64,000 nt of DNA from Streptomyces sp. CA-210063 (GTDB lineage Bacteria; Actinomycetota; Actinomycetes; Streptomycetales; Streptomycetaceae): the NCBI RefSeq assembly GCF_024612015.1, contig NZ_CP102512.1:5890001-5954000 (forward strand), given 5' to 3'. The notes beneath the pieces were generated by a model, which searched no databases, had not been told where the DNA came from, and saw only the letters and a list, made by a program, of their open reading frames with translations. The first letter of the stretch is position 1. Each line of letters opens with the position of its first letter. This document shows, one piece after another, positions 1 to 64,000 of the stretch. A program made the translations under genes and the position numbers.

Positions 1-411
1 GACGGCCACGGCCGCGCCGACCGCCCAGAACCCCGCACAGGCCAGCGCGCTCACGATCCGGGACGCGAAGAGAACGCCGTAACTGGGCGCGAGCGCACCC
101 GCGACCTGCCCGAACCCGAAGACCGTGATCAGCGCGACGAGGGTGGTCCGACGCGGGAGGCGGAGGGTCGCCACGGCCAGCAGCGGCGCCCCGACCACCA
201 TCCCGATCGCGAACGCCGAGATCAGCAGCCCCGCCCGCGGAATCGACACGTCCATGTCCTCCGCGATGGGCGGCAGCAGCCCCGAGAGCATGAACTCACT
301 CGTCCCGAGCGCGAAGACGGCGAGCCCGAGGACGTAGACGGAGAGCGGAATCCGGAAACGGGCGTGGGCATGGTCATGGTCAGGTGCGGCGGCGGATGGG
401 GGCATGTTCAT
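1..411 (-). CDS. MFS transporter, Cmx/CmlR-type drug efflux (C-terminus outside window)
   Basis: The first 137 codons of a major facilitator transporter are present; the rest lies beyond base 1. After a His/Asp-rich cytoplasmic leader, TM1 carries LGTSEFMLSGLLPPIA, followed by a second helix with AFAIGMVVGAPLL and an RRTT loop. This TM1 pattern is typical of the actinobacterial chloramphenicol/multidrug efflux subgroup (Cmx, CmrA, CmlR). The start is the ATG whose complement is at 409-411; a second ATG two codons in is also possible. Function as proton-coupled drug export is inferred from the family; the substrate cannot be read from this fragment. Confidence 0.8.
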   Translation of the reverse strand, partial: MNMPPSAAAPDHDHAHARFRIPLSVYVLGLAVFALGTSEFMLSGLLPPIAEDMDVSIPRAGLLISAFAIGMVVGAPLLAVATLRLPRRTTLVALITVFGFGQVAGALAPSYGVLFASRIVSALACAGFWAVGAAVAV

Positions 412-499
412 GGGCAACCGACGGCTGAGGGATCGCATTCCCTCACGAGGACCGGGCCTGCTGTCGCACCAGGACCGGCCTGCTGTCGGCCGACCGCCA

Positions 500-543
500 G
501 TCCGTCGTCGGTCCGTCGTCGGTCCGTCGTCGGTCCGCCGTCA
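500..543. repeat. 11-bp tandem repeat at the 3' end of the HD-domain gene
   Basis: Three exact copies of GTCCGTCGTCG and a fourth degenerate copy lie end to end. The fourth copy runs into the stop codon of the HD-domain gene at 541-543. An 11-bp unit changes frame at each copy, so expansion here would affect only the untranslated tail of that gene. Confidence 0.85.
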
Positions 544-1191
544 GCCCTCCTCCAGGCCGTCCAGCTCCGCCCGCAGGTTCTCCCGCGCCCGCTCCTCCCA
601 CTCCCGCTGCCCGTACGGCGTCCTGAACAGCCTTGGCAGGTCGAGGAGTTGCCGCAGCACAGCCGCCCGGCCCGCACGGAAGGCGTCGTCAGGCACGAAC
701 CCGTACTCCTCCCGCACGGCGGCGGCATAGGCGGCGTACGCGTCCGGCGCCGACGCGAGAACCGCGAGATCCGCGTCGCACAGCACCTGCCCGTTCGGGT
801 CGTCGTCGGCCGGGTCGTGCGTGACGGTGAGGCGCACCAGCCGCGCCACCTCCGCTACCTTCTCCTCCGTCACCCCCGCCTCGGCCAACGCCCGCTCGGC
901 GAGCCGCGCCGACCGCTCCTCGTTCTCCGACCGCTCCGGCAGATAGACCGCGTCGTGGAACCAGGCGGCCAGGCGTACGAGGTCCGGGTCGTCGGCGTAC
1001 TCCTCCAGCACGTCGATGTGGTCCAGGACCGCGGTGAGGTGGGCGAGCGTGTGGTACTTCCGCTGCGGCTCGGACCAGCGCTCGAGGAGGTTCGCGGCGT
1101 AGGGGGCCGGGTCGGGGTCGCGGGCGCCCTCGCGGGCGGAGACGAGGGCCTGGGCCCAGCGGGCTTCCCATGCGTCTAGGGCGTCGGACAT
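541..1191 (-). CDS. HD-domain metal-dependent phosphohydrolase-like protein
   Basis: 216 residues matching the predicted HD-superfamily phosphohydrolases of the COG4339 type. Visible metal-ligand segments are YHTLAHL near residue 46, AAWFHDAVY near residue 76 (the HD pair), and LCDADLAVL near residue 137. No membrane segment or signal peptide is seen, so it is probably cytoplasmic. The substrate is unknown; nucleotides are common in the superfamily. It is divergent from the gene at 1260, leaving about 70 bases for both promoters. Its stop lies in the 11-bp tandem repeat. Confidence 0.8.
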   Translation of the reverse strand: MSDALDAWEARWAQALVSAREGARDPDPAPYAANLLERWSEPQRKYHTLAHLTAVLDHIDVLEEYADDPDLVRLAAWFHDAVYLPERSENEERSARLAERALAEAGVTEEKVAEVARLVRLTVTHDPADDDPNGQVLCDADLAVLASAPDAYAAYAAAVREEYGFVPDDAFRAGRAAVLRQLLDLPRLFRTPYGQREWEERARENLRAELDGLEEG

Positions 1192-1259
1192 GCAGGCATT
1201 GTGCCGTGGCCGGACCCGACACGAGACACGGCGGGCCCCCTCCTCCTAGCGTGGGTGGC

Positions 1260-1934
1260 ATGACTGTTGCCGATACGCACGATGTACGGGACCCCGAGCT
1301 GCCCGGCCGGTTGCTGGCCGCCGAGCGGGACGCGCTGGTGCCGCTGTTGCGGGAGCGCCCGGAGGAGGACTTCGCGGCGCCCACCTGTTGTCCGGGGTGG
1401 ACCGTGCGGCATGTGCTCGCGCACTGCGGGGCCGTGCTGTCGCGGGTGGTGGAGGGCCGGTTCGAGGAAGGGGTGTTCAGCCCGGAGTCGAACGACCGGG
1501 ACATCGCCGACCGGGACGGCTGGCTGGTCGCCCGGGTCGTGGACGAGCTGGAGCGGGGGATGACCGACGCCGGGCCCGTGATCGCCGAGGCCGGTGGGGC
1601 GCTGGACGGGATCGCGCTGGGGGAGTGGGTGCACGCCGGTGACGTACGCGACGCCTGGGGCCTGCCGGGGGCGTACGGCGGCGCGCAGCTCGGGCCCGCT
1701 CTGGAACTGCTGGCCCACGTCACCCGCGTACGCGGGACCCTTCCGCTCCACGCCGACCTCGACGACCTGGACGAGCCCCTGCGGCTGGGCGCGGCGACCG
1801 GCGACGGCCCGCCCGCGCGCTACATCGGCGATGCCACGACCCTCGTACGGCTCTACGCGGGCCGCCGCCTGCCCGCCGACACGTCGTACGAACTGGCCGG
1901 CACGACCGAGGCCGAGCTCAACCTCTACGCCTGA
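1260..1934 (+). CDS. Maleylpyruvate isomerase-family (mycothiol-dependent, DinB fold) protein
   Basis: 224 residues from the ATG at 1260. The N-terminal half has the MDMPI_N four-helix pattern (LVPLLRERPEEDFAAPT, then CCPGWTVRHVLAH) of the TIGR03083 group, and it keeps the His-containing WTVRHVLAHCG helix and WVHAGDVRDA near residue 125. In the family these residues bind a metal and mycothiol, the actinobacterial thiol. Real substrates of most members are unknown, so isomerase activity is not claimed. The ORF could open upstream, but the ATG is where homology starts. Its end overlaps the convergent DUF397 gene by 10 bases. Confidence 0.75.
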   Translation: MTVADTHDVRDPELPGRLLAAERDALVPLLRERPEEDFAAPTCCPGWTVRHVLAHCGAVLSRVVEGRFEEGVFSPESNDRDIADRDGWLVARVVDELERGMTDAGPVIAEAGGALDGIALGEWVHAGDVRDAWGLPGAYGGAQLGPALELLAHVTRVRGTLPLHADLDDLDEPLRLGAATGDGPPARYIGDATTLVRLYAGRRLPADTSYELAGTTEAELNLYA

Positions 1935-2227
1935 GCTTCGCCGACGGGGAGTTGAGGGGCCGCCGCGACGAAGCCCGACCAGGCGGCGGCGCCGAAGACG
2001 AGCACACCGCCGGTCACGTTCTTGCTGTCGCGGACGGGGATGATGCCGGGGAAGTCGTTGCTGACTTCGACGCATTCATCGCCGGCGCCGCAGCTATGGC
2101 TGGACTTGCGCCAGGAGAGGGCGGCGCCGGTGAAGTCGCCGCCGACCTCCAGGCAGTCCCCGCTGGTTCCCCCGCTGTAGCTGCTCTTACGCCAAGTCGC
2201 GGTCCTCAGGTCGGGAGCGGTGCGCAT
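1925..2227 (-). CDS. DUF397 protein with one and a half repeats
   Basis: 100 residues. DUF397 proteins are normally about 60-70 residues with a WxKSSYS...CVEV start and a PVRDSK...LVF.AAW end. Here a first incomplete unit (ATWRKSSYSGG...CLEV, residues about 10-30) is followed by a complete unit (LSWRKSSHS...CVEV...IIPVRDSK...WSGFV, residues about 37-90). This suggests a tandem copy that lost the end of unit one. It overlaps the upstream XRE gene by 41 bases, so the two are co-translated. DUF397 proteins are the small partners of XRE/DUF5753 regulators, as in the BldB/WhiJ-like systems of Streptomyces. Confidence 0.85.
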   Translation of the reverse strand: MRTAPDLRTATWRKSSYSGGTSGDCLEVGGDFTGAALSWRKSSHSCGAGDECVEVSNDFPGIIPVRDSKNVTGGVLVFGAAAWSGFVAAAPQLPVGEAQA

Positions 2228-3050
2228 CCTCGTACTCCTTGGCCGCCTGCTCGATCAGGGCGAGGGACGCGCCAGGCGACAGCGCCGCACCCCCAAGCAG
2301 ATCGTAGGTCAGCACGGAACGGGTCACCACAGCCGGATCGTCGAACAGGCGGCCAGTTTCGGACCCTTCGGTGTAGCTGAGGGGAGGTGCGTCCTCGAAC
2401 GTCATCAGCTTGAACATGCCTTGCATTCCGGCGGTCGCTCCCTCCGCCAGCGGGAGCACTTGGACGATGATCCGGTGGCGCCTCACCATCCCCGCGATGT
2501 GCCGGAGTTGCTCCGCCATGCCCGCCGGGCCGCCCACCGGGCGTCGTAGGGCCATCTCGTCCAGGATCGCCCAGTACCGGGGCGTCCGAGGGTCGTCGAA
2601 GATGTGCGCGCGAGCCTGTCGTGCCGCCACCCGCTCCTCGACGATGTCCTCCGTCAGTACAGGGTCGTACGCCCGGACCACGGCCCGCGTGTACGCCGCC
2701 GTCTGAAGCAACCCGGGCACCAGGGTCGGGCCCCACTCCTTGATCGTCTGAGCCAGCCCCTCGAACTCCACCACATCCGCGAAGTGGTGCTCGTACGGCG
2801 ACTTCCGCGCCGCCTCCAGGTTCCGTACGAAGAACCCGTCCGTCCCCAGGATCTCGTCCACCGACCTGGCGTACTCCAGTCGCATCCGGCGGAGTCCGGC
2901 CTCCAACTGCCCCACGAAGGACCCGGAGACGAACATCGCCGCCCCCAAGTCCTCCTGGGACATCCCCGCCCGCTCCCGCTGATGGCGGAGTTCAGCGCCG
3001 TACAGGGCGCGGGTGGACTCGGACGGGTCGAGGGTCTTCGGCTTGGGCAT
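2187..3050 (-). CDS. XRE-family helix-turn-helix regulator with DUF5753 domain
   Basis: 287 residues. An N-terminal HTH (ELRHQRERAGMSQEDLGAAM, residues about 21-40, and a recognition helix near SGSFVGQLEAGLRRM) is followed by the DUF5753 domain (EFEGLAQTIKEWGPTLVPGLLQT...YTRAVVRAY...RVAARQAR and LIVQVLP-like segments). In Streptomyces such regulators work with the adjacent DUF397 protein in developmental control. The targets here are unknown; the pair probably controls itself. The start ATG at 3050 leaves about 175 bases to the divergent cutC. Confidence 0.9.
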   Translation of the reverse strand: MPKPKTLDPSESTRALYGAELRHQRERAGMSQEDLGAAMFVSGSFVGQLEAGLRRMRLEYARSVDEILGTDGFFVRNLEAARKSPYEHHFADVVEFEGLAQTIKEWGPTLVPGLLQTAAYTRAVVRAYDPVLTEDIVEERVAARQARAHIFDDPRTPRYWAILDEMALRRPVGGPAGMAEQLRHIAGMVRRHRIIVQVLPLAEGATAGMQGMFKLMTFEDAPPLSYTEGSETGRLFDDPAVVTRSVLTYDLLGGAALSPGASLALIEQAAKEYEDAHRSRPEDRDLA

Positions 3051-3174
3051 GGGGCAACTCCCTCTCGAACAGCCGGTCTTGTTGCAGCGCGCCCTAACGA
3101 GGGTAGATGCGGAGGGTGGTCGCCCGCCTGCGAACCGTTACGACTGCATCCAACAGTCCGGGTTGTTGCTAAAT

Positions 3175-3186
3175 TGGACTAGACCT
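3175..3186. promoter_or_regulatory. DasR-type (dre-like) operator candidate upstream of cutC
   Basis: TGGACTAGACCT matches the chitinase/GlcNAc-regulon operator core TGGTCTAGACCA/T at all positions except the T-to-A in the left arm (and the last base of the palindromic version). It lies about 40 bases before the cutC ATG, where an operator would be expected. DasR is the GntR-family GlcNAc regulator of Streptomyces. Binding is inferred from sequence only. Confidence 0.45.
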
Positions 3187-3225
3187 GTAGTCGTCACTCG
3201 ATCAATGCCCGACGAAAGGGGCCCC

Positions 3226-3951
3226 ATGGCCACGCGCGCGCTTCTGGAGGTGATCGCCCTCGACGCCGAGGACGCCGTCGCCGCCCAGACCGGAGGTGCC
3301 GACCGGCTGGAGCTGGTCACGGACATGGGGGCCGACGGACTCACCCCGGCGGTCGCGACGTTCGTGGAGGTGCAGGCCGCCGTGGACATCCCGGTCCGGG
3401 TCATGCTGCGGCTCGCCGACGGGTTCGCCGCGGGGGACGTGGACGCGCTGGTGCGGGCGGCGTGCGACATGCGGTCGGCCGGGGCGGAGGGGTTCGTGCT
3501 CGGGTTCCTCGACCCGCAGGGGGAACCGGACCTGCACGCCGTGGAGCGGGTGGTCGCGGAGCTGGACGGGCGGCCGTGGACGTTCCACCGGGCGATCGAC
3601 CGCGCCGCCGACCGGGACGCCCTGCGCAAGCAGCTCGCGGACCTGCCGGGGCTGGACACCTACCTCACGGCGGGCTCGGCGGCGGGGGTGGACGACGGTC
3701 TGCCCGTACTCCTCGCGGAGGCGGCCCGCCGTGGCGACCCCGGCTACGCCCAGCGCCTCATGATCGGCGGCGGCCTCCGCCTCGACCACGTCCCGCGCCT
3801 GCGCGCCGCCCGCGTCGACGCCTTCCACATCGGAGGCGCGGCCCGCCCCGGGGGATGGACCGCGCCGGTCGCCGCCGGTGCCGTACGGGAATGGCGTACG
3901 GCACTGGACGCCCGCGCCGCCCGCGCGGGAAACAGAACCCGGGGCGACTGA
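3226..3951 (+). CDS. cutC: CutC-family copper homeostasis protein
   Basis: 241 residues with the CutC TIM-barrel pattern: LEVIALDAEDAVAAQTGGADRLELV at the start (strand 1 with AGADRIELC-like motif), VRVMLR, a GAEGFVLGFLD segment, TFHRAID, and AFHIGGAAR at the end. The start is the ATG at 3226 because GAAAGGG stands five bases before it; an in-frame ATG at 3205 lacks a good site. The family was linked to copper tolerance in E. coli, but a direct copper role is doubtful in many bacteria. It is divergent from the XRE gene and may be under DasR-type control. Confidence 0.9.
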   Translation: MATRALLEVIALDAEDAVAAQTGGADRLELVTDMGADGLTPAVATFVEVQAAVDIPVRVMLRLADGFAAGDVDALVRAACDMRSAGAEGFVLGFLDPQGEPDLHAVERVVAELDGRPWTFHRAIDRAADRDALRKQLADLPGLDTYLTAGSAAGVDDGLPVLLAEAARRGDPGYAQRLMIGGGLRLDHVPRLRAARVDAFHIGGAARPGGWTAPVAAGAVREWRTALDARAARAGNRTRGD

Positions 3952-3973
3952 ACCGGGACGGCTCGGCCGTGGA

Positions 3974-6900
3974 TCAGGGCTGACGTCGTTCGGGAAGACC
4001 GTGCTCCGCCGCCCTGACGATCGAGTCGCGCAGCTGGGCGCAGTCGGCCATCTCGTGCGCGTACAGATCGGGGTTCAGGTCGGCGAGCGGGGCGAGGCTC
4101 TTCTCGGAGGCCGCCACCTCGCGCAGCGCCTCGTCGAAGGCGCCGGTCCAGGGGAGGGTGTCCGCGAGGTTGTAGTGGCAGGTCGCGACGGCCAGCGCGT
4201 ACTGGTCGGGCTCGATGTGCGGCTCCACCTCGCGGGTCAGCTCCAGCGCCTTGTACAGCTCGGGCAGGGCCTCGCGCTGACGGCCCATCTGGGAGAGCAC
4301 GCCGCCGTACTGGCTGAGGGCGCCGGCCAGGGCGGACCGGTCGGTGGGCAGGCCGCACACGTCGAGGAGTACCTGCCGGATGGCGACCGCCTGGCCCAAC
4401 AGGCTCTCCGCGTTGTCCATCTGCCCGGCCCGCAGACTTTCCTGGGCCCGGTCTTCGAGCCGAGCCGCCACGAGGTCGCCGTGCTGCTCGGGATCACGGC
4501 GGATCAGGAGGCGGCGGACGAACATCGCCCGGCGGATCGTGGAGCGCGCCGCCCGGGGCCGACCGAGGGCGAAGTAGAGGTCGACGGCGACGGACAGCAG
4601 GGCGGTGTACTCGCCCAGGTGGTCGCCCGGGAGGTTCTTGATGTCGCGGCCGTAGTTGCGGACGGCCCGGTCGACGAGTCGCTTCACCCTGCGCAGGTCA
4701 CCCTGCTGGTCGGGGTTCCTCCGGGCGAGGTCGATCAGGTTCTCGGCGAGCATGATCTGGGCCTGGGCCTCCACCCTGGGGCGGGAGATCTTGCGGCGGA
4801 CGAGTTCGGAGCCGACCTCCAGGCACTCCTCGGAGGCCTGCCGCGCCTCGTCGAGGCGGCGCAGTTCCGTCAGGACGGACCCGTGCTGGAGGAGGGAGTT
4901 CCAGAACAGCTCGTTCGGCACGCCGGCGTCCGCGACGAGGCGTCGTCGGATGGCCAGCCCGCGGCGGATCGGCTCCAGCGCCTCTTCGGGTCTGCCCATG
5001 GAGACGAGCGTGCCACCGATGTTGTTGAGGACGACGGCCAGGCCTTCCGCGGCCACCGGGGTGGCCAGGCTCTCCGGCCGGTCGACGACGGCGAGCGCGT
5101 CGCGCAGCACGGCGAGTGCCTCCTCGAACCGGTCCAGCTGCCGCAGCCGGTTGGCACGGCCGACGAGGCTGCCCACGGCGTCGTGGCCGAGGGCGTCGGG
5201 CCGCTCGTCGGCCATCTGCCGCAGGGTCTGCGCGGTGGGCTCGGACAGCATCTGGGCGGCGGCACGGAACTCGCCCTGGCGATTGAGGGTGCGCCCGAGC
5301 TCGGCCTCGGCGTCCGCGAGACGTTCGAGTACGACGGGATCGCTGCTGCCGCCACCGTCGTCGCCGTCGGCAAGGGTGTTGAGGAGGGTGACGCGTTGCT
5401 CCTGGAGGGGGCGCGCGGCATCGTCGTCACCGGCGCCGACGAGGACACGGGCACGCTCGCCGAGGATCTCGGCCTCGGCGGGGGCCCGGTCGGCCGGGGC
5501 AAGTGTGCCGACCAGGTCGGCGGCCCTGTCCAGCGCGGCCCGGGCCTTGTCGAACTCGGCGGTCCAGCGGTGCGAGCGGGCCATGGTCAGCAGCGCGGTG
5601 AACCGTGCGGCGGGGGTGGCTTCAGCCTCGCCGGAGTCGTACAGCCGCAGCGCCTCGTCGCATCGGCGTACGGCCGTCCAGTGGTCCCCGGCGGCGTGCC
5701 GCCACCCCGCCTCGTGCACGAGCGCCGTAGCCCGCGGGGTCGGGGGAAGCCCCCGCGCGGCCGTGGCGGCGGTACGCGTGGCCCACCCGGCGAGCACCCG
5801 GCTGCGCCCCGCGCCCAGCCGGCCGAGCAGCTCCAGCAGCAGCTCGGGGTCGGTGTCGGGAGCGTCGGTGAGCCGGTGCAGGGCGTCGAGGAGGGGCTCG
5901 GGGGACTCGGTGAGGGTGGTGGCCTCCATGACCGTGCCGGCGAGGGCCGAGTCCCGGGCGAGGGCCTCGTCCAGGGCGCGGGCGACGGGGCCCCAGTGGC
6001 GGGGGAGTTCGGCCACGCGGGAGAGAGTGACGAGGGCGGCGAGGAGGGTGGGGGCGGCGAGGAGCGTGGGGGTGGCGAGGAGAGTGGGGGCGGCGGAGGG
6101 GAGCGGCGGGGGGTCGGCCGACGTCGGCTGTCCGGTGCGGGCGGGCGGCGACTCGGGACTCCCCGTGGACGTCGGCTGTCCGGTGCGGGCGGCCACTGAC
6201 GCGGTGCGGCGCTCAGGGCCCGGCGGGGCGGGTCGCGAGTCGGGGGCCCCGGCGGGCGTCGGCTCGTCGGCTGGGGACCGCGACAGCGCCGTCCCTGCCC
6301 CTGCCCCTGCCCCCGCCCCCGCCAACGTCAGCAACGGCAGCGTCACCAGGTCCGTGTCCGCCCGTGTCCGGTCCCCCACGTGGTACTCCCCGAGGCGGTC
6401 CGGCTGGAGGGCGCCCCAGCAGCTGTCGCCCGGGGCGGGGTACATCTCGGCGAGCCAGGCTGTGCCCTGGTCCACGGTCGGGGCGTCCGCCGTGCGGAAG
6501 CCGGGTGAGGAGCGCAACAGCGGGGCGGCCAGGGCGGGTTCGGCGCCCGCGGTGAGGACCGCCGTGCCGACCGCGTCGGCCAGGGACACGGGGCCCGCCG
6601 CCGCCAGTCGGGGACGGCCGGCGGCGCTGTCCTCCCAGTACGCGCGCTCGTGCAGGAGGAGTTGCTCCTCGACCCGCAGACCGGTGTCGTCCAGGCGGGT
6701 CGCGGGGTGGGTGGCGAGGAGGTCGGTGAGCGCGGTCATGTGCAGGGTGAGGGCGGAGCCGTACTCGGGGGCGCTCACATCGCGCGGGGCGACGAGGGCG
6801 ACGCGTCCCGTCCAGTCACCGGTGACATCCCTGAGCGCCCGGGGCAGTGCCTCGGGGAGGCGCCGGGCGAGGTCGGTGAGGGCGTCGCGGTAGTGCGCGT

Positions 6901-8095
6901 CGCGGTCCGGTAACTCCGTCAGCGGAGGCAGTTCGTGGTGCGGGGCGTCGTAGGTCAGGTTTCTCGTCTCGCGCGTGCGGGTCCTGAGCTGGTCCCACCA
7001 GCCGCCCGTGGTGTCGCCCCTGCCCCGCGCGGTGAGCAGCAGCCGTACCGGAGGGCGGCCGTCGGGCCGTCGGTCCAGCACGGTGAGCAGGGCGGTCAGC
7101 TGGGCGATCCGCAGCTCGGCGTAGTCGGCGACCAGGATCAGCGGGCGGTCCACCTCGGCGAGCACACCGAGGTCCTCGGCCGGGCCGCGCTCGTCCAGCC
7201 AGCCGCAGACCCAGCCGTGCCGGTCGCGCAGCCGGGTGCACAGTTCGCGGGCGAGCCGGGACTTGCCGGCACCGCCGGGCCCGGTGAGGACGGCGAGCCG
7301 TACGCCGTCGCCGTCGCACCAGTCGTCGATCAGCTCCCCCAGCAGGTGCTCGCGGCCGTGGAAGCGGACCACCTCGGCGCGCTGGTCCAGCAGCGTCGCC
7401 GGGGACCGGACCCGCCAGCCCTCGGCGGGTGTGACGAGGCCCTGAAGGTCGGCCGGCTCCCACACGGGCGCGGCGGCGGTGTGCCGGGTGACCAGGTCCG
7501 TGAACTCCGGGTCGGCCAGCAGCGCGTACACCGGTACGGCCTCCCAGCGCGGCAGCCCCCAGCCGCTGACGTCGGTCACGACGACGCCGGTCAGCAGCGC
7601 GCCGCTGAAGAGGGCCGCGCCGGACTGGCCGCTCCACGGGGAGGGTGTGCGGCGGGCGGGGTCGGCGGGCGGCGCGCTGGCGAGTTCCACGGTGTAGCGG
7701 TGGGACAGGGCGCCGGTGCCGGGGGCGAGGGTGGCGCGCGGCTGCTGGAGATCGAGGCCGCCGTCGGCCCGGCGCCCGGCCTCGGGGTAGCCGGCGACGT
7801 CGCAGGGCTGGTGCCGGGCGGTGACGAGCCGCCCCCAGCGGACCGGGGCGACCTGCTCGCGGACGTCTGCCTCGGCGAGGAGCAGGGCCACGTCGACGTG
7901 AGTGGCGCCACGCCAGACGACGGTGCAGGGTACGGCGCGACCGCCGGGCACCTGTACGTGGCAGGTGTCCCGCCCCTTCAGCACATGACGGGCCGTCACT
8001 ATCAGCCTGCGGCCAAGGAGATAGCCGGTTCCGTTGCCGCCGTACCGCTGCTCCGCACCCGGGAGCAGGACCGCGACGATACGACTCAGTTCCAT
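3974..8095 (-). CDS. Giant trypsin-like peptidase / P-loop NTPase / TPR protein
   Basis: 1373 residues. Residues 1-205 are a trypsin-fold domain with the full triad visible: H37 in TARHVL, D68 in HVDVALL, S157 in WSGQSGAA. A P-loop NTPase follows (TGPGGAGKSRLAREL, K277; probable Walker B in ILVADYAEL), then a second ATPase half, then a low-complexity linker (residues about 610-690: Gly-Ala run, two RTGQPTS copies, three PTLLA copies). Residues about 740 to the end are tetratricopeptide-like helices. Trypsin plus STAND-like NTPase plus TPR is the layout of signal-responsive conflict ATPases in Actinobacteria. No signal peptide, so cytoplasmic. The Trypco2 gene lies 37 bases upstream in the same direction. 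Confidence 0.85.
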   Translation of the reverse strand: MELSRIVAVLLPGAEQRYGGNGTGYLLGRRLIVTARHVLKGRDTCHVQVPGGRAVPCTVVWRGATHVDVALLLAEADVREQVAPVRWGRLVTARHQPCDVAGYPEAGRRADGGLDLQQPRATLAPGTGALSHRYTVELASAPPADPARRTPSPWSGQSGAALFSGALLTGVVVTDVSGWGLPRWEAVPVYALLADPEFTDLVTRHTAAAPVWEPADLQGLVTPAEGWRVRSPATLLDQRAEVVRFHGREHLLGELIDDWCDGDGVRLAVLTGPGGAGKSRLARELCTRLRDRHGWVCGWLDERGPAEDLGVLAEVDRPLILVADYAELRIAQLTALLTVLDRRPDGRPPVRLLLTARGRGDTTGGWWDQLRTRTRETRNLTYDAPHHELPPLTELPDRDAHYRDALTDLARRLPEALPRALRDVTGDWTGRVALVAPRDVSAPEYGSALTLHMTALTDLLATHPATRLDDTGLRVEEQLLLHERAYWEDSAAGRPRLAAAGPVSLADAVGTAVLTAGAEPALAAPLLRSSPGFRTADAPTVDQGTAWLAEMYPAPGDSCWGALQPDRLGEYHVGDRTRADTDLVTLPLLTLAGAGAGAGAGTALSRSPADEPTPAGAPDSRPAPPGPERRTASVAARTGQPTSTGSPESPPARTGQPTSADPPPLPSAAPTLLATPTLLAAPTLLAALVTLSRVAELPRHWGPVARALDEALARDSALAGTVMEATTLTESPEPLLDALHRLTDAPDTDPELLLELLGRLGAGRSRVLAGWATRTAATAARGLPPTPRATALVHEAGWRHAAGDHWTAVRRCDEALRLYDSGEAEATPAARFTALLTMARSHRWTAEFDKARAALDRAADLVGTLAPADRAPAEAEILGERARVLVGAGDDDAARPLQEQRVTLLNTLADGDDGGGSSDPVVLERLADAEAELGRTLNRQGEFRAAAQMLSEPTAQTLRQMADERPDALGHDAVGSLVGRANRLRQLDRFEEALAVLRDALAVVDRPESLATPVAAEGLAVVLNNIGGTLVSMGRPEEALEPIRRGLAIRRRLVADAGVPNELFWNSLLQHGSVLTELRRLDEARQASEECLEVGSELVRRKISRPRVEAQAQIMLAENLIDLARRNPDQQGDLRRVKRLVDRAVRNYGRDIKNLPGDHLGEYTALLSVAVDLYFALGRPRAARSTIRRAMFVRRLLIRRDPEQHGDLVAARLEDRAQESLRAGQMDNAESLLGQAVAIRQVLLDVCGLPTDRSALAGALSQYGGVLSQMGRQREALPELYKALELTREVEPHIEPDQYALAVATCHYNLADTLPWTGAFDEALREVAASEKSLAPLADLNPDLYAHEMADCAQLRDSIVRAAEHGLPERRQP

Positions 8096-8132
8096 CCGTG
8101 CCCCCGTTCACCGTCGTACGCCTGCGGGCGGG

Positions 8133-8462
8133 TTACCGGGTCAGCCCGCCCCCACCGGCCAAACCGCCCGTCGGAGCGTCGCTGTTGCCGATGTGGATGC
8201 CCTCGCCGTCCTGGTCCACCGCGCGCAGCGTGAACGCCAGCTTGTGGGTGGCGGTCTCGGATTTCACGACCCCCGCCTCCCCGGACACGACCCACGCCTT
8301 GACGGACCCCTTCCCGCTCTGCTCGCGGCGCAGCTCGACCGTGAACTCCAGGGAGATGTCGCCGAGTTGGAAGCGCACACCGGAGTCCCTGGCGCGATCG
8401 CGGGCGGCGGTCAGTTCGGCTCGAAGGTGGTCGATGGCTTCGCCGACGGTGATGTCGTTCAT
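8133..8462 (-). CDS. Trypsin-co-occurring domain 2 (Trypco2) protein
   Basis: 109 residues. One N-terminal helix (AIDHLRAELTAARDRA) is followed by beta strands FQLGDISLEFTVELRRE, VKAWVVSGEAG and ATHKLAFTLRAV, the profile I recognise as Trypco2, a small domain found beside trypsin-NTPase genes. Its position 37 bases before the trypsin-NTPase-TPR gene supports this. Its role is unknown; it is thought to regulate or be processed by the partner peptidase. The C-terminal tail is Gly-rich. Confidence 0.8.
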   Translation of the reverse strand: MNDITVGEAIDHLRAELTAARDRARDSGVRFQLGDISLEFTVELRREQSGKGSVKAWVVSGEAGVVKSETATHKLAFTLRAVDQDGEGIHIGNSDAPTGGLAGGGGLTR

Positions 8463-8513
8463 ACGGCCACCGTAGCGACGGACCGAGGCGGCTGTCCCCG
8501 CTCCGGCGGAAGG

Positions 8514-10223
8514 TCAGCCGGACGGATCGACCAGCGTGGGCACCAGATGCCGCTGCGCATGGCGGACGTACTCCCCTACGCGCTCCCACCCGTTCTCCTC
8601 CCCCTCCCGCCGGGTGCGCAGCCCCCAGGCCTTGGGCAGTTCGTGCTCCTTGATCCACAGCATGTAGCGGCACACCGCCTCGCGCCGGTCTCCGATCGCC
8701 TCCAGTCGGCGGGCGAGGGCGCCGTCGCGGCGGGCGCGGGCGAGCGCGGCGAACATGTCGACCACGGCGTAGTAGCTGAGCACGGCCTCGGTCGTGCGGC
8801 TCACGCAGGCCAATACCACTGCGGCCTCGTGCCGCGCCTGTTCCTCCAGCCGCCGGGTCCGGCCGAACCGGCTCGGCCGCCCGTGATGGAAGTGGCGCCG
8901 GATGTTGTCGAAGTCGGGTACGAAGGGGCCGTCCTTGCCGGCCCCCAGGATGAGGGCGTTCATCGTGTGGACGTATGCCGCGCAGTCCGCCTGCGTCGCC
9001 AGGCGCACCTCCCGGGGCAGCCCTTCGGTGAACGGCACCAGGGGCGGCTCGGCCCCGTCGCTGAGCCTGCCCTCGAGGATCGGGGTGAGTTCGCGGGCGA
9101 TGAGGAAGAGGGTGCACGCGTCGAAGACCAGGTAGGGGTCCCCGGACCCGTACCGGACCTCGCCCTCCGGCATGGCCATCGGGATGAGCGGCCGAGGTGG
9201 GAGCAGGGTGGCGGAGCGCGGGGGTCGCCAGGAGCGCAGGTACGAGGCGACGGTGTCGTCGACATCGGCCCAGGTGCTGTCACGGTCGGGCGTGAAGGGG
9301 GCGGGCGTGAAGGAGCCGGGATCGGCGGCGCCGGATGCCGCTTCCCCGGTGACGGCGAAGAGGGTGGGCAGGGCCCAGGAGATGTTGGCCATCAGATCAC
9401 TGGTCTGCGGCGCCAGTCCGATGACGAAGCCCTGCCGGCCGTCGGCGAGGGGGCGGGCCAGCACCCGGGACTCCGGCTCGGTGGAGGGCTGGACGAAGAC
9501 CTCGACGGTGGAGGCCGCTCGTCGGACCTCGTCCACGTCGGGGAGGCGCGGGTCGCGCACGCGGTGATCGCCGTCGTCGGTACGGGAGAAGGCGTGGGCG
9601 AGCAGGAGCAGGTCGAGCAGTCTGCGGGGCCCGCCGGACATGTCGGCCAGCTTCTCCGGGTTGTCGAGCAGGGTGCCGGTGGGGTCGGCGCCGCTGACGA
9701 AGTCCGGGTCGGTGAAGACACGGGCGAGCCGGGTGGCCTCGGCGGCGAGCTCGGCGTTCTGGTGGTCGCGGAACATGATGCTGGGCGCGTAGGGGAGGGG
9801 CGTTGGGTCCGGCACCCCCTGTGCGAAGAGGCCGTTGAGAGCGGAGCGCAGGGCTCCGGCGTCTCGTACGGGCACGTCGCGTCGTGGCTTGCGGATCACG
9901 ATCTGCCCGTGCTCGACGCGGGGATCCGACCGCACGACGACATCGGTCGGCCCCGCGAGGCGTACGGCGATGCCGTACCGGAAGAAGTGACGGAGCGCGG
10001 CGACGACGTCCGCGAGGGCGGCGGCCGTGGCGGTGCCGGTGAGGATGTCATCGCCCAGGGCGTCGGCGCCCGGCGGGCGTAAGTCCGCGTACGCGACACC
10101 GGCCCGGCTCAACACATCCCTCGCGGCGCCCGTCTCCCCGCGATCCGACGCGGCGAAGAGATGGAAGACCACCTGTGCCCCGGTGCCGGCGCCGATGGCC
10201 ACCGGTGTCGTCGCTTCCCCCAT
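8514..10223 (-). CDS. Unrecognised 569-aa protein heading the trypsin-NTPase cassette
   Basis: I do not recognise a domain. From the ATG at 10223 the protein opens with MGEATTPVAIGAGTGAQVVFHLFAASD and an alpha/beta-looking 90-residue region, then a long alpha-rich body with DPYLVFDACTLFLIARELTPI and a C-terminal helical part rich in Arg, His and Trp. No signal peptide or membrane helix is seen. The ORF could begin 18 codons earlier, but the 10223 ATG has GAGG close by. About 50 bases separate it from the Trypco2 gene, so the three minus-strand genes are probably one operon, with this gene first. It may supply the sensor or effector; that is inference from position. Confidence 0.6.
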   Translation of the reverse strand: MGEATTPVAIGAGTGAQVVFHLFAASDRGETGAARDVLSRAGVAYADLRPPGADALGDDILTGTATAAALADVVAALRHFFRYGIAVRLAGPTDVVVRSDPRVEHGQIVIRKPRRDVPVRDAGALRSALNGLFAQGVPDPTPLPYAPSIMFRDHQNAELAAEATRLARVFTDPDFVSGADPTGTLLDNPEKLADMSGGPRRLLDLLLLAHAFSRTDDGDHRVRDPRLPDVDEVRRAASTVEVFVQPSTEPESRVLARPLADGRQGFVIGLAPQTSDLMANISWALPTLFAVTGEAASGAADPGSFTPAPFTPDRDSTWADVDDTVASYLRSWRPPRSATLLPPRPLIPMAMPEGEVRYGSGDPYLVFDACTLFLIARELTPILEGRLSDGAEPPLVPFTEGLPREVRLATQADCAAYVHTMNALILGAGKDGPFVPDFDNIRRHFHHGRPSRFGRTRRLEEQARHEAAVVLACVSRTTEAVLSYYAVVDMFAALARARRDGALARRLEAIGDRREAVCRYMLWIKEHELPKAWGLRTRREGEENGWERVGEYVRHAQRHLVPTLVDPSG

Positions 10224-10394
10224 ACCTCGACAGCATGGCGGCAGGCGGAGGGATGAATCAACCGATCGGAGGGACACGGGGAGCGAGCGGGCGAACGTCC
10301 GCCTGGGGACGCTCAGGGCTCACCAGCCGTGGGCCACCCCGGGGCGGTGAGGCGTCCCCGGGGTGCTCACGTCGGTCCGCGACCGTTCGTGTCG

Positions 10395-11165
10395 TCAGGC
10401 GTTCGGGTCGAACGAGATCCCCGAAGGCATCGCCGCCGCGAGGTTGGAGGCGAAACTGCCGTCCTTGAGGCCGAAGTTGGCGCTGCCGAAGTTGTACGCG
10501 ACGAGGGTGTCGCGGATCGCGGTCGACGGGTAGCCGTTCCAGCCGACGAGCGGCGGGTACTGCCAGGTGCCCTCGTGGTTCTCCGGCGGCTCGTCGCCGG
10601 AGGTGGCGAGGCGGAAGCAGTGCGTGCTGATGCCGTCCTTGTGGTAGACGATCTTCGGGTGGTTGCCGTCCCAGCGGACGGAGGACGCGGCGTGCACGGT
10701 GAAGTCGCCGTGGTTGGAGGTCGAGACGTACCGGGCCGTGCCGTTCTGCACCCAGACGACGACGTGCTCCCAGTCGTGCCGGTGGCCGCCGATGCTGCTG
10801 CCCGCGACCGCCTGGTCCTTCTCGAAGTAGAGGTCGTACATGATCGCGCACCAGCCGTTGTTGCACTTGTAGCGCGAGTAGCCGTTGGTGTTGTCCAGGT
10901 CGGACGCGTCGCGGCAGTCGCCGCTGAGCGAACCGGTGGGGTTGAGCCCGCCGTTGACCGTGCCGGTGGGGCCGATGGCGGGGGTCGAGTAGCAGCCGTC
11001 GGTGTCGTAGTCGTAGGCCGGCTGCCAGGTCGTCTCCAGGGTCTCCGCGTTGGCGGGCAGCGCGGCGGGCGGGGCCGCGTACGCGCTGCCGGCGAAACCG
11101 ACGACCAGCGCGAGGGCGCCGCCGACGGTGAGCAGGGATCTTCCTGTGCGGGAGCTTGTCTTCAC
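10395..11165 (-). CDS. Secreted NPP1/Nep1-like necrosis-inducing protein
   Basis: 256 residues from a GTG preceded by AGGAGG at a five-base gap. A Sec signal peptide (KTSSRTGRS, then LLTVGGALALVVGFAGSAYA) precedes a mature NLP domain. The family signature GHRHDWE is intact inside SIGGHRHDWEHVVVWV, along with paired cysteines in DGCYSTPAI/GDCRDAS and KCNNGWCAIM. NLP proteins are extracellular cytolysins that bind plant sphingolipids and occur in oomycetes, fungi, and some Streptomyces and Pectobacterium. Secretion is certain from sequence; toxicity is known of the family, not tested here. Confidence 0.9.
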   Translation of the reverse strand: MKTSSRTGRSLLTVGGALALVVGFAGSAYAAPPAALPANAETLETTWQPAYDYDTDGCYSTPAIGPTGTVNGGLNPTGSLSGDCRDASDLDNTNGYSRYKCNNGWCAIMYDLYFEKDQAVAGSSIGGHRHDWEHVVVWVQNGTARYVSTSNHGDFTVHAASSVRWDGNHPKIVYHKDGISTHCFRLATSGDEPPENHEGTWQYPPLVGWNGYPSTAIRDTLVAYNFGSANFGLKDGSFASNLAAAMPSGISFDPNA

Positions 11166-11546
11166 TGCGTCCTCCTGGTGGACCGCGGCGCGGGGGATGC
11201 CGATGCGGGGAATCCCCATGCGGGGGGGATCCCGAGGTGGGGGATGGCATGCGCAGGTCAGGTTCGCCTTACTCGCCGGTAGTCCACAAGTGTCGGAAGG
11301 TGTCGGAGTGATGAAGACTCAATCACTGTGGCAACGCTGTGAGTTGGGGGCCGAGGGCTTCGGAACCCCGGATCTGCCATGACATGACGTCACATCACGG
11401 ATCGATATCCGCCACGTAGTTGTTATGTGCGAAGTCGCCGCGAGAGGCCTCCCGGAGATCATTCCGCGCCCGCCCGCGTGCATAGTTGTCTCGCCCCGGC
11501 CAAGCGGGGGCATGACAACTTTCAGCCATAACGGGGGACGGGCTCC
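11166..11546. other. Intergenic region with divergent promoters and a TGACGTCA palindrome
   Basis: About 380 bases between the divergent NLP toxin and lipoprotein protease genes. It holds a repeated GGGGATNCC-type motif near the NLP start and an imperfect 18-bp palindrome at 11380-11397 centred on TGACGTCA (14 of 18 bases symmetric). Base composition is less GC-rich than the genes around it. The palindrome is a possible operator; no ORF was found. Confidence 0.5.
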
Positions 11547-12803
11547 ATGCCATCCATACGCCGCCGCGGCCTCACGGCCGCAGCCGCCGTGATCGCCGCG
11601 GTCATGGTCACCACCACGGCCTGCAGCAAGACCGAGGACAACGGGGCGAACGCCTCGGCGCCGACGACCGCCCAGGCGGACGCGGGCGACACCATCGACA
11701 CCGGTGAGAACGAGAGCGGCGGTGACACGACCGTCGGCGGCTTCAAGCTCCCGGAGGGCGTGCCCACCGAGCTGACCGGTGACGCGCTGCAGAAGTGGAA
11801 GGACGGTGGCTGGCAGGACTTCGACAGCGACTGGGCCTCCAAGGCGGAGGACTTCGCCAACCCCTACATCGAGGACTTCTGGACCCCGGAGCGCATCGCC
11901 GAGGCCAAGGAGAACATGGCCCAGCTGCCGACGATCGCGGAGGCGGGCAACACGGCGAAGGGTGGCGGCAAGACCACCCAGGTCTGGCTGCCCGACGGCA
12001 CGGTCAAGAAGCAGAAGGCCGCCAAGGTCAAGGCGACCTACCACAAGTACGCCCCGCCGGTCGGCAAGCTCTTCTTCACGACGCCCCAGGGCTCGAGCGT
12101 CTGCTCCGCCGCCGTGGTGAAGGACCCGGCGCACCCGGGCAAGTCCAACCTCGTGTGGACCGCCGGGCACTGCGTGCACGCGGGCAAGGGCGGCGGCTGG
12201 TACCGCAACATCGCCTTCGTCCCGTCCTTCAACAACACCGCCAAGCTGAACATCGCCCAGGCGTCGAAGAACTACCGCGCGAAGAACGTCTCCCCGTACG
12301 GCATCGCCTGGGCCGACTGGGCCACCACCTCCGGCACCTGGATCAAGGGCGGTGCCGCCAGCGAGGGCACCGTGGCCGCCGCGTACGACTACGCCGTCCT
12401 CCACGTGAAGCCCGAGAAGGGCGCCAAGTCCCTTGAGGAGCGCCTCGGTTCGGCCCTGCCGGTGTGGTTCAACGCCCCCGCCGCCAACAAGGTCAAGAAC
12501 ATGAAGGTGCGCGGCTACCCGGCCGAGGCCCAGTACGACGGCTCGAAGATGTACCACTGCCAGGGCGCCACCAAGCGCTTCGTCCTCGGCTACAGCTACC
12601 CGAGCAGCTACCCGGCCCAGTACATGGTCGGCTGCACCATGAACGGCGGCGCCTCCGGCGGCCCCTGGTTCATGAGCCACAAGGGCAAGACCTACCTGGT
12701 CTCCAACAACTCCCTGAGCGACCGCTCCACGTTCATCACCGGGCCGCGCCTCGGGAAGAACGCCAAGGAGGTCTACTTGGCGACCAGCAACAAGTTCAAG
12801 TAG
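11547..12803 (+). CDS. Secreted lipoprotein with V8/trypsin-like serine protease domain
   Basis: 418 residues. A type II signal peptide with lipobox VTTTAC (Cys at residue 26) shows it is a membrane-anchored lipoprotein. A Ser/Thr/Asp-rich spacer is followed by a chymotrypsin-fold domain: H208 in TAGHCVH, D281 in AYDYAVLH, S370 in GGASGGPW. Cys pairs around the active site may form disulfides. The arrangement resembles glutamyl-endopeptidase/trypsin-like serine peptidases of actinomycetes. A strong hairpin follows about 45 bases after its stop. Confidence 0.88.
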   Translation: MPSIRRRGLTAAAAVIAAVMVTTTACSKTEDNGANASAPTTAQADAGDTIDTGENESGGDTTVGGFKLPEGVPTELTGDALQKWKDGGWQDFDSDWASKAEDFANPYIEDFWTPERIAEAKENMAQLPTIAEAGNTAKGGGKTTQVWLPDGTVKKQKAAKVKATYHKYAPPVGKLFFTTPQGSSVCSAAVVKDPAHPGKSNLVWTAGHCVHAGKGGGWYRNIAFVPSFNNTAKLNIAQASKNYRAKNVSPYGIAWADWATTSGTWIKGGAASEGTVAAAYDYAVLHVKPEKGAKSLEERLGSALPVWFNAPAANKVKNMKVRGYPAEAQYDGSKMYHCQGATKRFVLGYSYPSSYPAQYMVGCTMNGGASGGPWFMSHKGKTYLVSNNSLSDRSTFITGPRLGKNAKEVYLATSNKFK

Positions 12804-12846
12804 GCCCCACGTGTCGTAGGCAGATGGACAGGGCTCGTGCCTGATC

Positions 12847-12876
12847 GGCCCCCGGTGACCTCGGTCGCCGGGGGCC
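12847..12876 (+). terminator. Hairpin terminator after the lipoprotein protease gene
   Basis: A perfect 9-bp stem GGCCCCCGG / CCGGGGGCC with a 12-base loop, 44 bases past the stop. There is no T-tract, as is usual in streptomycetes. Confidence 0.7.
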
Positions 12877-12903
12877 GTCGCGTGTGCACGTACATTCGGC
12901 GGC

Positions 12904-13470
12904 ATGAACACGTCCGAGTGGTGGGAGCCGCTGCCCGCCGGCATCCGTGAACAGGTCGACGGGTACGTCCTCCAGGACGCCTACATCCAGGCGGTCCACG
13001 TCGTCTTCATGGCCGGTCGCGCTCTGGGCCTGGGCCTCCATGACGCCGAACGCGTCGTCCACGACCGCTACGCCCACCACGGCGACCGCGTCGCCCGCAC
13101 CCCCGACAGCCCCCTCGACCCGGAGTCGCTGGCCGCCCTCGCCGCCGGCTGCCCCGGCCGCGTCGTCGCCATCGAGGCGGTGTGGGACGGCGACACGGTC
13201 CACGGCTGGTTCGTGCAGCTGCTGGCCCTGACGACCGACCCGCCCGGGGAGCACCGACTGGCCACCATCCACTGGAAGACGGCCGAGCGGTACCTCGGGG
13301 AGGACGGGGACGGGGACGGGGACGGGGATGGGGATGGGGACGGGACCGAGGGCCACCCGTCGGCCGTGGCCGCCGACCGCTGCGGCAGAGCCCTGGCCGC
13401 CCGCCTCTCGGTCCCCTTCCACTTCGCGAGCCCCGACACCCCGGACGACCTGGCCAGGTGGACCGGGTGA
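12904..13470 (+). CDS. Hypothetical protein with (Asp-Gly)7 tract
   Basis: 188 residues, no domain recognised. The first 120 residues look folded and soluble (DAYIQAVHVVFMAGRALGLGL; VVAIEAVWDGDTVHGWFVQLLAL); a (DG)7 spacer at about residues 134-147 links to a shorter C-terminal piece. The tract is encoded by a GGGGAC hexanucleotide microsatellite and is probably length-variable. It has its own ATG at 12904 about 28 bases beyond the terminator. Confidence 0.6.
   Translation: MNTSEWWEPLPAGIREQVDGYVLQDAYIQAVHVVFMAGRALGLGLHDAERVVHDRYAHHGDRVARTPDSPLDPESLAALAAGCPGRVVAIEAVWDGDTVHGWFVQLLALTTDPPGEHRLATIHWKTAERYLGEDGDGDGDGDGDGDGTEGHPSAVAADRCGRALAARLSVPFHFASPDTPDDLARWTG
13303..13344 (+). repeat. Hexanucleotide microsatellite (GACGGG/GATGGG)7
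   Basis: Seven 6-bp units inside the 188-aa hypothetical gene, five GACGGG and two GATGGG. Because the unit is a multiple of three, slippage would only change the number of Asp-Gly dipeptides. Confidence 0.95.
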
Positions 13471-13639
13471 CGGGGGAGGAGCGCGACGCGAGTCCGTCGA
13501 GTGTCGAGCACGGCGACACCCATCCGGGTGGCCACCGGCCCCGGGTGACGGCCATGGCGTCACGGGAGTAGGCGAAGCGCGTCGGGGCGGCCATCATCTC
13601 CCTCATGGCCGAGCTGACCCGACGAAGCTCGCCAGCCGT

Positions 13640-13695
13640 ACTCGACCAGCGGAACTCGACCAGCGGAACTCGACGAGCCGCACTCGACCAGCAGA
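13640..13695. repeat. 14-bp tandem repeat upstream of the reductase gene
   Basis: Four head-to-tail copies of ACTCGACCAGCGGA (the third and fourth with 2-4 changes) end 20 bases before the ATG at 13715, just before the ribosome site AGAAGAAGGGGAG. They lie in the leader, where they could affect translation or bind a factor. Confidence 0.85.
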
Positions 13696-13714
13696 AGAAG
13701 GGGAGTCGCCAGCC

Positions 13715-14374
13715 ATGTCACTCGCCCGCGTCCACAACTTCTCCGTCTCGCTCGACGGCTTTGGCACCGGTGAGGGCCAGAGCCGCGACGCGCCGTTCGG
13801 CCACGCCGGTGAAGGGCTCCACGAGTGGATGTTCGCCACCCGGTGGTGGCACGAGGCGACCGGCCGGCCCGGAGGGACCGGCGGCCTCGACGACGCCTTC
13901 GCACGGCAGTTCAAACCCGGGATCGGCGCGGAGATCATGGGCGCCGGGAAGTTCGGCTATCCCGGATGGCACGAGGACCCGGAGTGGAAGGGGTGGTGGG
14001 GGCCCAACCCGCCCTTCCACACACCGACCTTCATCCTCACCCATCACCCCCGCCCGTCGATCGAGATGGAGGGCGGCACGACGTTCCACTTCCTCGACGC
14101 CCCGCCCGCCGAGGCGCTGGAGGCGGCCCGCGAGGCCGCGGGCGGCCAGGACGTACGCATCGGCGGAGGGGTCACCGTGGTCCGTGACTTCTTCGCCGCC
14201 GGGCTCATCGACCACATGCACGTCGTGGTGGCCCCCGTCCTGCTCGGCCGAGGCGTACGCCTCTGGGACGGACTGGAGGGCCTGGAGAAGGACTACGACG
14301 TCGAGGCCGCCGCCTCGCCCAGCGGGGTCACGCATCTGACGTTCACCCGTGCCGGTCTCCCCAACACGGCCTAG
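13715..14374 (+). CDS. RibD C-terminal/dihydrofolate reductase-like protein
   Basis: 219 residues from ATG 13715, chosen for the AAGGGGAG site nine bases upstream. It opens with RVHNFSVSLDGF, typical of the YyaP/YwjB-type RibD_C reductases, then IGAEIMGAGKFGYPGW, and ends with the nucleotide-binding part IGGGVTVVRDFFAAGLIDHMHVVVAPVLLGRG. The family binds NADPH; most of these small reductases have no known substrate. Its stop overlaps the stop of the convergent helicase gene by four bases. Confidence 0.85.
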   Translation: MSLARVHNFSVSLDGFGTGEGQSRDAPFGHAGEGLHEWMFATRWWHEATGRPGGTGGLDDAFARQFKPGIGAEIMGAGKFGYPGWHEDPEWKGWWGPNPPFHTPTFILTHHPRPSIEMEGGTTFHFLDAPPAEALEAAREAAGGQDVRIGGGVTVVRDFFAAGLIDHMHVVVAPVLLGRGVRLWDGLEGLEKDYDVEAAASPSGVTHLTFTRAGLPNTA

Positions 14375-16410
14375 GCGAGCTGCGGCGGCAGCGGGGCCGC
14401 GTGGGTCACGATCAGGCCCGACACGGCACGCGTGAGGGCCACGTACAGGCGGCGCAGGCCGGTCCGTTCGTCCGGCTCGCCGTCGACGACCGCTCGCGGT
14501 TCGTCCAGCACCACGTAGTCGTACTCGAGGCCCTTCGCGAGCGACGCCGGTACGAGGGTGAGGCGGGTCTCGTACGTCGTCTCCTCGCCCGGCGCGAGAT
14601 GGCCGATGCCCGCCGCCGTGAGCGCCTCGGCGAGGGCGGGCACGCGGGCGTCGGCGGCGATGAGCCCGGTCGACCCCTCGTTGCGCAGCAACTCCTCGCA
14701 GGCGGCGACCACTTCGGAGTCCCCCGAGCTCGGCCGTACGTCGAAGAAGCCCGGGTTCTCCCGGACCGACGCGACCGGGGTCAGGCCGGGCGCGATGTGG
14801 GGGAGGAGACGGGAGGCGTACGTGATGACGTCGGTCGGGACGCGGAAACCGGCGGTCAGCTCCTCCACATGGGCCTCCGCCTTGCCGAGGTGCGTCAGGG
14901 CCTCGTCCCAGCTCTTCGTCGCCCAAGGGGTCGTGCCCTGCGCGAGGTCGCCGAGGACGGTCGCGGAACCGGTGGTGCAGCGGCGCCCGACCGCCCGGTA
15001 CTGCATGGGGGACAGATCCTGCGCCTCGTCGAGCACGACATGCCCGAGCGAGTGCGTGCGCCGCACGAGGTCGGTGGTCTCGTCGATGAGCACGGCGTCG
15101 GCGGCTGACCACCTGGCCGACTTCACGCTCCGCACGGGCTTCGCCCAGAGGATCGTCTTCTGCTCGTCCTCGGTCAGGATCCCGTCCGCGTGTACGGCGA
15201 GGAAGTCCGCGTCGGAGAGGAGACGCAGGACGAGCCTGGCCGGCTCGACGGGCGGCCAGATCGCCTTGACGGCCGCCTTCACGGCGGTGTTGCGGGCCAC
15301 CGCGTCCTGCACCCGGTCGTCGGGAGCCTCGCCGGACCGCTCCATCTGCACCAGCACCGCGTGCGCGATCCGCTGCGGCAGCGCCTCACGGGCGGCCCCG
15401 TAGCGGATCTCCCGGTCCAGCAACTCCCGCACGATGTCCTGCAGTTCGTACGCCGGTACGCGCCAGCGCCGCGACCCCCTGACGACCACGACGGGCTCGG
15501 TGGGGAGGGTGACGTGCGACCGTACGGCCCGGCGGAGCACCTCGGCCATCCGGGCGTCGCCCTTGACGACGGCGGCCGCCGCCTCGTCCGTGCCCCGCAC
15601 CTCGACGTGGGCGACGAGGTCGTCGACGGTCGCCTGCTTGACCTCCAACTCGCCGAGCGCCGGGAGGACCTGCTCGATGTAGTGGAGGAAGGAGCGGTTC
15701 GGCCCGATGACGAGGGTGCCGGTGCGGGAGAGGCGCTCGCGGTGGGCGTAGAGGAGGTAGGCGACGCGGTGCAGGCCGACGGCGGTCTTTCCGGTGCCGG
15801 GGCCGCCCTGGACGCAGAGGCTGCCGGACAGGTCGGACCGGACGATCTCGTCCTGCTCCGGCTGGATCGTCGCCACGATGTCCCGCATCGGACCGACGCG
15901 CGGACGCTCGATCTCCCGCTGGAGCAGCTTGCTGGTGGTCGCGGCCTCGGCGGGGTCGGAGAGGTGCTCGTCCTCGTACGCGGTGAGGTCGCCGCCGGTG
16001 TACCCGAAGCGGCGGCGCAGCCCGACGTCCATCGGGTCGGTCTTGGAGGCCCGGTAGAAGGGCTGGGAGACGGGGGCACGCCAGTCGATGACCATGGGAT
16101 CGCCGTCGGCGTCGTGGACGTGCCGCCGCCCGATGTAGAACCGCTCCCCTTCCGCTCCTTCCGCCTGATCCGCGGCCGGGGCGTGCAGATAGTCGAGCCG
16201 GCCGAAGAAGAGCGGGGTGTGGCTCAGGTCGGCCAGCGCCTTGATCCGCTCGCCGATCTGGTGCGCCAGGACCTCCGCGTTCACCCAGTTCGCGGTGACG
16301 TCCCTGATGTCCAGCGCCTCCACGTCCTCCCGCATGGCCCGGAGCGCGGAACGGGAGGCGGCGAGGTGGGAGCGTTCGCGGGAGAGGGGGTCGGTGGGGT
16401 GCGCGGACAT
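14371..16410 (-). CDS. helD: HelD/HelR-type RNA polymerase recycling ATPase (UvrD superfamily 1)
   Basis: 679 residues. The N-terminal coiled coil (LSRERSHLAASRSALRAMRE...ANWVNAEVLAHQIGERIKAL) is the secondary-channel arm of HelD. It is followed by YIGRRHV...PMVIDWRAPVSQPFYRA, Walker A QGGPGTGKTAVGLHR, and helicase motif II VVLDEAQDLSP; the end has LYVALTRAVSGL (motif VI). HelD proteins pull stalled RNA polymerase off DNA; the actinobacterial HelR branch protects against rifamycins. I saw no clear rifamycin-associated inverted repeat in the 330 bases upstream, so a resistance role is open. Confidence 0.9.
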   Translation of the reverse strand: MSAHPTDPLSRERSHLAASRSALRAMREDVEALDIRDVTANWVNAEVLAHQIGERIKALADLSHTPLFFGRLDYLHAPAADQAEGAEGERFYIGRRHVHDADGDPMVIDWRAPVSQPFYRASKTDPMDVGLRRRFGYTGGDLTAYEDEHLSDPAEAATTSKLLQREIERPRVGPMRDIVATIQPEQDEIVRSDLSGSLCVQGGPGTGKTAVGLHRVAYLLYAHRERLSRTGTLVIGPNRSFLHYIEQVLPALGELEVKQATVDDLVAHVEVRGTDEAAAAVVKGDARMAEVLRRAVRSHVTLPTEPVVVVRGSRRWRVPAYELQDIVRELLDREIRYGAAREALPQRIAHAVLVQMERSGEAPDDRVQDAVARNTAVKAAVKAIWPPVEPARLVLRLLSDADFLAVHADGILTEDEQKTILWAKPVRSVKSARWSAADAVLIDETTDLVRRTHSLGHVVLDEAQDLSPMQYRAVGRRCTTGSATVLGDLAQGTTPWATKSWDEALTHLGKAEAHVEELTAGFRVPTDVITYASRLLPHIAPGLTPVASVRENPGFFDVRPSSGDSEVVAACEELLRNEGSTGLIAADARVPALAEALTAAGIGHLAPGEETTYETRLTLVPASLAKGLEYDYVVLDEPRAVVDGEPDERTGLRRLYVALTRAVSGLIVTHAAPLPPQLA

Positions 16411-16740
16411 GCGGGTGCCTCCGGTGGCCTACGGGACCTGGGGGCCGCCTGAGGGCGGGTTCTGCCTGGCGGCGGTGGCCGGCCGGTTTCCGTCCGGGCG
16501 GCGGCACTCCACTGACGGGAGGCGGGCAAGAGCGGAGAGTTTAGGTGAGGAAAGGGGGCGGAGGCCAACGGGTTTTCTCCGCCGCCCCGGATCTGCCCTG
16601 GATCTGCCTGCGTCGTACCCCTAGGGGGTCCGTACTGCCCGGGTATTACGGGTGGGCTGAACCTGAGAGGGAGTAGAGGGCCCAGCGGGTTCACTCCGGA
16701 GACCGACGTAATCCCACGGCGGAAGTTCCACCATGGAGAC
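16411..16740. other. Intergenic region between the divergent helD and 65-aa gene
   Basis: 330 bases without a gene. It contains a GGGGCGGAG / CTCCGCC-GCCCC stem (16554-16588) that may fold in the helD leader. The right half carries the promoter for the small gene at 16741. Nothing else is supported. Confidence 0.4.
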
Positions 16741-16938
16741 ATGAGTGCAGCGACTTTCATCCCAGCCTCGGCCGCCGGCCGACCCGGTCCGCCGCCCGGC
16801 GCGACCGGCCTCGACGACCACCACCACCGCCACCGCCTCGCCGACGCCCTCCGCGCCGTCAAGGTCTTCGCGGGCGCCGCGTTCGGCGTGATCGTCCTCG
16901 GCGAGTACGCGGAGGAAGCGGGCATACGCCGCCGGTGA
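16741..16938 (+). CDS. Small conserved Streptomyces protein, function unknown
   Basis: 65 residues. A Pro/Gly-rich head and a His-rich stretch (DDHHHRHRLADALRAVKVF) precede a short hydrophobic segment AGAAFGVIVLGEYAEEAG and an Arg-rich tail. The ATG is preceded by a TGGAGAC site. The His cluster could bind metal and the hydrophobic piece could contact the membrane; both are guesses. Confidence 0.6.
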   Translation: MSAATFIPASAAGRPGPPPGATGLDDHHHRHRLADALRAVKVFAGAAFGVIVLGEYAEEAGIRRR

Positions 16939-17012
16939 GGCGACGTTCGCTTCCGTGACCTCCGGGTGAGCCGCGGGGTGCACACCCCTGCGGACCGTCA
17001 AGGTCCGGTCGC

Positions 17013-17564
17013 GTGACCCGACGCCACGTGACCGACCGATCACTCCTCGCGTCAGGCGTTTTCCTCCCCACCTCCCTCTCCGCCTTCGTCGCGCTGTGCG
17101 TGACCCAAGGCGCCCCCATGGCCGACACCTTGGTGCACCGGGCGCAGGGCGCGGCCGTACGCAACGGCACGGATCTCCACGGCTTCACGGTCACCGAGTG
17201 GCGCCTGCCCGCCACCTATCCCCCTTTCGCCGCCCTTCTCTTCGTCCCGACGACCTGGCTCCCGCTGCCCGCACTCAAGGCGGCCTTCGTCCTCGGCAAC
17301 ACGGCACTGCTCGCGCTCCTGGTCCATCTCTCCGCCAGCATGGTCGGGGCCGGCCCCCTCCCGGCCCCGACCATGCTCACCGCCCTGACCGCCTTCCTGG
17401 CGACCGTCGCCCTCGGCACCCTGACCCTCCCCGCCGCCTCCGTCGACTTCTGGACCCGCCGCCTGCACGAGACCGAGCGCGTCGGCAAGACCTGGATCGT
17501 CGACAACCACTCCTTGCGGGGCCTGCCCGCACGGACCCTGGGGGACCCTTCACCGATGGCATGA
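17013..17564 (+). pseudogene. Remnant of a GT87 (DUF2029) alpha-mannosyltransferase
   Basis: 183 codons remain of a polytopic GT87 protein that is normally about 400 residues. The N-terminal region is well kept (VALCVTQGAPMADTLVHR, then TDLHGFTVTEWRLPATYPPF and two hydrophobic helices). It then jumps, after LLALLVHLS, to the late-protein segment TLPAASVDFWTRRLHE, TERVGKTWIVDNHSLRGL and stops. The active-site loop helices between and the C-terminal helices are gone. In Actinobacteria GT87 enzymes use polyprenyl-phosphate mannose to build lipomannan-like glycans. A perfect 14-bp inverted repeat (17340-17374) lies at the internal junction. Confidence 0.75.
17340..17374. repeat. Perfect 14-bp inverted repeat at the GT87 deletion point
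   Basis: ATGGTCGGGGCCGG is followed by a 7-base loop and its exact reverse complement. It lies where the GT87 remnant jumps from its N-terminal helices to its late segment, so it is either the scar of the deletion or the hairpin that caused it. Confidence 0.9.
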
Positions 17565-17615
17565 CGGTGCTGGCCATGCCTCGATCGGGTGATCGGAGCC
17601 CTGTGGAGCCTTTGC

Positions 17616-19262
17616 TCAGGCCCCCTCCGTCAGCAGTTCGTCCGCGTCCATGATCCGGTAGGCGTAGCCCTGTTCGGCGAGGAAGCGCTGGCGATGGGCG
17701 GCGAAGTCCTGGTCGATGGTGTCGCGGGCGACGACGGAGTAGAAGTGGGCCTGGTGGCCGTCGGCCTTGGGGCGCAGGACGCGGCCGAGGCGCTGGGCCT
17801 CCTCCTGGCGGGAGCCGAAGGTACCGGAGACCTGGATGGCGACCGTGGCCTCCGGGAGGTCGATGGAGAAGTTCGCGACCTTCGACACGACCAGGACGTT
17901 GATCTCGCCCTGGCGGAACGCGTCGAACAGCTTCTCGCGCTGCGCGTTGCTGGTCTCACCCTTGATCACCGGCGCGTCCAGGTGGGCGCCCAGCTCGTCG
18001 AGCTGGTCGATGTACTGGCCGATGACGAGGATCTGCTGCCCCGCGAAACGGCGGACGATCGCCTCGGCCACCTTCCGCTTGGTCGCGGTGGTCGAGCAGA
18101 AGCGGTACTTCTCCTCCTGCTCGGCGGTGGCGTAGGCGAGCCGCTCGGAGTCGGTCAGATTCACCCGGACCTCGACGCAGTCGGCGGGCGCGATGTACCC
18201 CTGCGCCTCGATCTCCTTCCACGGCGCGTCGAACCGCTTGGGCCCGATCAGCGAGAACACGTCCGACTCACGCCCGTCCTCCCGCACCAGCGTCGCGGTC
18301 AGCCCCAGCCGCCGCCGCGCCTGCAGATCGGCGGTGAACTTGAAGACCGGCGCGGGCAGCAGATGCACCTCGTCGTAGACGATGAGGCCCCAGTCGCGGG
18401 AGTCGAACAGCTCCAGGTGCGGGTAGACGCCCTTCCGCCGGGTCGTCAGCACCTGGTACGTGGCGATGGTGACCGGGCGGATCTCCTTCTTCGTCCCGCT
18501 GTACTCGCCGATCTCCTCCTCGGTCAGCGACGTCCGCTTCACCAGCTCGTGCTTCCACTGCCGCGCGGAGACGGTGTTGGTGACGAGGATGAGGGTCGTG
18601 GACTTCGCCTGGGCCATGGAACCGGCGCCGACCAGCGTCTTCCCCGCGCCACAGGGCAGCACGACGACGCCGCTGCCGCCGTGCCAGAAGTTCTCCACGG
18701 CCTGCTTCTGGTACGGCCGCAGCGCCCAGCCGTCCTCGGCCAGCTCGATCGGGTGCGCCTCGCCGTCCACGTACCCGGCGAGGTCCTCGGCCGGCCAGCC
18801 CAGCTTCAGCAGTGTCTGCTTGATCTGCCCGCGCTCGGAGGGGTGCACGGCGACGGTGTCCGGATCGATGCGCGCGCCGACCAGCGGAGTGACCCTCTTC
18901 GACCGCAGGATCTCCTCCAGCACCGGCCGGTCGGTGCTGGTGAGGACCAGACCGTGGACCGGGTGCTTGGACAGGGTGAGACGGCCGTAGCGGTCCATGG
19001 TCTCGGCGACGTCCACGAGCAGCGCGTGCGGCACGGGATACCGGCTGTACTGCACCAGCGCGTCCACGACCTGCTCGGCGTCGTGCCCGGCCGCCCGCGC
19101 GTTCCACAGCCCGAGCGGCGTCACCCGGTAGGTGTGGATGTGCTCCGGCGCCCGTTCCAGCTCGGCGAACGGCGCGATGACCCGACGGCACTCGTCCGCC
19201 TGCTCATGGCCGACCTCCAGGAGCAGAGTCTTGTCCGACTGGACGATGAGTGGACCATTCAC
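17616..19262 (-). CDS. XPB/Ssl2-type DNA repair helicase
   Basis: 548 residues from the GTG at 19262, which has AAAGGG eight bases upstream; the GTG three codons earlier lies too close to that site. N-terminal damage-recognition region (PLIVQSDKTLLLEV), then SF2 motifs: Q-motif-like LRPYQKQAVENFW, Walker A LPCGAGKTLVG, DEVH box VYDEVHLLP, motif III GLTATLVRED, motif VI QRLGRVLRPK. XPB helicases unwind DNA in repair and occur in most Actinobacteria. Its usual partner, the large protein at 21430-24057, lies upstream on the same strand but separated here by the YqhA-IstB gene. Confidence 0.93.
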   Translation of the reverse strand: MNGPLIVQSDKTLLLEVGHEQADECRRVIAPFAELERAPEHIHTYRVTPLGLWNARAAGHDAEQVVDALVQYSRYPVPHALLVDVAETMDRYGRLTLSKHPVHGLVLTSTDRPVLEEILRSKRVTPLVGARIDPDTVAVHPSERGQIKQTLLKLGWPAEDLAGYVDGEAHPIELAEDGWALRPYQKQAVENFWHGGSGVVVLPCGAGKTLVGAGSMAQAKSTTLILVTNTVSARQWKHELVKRTSLTEEEIGEYSGTKKEIRPVTIATYQVLTTRRKGVYPHLELFDSRDWGLIVYDEVHLLPAPVFKFTADLQARRRLGLTATLVREDGRESDVFSLIGPKRFDAPWKEIEAQGYIAPADCVEVRVNLTDSERLAYATAEQEEKYRFCSTTATKRKVAEAIVRRFAGQQILVIGQYIDQLDELGAHLDAPVIKGETSNAQREKLFDAFRQGEINVLVVSKVANFSIDLPEATVAIQVSGTFGSRQEEAQRLGRVLRPKADGHQAHFYSVVARDTIDQDFAAHRQRFLAEQGYAYRIMDADELLTEGA

Positions 19263-19469
19263 GCGCGACACCCTTTCGATTAGGCCCGAGGGCTCTCCGG
19301 CGCTACAGCCAAACGTCCAGTGTGCCTGATCGTTCCGCCCGGCCGCCGGTCCTGCCCGGGTCTTCCTCGTACAACCCGCCCCATCTCGCCAGTGTTATTG
19401 GATGTCTATTCATTCCCCTGAGTGGCCGGAATTCAGATTTGCGGCAATGGTTCCGAAGAATGGCGAACC

Positions 19470-21059
19470 GTGCAGCCACCCACACCGGCCGACCCCGCCG
19501 ATCCGGTCATCCCGTCCGCCTCCCCGCAGGGCACCACGCTCGGCTACGCCCTCTTCGCCACGCGCTGGCTCCAGGCGCCGCTGTACTTCGGGCTGGTCGC
19601 CGCGCAGGGGGTGTACGTCTACAAGTTCTTCAACGAGTTGTGGACGTTAATCGTCCGGTGCGTGAGCGGGAGTGCCACCGAGACGTACGTCATGCTCGCG
19701 GTGCTCAAGCTGGTCGATGTCGTCATGATCGCCAATCTGCTGATCATGACGATCGTCGGCGGCTATGAGACCTTCGTCTCCCGCATCGGCCTCCAGGGCC
19801 ACCGCGACCAGCCCGAATGGCTCTCGCACGTCAACTCCAACGTGCTGAAGGTCAAGCTCGCCACCGCCATCGTGGGCATCTCCTCCGTCCATCTGCTCCA
19901 GATGTTCGTGGACGTCCACCACACCTCGCACCACGCGCTGCTGTGGGGCACGGTGATCCACATGGCCTTCATCGCCTCGGCGGTGCTCCTGGCGTACATG
20001 TCGGGGCCGATGCTGCGCGAGGACAAGGGGCACGGGTCCCACCACGGGGCACCGCAGGACCCGCCGCCCGGCGATCCGAAGGGCCCGCGGCGGCCGACGG
20101 AACCCACGGAGCCGGCCGAGCCGCAGGGCCCCGGCGCCGGTGGAACGGCCGGTTCCCGGCCTCAGGCGACCCCCGCCACCGCCCCCGCACCCTCCGCCCC
20201 CGTCCTCCTGCGGGCGCCCCTGCCGATCCCGGCCCAGGCCACCTCGTACGAGAACTACGAGACGTACGAGAGCCGGGTCGCCCCCTACGAGACCCGGTTC
20301 ACGCAGGGCGGGACGCGGCTCGTGCAGTACGAGGCGCGGCGTACGTCGTACGGAGACGGGGACGGGGCACAGCGGGTGCCGTACGGGGAGGACGCGCGAC
20401 CCGTGCCGTACGCGCCGTACGGCGGTGAGGTCCGGCGGGCGTTGTACGCGGACGAGATCCGGCGTGGTCCTTCCGGGGCCGACGCGGGGGTCGAGGGGCG
20501 GGTTCGGGCCGCCGGGTTCCCGGCGCGGAAGCTGCTGGAGGAGTTCGACCAGGGGCACCCGCGCTCCTTCGACCGGCGGCTGCTGGCGCGGCTCGGGACG
20601 CTGGACTTCGTCGCCGCCGGGCGGAACGTGGTGTTCGTCGGCGCCCCCGGCACCGGCAAGACGCATCTGGCGATCGGGCTCGGCGTACGGGCCTGCCAGG
20701 CCGGGCACCGGGTGCTGTTCGCGACCGCCACCGAGTGGGCCGCGCGGCTGGCCGGGGCGCGGGCGGAGGGCAGGCTGGCCGAGGAGCTGTCCGCCCTCGA
20801 CTCATGCCCCCTGCTGATCGTCGACGAGGTCGGCTACCTCCCCTTCGACCCGGACACCGCCCGGCTCCTCTTCCAGCTCGTCGCGCACCGCTACGAGCGG
20901 GCCTCGCTGATCGTGACCAGCGACCGCCCGCTCGGCCGCTGGGAGGAGATCTTCGGCGGGGCCGCCCCGGCGCTGGTCGACCGCCTAGCGCACCACGCCG
21001 AGATCGTCCGCCTCGAAGGGGAGAGCTACCGGCTGCGGCGCGCTACTTCAGCAGGCTGA
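19470..21059 (+). CDS. Fusion of a YqhA-type membrane protein with an IstB/DnaC-like AAA+ ATPase
   Basis: 529 residues from GTG 19470 (an in-frame GTG at 19422 is the alternative). Residues about 25-190 match the UPF0114/YqhA family with four membrane helices (TMs around [46 protein letters not shown], and [17 protein letters not shown]). A Pro-rich then Tyr-rich linker (repeats of YETYES/YETRF type) leads to an IstB-like ATPase: Walker [10 protein letters not shown] (K397), Walker [13 protein letters not shown] (D452), sensor [20 protein letters not shown]. IstB normally loads a transposase or helicase. No transposase is adjacent. Codon 60 is TTA, so translation probably needs bldA tRNA. Confidence 0.8.
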
Positions 21060-21216
21060 TGTTCTGGACGAACGGCCCTTCCAGGGTGATGCTGTCGCCG
21101 ACCAGAGTGCCGAGTTCGGGGAGGGGCAGGGGCGGGTTCGCCGCCGCCGGGGAGGCGAGCACGCCCACCAGGGCGACGGCGGCGACGGAGACGAGAAGCG
21201 TGGCGATGGGGCGCAT
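21043..21216 (-). CDS. Small secreted protein
   Basis: 57 residues from the ATG at 21216: a signal peptide (RPIATLLVSVAAVALVG, cleavage near SPAAA-NPP) and a mature part of about 30 residues, PPLPLPELGTLVGDSITLEG. No family recognised. It ends inside the convergent YqhA-IstB gene (17-base overlap). Secretion is a firm prediction; function is unknown. Confidence 0.6.
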   Translation of the reverse strand: MRPIATLLVSVAAVALVGVLASPAAANPPLPLPELGTLVGDSITLEGPFVQNISLLK

Positions 21217-21429
21217 GCGTGCGTGTGGGCCTTTCGAGCGCAGGAGTCGATCTCGATCGGACACAGGGTGGCTGCCCCGCCACCCCCGCCACGATGCGTA
21301 CGCCCCCGCGCGACCGCTCATCGGGGGGAAATGGCCGGGTGGCCTGCATGAAATCCGGCATACGCCCGAACGGGTGAGGAGCGGGAGACCGCTTGATCCA
21401 CTCGGTCGGATCGGGGCGCTGAGGGGCGC

Positions 21430-24057
21430 TCAGATGGTGTCGTCCGCCAGCTCCGCGACCCCGGTGATCCGGTGCAGCGGGTACGTCCGTACCTCGTCCG
21501 CGGTGTGGTCGTACGCCGTCACGAAGCCGCCCTCGACACGGACCGGGGCGAGGACGCGCTGGCTGGCGGAGCCCTCGGCGTTGACGTAGCCGACCCACAG
21601 GGCCTCGCCGGTGAGGACGGCGGCCTGCATGGTGGCGAGGGTCTCGGCGGAGCTGGTGCGCGGCAGGGCGCCGGCCGGGGCCGGGCCGCCGGCCGTCGTC
21701 CTGCGGGGCGCGGTGGAGGCGAGGTCACCGGCGCGGATCGCGCGGATCGCGGCGCCCAGCAGGGTGTCGTCCGGGGCCGGGGGGCCGTCCGGGACGGGCT
21801 CCGGGGCCGTGCGGGGCGGGGTGCGGTGGGCGTGCGCCCGGGTGATCAGGACGTCGCCCTCCGCGGACTCGGCGGCCGGCGCGTAGCCCATCGCGCGCAG
21901 CCCGTCGAGCAGCGCCGCCGGGTCCGCCTGGGCGGCGAGCACGGTCGGCGCCAGGCGCCGCAGCCCGAGCCCCTGCGACCGCTTGTCGGCGAGGATCTCG
22001 TTGAGCATCGCGTCGTCGTCGCAGCGCACGTACGCCGACGCCGCGCCGATCCGCAGATGACCGTGGCGCCGGGCCACGTCGTCGATCAGATACGCGAGCG
22101 GCTGCGGGACCGGCGTACGCGAGTGGGCGGTCAGGAAGTCGTGCAGGTCGGAGGCGCTGCGGCCCGCGTCCAGCGCCCGGCGCACCGACCCCGGCGTGAA
22201 CCGGTACACCGTCGCGCCACCCTTCGACTCCACGTCCGCCAGAACGCCCAGCATGTCCGCCAGCGGCCGCTTCAGCGGGCCGGGCGCGACGGCCGTCAGG
22301 TCCGCCTGGAGCAGGACGTGGTCCAACGGCTCGGGCAGCAGCGGCGCGAGCAGCCGGGCCGCCCGGGAGGCCGCCGCGGCCTGCTCGGCGACGAGGTCTG
22401 GGGAGGGGGCGTGGTGGGCGGGGAGCTTGTCGCCGGGGGTCTCCGGCAGCTCGGCCGGGGCGGGGGCCTCGTGCGGCAGGCCGAGGAGCGCGCGGCCGTG
22501 CGTGGACAGCGCCCCGCGCCCGGTGACGCCGAGCGACTCGGCCTCGGAGAGGGTCCAGCGGGCGATACGGGAGCGCAGGTCTTCGCCCTGGCGCGGCTGA
22601 CCGCCAGGTTGCGGGGACTGCGAGGGTTGCTGCTGGGCCTGCTGGGCCTGCTGGGCCTGCGGGGGCTGCTGGGCGCCGCGGGTGGGGCGTTCCCAGTGGA
22701 GGCGGGCCAGTACGGAGTCGGGGGTGGCCGAGGTTCCCTCGGGGAGCCCGGCGAGCAGGGCGAGGACCCGGTGGCGTACCTCGGGCGCGGCCGAACGGTC
22801 CAGGCCCGGGCCCAGCGCCGACAACGTCCGCTCCTTGGCGTCCCGTTCGCCGATCACCCCCGGCGTACGGGTCGCCGTCAGCCAGGCCGTGGCGAGCCGC
22901 GCCCAGCGCTCGGCGGGGGGCAGCTCCAGCCACTCGTCGTACGCGGGGGTCGCGGCGTACCGTTCGTCGGCCTCGCCGTCCGAGGCCAACAGCCCGGCGG
23001 CGTAGGCGAGTTCGACCCAGAAGGCGGCGACGGGCTCGGGCAGGTCGAGGGCCACGGCCGTCCGCTTCAGGTCGCGCACGCTCAGTCCGCCCGCGCGCAG
23101 GACGCCCGGGCCGCCCTCGTCCCAGTCCTTCAGCAGCTCCTCGACGGTCGCCAGCGCGGTGTACGCCTGGCCGGCCGCCGTCGCGTCCACAACCTGTGGA
23201 CGGTGGGCGGCCGCCGCCTCGACGGGCGGCGGCACCGGCTGGACCTGCCGGTGCGCGCGGCCCGCCCGCAGATGCAGGGCCACCTCGCGGGGGATGACGA
23301 CCGTGCCCGGGGCGGTGGGCAGCAGCAGGCCCCGGTCCAGGAGCCAGCGCAGATGGGCCGCCGGGTTGGCGGTGACCTGGCCGTACGGCGGCCCCCACAC
23401 CAGGCGGGTCAGGACGTCGAGGGACTCGGCGGGCGCGGAGGCGAGGAGGGCGGCCATACGGCGACGGTCGGTGAAGAGTTCGCTGAGGGCGGTGACGGCC
23501 GAGACGGAGTCGTGCGTGCTCGCCAGACCGGCCTCGGTGACGATCTCCTGGACCCGCCCCGGTGACATGCCGGCGGTGGCCTCGGCGACGGTCGGGCCGA
23601 GGCCGGTGGGGGAGGGGTGCTGGGGGGAGGGGGCGAGGAGTTCGCGGGCCGTGCGGACGAGGCGGAGCCGGTCGTCGGGGCCCCAGACGAGGGCCTGGTC
23701 GCGCAGCGTGCCGAGGGCGTGGGGCAGCGCGGCGGTGACGGCCGGGTCCGCCTCGTCGCCGGCCAGCAGGGACGCGAGTTCGTCGTACGACGCCGGGTCG
23801 GCCGCGACGGCCAGGGCCTGGGCCGTCTGCAGGGCGAACCGGTCCAGGCGTTCCAGGGCCCGTACGACCGACGCGCGCGTGCCGGCGCGGGTCGCCAGCT
23901 GGGTCAGGTCCGTGGGCACGGGCGTGATGAGGTCCGGCCGCGCCCGGAGCAGCACGGCGAGCGAACGGTCGTCCCGTCCGCGTAGGGCTTCCGCCAGGGA
24001 ACGGGGGGTGCCGCCGGGGGGCGCCGTCTCCGTGGGGGTGTGCTGCTCGGGGCTCAT
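21430..24057 (-). CDS. Helicase-associated (Helicase_C_3) / WYL-like protein, XPB partner
   Basis: 875 residues. N-terminal helices rich in Leu-Ala (LAEALRGRDDRSLAVLLRARPDLI), a winged-helix-like middle, a low-complexity Gln/Pro tract (QQPPQAQQAQQAQQQPSQSP, residues about 465-485), the Helicase_C_3 region (VLLQADLTAVAPGPL), and a WYL-like beta domain at the end (LWVGYVNAEGSASQRVLAPV, RTYPLHRITGV). It matches the protein next to XPB in mycobacteria (Rv0862c beside Rv0861c) and is thought to work with XPB. About 370 codons of an unrelated gene now lie between the two. Confidence 0.85.
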   Translation of the reverse strand: MSPEQHTPTETAPPGGTPRSLAEALRGRDDRSLAVLLRARPDLITPVPTDLTQLATRAGTRASVVRALERLDRFALQTAQALAVAADPASYDELASLLAGDEADPAVTAALPHALGTLRDQALVWGPDDRLRLVRTARELLAPSPQHPSPTGLGPTVAEATAGMSPGRVQEIVTEAGLASTHDSVSAVTALSELFTDRRRMAALLASAPAESLDVLTRLVWGPPYGQVTANPAAHLRWLLDRGLLLPTAPGTVVIPREVALHLRAGRAHRQVQPVPPPVEAAAAHRPQVVDATAAGQAYTALATVEELLKDWDEGGPGVLRAGGLSVRDLKRTAVALDLPEPVAAFWVELAYAAGLLASDGEADERYAATPAYDEWLELPPAERWARLATAWLTATRTPGVIGERDAKERTLSALGPGLDRSAAPEVRHRVLALLAGLPEGTSATPDSVLARLHWERPTRGAQQPPQAQQAQQAQQQPSQSPQPGGQPRQGEDLRSRIARWTLSEAESLGVTGRGALSTHGRALLGLPHEAPAPAELPETPGDKLPAHHAPSPDLVAEQAAAASRAARLLAPLLPEPLDHVLLQADLTAVAPGPLKRPLADMLGVLADVESKGGATVYRFTPGSVRRALDAGRSASDLHDFLTAHSRTPVPQPLAYLIDDVARRHGHLRIGAASAYVRCDDDAMLNEILADKRSQGLGLRRLAPTVLAAQADPAALLDGLRAMGYAPAAESAEGDVLITRAHAHRTPPRTAPEPVPDGPPAPDDTLLGAAIRAIRAGDLASTAPRRTTAGGPAPAGALPRTSSAETLATMQAAVLTGEALWVGYVNAEGSASQRVLAPVRVEGGFVTAYDHTADEVRTYPLHRITGVAELADDTI

Positions 24058-24142
24058 CCGGCCAACGGTAGCGGCTGTGCCGAACTGGGGCGCCTAGTAG
24101 CTCGGGGGGCGGGTTCTTGTGTGGCGGCTGCGGGTGGGTCGT

Positions 24143-24183
24143 GGCTGGTCGCGCAGTTCCCCGCGCCCCTTACGGGGCGCGGG
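24143..24183. repeat. Palindromic intergenic element, copy 1
   Basis: GGCTGGTCGCGCAGTTCC, then CCGCGCCCCTTACGGGGCGCGGG: a left half-site of the family followed by a short GCGCCCC/GGGGCGC hairpin around TTAC. Confidence 0.85.
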
Positions 24184-24319
24184 CCCTGCTGGCCTTGCGG
24201 GCCCAGCGTGCCTGCGGGCCCAGCGTGCCTGCGGCTCCTGTGCCCCTGCGGCCTCAGGAACCGCAGGGGCGCCTAGTAGCTGGGGGCGGGTTCTTGTGTG
24301 GCGGCTGCGGGTGGGTCGT

Positions 24320-24362
24320 GGCTGGTCGCGCAGTTCCCCGCGCCCCTTACGGGGCGCGGGGA
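24320..24362. repeat. Palindromic intergenic element, copy 2
   Basis: Same structure as copy 1 with the full GGGGCGCGGGG right arm; it belongs to the second half of the direct duplication. Confidence 0.85.
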
Positions 24363-24641
24363 CTGCTGGCCTTGCGGGCCCAGCGCGCCTGCGGCTCCAG
24401 CGTGCCTGCGGCCCCAGTCGTCCCAGCGGTCCCAGCCGTCCTGGCTGCGGGCAGTCGTGCCGCTGGGGCGGCGCGGGTGGGGGCGGCGGCACCCGGGCAG
24501 CGCCGGTGAGCGGAACCCCGCACTTCGTTCAGCCCGGGGCCGGGTGCCTGACCCGAGCTGGGGCGGCCGTGGCCCATCAACCCCGGGCGCCTGGAAGCGA
24601 TACCGTCGGGGGAGTATGCGCGCCAACCCCGGAGGGGCTTC

Positions 24642-25694
24642 GTGGGGATTGAGAGCGACCAGGTCGTCTATGAGTACCTGAGCCGGGTCGGTGACCTGGC
24701 CCAGCAGCGGCAGTTGCCGTCGGCGACGCGGATGCGGCTCGTGTCGGGGCTGCGGGACGAGATCGACCGGCGGCGGGCGAAGGCGCCGGTCGACAGTCCG
24801 GCCGCCGTACGCCGCATCATCGCCCGCCTGGGCACCCCGGACGAGGTCGTCGAGGCCGCGGGCGCCCCCGGGGACGTACCGGAGCCCAGGGCCGCCGCCG
24901 TGCCCGTACAGCGGGCGACGAGCGGTGAGGGCGAGGACGACGAGCCGCCCAAGGGGTTGGCCAAGAGTCTGCGGCGGGTCGTTCCCCGGCCGCGGCCCGC
25001 GGACGACGTGCCGCCGCCGGTGGTGCGGGACGGGGCCGCCCCGCCGCATCTCGCTCCGCTGCACGAGTTGGGCGACGGGGGTGTGCAGCCCGACTGGTGG
25101 CGGGTCGGTGGGGGTGCCGGCCCCGGGGGTGACGATCTCGGGTTCGGGCTCGGGGATGCCGTGCCGGGGTTCGTCGGGGGTGTGGAGATCCCGGAGTTGC
25201 TGAAGCCGCCGCCGGTGAAGGAGGAGGGGGAGGGGGCGCCGAAGAAGGCGGTGGTCGAGAAGACGGCCGTCGAGAAGGGGGAGGCGCTTTCTGCGGTCGA
25301 CGCGGAGGAGGAGGTGCCTCGGCGGCGCCGGTTGCCTCGGCTGCGGGGGGTCGGTGGGGGGTGGAGCAATCCGCTGTTGCTGCTGGCCGCGGTGTTGTTG
25401 GTCGCGGGGGCGGTGATGGGGAGTCTGGTGCCGTTGGGGCTGGGATGGTTGATCGCCTATCTCTCGCGGAGGTTGACGCCCGCTGAGTCGAAATGGGCGG
25501 TCATGGGGATTCCGGGGGTGGTGGCCGGGGGTGGGATCGTCTGGCTGTGGGGGCGGAGTGATGGGCGGTGGGGGGATCCGATCGCTCAGGGGCAGATGAA
25601 CGATGCACTGGTGGAGACCTGGCCCTGGGTGCTTCGACTTGCTGCCGTTTCCTCCGCGCTGTATCTGCTCTGGCGTTCCCAGCGGGCTCGCTGA
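24642..25694 (+). CDS. Membrane protein with N-terminal HAAS signalling domain
   Basis: 350 residues from a GTG with GGAGGGG at the right distance. Residues 1-55 are the helical HAAS-type domain (VVYEYLSRVGDLAQQRQLP, ...LRDEIDRRR...VRRIIARLGTPDEVVEA) found in actinobacterial signalling and permease-associated proteins. A long Pro/Gly/charged cytoplasmic linker follows, then about four membrane helices from residue 245 (LLLLAAVLLVAGAVMGSLVPLG...WLIAYLSRRL...GIPGVVAGGGIVWLW...LRLAAVSSALYLLW). HAAS domains couple to PadR regulators in other loci; none is seen here. Confidence 0.75.
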   Translation: MGIESDQVVYEYLSRVGDLAQQRQLPSATRMRLVSGLRDEIDRRRAKAPVDSPAAVRRIIARLGTPDEVVEAAGAPGDVPEPRAAAVPVQRATSGEGEDDEPPKGLAKSLRRVVPRPRPADDVPPPVVRDGAAPPHLAPLHELGDGGVQPDWWRVGGGAGPGGDDLGFGLGDAVPGFVGGVEIPELLKPPPVKEEGEGAPKKAVVEKTAVEKGEALSAVDAEEEVPRRRRLPRLRGVGGGWSNPLLLLAAVLLVAGAVMGSLVPLGLGWLIAYLSRRLTPAESKWAVMGIPGVVAGGGIVWLWGRSDGRWGDPIAQGQMNDALVETWPWVLRLAAVSSALYLLWRSQRAR

Positions 25695-25823
25695 CCAGGC
25701 GTTTCCTCGCCCCCGCCGCCCCTACCCGTCCCATCCAAGGGGCTGCCGCCCCTTCGACCCCGCCACGCGGGAGAGCTCGGGGGGTGGGGGTTCGTGGGCG
25801 GGTGCGGGCGCGTTGTGGTTGCT

Positions 25824-25872
25824 CGCGCAGTTCCCCGCGCCCCTGAAAAGCAGGGGCGCGGGGAACTGCGCG
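25824..25872. repeat. Palindromic intergenic element, copy 3 (perfect hairpin)
   Basis: A perfect 22-bp stem starting CGCGCAGTTCCCCGCGCCCC with a 5-base AAAAG loop. It stands between two plus-strand genes and can act as a strong terminator of the HAAS gene. Outer flanks on the left (GAGCTCGGGGGG... GCGGGTGCGGG) extend the family pattern. Confidence 0.95.
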
Positions 25873-25921
25873 GCCAGCCCCCACCCACCCGCACCCGACC
25901 CACAACCTCGCCGGCCCCACA

Positions 25922-26548
25922 ATGGACCGCATGGACTCTCGCGTGCTGACCGTCGGGTTCGATCTCGACATGACGTTGATCGACTCGCGGCCGGGGATCC
26001 ACGCCTGTTACGAGGCGTTGGCGGCGCGGACGGGGACGTACATAGACGCCGACCTGGCGATCACCCGGCTCGGGCCGCCGCTGGCGGACGAGTTGGCGTA
26101 CTGGTTCCCGGCGGCGGACATCCCCTCGATGGCGGACCTCTACCGCGAGATGTACCCGGCGATCGCGATCGCCGCGACCCCCGCGATGCCGGGCGCGCCG
26201 GAGGCGATCGCGGCGGTCCGGGCGGCCGGTGGCCGGGCGATCGTGGTCACCGCCAAGTACGAGCCGAACGCCAAGCTGCACCTGGAGCACCTCGGGATGG
26301 AGCCGGACGTGGTCGTCGGCGACCTCTGGGCGGAGGCCAAGGCCGTGGCGCTGCGCGAGCACGGCGCGAGCGTGTACGTCGGAGACCACACCGGCGACGT
26401 ACGCGGCGCCCGCACGGCACAGGCGTACTCGGTCGCCGTCGCCACCGGACCCTGCGACGAGCGGGAGCTCCAGGAGGCCGGCGCCGACGTCGTCCTCACG
26501 GACCTGACCGTCTTCCCGGAGTGGCTGGCGCGTCACGGCCACCGGTAG
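25922..26548 (+). CDS. HAD-superfamily hydrolase (phosphoglycolate-phosphatase-like)
   Basis: 208 residues. HAD motif I VGFDLDMTLIDS (nucleophile and acid/base Asp), motif II IVVTAK (Thr), motif III region KLHLEHLG..., and motif IV VYVGDHTGDVRGA are all present, with a helical C1 cap between motifs I and II. These enzymes dephosphorylate small metabolites. Two ATGs (25922 and 25931) are possible starts; no clear ribosome site separates them. Confidence 0.88.
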   Translation: MDRMDSRVLTVGFDLDMTLIDSRPGIHACYEALAARTGTYIDADLAITRLGPPLADELAYWFPAADIPSMADLYREMYPAIAIAATPAMPGAPEAIAAVRAAGGRAIVVTAKYEPNAKLHLEHLGMEPDVVVGDLWAEAKAVALREHGASVYVGDHTGDVRGARTAQAYSVAVATGPCDERELQEAGADVVLTDLTVFPEWLARHGHR

Positions 26549-26551
26549 GCG

Positions 26552-26803
26552 CTAGAAACGCGCCTCGCGCGCCCTTCTGCGCCCCGCCGCGACGGACTGG
26601 AGTACTCCGGCGCCGGCGATGAGGAATCCGACGCCCATGAGCATGCTCAGGACGAACATGTAGGTGGGAAACGGAGTCGTTCCGAGGAACAGCGGGGCCA
26701 CGGTGACGAGTGTGGCCACGGCGCCGACGAAGAAGACGATGGCTCCGGCACGGATCAGCCGGTCACCGGGTTCGGCGGAATTCGGTTGGGTTTTGTCACG
26801 CAC
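26552..26803 (-). CDS. Small two-helix membrane protein
   Basis: 83 residues from a GTG. Two hydrophobic helices (AGAIVFFVGAVATLVTVAPLFL and TYMFVLSMLMGVGFLIAGAGVL) and an Arg-rich tail (AGRRRAREARF) placing the C-terminus inside. Function unknown. Convergent with the HAD gene at a three-base gap. Confidence 0.7.
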   Translation of the reverse strand: MRDKTQPNSAEPGDRLIRAGAIVFFVGAVATLVTVAPLFLGTTPFPTYMFVLSMLMGVGFLIAGAGVLQSVAAGRRRAREARF

Positions 26804-27013
26804 CCGACCAGGGTAGTTCCCAGCGCGAGGGAACAGTCGGCCGACGTCTTGTCACCTGCTCCCGGACCAATAGGCTCATACGTTTCCTTTGGTATCCGTA
26901 GCGATGTGTCGCCTGTCGGTGTCGTGCCGTGTGTCCGGTGTCGGTCGGTCTCGGGTCGTATATGAGTGCGTGGATCGAATGGGTGACCTTTTCTCGAGAG
27001 TGTCGTTGACCGG

Positions 27014-29038
27014 ATGACAGCACGATGGGCGGGGAAGGGGGAACCGTTGAGCCGGAAGCTGCCGCTGGGCGAGGGTGAAATGGCCCGGACCGCCTGTGCC
27101 CGTGGTCTGCTGCGCGCGGGTGTGGTGGAGAGGACGGGTGAGGTGCTGTCGGCTGCTGTGCTGGCGCAGCGGGTGGGCTGGGCAGCTGATCTGGTGTCCG
27201 GCATGGCTGGCGAACTGCTGGCCGGGCACTGGAACGCCACCGATGTGGACGTGCTCGCCTCGGGTGAGGATGTGGGCGGACGGAAGCTGCCGTCGAACGC
27301 GTGGATGGCGCTGCGACGGCTGGGTTGGACGGCCGCCCCGGCCGACGGCGTGAGGGTCAACGACCGGATTGTGCGCATGGCCCAGGAACAGGCCGGGCGC
27401 GCCCTGCGCTCGGCACACTGGCGGGCCGAGCTGACGTCCGCGGTCCTTCGGACGTGGCCGTGCGATCCGGGCAGGCGCACACCTGAGGAGTGGGAGCGGG
27501 TGCGGGAGGCGGTCCCCGGCGGTCGGCATCTGCCGTCGAGTGTGATCCGCTCCCGCACCCGGCAGATCACCGCCTTCGCCAGCAGGAACGGCCGCCTGCC
27601 GACCGGCGTGTTCGAGCTGGAGGCCCCGCCCCGGGCGACGCGGATGCTGCTGCTGTCGGCGTGTGACGGGCAGCAGGCCACCATCGAACGCGGCGAATAC
27701 GACCCGCAACGCGCGCTGCTGCGCCTGCAGTTGCCCGCCCGGCCCGACCCGCGCTCCTACCGGGACTGGACCTGGGTAGCCTGCCCCGTCACGCTGCCGC
27801 CCACGGTCCCGCCCGGCGCGGTGCTGCACCTGCCCACCCTGCGCATCACGGGCATCACGGGCAGCACGGTGCGCGCCGATCTGGCTTACACCCATGCCGT
27901 CCCCGGGTCCCGCCGTACCGGCCACATGGTGGCGCTCGGGGTGGACTGGGGCCTGAACACCCTGCTGTCTGCGGGCGCGGCCCGGCTCCACGACGACGGC
28001 AGCATCACCGCGCTGGGGGCGGGGGCCCAGTTCCGGGCCGCCGGAGTTCTGTCCAGGCAGCACCGGTTGCGGCGTCTGTCGGAACACCTGCACACCAAGG
28101 CCGACCAGTACCAGCGGCTGATCGGAGCCGACGAGCAGCACGAGCTGTCCGGCAGACATGGGGTGCTGCGGGACGAGATCCGTTTCGTGTCCGACCGTCG
28201 CTCGCACCTCAACGACGCCCTGGCCCGGGCCGCCGCCCGCTGGGTGGTGGACCAGGCCATCGCCGCCCACGCCACGGTCATCTACCTGGAAGACCTGCGG
28301 TCGATGGAAGCGGGCGGCATGGGCCGCACCACGAATACGCGCCTGTCCCAGACGGTGCGCGGCCAGATCGTCGACCGCATCCGGCAACTGGCCGCCGAGG
28401 CCGGCATCGCCGTCGTCACCGCCCCGCCCCGCAACACCTCCCGCCACTGCCCGCGGTGCCTGACCCCGCTGCGGCACCGCAAAGCCCCCGACCTCCCCAC
28501 CACACCGGGCTGGAAATGGGCCGTCTGCCCCGACCGGGCCGGATGCGGCTGGCAGGGCGACCGCGACCACGGCGCCTGGCAACGCATCACCGCACGCGGC
28601 CTCACCCACCAGGCCAGGACCGTCACCGACCGCGCCACCGGGCAGATGGTGATCCGCACGGTCGTGGACAAGTTCGAGACCCACGCGGTCATCACCCCGA
28701 CCGCCCAGACCAGCCGGGCCGACCGGTCCAAGACCGGCCCCACCCGGCGGAAACCCACACGCCCCGCGCCCAGGCGACGCGGGGCACCCTCCCCCACCGG
28801 CCCCTCGGGTCCGGCGGGCAAGCGTCCGGAGGGACACGCACCAACGGACCGCAGGACGCTGCCCCGCGCAGCCCACCGGAACCAGGGCGTGACCACGATC
28901 AGCACCCCCACCACCAGCCGACACCGGCCACGAGGAGCAGCACTGGGCGCAGGATTCCACCTGCACGCTCACGCCACCCCTCCACGATGGGCACAACCCA
29001 CGCCAGACGCTATATCTGACATGGGATCAGTAAGCTGA
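27014..29038 (+). CDS. tnpB: Orphan TnpB-like RuvC nuclease (IS200/IS605-type), oversized
   Basis: 674 residues. The split RuvC site is complete: D311 in ALGVDWGLNTLL, E426 in VIYLEDLRSM, D518 in GDRDHGAWQRI. A CxxC-x22-C-x5-C zinc ribbon sits between the last two (C479, C482, C505, C511). TnpB proteins are usually about 400 residues; here a 300-residue N-terminal lobe precedes RuvC-I, and a basic tail of about 110 residues follows the last motif. A TTG at 27047 with AGGGGGAA upstream may be the true start. No TnpA (HUH or serine recombinase) is adjacent. In TnpB loci the 3' end of the gene encodes the guide (omega) RNA; the tail-coding region here is hairpin-rich. Confidence 0.8.
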   Translation: MTARWAGKGEPLSRKLPLGEGEMARTACARGLLRAGVVERTGEVLSAAVLAQRVGWAADLVSGMAGELLAGHWNATDVDVLASGEDVGGRKLPSNAWMALRRLGWTAAPADGVRVNDRIVRMAQEQAGRALRSAHWRAELTSAVLRTWPCDPGRRTPEEWERVREAVPGGRHLPSSVIRSRTRQITAFASRNGRLPTGVFELEAPPRATRMLLLSACDGQQATIERGEYDPQRALLRLQLPARPDPRSYRDWTWVACPVTLPPTVPPGAVLHLPTLRITGITGSTVRADLAYTHAVPGSRRTGHMVALGVDWGLNTLLSAGAARLHDDGSITALGAGAQFRAAGVLSRQHRLRRLSEHLHTKADQYQRLIGADEQHELSGRHGVLRDEIRFVSDRRSHLNDALARAAARWVVDQAIAAHATVIYLEDLRSMEAGGMGRTTNTRLSQTVRGQIVDRIRQLAAEAGIAVVTAPPRNTSRHCPRCLTPLRHRKAPDLPTTPGWKWAVCPDRAGCGWQGDRDHGAWQRITARGLTHQARTVTDRATGQMVIRTVVDKFETHAVITPTAQTSRADRSKTGPTRRKPTRPAPRRRGAPSPTGPSGPAGKRPEGHAPTDRRTLPRAAHRNQGVTTISTPTTSRHRPRGAALGAGFHLHAHATPPRWAQPTPDAISDMGSVS

Positions 29039-29108
29039 TTAGAGACGCTGGTACCGGCGGGTCCGACGGCCCGCTGTAGCGCTATCCAGAGCAGTTTGCG
29101 CACACTTA

Positions 29109-29134
29109 GTGCGGCACCGCGTTGATCTTTCGGG
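29109..29134. repeat. IS630 left terminal inverted repeat
   Basis: Begins GTGCGGCACCGCGTTGATCT and ends in CGGG; it pairs with 31089-31114 with one mismatch and is preceded by the target TA. Confidence 0.9.
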
Positions 29135-29135
29135 A

Positions 29136-29930
29136 TTATGAAGCAGGGCGGACGAAATGGAGCACTGGTTCCCCGCTGTCGGGCAGGAGGGTGCGTCCGC
29201 TGGGAGTGAAGCCAGCGCGTCGGTAGAGGTGTTGCGCCCGGTCGTTGCTCTCGCCGGTCCATACCTGGAGGTGTGCGTACCCATGCTTGTTGGCGTGTCC
29301 TGAGATGCTTTCGAGAAGGAGCAGTCCCAAACGTCGTCCCCAGTGGTCGGGGTGGACGAAAACCATGGAGATGTGGCACAGCTCTTCCAGCCGCGCTCCG
29401 TGGCCGTCCTGGTCGCGTCCCGGTTCGGCCAAGGCCATGCCGAGCACCTCATCACCGACCGAGGCCACCAGGACGAGCGCATCGGGTTCGGCGAGCTTGT
29501 CTTTCACCCGGGCGATGCGCTGCTCGGTGGGCGGTCGTCCGCGAGCAGTATTGGCTTGGCGCCAGATGTCCACCGCAGCGGCGAGGTCCTCGCCGCGTGC
29601 GAGGTGTGCTGTGACCGGGGCGCCGAGATGCAGGCCGCAGGACCAGTCGAGAGTTTCCTCGGGGGTGCCGACCGGGTGCCCGGTCGGCAGGATGGTGTCC
29701 TCGTAGCGTCCGGTGTTGTCGGTGTAGAGGGCGAAGCCCCACCGGTCGGGGTCGCCGGTGTCGCGCAGGCGGCACAGCGGGAGTTCGTCGCCGTTGTCGA
29801 GCAGCGCGTCGAGGTAGGCGAATCCGGCTCGGTAGCGAACTGTGAGCTCGGTTATGGGCGGCCAGCGCCAGGCCCGCTCGGCAAGGCGTTGTCGTAGCAC
29901 TTGGGCTTTCACCGTGTTCTGGGTCGCCAT
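29136..29930 (-). CDS. GNAT-family N-acetyltransferase carried by the IS630 element
   Basis: 264 residues from the ATG at 29930 (MATQNTVKAQVLRQRL). Residues 1-110 are a separate domain (RYRAGFAYLDALLDNGDELP, ...WGFALYTDN...YEDTILPTGHPVGTPEE...DWSCGLHL) that I recall as a free-standing protein often near Streptomyces transposases. Residues about 125-264 are a GNAT fold with the acetyl-CoA motif HPDHWGRRLGLLLLESI and the end QHLYRRAGF. The stop codon lies two bases inside the left inverted repeat. It may confer modification of a small molecule or toxin; the substrate is unknown. Confidence 0.75.
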   Translation of the reverse strand: MATQNTVKAQVLRQRLAERAWRWPPITELTVRYRAGFAYLDALLDNGDELPLCRLRDTGDPDRWGFALYTDNTGRYEDTILPTGHPVGTPEETLDWSCGLHLGAPVTAHLARGEDLAAAVDIWRQANTARGRPPTEQRIARVKDKLAEPDALVLVASVGDEVLGMALAEPGRDQDGHGARLEELCHISMVFVHPDHWGRRLGLLLLESISGHANKHGYAHLQVWTGESNDRAQHLYRRAGFTPSGRTLLPDSGEPVLHFVRPAS

Positions 29931-30024
29931 GGCTTCCATCATGCCGGGGCCGCTCTGTCCGGGGCCCCGGGCCGGGCTGCCAAGGTCTGCGGACCGGTGG
30001 GCTGTTCTCGGGGGTGGGGGATTG

Positions 30025-31085
30025 GTGCCGGCGAGTCCGTTCGCGATCGTTTTGGAGGCTGACGAGTGGGCCGGGTTCGAGGAGCTGGCCGCATCCCGGA
30101 CGGAGCAGGCGGGCCCGGTCCAACGGGCCGCGGCGGTGTTGGCCTGTGCCGAAGGGATGTCGAACGCTGCGATAGCGCGGCGGATCGGCCGGCATGTGGA
30201 CACTGTCCGGGCCTGGCGCACACGCTTCGCCACCGAGCGGATGGCCGCTTTGTCCGATCGTCCCCGGCCCCGCGGCCGTCCCCGGCTCAGCCCCGCCGAC
30301 CGGCTGCGCGTGATCGCGGCCGCGACCGCAGCTCCGCCGGGCCCGGACGGCACATGGATTCACTTACGGCCGGCCTGCCACCTCCGGCTCTTCGGCCCGG
30401 CAGTCTCCGCCTCGCAGGTCGGACGGATCCTGGGCGCCGTCGACCTCAAGCCCCACCTGGTCCGCGGCTGGCTCACGCGCCTGGCCGACCCGGACTTCTT
30501 CACCCGCGCCGCCGACATTTGCGCCGTCTACCGCAACTGTCGTGCGGACTCGGTGGTGTTGTCGGTCGATGAGAAGACCGGGATCACCGCCCGCTCCGGC
30601 AAGCATCCCGACCAGCCCGGACGACCGGGACGGCGCACCCGCCGGGAGTTCGAATACCTCCGCCACGGCACAGTGTCCCGTCGTCGCCCTCGACGTCCAC
30701 ACCGGCCAGGTCATCACCGAGACCATCGCCCGGAACAATGCCGACACGTTCATCAGGTTCCTGCGGCTGCTGAACTCCAGCATCGCTGCGCACCTGGACA
30801 TCCACCTGGTCTTGGACAACGGTTCCTCGCACACCGCGAAGAAGACCCGGTCCTGGCTCGCGGCGTATCCACGGTTCCACATCCACTGGACGCCGAAGCA
30901 CGCGTCCTGGCTGAACCAAGTGGAGATTTTTTCTCCGCGCTCACCCGGCGTTTACTACGTCGGGGCGCGTTCACATCGCGCCAGGACCTCGGCGACCGCA
31001 TCGACGATTTCGTGCTCCAAAACGACACCACGGACGCTCAGCACTACCGCTGGACCTACGACGGCACCCACTCAAAGCCGCATGA
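30025..31085 (+). pseudogene. IS630-family transposase, disrupted by three small deletions
   Basis: From GTG 30025 (GGGGTGGGGG upstream) the HTH region is intact (SNAAIARRIGRHVDTVRAWR; RPRPRGRPRLSPADRLRVI). The DDE core starts in frame (LSVDEKTGI), but the frame shifts by an apparent 2-base loss near 30670 (expected GTQC...ALDVHTG continues in another frame), shifts back by one base in a T6 run near 30932 (NQVEIF / FFSALTRR), and shifts again by one base in a C run near 31067 (expected GTPLKAA then TGA at 31083). LDNGSSH and the late Glu region survive as fragments. All three changes lie in short repeats, so sequencing error is a possible alternative. Confidence 0.8.
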
Positions 31086-31088
31086 ACC

Positions 31089-31114
31089 CCCGAAAGATCA
31101 ACGCGGTGCTGCAC
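31089..31114. repeat. IS630 right terminal inverted repeat
   Basis: Reverse complement of the left terminal repeat with one mismatch, followed by the TA duplication. The original transposase stop (31083-31085) lies just before it. Confidence 0.9.
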
Positions 31115-31116
31115 TA

Positions 31117-31449
31117 GAACACTTCTCAGACGCAGGTTCCGACGAGTACGCGGCAGACGTGCCTACCGGCAAGGTCCTCGGGGGTGCTCTCCCGTTCGAC
31201 ACTCGCAACGGTGACGATGACCCTCAGACCCTCTTGGCTATCGATATGGGCTCTGTGGTGGCTCAGCTTGAGTTGAAGTGCCAGCGTGGCGCCGTGCCTC
31301 TGAAGACGTGGGGACGTCCCAGGGAGATTGACCGTACGGCAATCCTGGAAGACCTTGAGGGCGGCATGAGCGTCATGAAGGTTGCGGCCAAGCACGGTAT
31401 CGGCCGTGCGACCGTCTTCCGTAGCAAGGTGGAAGCCAAGGAGAGCTAA
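31117..31449 (+). pseudogene. Fragment with resolvase-type C-terminal HTH
   Basis: Open sequence read through from the dead transposase, with base composition visibly less GC-rich than its surroundings. The last 45 residues (WGRPREIDRTAILEDLEGG, MSVMKVAAKHGIGRATVFRSK) look like the C-terminal DNA-binding helix-turn-helix of a serine resolvase or invertase. Catalytic parts are absent. It is probably the 3' remnant of a foreign gene interrupted by the IS630 insertion. Confidence 0.45.
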
Positions 31450-31475
31450 TCCCCTCACACTTCCTGCACCACTTT

Positions 31476-31503
31476 GAGCCTCTGCCGACACAGGCAGGGG
31501 CTC
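31476..31503 (+). terminator. Rho-independent terminator
   Basis: GAGCCTCTGC pairs with GCAGGGGCTC (one G-T pair) around an 8-base loop, then a T-containing tail AGTCTCGTTTT. It closes the accessory stretch before the cold-shock gene. Confidence 0.85.
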
Positions 31504-31612
31504 AGTCTCGTTTTAAGGCGTGTTGGGTTGGAGAGACCCCCGGTAGGGTTGCATGACGGCAGTTCAACCGGGTGTCCAGGAGCGTCCGGGACCGATCGAG
31601 GGAGTGTGTGCT

Positions 31613-31996
31613 TTGCCGACTGGCAAGGTCAAATGGTTCAACAGCGAGAAGGGCTTCGGCTTTCTCTCCCGCGACGACGGCGGTGACGTCTTCGTCCACT
31701 CCTCCGTACTGCCCGCCGGTGTCGACACCTTGAAGCCGGGCCAGAAGGTCGAGTTCGGGGTCGTCGCCGGTCAGCGCGGCGACCAGGCACTTTCCGTGAC
31801 GATCCTGGAGCCGGCCCCCTCGGTCGCCGCCGCACAGCGCAAGAAGCCCGACGAGCTCGCCTCGATCGTGCAGGATCTGACGACACTTCTGGAGAACATC
31901 ACGCCGATGCTGGAGCGGGGCCGCTACCCCGACCGTGCCGCGGGCAACAAGATCGCGGGTCTGCTCCGGGCCGTGGCCGACCAGTTGGACGTGTAG
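31613..31996 (+). CDS. Cold-shock domain protein with C-terminal extension
   Basis: 127 residues from a TTG at 31613, chosen because GAGGGAG stands eight bases before it and the cold-shock domain begins at once ([20 protein letters not shown], with RNP1 KGFGF and RNP2 DVFVH). After residue 65 comes a family-specific helical tail ([20 protein letters not shown]...[20 protein letters not shown]). CspA-type proteins bind single-stranded nucleic acid. It is convergent with mqnD at a ten-base gap. Confidence 0.93.
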
Positions 31997-32005
31997 CCCT
32001 CACAC

Positions 32006-32875
32006 CTAAGGGAAATCCAGCGCGTTCGGGCCGAGGGGCGGTACCAGCCCCTCGGCCGCCGCGCGGGTGAGCAGGCCCCTGACCGCCGCGTAGCCGTCCT
32101 CGCCCAGATCCGCCGTGAACTCGTTGACGTACAGGCCGATGTGCTGGTCGGCGACAGCCGGGTCCATCTCCTGGGCGTGTTCGAGGACGTACGGGCGGGA
32201 GACCTCGGGGTCGTCCCAAGCCGCGCGGACCGACGCACGGATCGTCTCGGCGATCCGCGTCAACGTCTCCTCGCCCAGTGCCCGCTTGGCGATGATCGCG
32301 CCCAGCGGGATCGGCAGACCCGTCGTGCCCTCCCAGTGCTCGCCCATGTCGGCGAGCTTGTGGAGGCCGTAGTTCTGGTACGTGAAGCGGGCCTCGTGGA
32401 TGACGAGACCGGCGTCGACCTTCCCGTCCCGCACGGCCGGCATGATCTCGTGGAACGGCAGTACGACGATCTCGCCGACGCCGCCGGGCAGTGTGTCCGC
32501 CGCCCAGAGGCGGAAGAGGAGATACGCGGTCGACCGCTCGCTCGGCACGGCCACCGTACGGCCGGTGAGGTCCAGACCGTCCGGGCCCGGCTCCCGCGTC
32601 AGCACCAGCGGACCGCAGCCCCGCCCCAGCGCGCCGCCGCAGGGCAGCAGCGTGTATGTGTCGAGGACGTACGGCAGGACGGCGTACGACACCTTCAGGA
32701 CGTCGAGTTCACCGCGTTCGGCCATGGCGTTGGTGACGTCGATGTCCGCGAACGTCACATCGAGCGCGGGCGCGCCGGGAATCCGGCCGTGGGCCCAGGC
32801 GTCGAAGACGAAGGTGTCGTTGGGGCAGGGCGAATACGCCATCCGCAGCGTGCCGTTCAGCGCCTCAGAACTCAT
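32006..32875 (-). CDS. mqnD: 1,4-dihydroxy-6-naphthoate synthase
   Basis: 289 residues. Family hallmark AYSPCPNDTFVFDAW near the N-terminus, then a periplasmic-binding-like fold (TVAVPSERSTAYLLFRLW; KVDAGLVIHEARFTYQ). MqnD converts cyclic dehypoxanthinylfutalosine to dihydroxynaphthoate in the futalosine route to menaquinone. The start at 32875 overlaps the mqnB stop by 11 bases, so they are translationally coupled; an ATG at 32911 would give 47 bases of overlap. Confidence 0.93.
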   Translation of the reverse strand: MSSEALNGTLRMAYSPCPNDTFVFDAWAHGRIPGAPALDVTFADIDVTNAMAERGELDVLKVSYAVLPYVLDTYTLLPCGGALGRGCGPLVLTREPGPDGLDLTGRTVAVPSERSTAYLLFRLWAADTLPGGVGEIVVLPFHEIMPAVRDGKVDAGLVIHEARFTYQNYGLHKLADMGEHWEGTTGLPIPLGAIIAKRALGEETLTRIAETIRASVRAAWDDPEVSRPYVLEHAQEMDPAVADQHIGLYVNEFTADLGEDGYAAVRGLLTRAAAEGLVPPLGPNALDFP

Positions 32876-33710
32876 GGGGATCACCGGGTTCACGGGGGTC
32901 ATGGGGGTCATATGGATCCCAACTCTCCAGTACGGGCGTCAGCTTCCCGAAGGCCTCGGTGAGTGCGGTGAGCGCGTCGCCGATGCGCCAGGCGGCGCGG
33001 TCGCGCGGGCCGACCGGGTTGGAGACAGCCCGTAGTTCGAGGACGGGGACGGTGTGCGCGGCGGCGGCCTCGGCGACTCCGAAGCCCTCCATCGCCTCGG
33101 CCAGGGCGCGCGGGTGCCGGGCGCGGAGCGCGGTGGCGCGGTCCGCGCTGCCGGTCACCGTCGAGACGGTCAGCACGGTGCCGGTGCGGGCGCCGGTGGC
33201 GGTCGCGACGGCGTGGACGAGGGCCCGCGGCGGGTGGTGGGTGACCGTGCCGAAGCCCAGCTCGGTGACCGGGACGAAGCCGTCGGGGGTCTCGGCGCCG
33301 AGATCGGCCGCCGTGATCTCGTCGGCGAGGACCAGGGAACCGACGGGGGCCTCCGGCTGGAAGCCGCCCGCGATCCCGGTGGAGACGACCAGCGCGTACG
33401 GCCTGCCGTCCAGGGCCGCGGCGGTCAGCGCGGCGGCGGTGGAAGCGGCGGCGAGAGCGGGCCCCACACCGGCGGCGAGGAGATCGTAGACGGGGCCGGA
33501 GGGCGGGGAGCCGTTGTCCCGGCTGGCGTGAGACGGGGGCAGGGAACCGGTGTCGTCATGGGACGGCGGGGAGCCGGGGGCGTCGTCGCCGGTGTGCCGG
33601 AAGCGGTGGAGGGTGGTTGCCGGGAGGGGTACGTCGGTGCCGGGGCCCGGGAACGCCCGTGCCACCGCGTCCCGTTCGGCGGGGACCGCGGTGGCTACGA
33701 GGATGCGCAT
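32865..33710 (-). CDS. mqnB: Futalosine hydrolase
   Basis: 281 residues, nucleoside phosphorylase/MTAN fold: ILVATAVPAERDAVARAF at the start, VSTGIAGGFQPEAPVGSLV, AMEGFGVAEAAA (the purine-nucleosidase active-site Glu region), and LRAVSNPVGPRD. MqnB removes hypoxanthine from futalosine. An unusual Ser/Pro/Asp-rich insert (residues about 40-75) and a DPYDPHDP tail are extra. First in the pair with mqnD. Confidence 0.92.
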   Translation of the reverse strand: MRILVATAVPAERDAVARAFPGPGTDVPLPATTLHRFRHTGDDAPGSPPSHDDTGSLPPSHASRDNGSPPSGPVYDLLAAGVGPALAAASTAAALTAAALDGRPYALVVSTGIAGGFQPEAPVGSLVLADEITAADLGAETPDGFVPVTELGFGTVTHHPPRALVHAVATATGARTGTVLTVSTVTGSADRATALRARHPRALAEAMEGFGVAEAAAAHTVPVLELRAVSNPVGPRDRAAWRIGDALTALTEAFGKLTPVLESWDPYDPHDPREPGDPHEF

Positions 33711-33726
33711 CGTCGGCGGGCGTGGA

Positions 33727-34197
33727 TCAGGCGTCCGGGTTCGTCAGCTTGAAGTTCCACACGCCCTTGATGTCCGAACCGGCCTCGTTCTGCTCGACGA
33801 CGCTGATGGTCAGCGACTTCGCGGCGGTCTGGCCGGGCTGGGTGGCGAAGAGGGCGGCGTCCTCGAAGGAGAAGTACGTCTTCTTGAACGTGTTGCTGGT
33901 GGCCTGCTCCCCGTTGATCCACAGGGCCCAGCCCGTGTCCGCCACCTCGGGGTCGACACCGATGCGCAGGACCTCGCCCTCGGGCAGCTCGATCGACTCG
34001 GAGGGCTTCTCCTGCGCGCACTCCTTGGCCTGTGCGGCGTCGAGGGTCCGGTAGCACTCGGCCTCGGAACTGATCGAGTCGGTGCCGATCGTGACGGTCG
34101 CCATCGGCGTCGGCTCATCGCAGGCCGACAGGACGAGAAGTCCGGCGGAAACGGCGCCGAGAGTGGCTGCGGCGCGACGGGAACGCTGGGAGGTCAT
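33727..34197 (-). CDS. DUF2771 lipoprotein
   Basis: 156 residues. Signal peptide and lipobox LVLSAC (Cys 26) mark a membrane-anchored lipoprotein. The mature part (ATVTIGTDSISSEAECYRTL, ...LRIGVDPEVADTGWALWING..., ...KLTISVVE-like strands) fits DUF2771, a beta-sandwich of unknown role conserved beside the mqn genes in Streptomyces. Expected in the operon with mqnB, 16 bases downstream of it. Confidence 0.85.
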   Translation of the reverse strand: MTSQRSRRAAATLGAVSAGLLVLSACDEPTPMATVTIGTDSISSEAECYRTLDAAQAKECAQEKPSESIELPEGEVLRIGVDPEVADTGWALWINGEQATSNTFKKTYFSFEDAALFATQPGQTAAKSLTISVVEQNEAGSDIKGVWNFKLTNPDA

Positions 34198-34316
34198 GGG
34201 CGAAGGCTATCGGGCATGTCCAGGGGTGCCCCTACGTGGGGTGCGGCGTGCCGTGTCCGGCGGCCGGGGCGGGCCCCGTTTCGCCGGGCCCCGAGCGCTT
34301 TCGGCACCGGGCCGGG

Positions 34317-35705
34317 TCAGGCCACCCGGGCGCGGGGCGCGTCGCTGTGGCGGGCGGAGGAGAGGAGGCCGCGGACCGTGGTGAGCCAGCCGGCGGCGAC
34401 GATCGTGGCGGCCACGGACAGGCCGAGGGTGCCGTTGAGGGGGAGGGCGATACCGATGGCGCCGCCGACCACCCACGACATCTGGAGCAGGGTCTCGGAG
34501 CGGGCGAAGGCGGAGGTCCGGACCGGTTCGGGGACGTCCCGCTGGATCAGGGCGTCCAGGGACAGCTTCGACAGGGCCTGCGAGAAGCCGGCGACCGCGC
34601 CGAGGGCGGCGATGAAGAACGTGCCGAAGAACAGGGCCGCCGTGATCGCCACACCGAGTTCGACGGCGACGACGGTGACGACGATCAGTTCCGGCGAACG
34701 CTGCTTCACCCACGCTCCCACGGCCGTGCCGAGCGCGTTTCCCGTACCGGCCGCCACGGCCACCATGCCCAGCGAGACGGCGGCGCTCTGCCCGTGCAGC
34801 GGGTGTTCGCGCAGCAGGAACGCCAGGAAGAAGATCAGGAAGCCGGAGAGACAGCGCAGGGCCGCGTTCGCGCCGAGCGCGTGGGTGACCGCCGGGCCGA
34901 CCGTCCGCAGCCCCGGGCGCAGACGCGTGCTGCTGCGGTGCGGGCCGTGCAGATGCTCGGGGTCGGCGGCGAGCAGCGCGATGTCCTCGCCCTTCGCCGA
35001 GTCGACCTTCGAGGGGAGCGTGAAGGAGAGGACCGTACCCGCGATGAAGATCACGAAGGCGCCGTAGAGCGGCCATTGGGAGCCGAGTGCCTGCAGTCCC
35101 GCGCCGATGGGCGCGGCCACGCCGGTGGCGAGCAGACCGCAGAGGGTGACCCGGGAGTTGGCCTTCACCAGGGAGAACCGGGGCGGGAGCAGCCGTGGCA
35201 CGACCGCGCTGCGCACCACCCCGTACGCCTTCGACGCGACCAGGACGCCCAGCGCGGCGGGGTAGAGCTGGAGGCTGCCGGTCTCGACGGCGCCGACGAG
35301 GACCAGCGCGAGCAGGGCGCGGGCCAGCATCGCGCCGGCCATCGCGGCGCGGCGGCCGTGCGGGAGGCGGTCCAGGAGGGGGCCGATGACGGGGGCGAGG
35401 AGGGCGAAGGGGGCGAGGGTGATGGCGAGGTAGAGGGCGACGCGGCCTCGGGCCTCGTCCGTGGGGACGGAGAAGAAGACCGTGGAGGCGAGGGAGACGG
35501 TGATCATCACGTCGCCCGCGCCGTTCACACCGTGCAGTTCGATGAGTTTGCCGAGGCCGGATTCGCCGGCGCCGTGCGCGTGCGTCGCCCTGCGGATGCC
35601 GCGGGCCGGCCCTGTCACCGGCAGATGCAGGGCACGGCCCACCGAGCGGACGGCCCCGGTCACCCGACCCGATCCGCGCGCTTCGCTCCGCTCGGCGCCG
35701 GTCAC
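34317..35705 (-). CDS. MFS transporter
   Basis: 462 residues from a GTG. Twelve-helix pattern with cytosolic leader; helix segments include LYLAITLAPFALLAPVIGPLLDRL (MFS motif A area), GVAAPIGAGLQAL, FIFFLAFLLREHPL-like middle, and MSWVVGGAIGIALPL. No drug-specific motif is obvious. It follows the mqn/DUF2771 genes on the same strand, a conserved neighbourhood in Streptomyces; its substrate is unknown. Confidence 0.85.
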   Translation of the reverse strand: MTGAERSEARGSGRVTGAVRSVGRALHLPVTGPARGIRRATHAHGAGESGLGKLIELHGVNGAGDVMITVSLASTVFFSVPTDEARGRVALYLAITLAPFALLAPVIGPLLDRLPHGRRAAMAGAMLARALLALVLVGAVETGSLQLYPAALGVLVASKAYGVVRSAVVPRLLPPRFSLVKANSRVTLCGLLATGVAAPIGAGLQALGSQWPLYGAFVIFIAGTVLSFTLPSKVDSAKGEDIALLAADPEHLHGPHRSSTRLRPGLRTVGPAVTHALGANAALRCLSGFLIFFLAFLLREHPLHGQSAAVSLGMVAVAAGTGNALGTAVGAWVKQRSPELIVVTVVAVELGVAITAALFFGTFFIAALGAVAGFSQALSKLSLDALIQRDVPEPVRTSAFARSETLLQMSWVVGGAIGIALPLNGTLGLSVAATIVAAGWLTTVRGLLSSARHSDAPRARVA

Positions 35706-36382
35706 CTCGTCATAGTGCCCCGAGAAAGGGGGCCGTAGTGCGTTTACCGCTCATATGGCCCCGGAGCGGTGGGGGCGGGCGAGGGTGGGGGTGTCTGTGG
35801 TGCGCTTGTTGTCTGCGGGTGCGTGGGGGCTGGTCGCGCAGTTCCCCGCACCCCTGAAAGCCGACGGCCCTGCGGGCCGATCGCCTTTCGGAGGCCCACA
35901 GGCCTCTTGCACGGGCCGCGGGCCTTTTGGATGGGCCGCAGGCCCTTGGACGGGCCGTAGGCCCTTCAAGGGGCGCGGGGAACTGCGCGATCAGCCACGA
36001 TCCACCCGCGGACGCCCGACGACCCGCACCTCCCGAGCTCGAAGGCGCCCCCTTCACACAGCCCCCGGCGGTTTCCCGCCAACAGCCGACCCCGCCTCCC
36101 AAAGCCCCCTCCCACCCCCTCCCCGGCCAAAGCCAAGCGCAGCGGAATCGCGGAACCATTACGTCGGTGTGGGCGCGGAGCCTCGGAGAAGGTAGCGTGC
36201 ATAGCGCGCCTGCGGCGGTTGTTCTCGGCCGCGCGCCTCTCGTTCATCCCGCAGAATGGATGACATAGGTGCGCCCGAGTGCGATCGGGCGCGGACGTCG
36301 ACGCGGCCCTCCGGTCCGCTCCGTCCGCACCCCCGCCGAGGGAGGCGCACTCGTGAGACGGCGTAGGAGAGAAGCGATACCT
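35706..36382. other. Large intergenic region with palindromic repeat and hairpin cluster
   Basis: 677 bases with no credible gene. It contains an interrupted copy of the palindromic element (35828-35996) whose centre carries repeated GGGCCG(C/T)AGGCCC hairpins, a family-end GAGCTC at 36035-36040, and the promoter of the DUF3027 gene. Small ORFs drawn through the repeats are not supported. Confidence 0.6.
35828..35996. repeat. Palindromic intergenic element, copy 4 (split)
   Basis: Left arm GGCTGGTCGCGCAGTTCC to about 35855 and right arm GGGGCGCGGGGAACTGCGCG ending at 35996. The 110-base insert is a run of GGGCCG-AGGCCC short inverted repeats, so the whole may fold as a branched hairpin. Confidence 0.85.
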
Positions 36383-37315
36383 GTGAGCGCAGCGACCACG
36401 CGAAGCCGCACCCCCGACCGCCTGTGTGCCGAGGCCGTCGACCTTGCCCGCTCCGCCGCCGAGGAGGCCGCCGCCCCCGGTGTGGTGGGCGAGCACGCGG
36501 GGCTCGTCTCCGAGGGCGACCGTGTTGTCACGCACTTCTTCGAGTGCAAGGAGATGGGCTACCGCGGCTGGCGCTGGGCCGTCACCGTCGCCCGGGCCTC
36601 CCGCGCGAAGTCCGTGACGCTGGACGAGGTGGTCCTGCTCCCGGGCCCCGACGCGCTGCTCGCACCGGAGTGGGTGCCGTGGAGCGAGCGGCTCCGGCCC
36701 GGTGACATGGGTCCCGGCGATCTGCTGCCCACCGACGCCGAGGACCTGCGGCTGGAGCCCGGGTACACCGGCGAGGACGAGCCGCTGCCGAACTCCCCGG
36801 TCTCGCACGACATGGCCGAACTGGTCGAGGCGGAGGACGCCGAGGTCACCGCCGGTACGCCGGCGCATCTGCCGCTCGCGCCGACCCGGGGGTCGATCGC
36901 CGCGGTCGCCGAGGAACTGGGCATGCGGCGGGCCCGCGTCCTGTCCCGGTACGGGCTGCACACGGCCGCGGACCGGTGGGAGGAAGGGTTCGGGGCGAAG
37001 ACCGCGATGGCCCAGGCGGCACCCGCGTCCTGCGTGAGCTGCGGCTTCCTCGTGCCGATCGGGGGGTCGCTCGGGCAGGCCTTCGGGGTGTGCGCGAACG
37101 AGTACGCGCCGGCGGACGGGCGGATCGTCTCCCTGACGTACGGGTGCGGGGGGCACTCGGAGGCCGCGGTCATGCCGAAGCCGCCGCAGCCGGCTCCGCC
37201 GCGGCTCGACGAGACGCGGGTGGATCCGTTCCCGCTGCGGCCGTCGCCGGATTCGGGGTCGGTGCCGGTGGGAGTCGATGAGACCGAGGCCGAGGCCGAC
37301 CTGGGGCACTCGTAG
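36383..37315 (+). CDS. DUF3027 zinc-ribbon protein
   Basis: 310 residues from GTG 36383 (AGGAGAGAAG upstream); a GTG at 36353 with GAGGGAGG is an equally good start and would add ten Arg-rich residues. Conserved N-terminal block (HAGLVSEGDRVVTHFFECKE), MGYRGWRWAVTVARASRAK, and a C-terminal zinc ribbon with CVSCGF ... VCANEYAP ... TYGCGGHSE. DUF3027 is widely conserved in Actinobacteria but its role is unknown. Confidence 0.85.
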   Translation: MSAATTRSRTPDRLCAEAVDLARSAAEEAAAPGVVGEHAGLVSEGDRVVTHFFECKEMGYRGWRWAVTVARASRAKSVTLDEVVLLPGPDALLAPEWVPWSERLRPGDMGPGDLLPTDAEDLRLEPGYTGEDEPLPNSPVSHDMAELVEAEDAEVTAGTPAHLPLAPTRGSIAAVAEELGMRRARVLSRYGLHTAADRWEEGFGAKTAMAQAAPASCVSCGFLVPIGGSLGQAFGVCANEYAPADGRIVSLTYGCGGHSEAAVMPKPPQPAPPRLDETRVDPFPLRPSPDSGSVPVGVDETEAEADLGHS

Positions 37316-37345
37316 GTTCGCCTGAGAGCTCGGGTGGGTGGGGTT

Positions 37346-37479
37346 GTCGGGCGGGTGCGGGTGAGTGGGGGCTGATCGCGCAGTTCCCCGCGCCCCCAAA
37401 AGACTCCGGGCGCGACCCATGCCGTTAAGGGGCGCGGGGAACTGCGCGAGCAACCACACACAACCCGCACCCGCCCGAC
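37346..37479. repeat. Palindromic intergenic element, copy 5 (long form)
   Basis: A 134-bp interrupted palindrome: outer arms GTCGGGCGGGTGCGGGT / ACCCGCACCCGCCCGAC are perfect, inner arms CGCGCAGTTCCCCGCGCCCC / its complement are perfect, with a spacer of about 30 bases. It lies between the DUF3027 and sacsin-like genes. It is the most complete copy in the window. Confidence 0.95.
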
Positions 37480-37568
37480 ACACAGGCACCCCCACCCCCC
37501 TGGGCGCCCGGCCTAAGCGGCGCAGCGACGCGGTACCTTCGTGATCCAGGCGACAGGGAAGGTGAACC

Positions 37569-40500
37569 GTGAGCAAGTTCGTGCGGCCGGCGGCCGAGGG
37601 TGCGGACCCGTTCGGGACGGCTCGGCTGCGGCGGGGCGTGCTCGATGCCTGGGCGACCAGTCCGGCCAGGTTCCGTGAGGATGCCAACGCCGAGGAGGAT
37701 CTCGTCCTCGGCGGCTACCGGGACCGTCTCGTCGTGGAGCTGGCGCAGAACGCCGCCGACGCGGCGGCCAGGGCGAAGGTCCCGGGGCGGCTGCGGCTCA
37801 CCCTCCGGGACGGCGTCCTCGTCGCCGCCAACACCGGCGCCCCGCTCGACGCGGCCGGCGTCGAGTCGCTGTCCACACTGCGCGCGTCCGCGAAACGGGA
37901 GCCCGCTGACAGCACGGGCAGCACGGGCAGCACTGACCGCGCTGTCGGCGCGGTGGGCCGGTTCGGGGTCGGATTCGCCGCCGTGCTCGCCGTCACCGAC
38001 GAGCCCGCTGTCGTCGGGCGGCACGGCGGTATCCGGTGGTCGCTCGCCGAGGCCCGGCTGCTGGCCGCCGACGTCGCCCGGCACAGCCCGGGGCTGGGGG
38101 ACGAGATCCGCCGACGGGACGGGCATGTGCCGCTGCTGCGGCTGCCGTTCGCGGCCGAGGGAAGCGCGCCGGACCCGTACGACACCGTCGTCATCCTGCC
38201 GCTGCGCGACGCGGCCGCCGCCGATCTCGCCGAGCGGCTGCTGCACGCGATCGACGACGCGTTGCTCCTCGCCCTGCCCGGCCTCGACGAGGTGATCGTC
38301 GAGAACGGCCCCAGCGAGGTACGGACGTTGCGACGGCGCGTGGAGGGGCCGTACGTCGTCGTGGAGGACTCGCGGGACGGGGTCACGCGCTGGCGTACCG
38401 TCGCCGGGCACGGGGCGATCGAGGCCCCGCTGCTCGCGGACCGGCCCGTCGAGGAGCGGCTGCGGCCGTACTGGTCGGTGACCTGGGCGGTGCCGACCGG
38501 GCCCGACGGCGCGCCGGTACGGCCGCGCACCAGCCCCGTCGTGCACGCGCCCACACCCAGCGACGAGGCCCTCGGCGTGCCCGCGCTGCTCATCGCCTCC
38601 TTCCCCCTGGACACGACCCGGCGGCACGCCGCGCCCGGGCCGCTCACCGACTTCCTCGTGCAGCGCGCGGCGGACGCGTACGCCGAACTCCTCGCCGCCT
38701 GGCAGCCGGTGACCGAGGGGATCATCGACCTCGTGCCCGGCCCGCTGGGCAAGGGCGAGCTGGACGGCGCCCTGCGTCAGGCGATCCTGGAGCGGCTGCC
38801 GCGGACCGCGTTCCTGCCGCGTGCGGTGGCGCCGCCCGCGCGGGACGGCCGGCTCCAGGACGCCGCGGCGGCGGTGGAAGCCCCGGAAGCCGACACCTGG
38901 CCCGACGTCCCCAATCCCTTCCGGGGCCGCGAGGACTCCGGCATGCCGTCCGCCGAGGGCGCCGAGACCGACGAGTGGGCCGACGCACCCTTCGCGCTCT
39001 GCCCCCGGGACGCCGAGGTCGTCGAGGGTGCCGGGGCCGAGACCGTATTGGTGCTCGCGGACGTCCTGCCCAGCCTTCTGCCCGCCGGGCTCGAACGGCG
39101 TGCCGAGCTGCGGACGTTGGGTGTCGCGCGTGTGCCGCTGGGTGACGCGATCGACCGGCTCGCGGGCCTGGAGAAGGCGCCCGACTGGTGGCGGCGGCTC
39201 TACGACAGCCTCGCGGGCGTCGACCCGGACCGGTTGTCCGGACTCCCGGTGCCGCTCGCGGACGGGCGGACCACGATCGGGCCCCGGCAGGTGCTCCTGC
39301 CGATCCCCGACGGGCCGCAGACGGGCCCCGAGATCCTCGCCCGCCTCGGTCTGAAGGTCGCGCACCCGGACGCCGCGCATCCGCTGCTGGAGAAGCTGGG
39401 CGCCCTGCCCGCGACCCCGCGCGCCGTGCTCACGACTCCGCAGGTGCGGGCCGCCGTCGCCGCCTCCCTGGACGACGAGGGCGGCGTGTGGGACGAGGAG
39501 GACGGCCGTCCGGACGCCGACGAACTCGCGGAGCTGGTCCTGACCCTCGTCCGCGACGCCGCCCTCGACCCGGGCGACGAGCCCTGGCTCGGCGCCCTCG
39601 CCCTCCCCGACGAGGACGGCGAACTGGCCCCCGCCGGTGAACTCGTCCTCCCCGGCAGCCCCTTCGCCCAGGTCATGCGCCAGGACGAACTCGCCTTCGT
39701 GGACGCCGAGCTGGCCGACCGCTGGGGCGAACAGCCGCTGGCCGCCTGCGGAGTCCTGGCCGACTTCGCCCTCGTACGCGCCACCGACGTCGTCCTCGAC
39801 CCGGACGAACTGGAGCCGCGCGACGGGGACTTCGCCGAACCCGACGACGCGGGGCTGCTCGACGCGGTGGACGTGTGGTGCGAGGACATCCTCGACCGGT
39901 TCCCGGACAGCCCGGTACCGCCCGTCGCGACCGAGCTCGTGGCCGTGCGCGACCTGGACCTCGTCGACGAGGACCGCTGGCCGGAGGCGCTCGCCCTGCT
40001 CGCCCGGCCGCCGCTGCGCGACGCCCTCGTCCAGCCCGTACGGATCCTGCTCCCGGACGGCACGCACGAGGTCGTACGCCCGTACACGGCTTGGTGGTTG
40101 CGCGGGAACCCGGTCCTGGACGGCCGCCGCCCGGCGGGCCTCCTCGCGGCCGGCGGTGACCCGCTTCTGCACGGCCTGTACGACGAGGCCGACGCCACCG
40201 GCTTCGACGACGAGCAGGTGCTGCGGGCGCTGGGCGTGCGTACGTCGGTGGCCGCGCTCCTGGACGAGCCGGGCGGCGCCGCCGAGCTGCTGGACCGTCT
40301 GGCCGACCCGGACCGCCCGGTCAGCTCGGCTCAACTGCACGGCCTGTACAGCGCGTTGGCCGACCTCGACCCCGAACAGGTGACCCTGCCGGACGACCTG
40401 CGGGCCGTGGTGGACGGCGAGGTGACCGTCGTGGACGCGGCCGACGCCGTGGTCGTCGACTCCCCCGACCTGCTGCCCTTCACCTCCGGCGTCCCCCTCC

Positions 40501-40865
40501 TCCCCGTACGGCCCGCGCGGGCCGCCGAGCTGGCCGAGCTGTTCCAGGTGCGGCGGCTGAGCGAGTCGGTGACGGGCGAGGTGGACTCGGAGGGCACGGA
40601 ACACGACGTACCGGAGTCGGTACGGGTCCTGCTGGGCCCGGCCACGCCCTCGTCGTACGTCGAACACGAGGAACTGGTCGTGGACGGCGTTGAGTTGGAC
40701 TGGCGCCGGACCCGGGACGGCGTGCTGCACGCTTCGACCGTGGAGGGCGTCGCGGCCGGCCTGGCCTGGGCGGCGGGCCAGTGGCCGCGCCGCTTCGAGG
40801 TGGCCGCGCTGCTGGAGGACCCGTCCAGGACTCAGGAGTTGGCGCGGGACCGCTGGTTCGACTGA
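37569..40865 (+). CDS. Sacsin N-terminal/Hsp90-like GHKL ATPase
   Basis: 1098 residues from a GTG (GGAAGGTG upstream). The ATP site is GHKL type: ELAQNAADAAARAK (N box), LVAANTGAPLDAAG (D/G1 box), GAVGRFGVGFAAVLAVT (G2 box). These are the sacsin N-terminal ATP-binding repeats seen in large actinobacterial proteins. The long remainder is acidic and Leu-rich without other recognised domains. It may be a chaperone. Substrate and partner are unknown. Confidence 0.88.
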   Translation: MSKFVRPAAEGADPFGTARLRRGVLDAWATSPARFREDANAEEDLVLGGYRDRLVVELAQNAADAAARAKVPGRLRLTLRDGVLVAANTGAPLDAAGVESLSTLRASAKREPADSTGSTGSTDRAVGAVGRFGVGFAAVLAVTDEPAVVGRHGGIRWSLAEARLLAADVARHSPGLGDEIRRRDGHVPLLRLPFAAEGSAPDPYDTVVILPLRDAAAADLAERLLHAIDDALLLALPGLDEVIVENGPSEVRTLRRRVEGPYVVVEDSRDGVTRWRTVAGHGAIEAPLLADRPVEERLRPYWSVTWAVPTGPDGAPVRPRTSPVVHAPTPSDEALGVPALLIASFPLDTTRRHAAPGPLTDFLVQRAADAYAELLAAWQPVTEGIIDLVPGPLGKGELDGALRQAILERLPRTAFLPRAVAPPARDGRLQDAAAAVEAPEADTWPDVPNPFRGREDSGMPSAEGAETDEWADAPFALCPRDAEVVEGAGAETVLVLADVLPSLLPAGLERRAELRTLGVARVPLGDAIDRLAGLEKAPDWWRRLYDSLAGVDPDRLSGLPVPLADGRTTIGPRQVLLPIPDGPQTGPEILARLGLKVAHPDAAHPLLEKLGALPATPRAVLTTPQVRAAVAASLDDEGGVWDEEDGRPDADELAELVLTLVRDAALDPGDEPWLGALALPDEDGELAPAGELVLPGSPFAQVMRQDELAFVDAELADRWGEQPLAACGVLADFALVRATDVVLDPDELEPRDGDFAEPDDAGLLDAVDVWCEDILDRFPDSPVPPVATELVAVRDLDLVDEDRWPEALALLARPPLRDALVQPVRILLPDGTHEVVRPYTAWWLRGNPVLDGRRPAGLLAAGGDPLLHGLYDEADATGFDDEQVLRALGVRTSVAALLDEPGGAAELLDRLADPDRPVSSAQLHGLYSALADLDPEQVTLPDDLRAVVDGEVTVVDAADAVVVDSPDLLPFTSGVPLLPVRPARAAELAELFQVRRLSESVTGEVDSEGTEHDVPESVRVLLGPATPSSYVEHEELVVDGVELDWRRTRDGVLHASTVEGVAAGLAWAAGQWPRRFEVAALLEDPSRTQELARDRWFD

Positions 40866-40903
40866 CGGGAGCTTTAAACCCTGCGCATGTGATCTGCGCA
40901 ACA

Positions 40904-40933
40904 TTCACCAAACTAGTTCACAACTCGTACAAC
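40904..40933 (+). promoter_or_regulatory. Possible promoter of the first DUF5707 gene
   Basis: TTCACC and TACAAC boxes with an 18-base spacer (each 4 of 6 to the vegetative consensus), about 110 bases before the TTG start, in a locally AT-richer stretch. Confidence 0.3.
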
Positions 40934-40956
40934 CATTCCCCCGAGCCGCGTGTCGT

Positions 40957-40984
40957 GTCTGGTGAGCCACCAGGCTCACCAGAC
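40957..40984 (+). terminator. Perfect 12-bp hairpin between the sacsin-like and DUF5707 genes
   Basis: GTCTGGTGAGCC / GGCTCACCAGAC around a 4-base loop, 92 bases after the sacsin-like stop. It could terminate that transcript or act as a leader hairpin for the secreted protein gene, since it lies downstream of the possible promoter. Confidence 0.55.
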
Positions 40985-41041
40985 CATCGGGCCCCGCGTG
41001 ACAGCTTCCTGCCGCGGGACCCCTTCCACGTGGGGAAAACA

Positions 41042-41821
41042 TTGCGCAAGCGTGTTGCTCTGGGCGCCGCCATCACCGGTGCCCTGGCTCTGACCGCCGT
41101 CATCGCTCCGGCCGCGCAGGCTGATGACAAGTACGGCAACATCTCGGTCTCCGGCGTCTCCGTCAACGGCGGCAAGGCCATCGTCCTCGGCTCAACGGCG
41201 AAGAAGACGGTCAAGCTCTCCTTCACCGTCACGGACAACTCCGGCGTCAAGATGGCCACCGGCTACCTGTTCCACGGCAAGAACATCGACACCGCGGACA
41301 GCGCTGTCCTGCCGAGCAAGGACCCGTTCACCTGCAAGAAGGTGACCTCCACCAAGTCGACCTGCTCGGCGAACTTCACCTTCACGCCCGGTTCGAACGC
41401 CATCAACAAGGTCGCCGGTACCTGGAAGACCTGGCTGATCGCCCAGGCCAAGGACAACAACTACGTCCAGAAGGACAACGCCAGGTCCTTCAAGGTCCTG
41501 CGCGCCAGCCAGCTCGCGGGAACCAACGCTGCCCCGGAGCCGGTGAAGAAGGGCGCGACCGTCACCGTCACCAGCAAGCTGACCCGCGCCAACTGGGACA
41601 CCGGCGTGAACGGCGGCTTCGGTGGCCAGCCGGTGGTCTTGCAGTTCAAGGCGAAGAACGCGTCCTCGTACAAGACCGTCAAGACGGTCAAGAGCTCTTC
41701 CACGGGCGCCCTGTCGACCACGGTCAAGGCGGGCGTCGACGGTTCGTACCGTTACGTCTTCGCGGGCACCGCGGCCACGGCGGCCTCGAACGCCGCGGGT
41801 GACTTCATCGACGTGAAGTAA
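41042..41821 (+). CDS. Secreted DUF5707 protein 1
   Basis: 259 residues from a TTG at 41042 with GGGGA six bases upstream. Signal peptide RKRVALGAAITGALALTAVI, cleaved near AQA-DDKYG. Two beta-sandwich halves: an N-terminal half with a CKKVTSTKSTC disulfide loop and a C-terminal half (LAGTNAAPEPVKKGATVTVT, ...KLTRANWDTGVNGGF...YRYVFAG). The C-terminal half is shared with the next gene. Extracellular or wall role; exact function unknown. Confidence 0.8.
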   Translation: MRKRVALGAAITGALALTAVIAPAAQADDKYGNISVSGVSVNGGKAIVLGSTAKKTVKLSFTVTDNSGVKMATGYLFHGKNIDTADSAVLPSKDPFTCKKVTSTKSTCSANFTFTPGSNAINKVAGTWKTWLIAQAKDNNYVQKDNARSFKVLRASQLAGTNAAPEPVKKGATVTVTSKLTRANWDTGVNGGFGGQPVVLQFKAKNASSYKTVKTVKSSSTGALSTTVKAGVDGSYRYVFAGTAATAASNAAGDFIDVK

Positions 41822-41848
41822 GCAGCGAGCCCCAGGGCTCACGCGGCA

Positions 41849-41879
41849 GGGGACGCGCCGGATGAACCGGCGCGTCCCC
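41849..41879 (+). terminator. Hairpin terminator between the DUF5707 genes
   Basis: Perfect 13-bp stem GGGGACGCGCCGG / CCGGCGCGTCCCC with loop ATGAA, 28 bases past the stop. The two genes may therefore have separate promoters. Confidence 0.8.
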
Positions 41880-41973
41880 CGACGCACCAGATCACGCGGG
41901 TCAACGGACTCGCGGTCACCCCGGGCCCCATGTGACGACACCCGTCGGGCCCACTTCTCCACCGGGGGAACGC

Positions 41974-42882
41974 ATGCGTATTCGTGCCACCGTGGCCGCC
42001 GTCTCCGGCGCCCTCGCTCTCTCCGCCTTCGCCGTCCCGGCCGCACAGGCCGACGGCTCGGCGGTCCCGGACTGGCAGGCGGTCTCCGCCGGTGCCGGGC
42101 AGTCCGCCTTCGGTGCCGCCACCGCCGCCGACGCGGACGTGGCGACCCTCGACGTCTCCTTCTCCGGCATGAAGGTGAACAACGGCAAGGCCATTGTCGT
42201 CGGCACCAAGAAGGTCTCCGTGCCGGTGACGTACACGCTCAAGCACGCGGCCGGCGTCGACGTCACCTCCGAGAACTTCCTCAACGGGCCGTTCCTGTAC
42301 CTCAAGTCGCTGCCCACCTCGGTCGGGCAGGCCTTCACGGACCCGGTCCTCTTCGGCGACGAGCCGGCGACCTGCAAGGCCACCTCCGCGACCACCGCCA
42401 GCTGCAAGGCGCTCATCGACATCCGGCCGGCCGCCGGTGACCTCCTGAACTCCGGTGCCGCCACCTGGAAGGCGGGCGCCCTCGCCATCCAGGCCGACGA
42501 CAGCAGCGGAGAGCTGACGGGCGAGAAGTGGCAGGGCAAGCTCGGCACCAGCAAGCTCCAGCGCCACTCCAAGCTGACGGGCACCAACGCCTCGCCGGAG
42601 CCGGTGAAGAAGGGCAAGACCCTCACGGTCACCAGCAAGCTGACCCGCGTCAACTGGGAGACCGAGAAGTACGCGGGCTACGGCGGCCAGTCGGTGAAGC
42701 TGCAGTTCAAGAAGAAGGGCACGTCCGTCTACAAGGACGTCAAGACGGTCAAGACGTCCTCCACGGGCGTTCTGAAGACCACCGTCAAGGCGACCGTCGA
42801 CGGCACGTACCGCTACGTCTTCTCGGGTAGCGCGAGCACGGCGGCCGTGACTGCGGCGGCCGACGCCGTCGACGTGAAGTAA
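41974..42882 (+). CDS. Secreted DUF5707 protein 2
   Basis: 302 residues from ATG 41974 (GGGGGAA upstream). Signal peptide RIRATVAAVSGALALSAFA, cleaved near AQA-DGSA. Paralogue of the preceding gene: the C-terminal 100 residues are very similar (TGTNASPEPVKKGKTLTVTS, ...VKLQFKKKG...TYRYVFSGSAS), while the N-terminal half is longer with CKATSATTASC. The pair arose by tandem duplication. Probable extracellular structural or binding protein. Confidence 0.82.
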   Translation: MRIRATVAAVSGALALSAFAVPAAQADGSAVPDWQAVSAGAGQSAFGAATAADADVATLDVSFSGMKVNNGKAIVVGTKKVSVPVTYTLKHAAGVDVTSENFLNGPFLYLKSLPTSVGQAFTDPVLFGDEPATCKATSATTASCKALIDIRPAAGDLLNSGAATWKAGALAIQADDSSGELTGEKWQGKLGTSKLQRHSKLTGTNASPEPVKKGKTLTVTSKLTRVNWETEKYAGYGGQSVKLQFKKKGTSVYKDVKTVKTSSTGVLKTTVKATVDGTYRYVFSGSASTAAVTAAADAVDVK

Positions 42883-42900
42883 GGCCCACGCGCCGCATGG

Positions 42901-42943
42901 AAAGGGCGTTGCGACCGGCTACCGGTCGCAACGCCCTTTTTTT
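42901..42943. terminator. Strong bidirectional rho-independent terminator
   Basis: A perfect 18-bp stem AAAGGGCGTTGCGACCGG around a 3-base loop, then seven T on the plus strand and A-tract on the minus strand. It ends the DUF5707 pair and the convergent NCS1 permease gene. Confidence 0.97.
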
Positions 42944-42954
42944 CGTGTGTGGAG

Positions 42955-44472
42955 TTATTCGGCCGTCTTCGGCGTCAGGGGGCTCTTCGCCCCGCTGATC
43001 GCGAAGTAGATCACCCCGGCGACCGCGACCCCGATGAACCAGGAGTACGGGCCGAGGGTCGCGCCGTACGTGGTGGGGCCGTAGACCGGGAGGATGCTGG
43101 AGAAGACCGCGCCGATGGCGGCGGCGACGAAGGCGCGGATGTTCCAGCCGCCCTGGAAGCGGTACTCGCCGTGCTCCTTGTAGAGGTCGGGGACGTTGAG
43201 CTGGGCCTTGCGGAGCAGGTAGTAGTCGACGACCAGGACGCCGAAGATCGGGCCCATGGTCGAGCCGATGGCGTTGACGAAGCTCGGGGCGTTGTCCCAC
43301 GGGTGGAGCGGGTACAACAGCAGCGCTATGACGGCGGCGATCAGGCCGCCTCGGCGGAACGTGATGTGCTTCGGGGCGACGTTGGCGAAGTCGAAGGCCG
43401 GGCTGACGAAGTTGGCGACGACGTTGATGCCGAGGGTCGCCACCGCGAAGGTCAGGGCGGCCAGCAGGACGAGGAACGCGCTGTCGAACTTGGCGGAGAT
43501 GGCGGCCGGTTCGAGGATGACCTCGCCGTAGACCTTGCTCGCGGAGGCCGTGGTCAGTGCCGCGACCAGCGAGAACAGGATCAGGTTGACCGGCAGGCCC
43601 CAGACGTTGCCCTTGCGCAGGGTCTTCTCGTCCGGTGTGAAGCGGGCGAAGTCACCGAAGTTGAGGAAGAGGGCGGCGAAGTACGTCACCCACGTGGCCG
43701 CGATGGCGGCGATCGCGGCGAAGGAGCCGGGGGTCACGTCCAGGCCGGTGGCGCTCTTGGCCAGGGTGGCGAGTTCGCCGTCGGACATGTCCACCGAGAA
43801 GGAGAGCGTGCCCGCCTTGACCGACAGGCCCACCGCCAGGATCAGCATCATCAGCCAGACCGCCGGGCCCGCGAAGTCCTGGAAGCGGCGGACGGTCTCC
43901 ATGCCCTTGCTGATGATCAGCAGCTGGGCGGCCCAGACGACGAGGTAGCAGATGACCTCCAGACCGGTGTGGTCGAAGAGGGTGCTCGTCTCGTGCAGGT
44001 TCTTCGGGCCGTCGTAGCGGACCAGGAAGGCGACGATCGCGCCGGCCGCCGCGCTGGTCTGGGCGCCGTACCAGAAGGTGGCGACGACCGCCCGGACGAG
44101 CGCGGGGACGTTGGCGCCGAAGGTGCCGAAGGAGGCGCGGGACAGCACGGGGTACGGGACGCCGGTCTTCACGCCCGCGTTGCCGATGAGCGTCATCAGC
44201 CAGTAGATGATCAGCGAGCCGACGCCGATGCCGATGAGGAACTTGAAGGTGTTCCCGGCGACGAGGAACAGGCTGGCGGCGAGGAAGTAGCCGAACAGAC
44301 TGTGTACGTCGGAGGTCCAGACGTTGAAGATGCTGAACGCGCCCCATTTGCGTTCGGTGGCCGGGGCCAGGTCCTCGTTGTAGAGCCTGGGGGAGTACCC
44401 CTCGGGCATCGGTACGGGCGTCGTACCTCTGCTCCCGGTCTCCGCGCCGGTGGCGTCCGTGGTTTCCGTCAT
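42955..44472 (-). CDS. NCS1-family cytosine/purine/allantoin-type permease
   Basis: 505 residues from ATG 44472 (GGGAGAG upstream; the ORF opens 29 codons earlier). NCS1 pattern: YNEDLAPATERKWGAFSIFN before TM1, WTSDVHSLFGYFLAA, NAGVKTGVPYPVLSRASFG, and about 12 helices ending in FAISGAK. These are Na+- or H+-coupled importers of nucleobases, hydantoins, thiamine or allantoin. A symmetric AACGGAA-T-TTCCGTT site about 100 bases upstream suggests its own control. Confidence 0.9.
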   Translation of the reverse strand: MTETTDATGAETGSRGTTPVPMPEGYSPRLYNEDLAPATERKWGAFSIFNVWTSDVHSLFGYFLAASLFLVAGNTFKFLIGIGVGSLIIYWLMTLIGNAGVKTGVPYPVLSRASFGTFGANVPALVRAVVATFWYGAQTSAAAGAIVAFLVRYDGPKNLHETSTLFDHTGLEVICYLVVWAAQLLIISKGMETVRRFQDFAGPAVWLMMLILAVGLSVKAGTLSFSVDMSDGELATLAKSATGLDVTPGSFAAIAAIAATWVTYFAALFLNFGDFARFTPDEKTLRKGNVWGLPVNLILFSLVAALTTASASKVYGEVILEPAAISAKFDSAFLVLLAALTFAVATLGINVVANFVSPAFDFANVAPKHITFRRGGLIAAVIALLLYPLHPWDNAPSFVNAIGSTMGPIFGVLVVDYYLLRKAQLNVPDLYKEHGEYRFQGGWNIRAFVAAAIGAVFSSILPVYGPTTYGATLGPYSWFIGVAVAGVIYFAISGAKSPLTPKTAE

Positions 44473-44573
44473 CGTGCTTCTCTCCCTGCGCGGGCCGCCC
44501 CAACGGCGCTCGATCGCGTACAGGGAACGGTCGCGACATTTCTCCTGGATGCCGCGCACGTAACTTCCCGGTC

Positions 44574-44588
44574 AACGGAATTTCCGTT
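44574..44588. promoter_or_regulatory. Palindromic operator candidate upstream of the NCS1 permease
   Basis: AACGGAATTTCCGTT, a perfect 7-bp inverted repeat around one T, in the gap between the P-type ATPase stop and the permease start. The regulator is not known. Confidence 0.45.
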
Positions 44589-44612
44589 CCGTCATGCGGA
44601 TCCGAGCAGGCG

Positions 44613-47021
44613 CTATGCCGGGAACCGCCGGTCCACCCACTTCCACAGGAACTCCAGCGCGGCCGACGCCCCCGCCGCGATGGCGACCGCCACCCACGGC
44701 ATCGTCGTACCGACCAGACGCAGCGCGAAGAACTCCTGGAGCCAGGGCACGACGAGGACCAGCAGGAAACCGGCGCCCATGGCGGCGACCAGGCCGAGCC
44801 GCCACCAGGTGTACGGGCGGGCGATGATGGCCAGCACCCACATGGAGATCAGGAAGAGGGTGAGGGTGGCGGCGCTGGTCTCGGCCTCCAACGCGCCCTC
44901 GCCCGCGTAATAGTGACGTGCGATCAGATACGTGGCGAAGGTGGCCACGGCCGCCAGGACGCCCCCCGGGATCGCGTACCGCATGACCCGCCGTACGAAG
45001 TGGGGTTTCGCGCGTTCCCTGTTGGGGGCCAGGGCGAGGAAGAAGGCCGGGACGCCGATCGTCAGGGTGGAGAGGAGGGTCAGATGGCGGGGGAGGAAGG
45101 GGTACTCCACCTGCCAGCACACCACCAGGATGGCCAGGAGCACCGAGTACACCGTCTTGACGAGGAAGAGGGTCGCGACCCGTGTGATGTTGCCGATCAC
45201 CCGGCGGCCCTCCGCGACCACCGACGGCAGCGTCGCGAAGCTGTTGTTGAGGAGGACGATCTGGGCGACGGCCTTCGTCGCCTCCGAGCCCGAGCCCATC
45301 GACACCCCGATGTCGGCGTCCTTCAGCGCCAGTACGTCGTTCACGCCGTCGCCGGTCATCGCGACCGTGTGGCCGTGGGACTGGAGGGCGCCGACCATGT
45401 CCCGCTTCTGCTGCGGGGTGACCCGGCCGAAGACCGTGCCGGAGTCGAGCGCCGTCGCCATGTCGTCGCGTTCGGCGGGGAGCCGCCGGGCGTCGACCAC
45501 CTGTCCGTTCAGGCCCAGCTTTCCGGCCACCGCGCCGACCGACACCGCGTTGTCGCCGGAGATGACCTTGGCCTGTACGTTCTGCTCCTCGAAGTAGCGG
45601 AGGGTGTCGGCCGCGTCGGGGCGCAGCCGCTGTTCGAGGACGACGAGGGCGGTGGGGCGGGCGCCGCGGGCGACCTCGGGGTCGTCGAGCTCGCGGGTGA
45701 CGCGGGCGAGCAGGAGGACCCGTAGCCCCTCCTCGTTCAGGCGTTCGGTCTCGGTGAGGGCCGGGTCGTCGTCGGGGAGCAGGACGTCGGGGGCGCCGAG
45801 CAGCCAGGTGCTGGACGCGCCGTCGCCCTCGCTGAAGGACGCGCCGCTGTACTTGCGGGCCGAGGAGAAGGGCAGCGACTCGGTGCAGCGCCAGTCCTCG
45901 CTGTCCGGGTAGGCGTCGATGATGGCCTGGAGCGAGGCGTTCGGGCGGGGGTCCGATTCGCCGAGGGCGCCGAGGACCTTGCGTACGTACGACTCCTCGC
46001 TGCCGTTGAGGGGATGCAGTCCGGTGACGTCCATGCCGCCCTGGGTCAGCGTGCCCGTCTTGTCCAGGCAGACGACGTCGACCCGGGCGAGGCCCTCGAT
46101 GGCGGGCAGCTCCTGCACCAGGCACTGTTTTCGGCCCAGGCGGATCACGCCGATCGCGAAGGCGACGGACGTCAGCAGCACCAGGCCCTCGGGGACCATC
46201 GGGACGATGCCGCCGGCGGTGCGGGCGACGCTGTCCTTGAAGTCGTTCTCCTTCACCACCAGCTGGCTGATGATCAGGCCGATCGCGGTCGGGACCATCA
46301 TCCACGTCACGTACTTGAGGATCGTGGAGATCCCGGAGCGCAGCTCGGAGTGGACGAGGGTGAAGCGGCTCGCCTCTTCCGCCAGCTGGGCGGCGTACGC
46401 CTCCCGCCCGACCTTCGTCGCGGTGAACGCCCCGCCGCCCGCGACCACGAAACTGCCCGACATCACCTGGTCCCCGGGCTGTTTGACGACCGGGTCGGCC
46501 TCACCGGTGAGCAGCGACTCGTCGATCTCCAGGCCGTCGGTCTCGATGCACTCGCCGTCGACGACGATCTTGTCCCCTGGCCCGATCTCGATGAGGTCCC
46601 CGAGGACGATGTCGGAGGTGCCGACCTCGGCCGCCACGCCGTCCCGGCGGACCCTGGGTTTCGCCTCGCCGATCACGGCCAGGGAGTCGAGGGTCTTCTT
46701 CGCGCGCCACTCCTGGATGATGCCGATGCCCGTGTTGGCCAGGATCACGAAGCCGAACAGGCTGTCCTGGATCGGCGCGACGAACAGCATGATCAGCCAG
46801 AGCACGCCGATGATCGCGTTGAACCGGGTGAGGACGTTCGCCCGGACGATGTCCACCGTGGAGCGACTGCTCCGTACGGGGACGTCGTTCACCTCGCCGC
46901 GGGCGACTCGCTCCGCGACCTCGGCGGCCGTCAGGCCACGCGCCCGTCCGTCGGCCGAGGCGGCCGGGACGGGGGTGGGGTGCACAGGATCGAGGTCGGC
47001 GCCCGCGTCGATGTGCGTCAT
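44613..47021 (-). CDS. P-type ATPase, CtpE-like (Ca2+/Mg2+)
   Basis: 802 residues. Actuator ESLLTGEADPV, membrane signature PMVPEGLVLLTSVAFA (PEGL, characteristic of the CtpE branch), phosphorylation site CLDKTGTLTQGG with D320, hinge TGDGVNDVLALKDADIGVSM, and about ten helices. Mycobacterial CtpE imports Ca2+. No heavy-metal CPC motif or metal-binding head is present, so copper/zinc export is unlikely. A short acidic leader precedes LTAAEVAERVARGEVN. Confidence 0.9.
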   Translation of the reverse strand: MTHIDAGADLDPVHPTPVPAASADGRARGLTAAEVAERVARGEVNDVPVRSSRSTVDIVRANVLTRFNAIIGVLWLIMLFVAPIQDSLFGFVILANTGIGIIQEWRAKKTLDSLAVIGEAKPRVRRDGVAAEVGTSDIVLGDLIEIGPGDKIVVDGECIETDGLEIDESLLTGEADPVVKQPGDQVMSGSFVVAGGGAFTATKVGREAYAAQLAEEASRFTLVHSELRSGISTILKYVTWMMVPTAIGLIISQLVVKENDFKDSVARTAGGIVPMVPEGLVLLTSVAFAIGVIRLGRKQCLVQELPAIEGLARVDVVCLDKTGTLTQGGMDVTGLHPLNGSEESYVRKVLGALGESDPRPNASLQAIIDAYPDSEDWRCTESLPFSSARKYSGASFSEGDGASSTWLLGAPDVLLPDDDPALTETERLNEEGLRVLLLARVTRELDDPEVARGARPTALVVLEQRLRPDAADTLRYFEEQNVQAKVISGDNAVSVGAVAGKLGLNGQVVDARRLPAERDDMATALDSGTVFGRVTPQQKRDMVGALQSHGHTVAMTGDGVNDVLALKDADIGVSMGSGSEATKAVAQIVLLNNSFATLPSVVAEGRRVIGNITRVATLFLVKTVYSVLLAILVVCWQVEYPFLPRHLTLLSTLTIGVPAFFLALAPNRERAKPHFVRRVMRYAIPGGVLAAVATFATYLIARHYYAGEGALEAETSAATLTLFLISMWVLAIIARPYTWWRLGLVAAMGAGFLLVLVVPWLQEFFALRLVGTTMPWVAVAIAAGASAALEFLWKWVDRRFPA

Positions 47022-47152
47022 GCATTCGACGGTACGTGCGGATTTGGGCGTTCACCCGCCGAGTGCGCCAAAGTTCCGACCTGGGGAGGACGGGGGAGGG
47101 GCGGGATGGTGCCGTGGTCGTACGACCCGGTGGGGATCTCCTATGCGAGGTG

Positions 47153-47467
47153 CTACTCGACGGGTTCGACCGGCGTTACGTCAGCCGCTCCGGCGTTCGT
47201 GTCGGCCTCGGCCTCGGCCTTGCGCGCCGCGTCCCGCTTGATGGCCGCGTCCCGCCTGCGCACGTAGTAGATGCCGATGAATCCCAGCCCGCCTCCCGCC
47301 AGGCAGGTCCACACCCACCACGTGTGCCCGTGGTCCTCGTACCAGCCGTAGAACGGGAGCTGGACGACGAAGAGGACGAGCCAGAGGATCGTGCCGCCGA
47401 TGATGGTCGACACGATGGGGCCCTCCAGGGGCTCCGGTGCCTCGTGCTTGGGGATCCACTTCGCCAT
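47153..47467 (-). CDS. DUF2530 membrane protein
   Basis: 104 residues: PKHEAPEPLEGPIVSTIIGG then a TM helix (TILWLVLFVVQLPFYGW), a second (WWVWTCLAGGGLGFIGIYYV), then RRRDAAIKRDAARKAEAEAD, an Arg/Ala-rich cytosolic tail. This is the actinobacterial DUF2530 profile. Function unknown. Confidence 0.85.
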   Translation of the reverse strand: MAKWIPKHEAPEPLEGPIVSTIIGGTILWLVLFVVQLPFYGWYEDHGHTWWVWTCLAGGGLGFIGIYYVRRRDAAIKRDAARKAEAEADTNAGAADVTPVEPVE

Positions 47468-47647
47468 GGGGCACAGCTTACGAGGCGGATGGGTCTACGC
47501 GCGAAGACCGCTATGTCAGGATCTCGGAGCGGGGCAGCACGCTGTCGCGCGAGATCCGGGGCGGTCGCGCATGTCATGGCCGCGAACGGCGTCACGCGTC
47601 GCCGCCGGCCCGCCGGGAGCGGGCCGGTCACTTGTGAGCGGCCCGGG

Positions 47648-47830
47648 TCACGTCACCCCGTAGAACTTCTCGGTCTCGTCGACGGCGGTCTGGAAGCGCT
47701 CGTCGAAGTCGTCGCGAATGAGCGTCCCGATCACGTAGTCCTGGACGCTCATTCCCCTTTTCGCCGCGCGGGTCCGGAGCCGGTCGAGCAGCTCCCCGTC
47801 TATCCGCAGGCTGAGCACAGTGGTCCCCAT
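47648..47830 (-). CDS. Ribbon-helix-helix (Arc/CopG-type) protein, possible orphan antitoxin
   Basis: 60 residues from the ATG at 47830: strand TTVLSLRIDGELLDRLRTRA, helix KRGMSVQDYVIGTLIRDDFD, then a short tail ERFQTAVDETEKFYGVT. This is the ribbon-helix-helix layout of antitoxins. No toxin gene is adjacent on either side. A symmetric operator lies just upstream, fitting autoregulation. Confidence 0.75.
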   Translation of the reverse strand: MGTTVLSLRIDGELLDRLRTRAAKRGMSVQDYVIGTLIRDDFDERFQTAVDETEKFYGVT

Positions 47831-47883
47831 GTGTACGAGGGTCAGGGGTGCTCTGGTCTGTCGTGTCACGATCTGCGTATGAG

Positions 47884-47899
47884 TCACTCGTATGAGTGA
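47884..47899. promoter_or_regulatory. Operator candidate for the ribbon-helix-helix gene
   Basis: TCACTC-GTAT-GAGTGA is a perfect inverted repeat, within two copies of CGTATGAGT, about 55 bases upstream of the start. Typical size for a ribbon-helix-helix site. Confidence 0.5.
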
Positions 47900-47993
47900 G
47901 GACGACGGGCGGTTCGGTGTGCGGGGATGTAAAGGGGCGTGAGTGGCGGGGCTCACGGCGGCGGCTGTGGGGTTCCGGTGGTCGTTAGGGAGA

Positions 47994-48005
47994 GTAATGA
48001 GTTAC
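47994..48005. promoter_or_regulatory. Operator candidate upstream of the MarR gene
   Basis: GTAATGAGTTAC, a 4+4 inverted repeat ending 10 bases before the ATG and next to the ribosome site. It could be an autoregulatory MarR half-site pair. Short, so weak. Confidence 0.3.
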
Positions 48006-48015
48006 GCTAAGGAAC

Positions 48016-48453
48016 ATGCCTGACCTAAACCATGGCGACGACGAGGCCGCTGTGAACGCGCTTCGCTCGGCCGTGATGCGCCTGTCCCGTCGGCTCAAGC
48101 ATCAGCGGGTCGACGAGTCGCTGAGCCCGACCGAGATGTCGGTGCTCGGCACCCTCGCCCGCTGCGGCACCGCCACACCGGGCGAACTCGCCCGCAAGGA
48201 GCATGTGCAGCCGCCGTCGATGACCCGCATCGTCGCCCTGCTGGAGAGCAAGGGGCTGGTGAAGCTGGAGCCGCACCCCGAGGACCGGCGGCAGAAGGTC
48301 GTCACCCAGACCGAGCGGGCCGAGGCGATGCTCGAGGAGAGCCGGCGCAAGCGCAACGCGTTCCTCACCTCCCTCGTGGAGGGCCTCGACGAGGACGAGT
48401 GGGAGAAGCTCCGCGCGGCCGCGCCGGTGCTGGAGAGGCTCGCCCATCTCTGA
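48016..48453 (+). CDS. MarR-family regulator
   Basis: 145 residues from ATG 48016 (AAGGAAC upstream). Winged helix: SPTEMSVLGTLARCGTATPG, ELARKEHVQPPSMTRIVALL, ESKGLVKLEPHPEDRRQKVV wing with the Asp-Arg-Arg signature. MarR proteins repress efflux or redox genes and let go on ligand binding. The MFS exporter starts about 200 bases downstream on the same strand and is the likely target. Confidence 0.93.
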   Translation: MPDLNHGDDEAAVNALRSAVMRLSRRLKHQRVDESLSPTEMSVLGTLARCGTATPGELARKEHVQPPSMTRIVALLESKGLVKLEPHPEDRRQKVVTQTERAEAMLEESRRKRNAFLTSLVEGLDEDEWEKLRAAAPVLERLAHL

Positions 48454-48649
48454 CCGGGCGCCCGGGCCACCGGGTGCGCCGGAGCCGTGGGGACGCGCCG
48501 GATCGACCGCCGGTACGCCCCGGCCTACAGCCCGTGCGCCGTCAGAAGGCGTGCATGGGGCGACCCGAAAACCAGCAGACAGAACAGGAGCGGTGAGGCT
48601 TACGCAACCGCAGGACACGCACGCGTTCCACGCAAGGAGGCGAACCCCT

Positions 48650-50218
48650 TTGAGTACGGGCCCCGGAGCACCTTCCGTCCCCGCACCGACACCCACCCAC
48701 GAGCCCCCGCCCCTCCACGAGGCCCCGCCCACGCCCGCCGTCCCGGAAGCACCGCCGGATACCACCGGCCTGCTCAAGCGGCCCGCTCCGGCTCGGCCGG
48801 ATGCCGCCGCCGCACCCACACCTTCCGGGCCGCCGCCCGAGCCGGTCGCGAGCGCCCCCGAGGCCCCCGTCGCCCGTGAGCGGGTGTCCATGTTCCGGTC
48901 GTTGCGGGTTCGGAACTACCGGCTGTTCTTCGTCGGGCAGGTCGTGTCGAACATCGGCACCTGGATGCAGCGGATCGCGCAGGACTGGCTGGTGCTGAGC
49001 CTGACGGGTTCGTCTACGGCGGTCGGTGTGACGATGGCGCTGCAGTTCCTGCCGATGCTGCTGTTCGGGCTGTACGGCGGAGTGCTGGTCGACCGGTTCC
49101 CGAAGCGGCGGCTGCTGTTCGTGACACAGACGTCGATGGCGTTGACGGGGCTGGCGCTCGCCGTGCTGACGCTCTCCGGGCATGTTCAGGTGTGGCACGT
49201 GTATGTGGCCGCATTCGCCGTGGGCATGGCCACCGTGGTCGACAACCCGGCCCGGCAGTCGTTCGTGTCGGAGATGGTCGGGCCGGAGCACCTGCAGAAC
49301 GCGGTCAGCCTCAACTCCGCGAACTTCCAGTCGGCCCGTCTGGTCGGCCCCGCCGTCGCCGGTGTGCTGATCACCACGGTGGGCACGGGCTGGGCCTTCC
49401 TCTACAACGGCCTCTCCTTCGCCGCGCCCCTCACCGGCCTGCTGCTGATGCGGACCCGCGACCTGAACCCCGTCCGCCGTGCCCCACGCGCCAAGGGCCA
49501 GCTCCGCGAGGGCCTGCGCTATGTCGCCGGCCGCCCCGAACTGCTCTGGCCCATCGTCCTCGTCGGCTTCATCGGCACCTTCGGCTTCAACTTCCCCGTC
49601 TGGCTGTCGGCGTACGCGGACGACGTGTTCCACGCGGACGCCGGCTCGTACAGCCTCTTCAACACGCTCATGGCGGTCGGCTCGGTCTCCGGCGCGCTGC
49701 TCGCGGCCCGCCGCGGCACCGCGCGGCTGCGCGTGCTGATCGGGGGCGCGCTGGCCTTCGGCCTGCTGGAGATCGTGGCCGCGCTGGCACCGGCGTACTG
49801 GATGTTCGCCCTGCTCATGGTGCCGATAGGGATGTTCGGGCTGACGGTGAACGTCACCACCAACACGGCCATCCAGATGGGCACCGACCCCGCGATGCGC
49901 GGCCGCGTCATGGCCCTCTACATGATGGTCTTCCTCGGCGGCACCCCCCTGGGCGCGCCGATCGCCGGCTGGGTCACCGACGCGTACGGCCCCCGGGTCG
50001 GCTTCCTGGCGGGCGGCGCGGTCGCGACGGCCGCCGCGGTCACCGTGGGCCTGATCCTCGTCAGGGCCGGCGGGATGCGGCTGTCGGTGGGGTGGAACCA
50101 GGGGCGTCCGCAGATGCGATTCGTGCCGAAAGGGCCGGTGGAGCCGAAGGGCTCGATGGAATCGAAGGAGCAGCCGGTGGAATCGAAGGAGCAGCCGGTG
50201 TCCGCCTCCGCTACGTGA
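48650..50218 (+). CDS. MFS drug exporter
   Basis: 522 residues from a TTG at 48650, chosen for AAGGAGG nine bases upstream. A Pro-rich cytosolic head of about 75 residues precedes FRSLRVRNYRLFFVGQVVSN, then 10-12 helices (MFS motif A near YGGVLVDRFPKRRLL; enterobactin/macrolide exporter-like). The C-terminal tail has KEQPVESKEQPV, a short repeat. Pairs with the upstream MarR regulator. Overlaps the convergent DUF4239 pseudogene by eight bases. Confidence 0.88.
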   Translation: MSTGPGAPSVPAPTPTHEPPPLHEAPPTPAVPEAPPDTTGLLKRPAPARPDAAAAPTPSGPPPEPVASAPEAPVARERVSMFRSLRVRNYRLFFVGQVVSNIGTWMQRIAQDWLVLSLTGSSTAVGVTMALQFLPMLLFGLYGGVLVDRFPKRRLLFVTQTSMALTGLALAVLTLSGHVQVWHVYVAAFAVGMATVVDNPARQSFVSEMVGPEHLQNAVSLNSANFQSARLVGPAVAGVLITTVGTGWAFLYNGLSFAAPLTGLLLMRTRDLNPVRRAPRAKGQLREGLRYVAGRPELLWPIVLVGFIGTFGFNFPVWLSAYADDVFHADAGSYSLFNTLMAVGSVSGALLAARRGTARLRVLIGGALAFGLLEIVAALAPAYWMFALLMVPIGMFGLTVNVTTNTAIQMGTDPAMRGRVMALYMMVFLGGTPLGAPIAGWVTDAYGPRVGFLAGGAVATAAAVTVGLILVRAGGMRLSVGWNQGRPQMRFVPKGPVEPKGSMESKEQPVESKEQPVSASAT

Positions 50219-50851
50219 TCTCCCGTATCCGTTCCAGGGCCAGCTCGAAGGCGGTCGGGCCGACCTTCATCGGGCCGCTGAACGGGTAGTCGAACTCGTA
50301 CACGATCAGCAGCATCACGCCCATGGTGAGGGCCGGCGCGAAGACCACCCCGGTGTGGGCGCGCAGGCTCTCCATGCCGAAGAGGTAGACGAAGGCGAGC
50401 GTGACGAGGGCGCCGATGAGCAGGGCGGCCCACAGCAGCAGGGGGACCCCGGCCGTGGCCGCCTCGTTCACACTCCCCCACTCTCGGCTTCGCTCGAGCG
50501 GGGGGACCCCCATCGGCGCGCGTCGCCGAGCTGGGCCACGGCCGTGAGCGCGCCGTTGTAGCGGACCTCGGCGGTGCCGGTGGCCGGTTCCTGCTCGTTG
50601 ATGATCGTCCGGATCTCGGTGAACTGCCGCCAGGCCGCCGGGTCGTCCCGCTGCTCGGCCAGCAGCGGCCACTCGTCCCGGATGACCCGGGCGGTGTACC
50701 GCTCGGTGAGCCCGGCGAGGCGGTCGCCCTCGGCCGGCGGGAGCGTACGGCTGAACGTCCTGTCGTACGTCCATGGTCGTGGGGCGCTCGCCAGGTGATC
50801 CATTCCCTGGAAGGGTGACAGGTATGAGACTGTTTGCCGCGGTGCTGCCAC
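50211..50851 (-). pseudogene. DUF4239 membrane protein, frame broken by a 42-bp insertion
   Basis: The first part (FSRTLPPAEGDRLAGLTERY, ...WPLLAEQRDD...FTEIRTIINEQEPATG...QLGDARR) and the second (VNEAATAGVPLLLWAALLIG, ...LAFVYLFGMESLRA...VYEFDYPFSGP) are the middle and end of one DUF4239 protein in two frames. The join carries a GC-rich palindrome-like insertion (50472-50513). The N-terminal helices are also missing, as the ORF begins inside thpR's leader. DUF4239 proteins are bestrophin-like membrane proteins. Confidence 0.8.
50472..50513. repeat. 42-bp GC-rich inserted repeat in DUF4239
   Basis: ACTCCCCCACTCTCGGCTTC, then GCTCGAGCGGGGGGACCCCC and AT. CCCCC/GGGGG and CTCG/CGAG arms make it an imperfect hairpin. 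I recall this motif as a recurrent short repeat in Streptomyces genomes; I see no second copy in this window. Confidence 0.75.
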
Positions 50852-51396
50852 CTGCCGACGTCGTGGATGAACTCGGGCTGATGATCGGGGAGTTGAAGGG
50901 CCGGGCGGATGCTGACCGGCTGCGCTGGACCGAGCCGCCCGGGTGGCACTTCACGCTCGCCTTCTACGGGGAGGTCGAGGCGTACGTCGTAACGGATCTG
51001 TCGGAGCGGTTGGCGCGGGTCGCGCACCGGACTGATGCGTTTCCGCTGGCGGTGGCGGGCGGCGGGCAGTTCGGTCACGGCCGGGCGCTGTGGGCGGGGG
51101 CGGAGGGCGACCTGGGTGCTCTGCGGCTGCTGGCCGACCGGGCGGAGGCGGCCGGGCGCAAGGCCGGGGTGGACATGGGGGAGCACCGCCGGTACAAGCC
51201 GCATCTGACGGTGGCCCGCAGCCGGGAGGCGTTCGAGGTACGGCCGTACGTCGAGGCGCTCGGTCGTTTCGTCGGGCGTACGTGGACCGTCGCCGAGCTG
51301 GCGTTGGTGCGCAGCAACCTGCCGACCTCGGGGGTGCCGGGGGAGCAGCCGCGGTACGAGGTCGTTGGGCGCTGGGGCCTGGCTGCCGGGGGCTGA
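50824..51396 (+). CDS. thpR: RNA 2',3'-cyclic phosphodiesterase
   Basis: 190 residues from ATG 50824 (GAAGGG upstream). Two HxTx motifs: HFTLAF near residue 41 and HLTVAR near residue 128, the 2H phosphoesterase pair. MRLFAAVLPPADVVDELG and the LGRGxxALWxG-type segment are typical of ThpR/LigT. It opens 2',3'-cyclic RNA ends in the family. Confidence 0.92.
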   Translation: MRLFAAVLPPADVVDELGLMIGELKGRADADRLRWTEPPGWHFTLAFYGEVEAYVVTDLSERLARVAHRTDAFPLAVAGGGQFGHGRALWAGAEGDLGALRLLADRAEAAGRKAGVDMGEHRRYKPHLTVARSREAFEVRPYVEALGRFVGRTWTVAELALVRSNLPTSGVPGEQPRYEVVGRWGLAAGG

Positions 51397-51441
51397 GGGG
51401 GCGCCTGAGGGGGCCGGGGGTGGCCGGTTAGGCTCGGTGGT

Positions 51442-51531
51442 GTGGACCCGAAGACCCGTAACCGGATCATGGCCGGTGTGCTTGTGCTGATGTTCGCGGT
51501 GGTTGCTCTCGCGGCGGCGCTTGGAAAGTGA
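51442..51531 (+). CDS. 29-aa small membrane protein
   Basis: VDPKTRNRIMAGVLVLMFAV, VALAAALGK from a GTG at 51442: a basic cytosolic head and a single transmembrane helix of about 20 residues. The sequence starts 45 bases after thpR and reads like a conserved streptomycete mini-protein. Function unknown. Confidence 0.5.
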   Translation: MDPKTRNRIMAGVLVLMFAVVALAAALGK

Positions 51532-51588
51532 CCGCTCGGTGGGGTGAGCCGGGGAACTGCGGACCGTACTGATCTGCGGCCCGGTGGG

Positions 51589-51616
51589 GGCTGGTCGCGC
51601 AGTTCCCCGCGCCCCT
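51589..51616. repeat. Palindromic intergenic element, copy 6 (left half)
   Basis: GGCTGGTCGCGCAGTTCC then CCGCGCCCCT; no right arm follows. It sits between the 29-aa gene and the aldo-keto reductase stop. Confidence 0.8.
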
Positions 51617-51645
51617 AGAAGACGGCGGCGTCGCTGCTCACAGGG

Positions 51646-52638
51646 CTACCAGGCGAAGGCCTCGGGGGACGGGCCGGGCCCGGGGAAGATCTCGTCCAGT
51701 GACTTCAGGAGCTCCTCGCTCAGGTCCAGCTGCGAGGCCCGGATCGCGGATTCGAGCTGTTCCGCCGTGCGGGGGCCGACGATCGGGCCCGTGACTCCGG
51801 GGCGGGTCAGGAGCCAGGCCAGGGCGGCTTCGCCGGGCTCGATGCCGTGCTTGTCGAGGAGGTCCTCGTAGGACTGGATCTGGGCGCGGGCGGCCGGGTC
51901 GGCGAGGGTCTCGGCCGCGCGGCCGGAGGTGCGGCGGCCGCCCTGGACCTCCTTCTTGATGACACCGCCGAGCAGTCCGCCGTGCAGCGGTGACCAGGGG
52001 ATGACCCCGAGGCCGTACTCCTGAGCCGCCGGGATGACCTCCATCTCGGCGCGACGCTCGGCGAGGTTGTAGAGGCACTGCTCGCTGACGAGGCCGATGG
52101 TGCCGCCCCGGCGGGCGGCGGTCTCGTTGGCCTGGGCGATCTTGTAGCCGGGGAAGTTGGAGGAGCCGACGTAAAGGATCTTGCCCTGCTGTACGAGGAC
52201 GTCGATCGCCTGCCAGATCTCCTCGAAGGGGGTGGCCCGGTCGATGTGGTGGAACTGGTAGACGTCGATGTAGTCCGTCCGCAGCCGCTTGAGGCTGGCG
52301 TCGACCGCGCGCCGGATGTTCAGGGCGGAGAGCTTGTCGTGGTTGGGCCAGGCGTCGGGGTCCGCCGCCATGTTCGCGTAGACCTTGGTGGCGAGCACGA
52401 CCTTGTCGCGGCGCTCGCCGCCCTTCGCGAACCAGGTGCCGATGATGCTCTCGGTGCGGCCCTTGTTCTCGCCCCAGCCGTACACGTTCGCCGTGTCGAA
52501 GAAGTTGATCCCCGCGTCCAGCGCCGCGTCCATGATCGCGTGGCTGTCCGCTTCGTCCGTCTGCGGACCGAAGTTCATGGTGCCGAGCACCAGCCGGCTG
52601 ACCTTGAGTCCCGTGCGTCCGAGCTGTGTGTACTTCAT
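51646..52638 (-). CDS. Aldo/keto reductase
   Basis: 330 residues, complete AKR TIM barrel: Asp/Tyr of FFDTANVYG, Lys of ATKVYANM, His of YQFHHIDR, and the NADPH loop PIVGPRTAEQLESAIRA. YajO/Kvbeta-like. Likely reduces carbonyls with NADPH; substrate unknown. Confidence 0.92.
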   Translation of the reverse strand: MKYTQLGRTGLKVSRLVLGTMNFGPQTDEADSHAIMDAALDAGINFFDTANVYGWGENKGRTESIIGTWFAKGGERRDKVVLATKVYANMAADPDAWPNHDKLSALNIRRAVDASLKRLRTDYIDVYQFHHIDRATPFEEIWQAIDVLVQQGKILYVGSSNFPGYKIAQANETAARRGGTIGLVSEQCLYNLAERRAEMEVIPAAQEYGLGVIPWSPLHGGLLGGVIKKEVQGGRRTSGRAAETLADPAARAQIQSYEDLLDKHGIEPGEAALAWLLTRPGVTGPIVGPRTAEQLESAIRASQLDLSEELLKSLDEIFPGPGPSPEAFAW

Positions 52639-52761
52639 GACTCCTTAGCCAAGGCCGTGGAGTGCGCTCTAGGCAAGCGGGGGCGGGTGTGTGGCGGCCT
52701 GGATGGGTGGGACCTTGACGCTATCCAACGGTTAGTGCTTTCCTTCGGTAAGTACCACCAC

Positions 52762-52775
52762 CTTGAAACTTCAAG
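52762..52775. promoter_or_regulatory. Operator candidate CTTGAA-AC-TTCAAG
   Basis: A perfect 6-bp inverted repeat with a 2-base centre, 18 bases before the GTG of the SnoaL-like gene. The spacing and position fit a repressor site overlapping the promoter. The regulator is not identifiable here. Confidence 0.5.
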
Positions 52776-52793
52776 TTATTCATGGGAGCCATC

Positions 52794-53723
52794 GTGACCC
52801 CCACCACGCCTGCCCGCCGCACCCTTGTCGCCGCCCTCGTGGCCGCGGCGCTCACGTCGACCGTCGCCGTCGTACCGGCGGTCGCGGCCCCGACGGCCGC
52901 CGCCGAGCGGGTCTCGTACGGGGATGCCTCGCGCCTCGGCTACCAGAAGGCCGTCGCCGTTCGCGTGCTCAAGGGGGTGTTCGAGGAGGGGGACACGGCG
53001 GTCGTGGACCGTTACGTGCGGCCGGACTACATCCAGCACAACCCGCTCGCGCCGGACGGGGCGGAGACGTTGAAGGGTCTCGCGGGGGTGATGAACCAGC
53101 AGTTCCCGGACGCCGAGTACGACGTCAAGCGGGTCCTCGCGCAGGGCGACCTGGTCCTCGTGCACTCCAACGTCGTGCTGACGCCCGGCAGTCGGGGCTC
53201 CGCCGTGTTCGACATCTTCCGGTTCCAGGGCGGGCGGATCGCTGAGCACTGGGACGTGGTGCAGGAGGTGCCGGAGTCGTCGGCGAACGGCAACGACATG
53301 TTCTCCACGGTCAGTCGGCCGCGGACCAGCAAGCCGGGGCCGGCCTGGCTGACCTCGTACAACGAGAAGCTGGTGACGAAGGCGTTCGACCGGCTGCTGG
53401 TGCGCAAGGACCTCTCGGCGGTCGACAAGTACTGGGGCCCCGAGTACCACCAGCACAACCCGAACATCCCGAACGGGGTGGAGGGGGTCAAGGCCGGGCT
53501 GGGCGCCTACTTCCAGCAGTTCCCCCAGCTCTCCGTCTCCCCGAAGCGTGTCATCGCCGAGGGTGACCTCGTCGCCGTCCACAGCCACTACGTGAACGCG
53601 CCGGGCGAGCGCGGCCAGGCCGTCATCGACCTCTTCCGGGTGCGCAACGGGAAGATCGTCGAGCATTGGGACGCGCTCCAGGACGTACCGGCGACTTCGG
53701 CGAACGACAACACGATGTTCTGA
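52794..53723 (+). CDS. Secreted tandem SnoaL/NTF2-like protein
   Basis: 309 residues from GTG 52794, which has GGGAG six bases upstream; an ATG at 52782 lacks one. Signal peptide LVAALVAAALTSTVAVVPA, cleaved near AVA-APT. Two SnoaL-like alpha/beta halves follow, each with a YxQHNP segment (DYIQHNPLAPDG; YHQHNPNIPNG) and a matching end (IAEHWDVVQEVP; IVEHWDALQDVP). The repeat indicates internal duplication. Family members are often hydrolases or isomerases of small molecules. Its 3' end is repeated five times downstream. Confidence 0.85.
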   Translation: MTPTTPARRTLVAALVAAALTSTVAVVPAVAAPTAAAERVSYGDASRLGYQKAVAVRVLKGVFEEGDTAVVDRYVRPDYIQHNPLAPDGAETLKGLAGVMNQQFPDAEYDVKRVLAQGDLVLVHSNVVLTPGSRGSAVFDIFRFQGGRIAEHWDVVQEVPESSANGNDMFSTVSRPRTSKPGPAWLTSYNEKLVTKAFDRLLVRKDLSAVDKYWGPEYHQHNPNIPNGVEGVKAGLGAYFQQFPQLSVSPKRVIAEGDLVAVHSHYVNAPGERGQAVIDLFRVRNGKIVEHWDALQDVPATSANDNTMF

Positions 53724-53793
53724 CCACGATGCTCTGACCACGATGCTCTGACCACGATGCTCTGACCACGATGTTCTGACCACGATGTTCTGA
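53724..53793 (+). repeat. Five 14-bp tandem repeats after the SnoaL-like stop
   Basis: CCACGATGYTCTGA x5, a copy of the last bases of the gene (ACGATGTTCTGA). Each unit ends in TGA. Since 14 is not a multiple of three, the array puts stops in all three frames. Confidence 0.97.
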
Positions 53794-53831
53794 CGGCGAC
53801 GGGCGTACAGGGCCGTGCCACCCTGTGCGCC

Positions 53832-54338
53832 ATGGAGCGCGTGTGGATTCGGGGACTGGTCGTGCCGCCGTTGTTGGTGTCATTGCTGCGGGAGGGGCGG
53901 TGGGTGCATCCGGGGGACGCGGAGATGGGCCGGGTGATTCCGTGGTTCGAGGATCCGCTGCACTTCTGCGGCAGCGTGGCCGAGATGGAGCGGGAGTCCC
54001 GGTCGATGGACATGTTCGCCGACGACTCGTCCTCCGATCTGTTTCACGTGCTGCGGGGCAGCCGGCGGGAGGCGCCCGTCGAACTGCCCTGGATGGACGT
54101 CGAGAAGGCGTACCTCGTCGCCGTCAATCGGCGGCCGGGCGACGACGTGGCCCTCGCGCTCGACTACCGCACCGATCCGGCGGACCCCAGGGTCGTGGGC
54201 AGCGACTTCTGGACGGACCCCAGGCATGGCGCGTGGCGGGTGGTGGCGCCCACCTTCTCGGCGTTCGCCGCCGTGCTCGGGCTCAGGTCTTCGGCAGATT
54301 CTGAGGGCTCTGGGGGCTCTGGGGGCTCTGGGGGCTAG
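53832..54338 (+). CDS. SUKH/SMI1-like protein with (SGG) tail
   Basis: 168 residues. ALDYRTDPADPRVV, GSDFWTDPRHGAWRVVAPTF and FAAVLGLRSSA near the C-terminus match the end of SMI1/KNR4 (SUKH) proteins, used as immunity or scaffold proteins. The C-terminal SGGSGGSGG is encoded by a 9-bp GGCTCTGGG microsatellite that also encodes the C-terminus of the convergent MFS gene. No toxin is adjacent. Confidence 0.6.
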   Translation: MERVWIRGLVVPPLLVSLLREGRWVHPGDAEMGRVIPWFEDPLHFCGSVAEMERESRSMDMFADDSSSDLFHVLRGSRREAPVELPWMDVEKAYLVAVNRRPGDDVALALDYRTDPADPRVVGSDFWTDPRHGAWRVVAPTFSAFAAVLGLRSSADSEGSGGSGGSGG

Positions 54339-55980
54339 GGGGGCTCTGGGCGGTCTGAGAGTTCTGGGTGTCAGGGGGGTTTCGGGGGTTCTTGATGGGT
54401 GGCTCGGTGGGGCGGGCCGGTCGGCGGTGGGGGAGCAGGAGGAGTGGGGTCGCCAGGAGGAGGACGCCGGCGGCGGTGATCGCGATGCGGGGGGTGGTGA
54501 CGGCGGCGAGGAGGCCCCAGAGGGCCGTCAGGGCGGCGGTGGTGAGTTTGCCGGTGACGGACCAGGCGGAGAGGGTGCGGACGACGCGGTCCGGTGGGGT
54601 CTCGTTGAGGCGTCGCGTGGCCAGCACGGGGGTGTAGACGGCTATGCAGGTGATCAGACCGAGTTCGACGACCATGACGAGGACGAGACCGGCGGTACCG
54701 GGGCCGACGAACGCCAGCCCCAGCGGCCAGCACGCCCGCAGTGTCCCGGCGGTCAGCAGGACCCTGCGGGGGCCGTACCGGGCGACCAGACGGCGGGAGA
54801 GGCGGGAGCCGATCAGACCGCCGACGCAGGGCACGGCGAAGGCGAGGCCGTACTGCCAGGCGGAGAAGCCGAGTTGGCCCACCATGAGGACGAGCATCAG
54901 CGGCGAGGCCACCATGATCAGGGCGTTGACGAGGACGGTGTTGAGGAAGAGGGGACGCAGGGCCGGGTTGGTGAGGATGTAGCGCCAGCCGTCGAGGAGG
55001 TCGCTGGGGCGGAGACGGGGCAAGGGGGCGGGGCGCGGCGGGCCGCTTCCTGGCGCGGGCTGCTGCGGCGAGGGCTCCGGTGGCGGCGCGTTGTCCGGCT
55101 CGGGCCCTCGTGGCGGTCCATTCCCCGGCTCGGGTCCACGTAGCGGTCCATTCCCCGGCTCGGGTTCCCGTGGCGGGACGATTCCCGTGGCGGGCTCACG
55201 TGGCGAGGGTTCCTGTTGCGGGCCGGTCCTCGTCGTGGGCTCCGGTCGCGGGTGGTCCCCCGGCGCGGGCTCCGGGCGCGGTCCGGTCCCCGGCGTGGGT
55301 TCCGGGCACGGGCCGGTCCTCGTCGTGGGTTCGGGTCGCGGTCCGGTCCCCGGCGCGGGTTTCCGTAGCGCCCCGTTTCGTGTCGGGTGGGGCTCGTTGC
55401 CGCCGATCGCTCGGATGCCCGCCGCCGAGAGGAGGTAGCTGACCGCGTCGGCCACGAGGGTCGTCACCGGGCCGAAGATGCCCAGCGCGGCTCCGCCCAG
55501 TGGTGGGCCGAGCATGGTGGTGGTCCAGGTCGTGGCCTCCAGGCGGCCGTTGGCGGCCAGGAGATGTTCCGGGGGGACCAGGGACTTCAGACAGGCGCCG
55601 CTCGCCGCGGTGAAGGTGATGTCGGCCGCGGCGACGACCGTCGACACCAGCAGGAGCTGGGGGAAGGTGAGCAGATCGAGGGCGTACGCCGCCGGGACGG
55701 TCAGCAGGGCCGCACAGCGGACCAGGTCCATCGTGATCATCACCGGGCGCTTGCGGCGGAACTCCACCCAGGGGCCGAGCGGTACGGCCACCGCCGCGCC
55801 GACCGCCAGGCCGGTCGCCGCCAGTGCGGAGACCTCCGACGGGCCGACGTCCAGGACCAGCACCGCGATCAGGGGGAACGCGTCGAACGCCAGCCGCGTA
55901 CCGAACGAACTGACCGCGAACGACGCCCACAGCCACCGGAACTCCCGCCCCAGCGCGCCGCCCCGCCCGGCCCCCACCAT
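54283..55980 (-). CDS. MFS transporter with Pro/Glu-rich central loop
   Basis: 565 residues. Six helices (WLWASFAVSSFGTRLAFDAF first), then about 115 residues of PEP-rich repeats (GTGPRPEPTTRTGP and GNGPPRGPEP types), then six more helices. The DrrB/EmrB-like N-half and a C-half with PLRPLFLNTVLVNALIMVAS are clear. The loop between TM6 and TM7 is normally 30-60 residues. The C-terminal PQSPQSPQSPQ tail overlaps the SUKH-like gene by 56 bases. Confidence 0.85.
   Translation of the reverse strand: MVGAGRGGALGREFRWLWASFAVSSFGTRLAFDAFPLIAVLVLDVGPSEVSALAATGLAVGAAVAVPLGPWVEFRRKRPVMITMDLVRCAALLTVPAAYALDLLTFPQLLLVSTVVAAADITFTAASGACLKSLVPPEHLLAANGRLEATTWTTTMLGPPLGGAALGIFGPVTTLVADAVSYLLSAAGIRAIGGNEPHPTRNGALRKPAPGTGPRPEPTTRTGPCPEPTPGTGPRPEPAPGDHPRPEPTTRTGPQQEPSPREPATGIVPPREPEPGNGPLRGPEPGNGPPRGPEPDNAPPPEPSPQQPAPGSGPPRPAPLPRLRPSDLLDGWRYILTNPALRPLFLNTVLVNALIMVASPLMLVLMVGQLGFSAWQYGLAFAVPCVGGLIGSRLSRRLVARYGPRRVLLTAGTLRACWPLGLAFVGPGTAGLVLVMVVELGLITCIAVYTPVLATRRLNETPPDRVVRTLSAWSVTGKLTTAALTALWGLLAAVTTPRIAITAAGVLLLATPLLLLPHRRPARPTEPPIKNPRNPPDTQNSQTAQSPPSPQSPQSPQSPQNLPKT
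54306..54350. repeat. 9-bp microsatellite shared by two convergent genes
   Basis: Five copies of GGCTCTGGG (one GGCTAGGGG). The plus strand encodes SGG units in the SUKH-like protein, the minus strand PQS units in the MFS protein. The degenerate copy supplies the plus-strand stop TAG. Confidence 0.9.
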
Positions 55981-56131
55981 CTCCGGTACCCCCGCCGTCG
56001 CGCCGCTCGACGCGGTCCGTGCGGGTCGCGTCCGACCGGGTCATCCAAGCGGGCGGGAGGCGGTCGATCAAGCCACCGGCCGGCCGGGGAGCGGTTCTTG
56101 GCCAGGCCTTTGACGGCTTGACGCGACGGGC

Positions 56132-56722
56132 TCAGTCGCGGGGGAACTCGTCGGTCTTGAGGGTGAGGTCGAGAAGTGTCATGGTCATATCGACGTCCCC
56201 GCCGTACGTGATGGAGAGGTCGCTGACATAGTCCCCGTCCTTGGGCTGCGTGAACAGGCGACACTTGCCCACATAGGGGTCGGCGATGAGGTAGACGGGG
56301 ACCTCGGCGAGTGCGTACGCGGTCTTCTTGGGGCCGTAGTCGTTCATGGCCGTGTCCTTGGAGATGACCTCGGCGATGAACTCCACGTCCTGGTGACGCC
56401 AACGGCCCTCGGCGTCCTTCGTCGAGCCGTCGCGCAGCTTCGCCACGTCCGGGGCGAGACCGTTCTTGTAGCCGGGGAAGTCGATGCGGACATCCGAGAA
56501 CACTTTCGAGCGTCGCCCGAAGCGATCCCTGGCCGCATCGATGATCAGGAGAATGGTCTCCCAGTGCACGTCCCGCTGCGGCGACATGTAGACGGTCCCC
56601 TCGACGATCTCGACCTTGTAACCCTCGGGGACGGGCATCTTCTCGAGCCGCTCGAACATCTCGTCGAGCCAGCTCGTGTTGTCGCTCTCGGCCATCGCGA
56701 TCCTGTCTTCAAGGACGGTCAT
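56132..56722 (-). CDS. Uma2-family PD-(D/E)XK endonuclease
   Basis: 196 residues, DUF820/Uma2: DVRIDFPGYKNGLAPDVAKL (Asp of the PD motif), VEFIAEVISKDTAMND (ExK-like E/S-K), KKTAYALAEVPVYLIADPYV. These small nucleases are abundant in Streptomyces; biological role is unclear. Confidence 0.9.
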   Translation of the reverse strand: MTVLEDRIAMAESDNTSWLDEMFERLEKMPVPEGYKVEIVEGTVYMSPQRDVHWETILLIIDAARDRFGRRSKVFSDVRIDFPGYKNGLAPDVAKLRDGSTKDAEGRWRHQDVEFIAEVISKDTAMNDYGPKKTAYALAEVPVYLIADPYVGKCRLFTQPKDGDYVSDLSITYGGDVDMTMTLLDLTLKTDEFPRD

Positions 56723-56906
56723 CGTGGCGCTCCTCCCCGGCTGCCGCTCGGTCGCACACAGCCGCGCAGTACAACGATACGTTCGGTGGCCAGGACACGG
56801 CCGGTAGGGCGAAAACCTGTCGTTCGCGCTGCTGACGGCCAGGGTCAGGAAGCCTGCCCAGGCGCGCGGGGAGGACCGCTCGGGACCCAGCGGGTTCCCG
56901 CGGCCG

Positions 56907-57590
56907 TCACGACAGCTCGTACGGTCCGCCCAGCCCCCACGCCTCGTGCATCGCGCTCGCGAAAGCCGCCGCGATCTTGTGTTCGCCGGAGGCGTTGGGG
57001 TGGGTGCCGTCGTAGGTGTCCCAGTGGATGTCGTACGACGGGGGCGGGGACGCCAGGAGGAGCGGGGAGCGGGGCTCGTCGAGGTCGGCGGCCGTCTTGG
57101 CGAGGAGTTCGTTGAAGCGGGCGACCTGGGCGGCGAAGGGGGCGTCGGACTCGGCGCGGACGTTCGGGGTGACCGGGAGGAGGACCATGCGGACGCGCGG
57201 GTCCGCCTCGCGGGCGGCCGCGACGAAGCGGCGGGTGTTCTCGGCGGTCTGCTCGGCGTTGGTGTAGAAGCCCAGGTCGATGAGGCCGAGGGAGACGAGG
57301 AGCACGTTGGCGCGCTGCTCGCGGATCGCGCCGGCGATCAGCGGGGCCATGTGGAGCCAGCCCTCGCCCCAGCCGGCGAGATGGGCGCGGGGGAAACGCG
57401 GGTCGGTGTCGGCGTACTCGTACGACGTCGGGGCGTCCAGCGTCTTGTCGTAGAGCGTCTCGCGCGGGCCGACGATCTTGAAGGGGCCGTTGTGCGTCGC
57501 GCACAGGTGCTGCCAGAACCGGTAGCGCCATGTGTGTTCGCCCGCGCTCCCGATCGTCATGGAGTCGCCTACGGGCATGAACCTGAGCAT
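56907..57590 (-). CDS. SGNH/GDSL hydrolase
   Basis: 227 residues from ATG 57590 (MLRFMPVGDSMTIGSAG; GDS Ser block). Block III GxND is replaced by LGLIDLG; block V DGTHPNASGEHKIA carries the catalytic D and H. Likely an esterase/lipase of small substrates; no signal peptide, so intracellular. The ORF opens upstream through a palindromic-element half-site, which is not protein-like. Confidence 0.82.
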   Translation of the reverse strand: MLRFMPVGDSMTIGSAGEHTWRYRFWQHLCATHNGPFKIVGPRETLYDKTLDAPTSYEYADTDPRFPRAHLAGWGEGWLHMAPLIAGAIREQRANVLLVSLGLIDLGFYTNAEQTAENTRRFVAAAREADPRVRMVLLPVTPNVRAESDAPFAAQVARFNELLAKTAADLDEPRSPLLLASPPPSYDIHWDTYDGTHPNASGEHKIAAAFASAMHEAWGLGGPYELS

Positions 57591-57677
57591 TCGCACATCA
57601 TGAACGATCGCTACCGGCTGGTAGGGGCCGTCCGGGCCGACAGCCCTGTGAACCTTGCCACGTGGAGGGCGCCCCGC

Positions 57678-57705
57678 AGGGGCGCGGGGAACTGCGCGCC
57701 CAGCC
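57678..57705. repeat. Palindromic intergenic element, copy 7 (right half)
   Basis: AGGGGCGCGGGGAACTGCGC then GCCCAGCC, without a left arm, followed by CAACCCGCACCCGAC outer-arm sequence. Confidence 0.85.
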
Positions 57706-57792
57706 ACGAACAACCCGCACCCGACCACCCACCGGACACCCCAACGGCGCTCCCCACCCCACCCAGCGGAGTGAGATGGCAGGCTTGGGACC

Positions 57793-58818
57793 ATGCGCCG
57801 TCGCCCCCTCCCCTTCCTCCACCCGTTCCTCGCCGGCTTCGCCGGGCTCGCCGCGGTCCTGCTCGCCGCCGTGTCGGCCGCGCCCGCGGTCGCCGCCGAC
57901 GACGGGTTCACGATGAAGGACTCGAGGATCACCGAGTCGAGCGGTCTGGCCGCGTCGCGGCAGCACCCGGGGGTCTACTGGACCCACAACGACAGCGACG
58001 ACGGGGCGTTCCTCTACGCCGTGGACAGCAAGACCGGCGAGACGGTCGCCACGGTCACGCTGACGGGCGTCGGCACCCCGCGTGACGTCGAGGCGATCTC
58101 CATCGGCCCGGACAACAGGCTCTACGTCGGCGACATCGGCGACAACCTCGGCGGCACCTGGGCGTACGTGTGGATCTACGAGCTGCCGGAGCCGAAGGAG
58201 CTGACGGACCAGACGGTCAAGGCCACGCAGTACGTCGTGAAGTACGAGGACGGGGCACGGGACGCGGAGGCGCTGATGGTGCATCAGAAGACCGGGCGGG
58301 TCTACATCGCCGACAAGAACGAGGCGGGCGGGTCGCTGTACGAGGGACCGGCCGAGCTCTCCGCCTCCGGCACGAACGTCTTCAAGAAGGTCGCCGCCGT
58401 CCCCGACCTGGAGGTCACCGACGGCGCGTTCTCGCCCGACGGCAAGCAGCTCGCCCTGCGCGCGTACTTCGGCGCCATCCTCTACGACTGGAACGACGGC
58501 GAGATCAAGAAGGCCGAGCGGCTGAGCGTGCCGTTGCAGCGGCAGGGGGAGTCGGTCACCTTCACCACCGACGGCTCCACGATCATGTACGGCAGTGAGG
58601 GGTCGGGCAGCACGGTCGTCGCGCGGGACGTGCCAGGCTCCGGAAGCGGCGGCTCCGGCTCCTCGTCGTCCGAGTCCTCCGACGGGGACGGCTCCTCCGG
58701 AACCTCCCAGGCGGACGGCGAGGGCACCAGCTCCACGGTCAAGGTCGGCGTCCTCGCCGTCGCCGGGGCCGTGGTCGTCGTATGGGGCTTCAAGCGGCTG
58801 CTGCGCCGGCCGTCCTGA
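57793..58818 (+). CDS. Secreted, membrane-anchored beta-propeller-like protein
   Basis: 341 residues. Signal peptide (RRRPLPFLHPFLAGFAGLAA), then about 240 residues of blade-like strands (SGLAASRQHPGVYWTHNDSD, ...ALYVGDIGDN..., LLVHQKTGRVYIADKNEAG, ...GAFSPDGKQLALRAY), a Ser/Gly-rich stalk (GSGSGGSGSSSSESSDGDGS), one TM helix (VGVLAVAGAVVVVWGFK) and an RRPS tail. Displayed on the cell surface. Function unknown. Confidence 0.8.
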   Translation: MRRRPLPFLHPFLAGFAGLAAVLLAAVSAAPAVAADDGFTMKDSRITESSGLAASRQHPGVYWTHNDSDDGAFLYAVDSKTGETVATVTLTGVGTPRDVEAISIGPDNRLYVGDIGDNLGGTWAYVWIYELPEPKELTDQTVKATQYVVKYEDGARDAEALMVHQKTGRVYIADKNEAGGSLYEGPAELSASGTNVFKKVAAVPDLEVTDGAFSPDGKQLALRAYFGAILYDWNDGEIKKAERLSVPLQRQGESVTFTTDGSTIMYGSEGSGSTVVARDVPGSGSGGSGSSSSESSDGDGSSGTSQADGEGTSSTVKVGVLAVAGAVVVVWGFKRLLRRPS

Positions 58819-58851
58819 GCCCGCCGGCGACCAGGTGGGTGGCAGACCGGG

Positions 58852-59313
58852 TCAGATCACGCGGAACAGGTCGGCGGCGGCGTGGACGTCCGTGAGGTCC
58901 TCGATGGCGCGGAGGTTGTCGCACAGGGCGTCCAGGACCGAGTCGGCCTCGGCGACGCGCGGGGCGCCGACGGCCACCCCGAAGACGCGGAAGCCCAGCC
59001 GGTGCTTGGCGTCGTTCCAGCCGCGCATCCATTCCTCGGTGACACCGCAGTCGTCGTCGGTGATCATCACGATGTCGCCGCGTCTGCGGGCCGCGTCGTC
59101 GAACTCCTCCGCCAGCAGTTCGCCGGCCGCCGTCAGCGGCCTGCGGGGCATCGGACCGCCCAGGCCCGACCAGGCATCCCCGGGCGTGAGCGAACCCGCC
59201 CCCGCATCCCCGGACCACGCACCAGATGCGTGCCGCCCGGACGCGGAGCGAACGCGGGCGACCAGAACACCCAACACCGTTCGGGGTGTTCGGCTGAGCA
59301 TGAGTCCTGGCAA
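58852..59313 (-). pseudogene. C-terminal remnant of a VWA (CoxE/ViaA-like) protein
   Basis: The last 90 codons (LAEEFDDAARRRGDIVMITD, DDCGVTEEWMRGWNDAKHRL, GFRVFGVAVGAP) are the end of a VWA protein that normally follows a MoxR ATPase. The N-terminal part, including the metal-ion adhesion site, is gone. The TTG at 59313 only opens a reading frame; no natural start is seen. The palindrome 59292-59335 lies at the upper edge. Confidence 0.7.
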
Positions 59314-59335
59314 CAGGACTCACTCCCGCTCAGCC
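59292..59335. repeat. Imperfect 44-bp palindrome at the MoxR/VWA scar
   Basis: GGCTGAGC...GAGTCC, an 8-base loop, GGACTC...GCTCAGCC. The outer 8 and inner 6 pairs are perfect, with unequal unpaired bases between. It ends one base before the MoxR stop codon. Confidence 0.85.
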
Positions 59336-59336
59336 T

Positions 59337-59801
59337 TTAGGAACGGTGGTAGATCCGCTCGTTGAGGTAGCCCAGCGTCTCGTTCAGTGCCGTCGTGGAG
59401 CACTTGAAGATCTCGTCGATGAACGCGATGTGCGCGGTCGTGGCGCGGCTGTCGTAGACCTGGCGGTACTCGCCCCGGGCCAGCGCGGCGACGTCGATGG
59501 GGCCGAACATCCGCGTCGGCGCGGTGAACTTCGACAGCAGGATCTCCCAGTAGGACGCCCCCTCGATCCTGCCGGTGAGCTCCCTGGCCATCTCGGACTT
59601 CGCCGTGCCGGGCGGGCCGAGCACCAGCGAGTGCTGTCCGGCCAGCAGTGTCACGACCAGCGTCCGCACCACGTCGGCCCGCTCGTAGAAACGGTCCGAC
59701 AGCTCGTCACCGATCGCCCGCTGCCGCTTGGCGGTGTCCTGCGCGTCCGGTGCGTTCGATGGGTCGCGTGCGTCCGGTGCGTCCGGTGCGTCCATGGTCA
59801 A
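59337..59801 (-). pseudogene. N-terminal half of a MoxR-type AAA+ ATPase
   Basis: 154 codons: DAPDAPDARD-rich head, then LAGQHSLVLGPPGTAKSEMA (Walker A), RMFGPIDVAALARGEYRQVY, HIAFIDEIFKCSTTALNETL (Walker B), GYLNERIYH and stop RS. Family members continue for another 130-200 residues (sensor 2, lid). With the VWA remnant downstream, this is a MoxR-VWA chaperone pair joined by a deletion. Its activity is lost in all likelihood. Confidence 0.75.
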
Positions 59802-59879
59802 CTCCTAGCCTGTGACGCCCTGTTGGGCCGACTGGGCGGCCTTTCGCCGAGCAAGACAGCCTTTCGAACGCCCTCGCTG

Positions 59880-60710
59880 TCAGGCACCTTCCCCGCCCCC
59901 ACCCCGCTGTTCGACGAACACCTCCAGCCCGTCCAGGATGCGCTGGAGGCCGAACTCGAAGTGGTCGAAGTCCGTGCCGAAGGCGTCCTCGGAGAGGCCG
60001 GCGAGGAGCGGGTAGCGGCCGGAGGTCATGACTTCCTCGATCACCGGCGTGTGGGCCTGCCAGAACTCCGCGTCGGTCAGGCCGGTCCGGCGCTCGGCCT
60101 CCCGCTGGTAGAGCTGGGTGCGGGCGGCGCCGACGACATAGCCGTCGACGGCGATGATCGCGGAGATCAGCTCGGGGTCGGTCAGACCCATGGACTTGAT
60201 ACGGGCGAGGACCTTCTCCATGCCGTCGAGGGCGCTGGGGCCGAGAAGCGGCCGGGACTGGTTGACCTGGAGCAGCCAGGGGTGGCGCTGGTAGAGGGCG
60301 AGGGTCGCGCGGCCCAGGGCCTCCAGGGCCGAGCGCCAGCCGCCGTCGCCGAGGTCGTCGGGGTTCTCGGAGGGCCGCTGGACGCGGTCGAGCATCAGGT
60401 CCAGCAGCTCGGCCTTGCCAGGGACGTAGCGGTACAGGGACATGGTGCCGGTGCCGAGCTCGGTGGCGACGCGGCGCATGGAGACGGCCTCCAGGCCCTC
60501 GGCGTCGGCGACCAGGACGGCCGCCTCCACGATCCGGTCCAGCGTGAGCCCCGGCTTGGGGCCACGGCTGGGGCGCCGGCCGGTGTCCCACAGCAGCTGC
60601 AGGGTGCGGACGATGTCGCCGCTGCCGCTGGTCTCCGTACCGCCGACGGCACCGCCACCGGTACGGCCGCTGCTCGCGCCGTCACCCGTACTGCCCTTGC
60701 CCCTTGTCAT
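59880..60710 (-). CDS. TetR-family regulator
   Basis: 276 residues. After a Gly/Ser-rich head, HTH GLTLDRIVEAAVLVADAEGL, then EAVSMRRVATELGTGTMSLY and RYVPGKAELLDLM (TetR recognition), and a TetR_C_1 ligand domain. Divergent from the ABC exporter at 60799; two symmetric operator sites lie between them. The likely role is repression of the exporter until a drug binds. Confidence 0.9.
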   Translation of the reverse strand: MTRGKGSTGDGASSGRTGGGAVGGTETSGSGDIVRTLQLLWDTGRRPSRGPKPGLTLDRIVEAAVLVADAEGLEAVSMRRVATELGTGTMSLYRYVPGKAELLDLMLDRVQRPSENPDDLGDGGWRSALEALGRATLALYQRHPWLLQVNQSRPLLGPSALDGMEKVLARIKSMGLTDPELISAIIAVDGYVVGAARTQLYQREAERRTGLTDAEFWQAHTPVIEEVMTSGRYPLLAGLSEDAFGTDFDHFEFGLQRILDGLEVFVEQRGGGGEGA

Positions 60711-60741
60711 GGCCTGAGTTTATGTCCTCGAGGAAAAAACT

Positions 60742-60777
60742 GGGTACGGCGTACGCGTAATCGGGTACGGTGTACCC
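60742..60777. promoter_or_regulatory. Tandem TetR operator pair
   Basis: GGGTAC-GGC-GTACGC (60742-60756) and GGGTAC-GGT-GTACCC (60763-60777). The second is a perfect inverted repeat, the first has two mismatches. Their centres are 21 bases apart (two helical turns), fitting cooperative binding of two TetR dimers. They lie 22-57 bases before the ABC start. Confidence 0.75.
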
Positions 60778-60798
60778 AATTGAAGAGAAGGGGGACTC

Positions 60799-61821
60799 AT
60801 GAGCGACGGAAACGGAGCCCGGGGCGGCGACGGGTACGCCGTGCGGGCGGAGGGGCTGGAGAAGCGGTACGGCGAGAAGCGGGCGCTCGACGGCTTCGAT
60901 CTCACCGTCCGCGAGGGCACGGTGCACGGCCTCCTCGGCCCGAACGGCGCGGGCAAGACCACGGCCGTACGCATCCTGTCCACGCTGCTGCGCCTGGACG
61001 GCGGCCGGGCGACGGTGGCCGGCCTCGATGTCGCGCGGCATCCGCGCGAGGTGCGCGCCAGGATCGGCCTCACCGGCCAGTACGCGGCGGTGGACGAGGT
61101 GTTGACGGGGCGTCAGAACCTGGAGATGTTCGGGCGGCTGTTCCATCTGGGCGGGAGGCGGGCGAAGCTGCGCGCGGCCGAACTCCTCGACCAGTTCGAG
61201 CTCACCGATGCCGCGGACAAGGGCGTCGGCAAGTACAGCGGCGGTATGCGGCGCCGGCTCGACCTCGCCGCCTCGATGATCCTCGCCCCGGCCGTCCTCT
61301 TCCTCGACGAGCCGACGACCGGCCTCGACCCGCGCAGCCGGGGCGAAGTATGGGAAACCGTACGGGCATTGGTGGCGAGCGGTACGACCGTCCTGCTCAC
61401 CACGCAGTATCTGGAGGAGGCCGACAAGCTGGCCTCGCGCATCACCGTCATCGACCAGGGGCGGGCGATCGCCGACGACACCCCGGACGGGCTGAAGAGC
61501 ACGGTCGGCGGTGACCGCATCGAGGTCGTCGTCGCCGAGCGCGCCGACATCCCGCGCGCGGTGAAGGTCGTCGCCCGCGTCTCGGACGGCGAACCGGAGT
61601 CGGACGACACGGAGTTGCGCGTCCACGCACCCGTGACCGACCGCGTCTCGGCCCTCACCGAGGTGGCGCGCACCCTCCAGGACGAGGGCGTACGGGTCGA
61701 GGACATCGGCCTGCGCAGGCCGAGCCTCGACGACGTGTTCCTGCGCCTGACCGGCCACCGCACGGAGAAGACCGCGAACACCGGGAGTACTGGGAACACC
61801 GACAAGGGGGCCGCCGTATGA
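60799..61821 (+). CDS. ABC transporter ATP-binding protein, DrrA-like
   Basis: 340 residues. Walker [18 protein letters not shown]-loop [18 protein letters not shown], signature [13 protein letters not shown], Walker [14 protein letters not shown], and a C-terminal DrrA-type extension ([20 protein letters not shown]...[15 protein letters not shown]). A STGNT tail precedes the ATGA overlap with the permease. Drug exporter ATPase. Confidence 0.93.
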
Positions 61822-62639
61822 CCGCCGTCGACCTGAGTACGCCGAGCACGCACGGCCGTACGTACTGGCTGCTCGCCGACTGCTGGAACATCGTCCGGCG
61901 CGGCCTCACCCACTACCGGCGCCAGCCGGTCAACATCGCCTGGCAGCTGGGCTTTCCCATCCTGTCCGTGTTGTTGTACGGCTACGTCTTCGGCAGCGCC
62001 ATGCAGGTGCCCGGTGGTGGGGACTACCGGGACTTCCTGATGCCGGGGATGTTCGTGATGACGATGGCCTTCGGGTTCATCAACACGGCGACGCTGGTGG
62101 TCTACGACTCCACCAAGGGTGTCATCGACCGCTTCCGCTCCATGCCGATGGCGCCGTCGGCGGTGGTCGCGGGGCGGGGTGTGACCGATCTCCTCGTCGC
62201 CTGCGCGGAGTTGGCCATCATGATGCTGACGGCCTTCGCGATGGGCTGGCGCCCGGACGCGGGCCTCGGCTTCCTGGGCGCGTTCGGCCTGCTCCTCTGG
62301 CTCCGCTTCGCGCTGATCTGGGTCGGCGTCTGGCTGGGCCTGATGGTCCCCAACCCGGAGGCGGCGGGCGGTCTCTTCGCCGTCGCGTTCCCGCTGACCA
62401 TGATCTCCAGCATTTTCGTGGCCCCGCAGCTCATGCCCGACTGGCTGGGCTGGATCGCCGCCTGGAACCCGATCTCCTCCACGGCCGCCGCGACCCGCGA
62501 ACTGTTCGGGACGCCGGTCGGCGGCGGCGACGCCTGGATCGAACAGAACGCGCTGCTGATGGCCGGGGTCTGGCCGGTGGTGCTGACGGCGATCTTCCTG
62601 CCGCTGGCGGTGCGGAGGTTCCAGAAGCTGAGCCGGTGA
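61818..62639 (+). CDS. ABC-2 permease, DrrB-like
   Basis: 273 residues, start ATG overlaps the ATPase stop by four bases (ATGA). Six helices; ABC2_membrane pattern [60 protein letters not shown]. Works with the DrrA-like protein in efflux of an anthracycline- or daunorubicin-like or other lipophilic drug; substrate unknown. Confidence 0.93.

Positions 62640-64000
<1,361 letters not shown>

Follow-up and report, generated by a model that had tools for sequence, protein, structure and literature searches.

Organization of the three-gene locus

The window analyzed here, a stretch of 64,000 nucleotides (G000:C1:5890001-5954000) within the 10.86-Mb genome of Streptomyces sp. CA-210063, carries a compact unit of three genes. 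The three linked open reading frames reported by an earlier, sequence-only reading of this DNA were all recovered on the minus strand. Encoded first in the unit (8514-10223) is a 569-aa protein, followed by a 109-aa adaptor bearing trypsin-co-occurring domain 2 (Trypco2; 8133-8462) and by a 1373-aa trypsin-nSTAND NTPase-TPR protein (3974-8095). Each gene begins with ATG, and the intergenic gaps in the window measure 51 bases between the 569-aa and Trypco2 genes and 37 bases, as had been stated, between the Trypco2 and trypsin genes. A longer form of the 569-aa gene, starting with a GTG at 10277, is unsupported because the initiator methionine of the ATG form, M1, hardly varies across 22 aligned rows that include the window.

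Directly upstream of the trio lies an NPP1-family (necrosis-inducing-protein-like) gene (10395-11219, minus strand; PF05630, 2.7e-62). At the sister locus L024, genes for an 8xMP-family membrane protein and for a 324-aa protein are situated between the NPP1-family gene and the 569-aa gene.

Distribution and mobility of the trio

Scoring of 7997 candidates yielded 23 homologous proteins of the 569-aa family, and every named organism among them is a Streptomyces. The corresponding profile is matched by 11 of 392 Streptomyces genomes, with three candidates scored per genome. Seven of the 392 carry the fused, two-domain form of the gene and all seven carry the complete trio, the remaining four profile-matching genomes (G047, G318, G343 and G364) encoding distant HExxH-containing kin. 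Together with L006, L009 and a plasmid copy (L204), these seven genomes supplied ten loci, comprising the window, eight other genome contigs and one linear plasmid. The order of the three genes is identical in all ten of these retrieved fused-gene loci. The linkage across genomes that the sequence-only reading had put forward for checking was thus borne out in the retrieved loci, and it supports the conclusion that the 569-aa protein accompanies the pair consistently as a third partner and is no accidental neighbor.

The genes surrounding the trio vary. In a comparison of 102 flanking genes at nine loci, sharing was confined to the sister pair formed by the window and L024, and the plasmid copy, on a linear mobilizable plasmid, has transposase genes on either side. 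A relative, G024, lacks the entire interval containing the trio and the NPP1-family gene (3952-11532); the orthologues of the genes that border it in the window, a CutC-family gene (3205-3951) and the gene at 11547-12803, are adjacent in G024 and separated by about 0.4 kb. Synteny extends farther on both sides, with orthologues of 14371-16410 and 17616-19262 on one flank and of 1260-1934, 541-1191 and 1-411 on the other, and with local differences at 12904-14374 and 1925-3050, which are missing from G024, where other genes are present. The difference in the interval is unpolarised, and may represent gain in the window or loss in G024. The constant order in varied surroundings, the interval-free relative and the plasmid copy among transposases together argue that the three genes are passed on, and travel, as one block.

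Two further observations concern the flanks. The 418-aa protein encoded at 11547-12803 (plus strand) shows weak similarity to a trypsin-like profile (E 0.0024, under the cut-off), and most related genomes contain between one and five matches to it. On the left flank, an HTH_31/DUF5753 and DUF397 gene pair (1925-3050, minus strand) has no counterpart in L024 or L202, so genes may have come and gone repeatedly in this neighborhood.

The trypsin-STAND-TPR protein and its Trypco2 partner

The 109-aa protein matches the Pfam Trypco2 profile (PF19631) with an E-value of 2.4e-24 (85.8 bits against a cut-off of 24.2), and this match, combined with the adjoining trypsin-like peptidase gene, assigns it to the Trypco2 family. 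The co-occurrence of trypsin and Trypco noted in the sequence-only reading corresponds to a recurring pair such as is described in passages of Kaur et al., 2020 (PMC7159879), where Trypco domains and trypsins appear as linked parts of conflict systems. Trypco2 is termed an adapter domain in a passage of PMC10907252, and what these two articles offer on Trypco2, in the portions concerned, consists of predictions with no tested function.

In the 1373-aa protein, matches to Trypsin_2 (PF13365; E 1.2e-08, 36.2 bits against a cut-off of 27.6) and nSTAND_NTPase5 (PF25199; E 9e-11, 42.2 bits against a cut-off of 34) are accompanied by TPR_12 (E 1.9e-21), the TPR matches beginning at residue 832. Of the catalytic triad proposed earlier, H37 and D68 stand, whereas the nucleophile, which resides in a GQSG motif, is S158 and not S157; the Walker A lysine (GPGGAGK278S) is likewise K278 instead of K277, and the Walker B motif reads ADYAE. 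In an alignment of the nine trio loci on genome contigs, with the plasmid copy left out, H37, D68, S158, K278 and the DYAE of Walker B are identical throughout. The domain match with its His-Asp-Ser triad defines a predicted trypsin-like peptidase, and the nSTAND_NTPase5 match, which contains both Walker motifs and precedes superstructure repeats, marks a STAND NTPase. From the PADLOC defence library, only weak protease and P-loop matches to this trypsin-STAND protein were obtained.

TTA conservation in the trypsin gene

Translation of TTA codons in Streptomyces depends on the bldA tRNA. Four of the 57 predicted genes in the window contain TTA, and two of these lie within the trio. In the trypsin gene, the TTA (Leu) at window codon 395 is kept in eight of the ten trio loci (the window, L024, L025, L005, L006, L007, L008 and L009), the exceptions being L026, which has CCG, and the plasmid trypsin gene, which is devoid of TTA. 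By comparison, identity at four-fold sites between the window and L007-L009 is only 53-62%. Control columns were those in which all eight loci encode Leu; a window CTT or TTG is kept in all eight at 0 of 7 such columns, and a window CTC or CTG at 36 of 120. Since a single TTA column is involved, this conservation is an indication only, hinting from codon usage at bldA control. The 569-aa gene has TTA at codon 48 in five of the ten loci, the window among them, and L008 has another at a neighboring column.

Developmental gating of this type would also suit a cassette devoted to housekeeping or developmental proteolysis, such as programmed death or protein turnover in aging mycelium, with no invader-directed role, and the restriction of PADLOC matches to the weak protease and P-loop ones can be counted in its favor. 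Against such a role stand the presence of the system in 7 of 392 Streptomyces genomes, its different insertion sites, a relative lacking the interval and carriage on a plasmid. Because this pattern better fits a dispensable mobile system, we consider a role confined to housekeeping or development improbable.

The third protein is probably a degenerate gluzincin

No match to the 569-aa protein was found in Pfam or PADLOC at E<=1, and NCBIfam gave only a chance-level match (E 0.16), in agreement with the earlier statement that its family could not be recognized; nor did it match a metabolic enzyme, an outcome that would have spoken against the original proposal. The protein is predicted to consist of a small alpha/beta N-terminal domain (9806-10223; approximately residues 1-139, with modelled elements spanning 17-134) and a C-terminal domain (8514-9806; approximately residues 140-569) resembling a gluzincin (M48-like) metallopeptidase in degenerate form. 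In the window, the latter carries R377-E378-L-T-P381 at the position of the HExxH motif, and A409-x-x-A-D413 at that of the ExxAD motif, found in homologues outside the trio. Arg and Pro replace the two motif histidines in all ten trio loci and in 22 of 22 A1 rows, the Glu being kept in nine of the ten loci, whereas HExxH is retained in six homologues outside the trio (L027, L028, L029, L030, L205 and L206). The trio proteins thus lack the HExxH that defines a gluzincin or M48 metallopeptidase. On a tree of the family, a single motif change suffices to account for this distribution.

A fold model built from clade sequences that lack HExxH found its best folds in BepA (M48), DPP III (M49) and aminopeptidase N (M1), with modest Z-scores. 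Among profile comparisons, the only M48 match in Pfam is that of the L027 fragment (E 0.39, below cut-off). Neither the trio protein nor L028-L030 matched the mod_HExxH family (TIGR04267) at E<=1, and the hhalign comparison with that family reached 4.8% over 20 columns around HExxH, with none of 100 shuffles scoring as high. The N-terminal domain has no Pfam match to EACC1 (PF19953); its hhalign probability with EACC1 is 2%, again with 0 of 100 shuffles as high, a figure that becomes 35 of 100 when L028-L030 are compared alone. On comparison of the sequences, the third protein is homologous to HExxH proteins, has lost both histidines and is fused to a domain that is separate in homologues. It is therefore probably best explained as a degenerate gluzincin, one of a family of metallopeptidase descent that went unrecognized in the present copies of Pfam and NCBIfam. 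The new effector or sensor suggested by the sequence-only reading is to that extent probably not wholly new in kind.

The motif-bearing relatives merit separate description. The HExxH proteins at L028 (7531-10009), L029 (9061-11578), L030 (9076-11572) and L206 (7998-10916) constitute an apparently intact zincin family that is unrecognized by the Pfam copy used; in L028-L030, their C-terminal TPRs resemble the TPR family of FxSxx-COOH systems (below its cut-off), and a 135-139-aa gene is located directly upstream. L027 (9622-13996) contains a fragment of an HExxH zincin that has trypsin and Trypco1 genes nearby, toward the end of the contig, which provides a hint that motif-bearing relatives also accompany trypsin and Trypco.

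The joint between the two domains of the trio protein is variable, with a Gly/Ser/Pro-rich insert in P0018 and, in the 569-aa-family gene of Streptomyces sp. yr375 (L007, 9878-12136), a very long Gly-Pro-rich repeat. Such variability might be expected if the 569-aa protein were at once substrate and effector, its linker being cut by the trypsin of the fired switch to free a piece that acts on the cell, and passages of PMC7159879 do propose peptidase-released effectors for related systems. We judge this arrangement fairly unlikely: neither part has a catalytic motif or a known toxic domain in Pfam, NCBIfam or PADLOC, and inspection of the alignment by eye revealed no conserved linker motif. Moreover, the N-terminal domain exists as its own gene of 135-139 aa in L028, L029, L030 and L205, and since the two parts are separate there, the linker may be a mere scar of fusion.

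The third gene is a clade-specific addition to a common pair

Trypco2 is present in 64 of 101 sampled Streptomyces genomes. We surveyed 60 listed loci, taken by score and with the known trio loci left out, and recovered the Trypco2 gene in 59 of them (the exception being L108). A trypsin gene is the next gene downstream in the same direction for 40 of the 59 and the next gene upstream in the same direction for one; 11 have a trypsin neighbor on the opposite strand, and seven have no adjoining trypsin. Outside the trio, 15 same-strand genes lie within 200 bases upstream of Trypco2, and resemblance among these is limited to L094/L133 and L132/L139. The notion that a third partner varies from system to system was accordingly not upheld for Streptomyces, where the usual arrangement is Trypco2 followed by trypsin and upstream partners hardly recur.

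The 569-aa family is encoded at none of the 60 surveyed loci, and L085, L097, L101 and L106 contain a Trypco2 gene and a gene of the trypsin-NTPase-TPR family with no 569-aa gene. These results indicate that the core of the system is the pair and that the 569-aa gene is an addition made in one clade. They also bear on an inhibitor or antidote model, in which the dedicated task of the 569-aa protein would be to hold the trypsin-STAND protein off, in the manner of a toxin-antitoxin module, until an invader removes it. Dead enzymes often serve as regulators, and the position of the gene at the head of the three-gene unit, the short gaps in the window and co-inheritance at all ten retrieved loci would be in keeping with such a role. 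The four pairs that do without the protein imply, however, that it is no obligate antidote for this core, and we regard the inhibitor model as distinctly doubtful.

Two additional observations concern the neighbors of Trypco2. A divergent trypsin-like gene is next upstream of Trypco2 in L083, L087, L088, L105, L107, L120, L121, L122, L123 and L138, and mod_HExxH (TIGR04267) genes occur approximately 2-7 kb from Trypco2 genes at G007:C1:3736769, G003:C1:50578 and G011:C3:349938.

A proposed mechanism

The 569-aa protein and the TPR half of the 1373-aa protein diverge fast and at similar rates, whereas the trypsin and NTPase domains are conserved, and for this reason we favor a role in recognition for the third protein. 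The cassette as a whole could be a mobile conflict switch, probably directed against invaders, of the Trypco2-trypsin-STAND kind, to which a clade-specific third subunit has been added for recognition by a pseudo-peptidase, with a layer of bldA control in most copies; this functional reading comes close to an even chance of being correct.

In such a scheme, the C-terminal domain would be a dead gluzincin, its cleft unable to cut and perhaps still able to bind a peptide or protein. The pseudo-peptidase, Trypco2 and the trypsin-STAND-TPR protein would form a complex in the off state, and a cue would be captured by the dead cleft, by the TPRs or by both. The 569-aa protein could then serve as a recognition or gating subunit that acts by way of Trypco2 and of the rapidly diverging TPR half, with NTP-driven assembly of the NTPase switching on the trypsin. 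The activated protease would be expected to cleave proteins of the cell or of the invader, leading to arrest or death of the invaded hyphal compartment. In most cassettes, dependence of trypsin translation on the bldA tRNA might limit the switch to late or differentiating mycelium.

A more specific version combines all of these elements into an immune switch in which a pseudo-metallopeptidase would be the recognition subunit of an active trypsin-STAND-TPR protease and act on it via the Trypco2 adaptor. Its ancestor would have been an active zincin encoded by two genes, which fused once and lost the two zinc histidines, the switch being bldA-gated and armed only in differentiating mycelium. In this complete form the proposal is unlikely to hold. 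The trio is a compact and testable system in which the protease (S158), the NTPase (K278) and a pseudo-enzyme of traceable origin offer distinct points of attack, and it is probably a conflict system, one that a rare codon may couple to the development of Streptomyces.

Relationship to known systems

Among the titles listed in PMC for Trypco2 and for trypsin-co-occurring, CATRA or nSTAND proteins, none resembles the trio, from which we make no firm claim of its absence from print. The trio resembles the Trypco-trypsin modules of MoxR-vWA ternary systems, as these are portrayed in passages of PMC7159879, in combining a trypsin-like peptidase, a neighboring Trypco2 and an NTPase switch in a multicellular bacterium, and differs from that portrayal in its probable pseudo-gluzincin subunit. 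No family match to MoxR, vWA or VMAP was present in the trio or in ten flanking genes (541 to 16410), and it is thus not a ternary system of that type. FxSxx-COOH peptide-processing systems likewise place a zincin (mod_HExxH) in actinobacterial conflict loci, and the TPR half of L028-L030 matches the TPR family of those systems below its cut-off, although TIGR04267 itself goes unmatched at E<=1. With respect to M48 gluzincins such as E. coli BepA, the trio clade is distinguished by replacement of both motif histidines.

A precedent for the third protein is offered by iSTAND2 conflict systems, in which, according to passages of Kaur et al., 2021 (PMC8195603), inactive zincin domains accompany a STAND NTPase. 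The likeness is one of description, and in the trio the zincin-like protein has a gene of its own, next to those for Trypco2 and the trypsin-STAND-TPR protein. Given these precedents both for Trypco-trypsin modules and for inactive zincins combined with STAND NTPases, what is new here is the trio itself, the motif change traced together with its fusion, and the conserved TTA codon.
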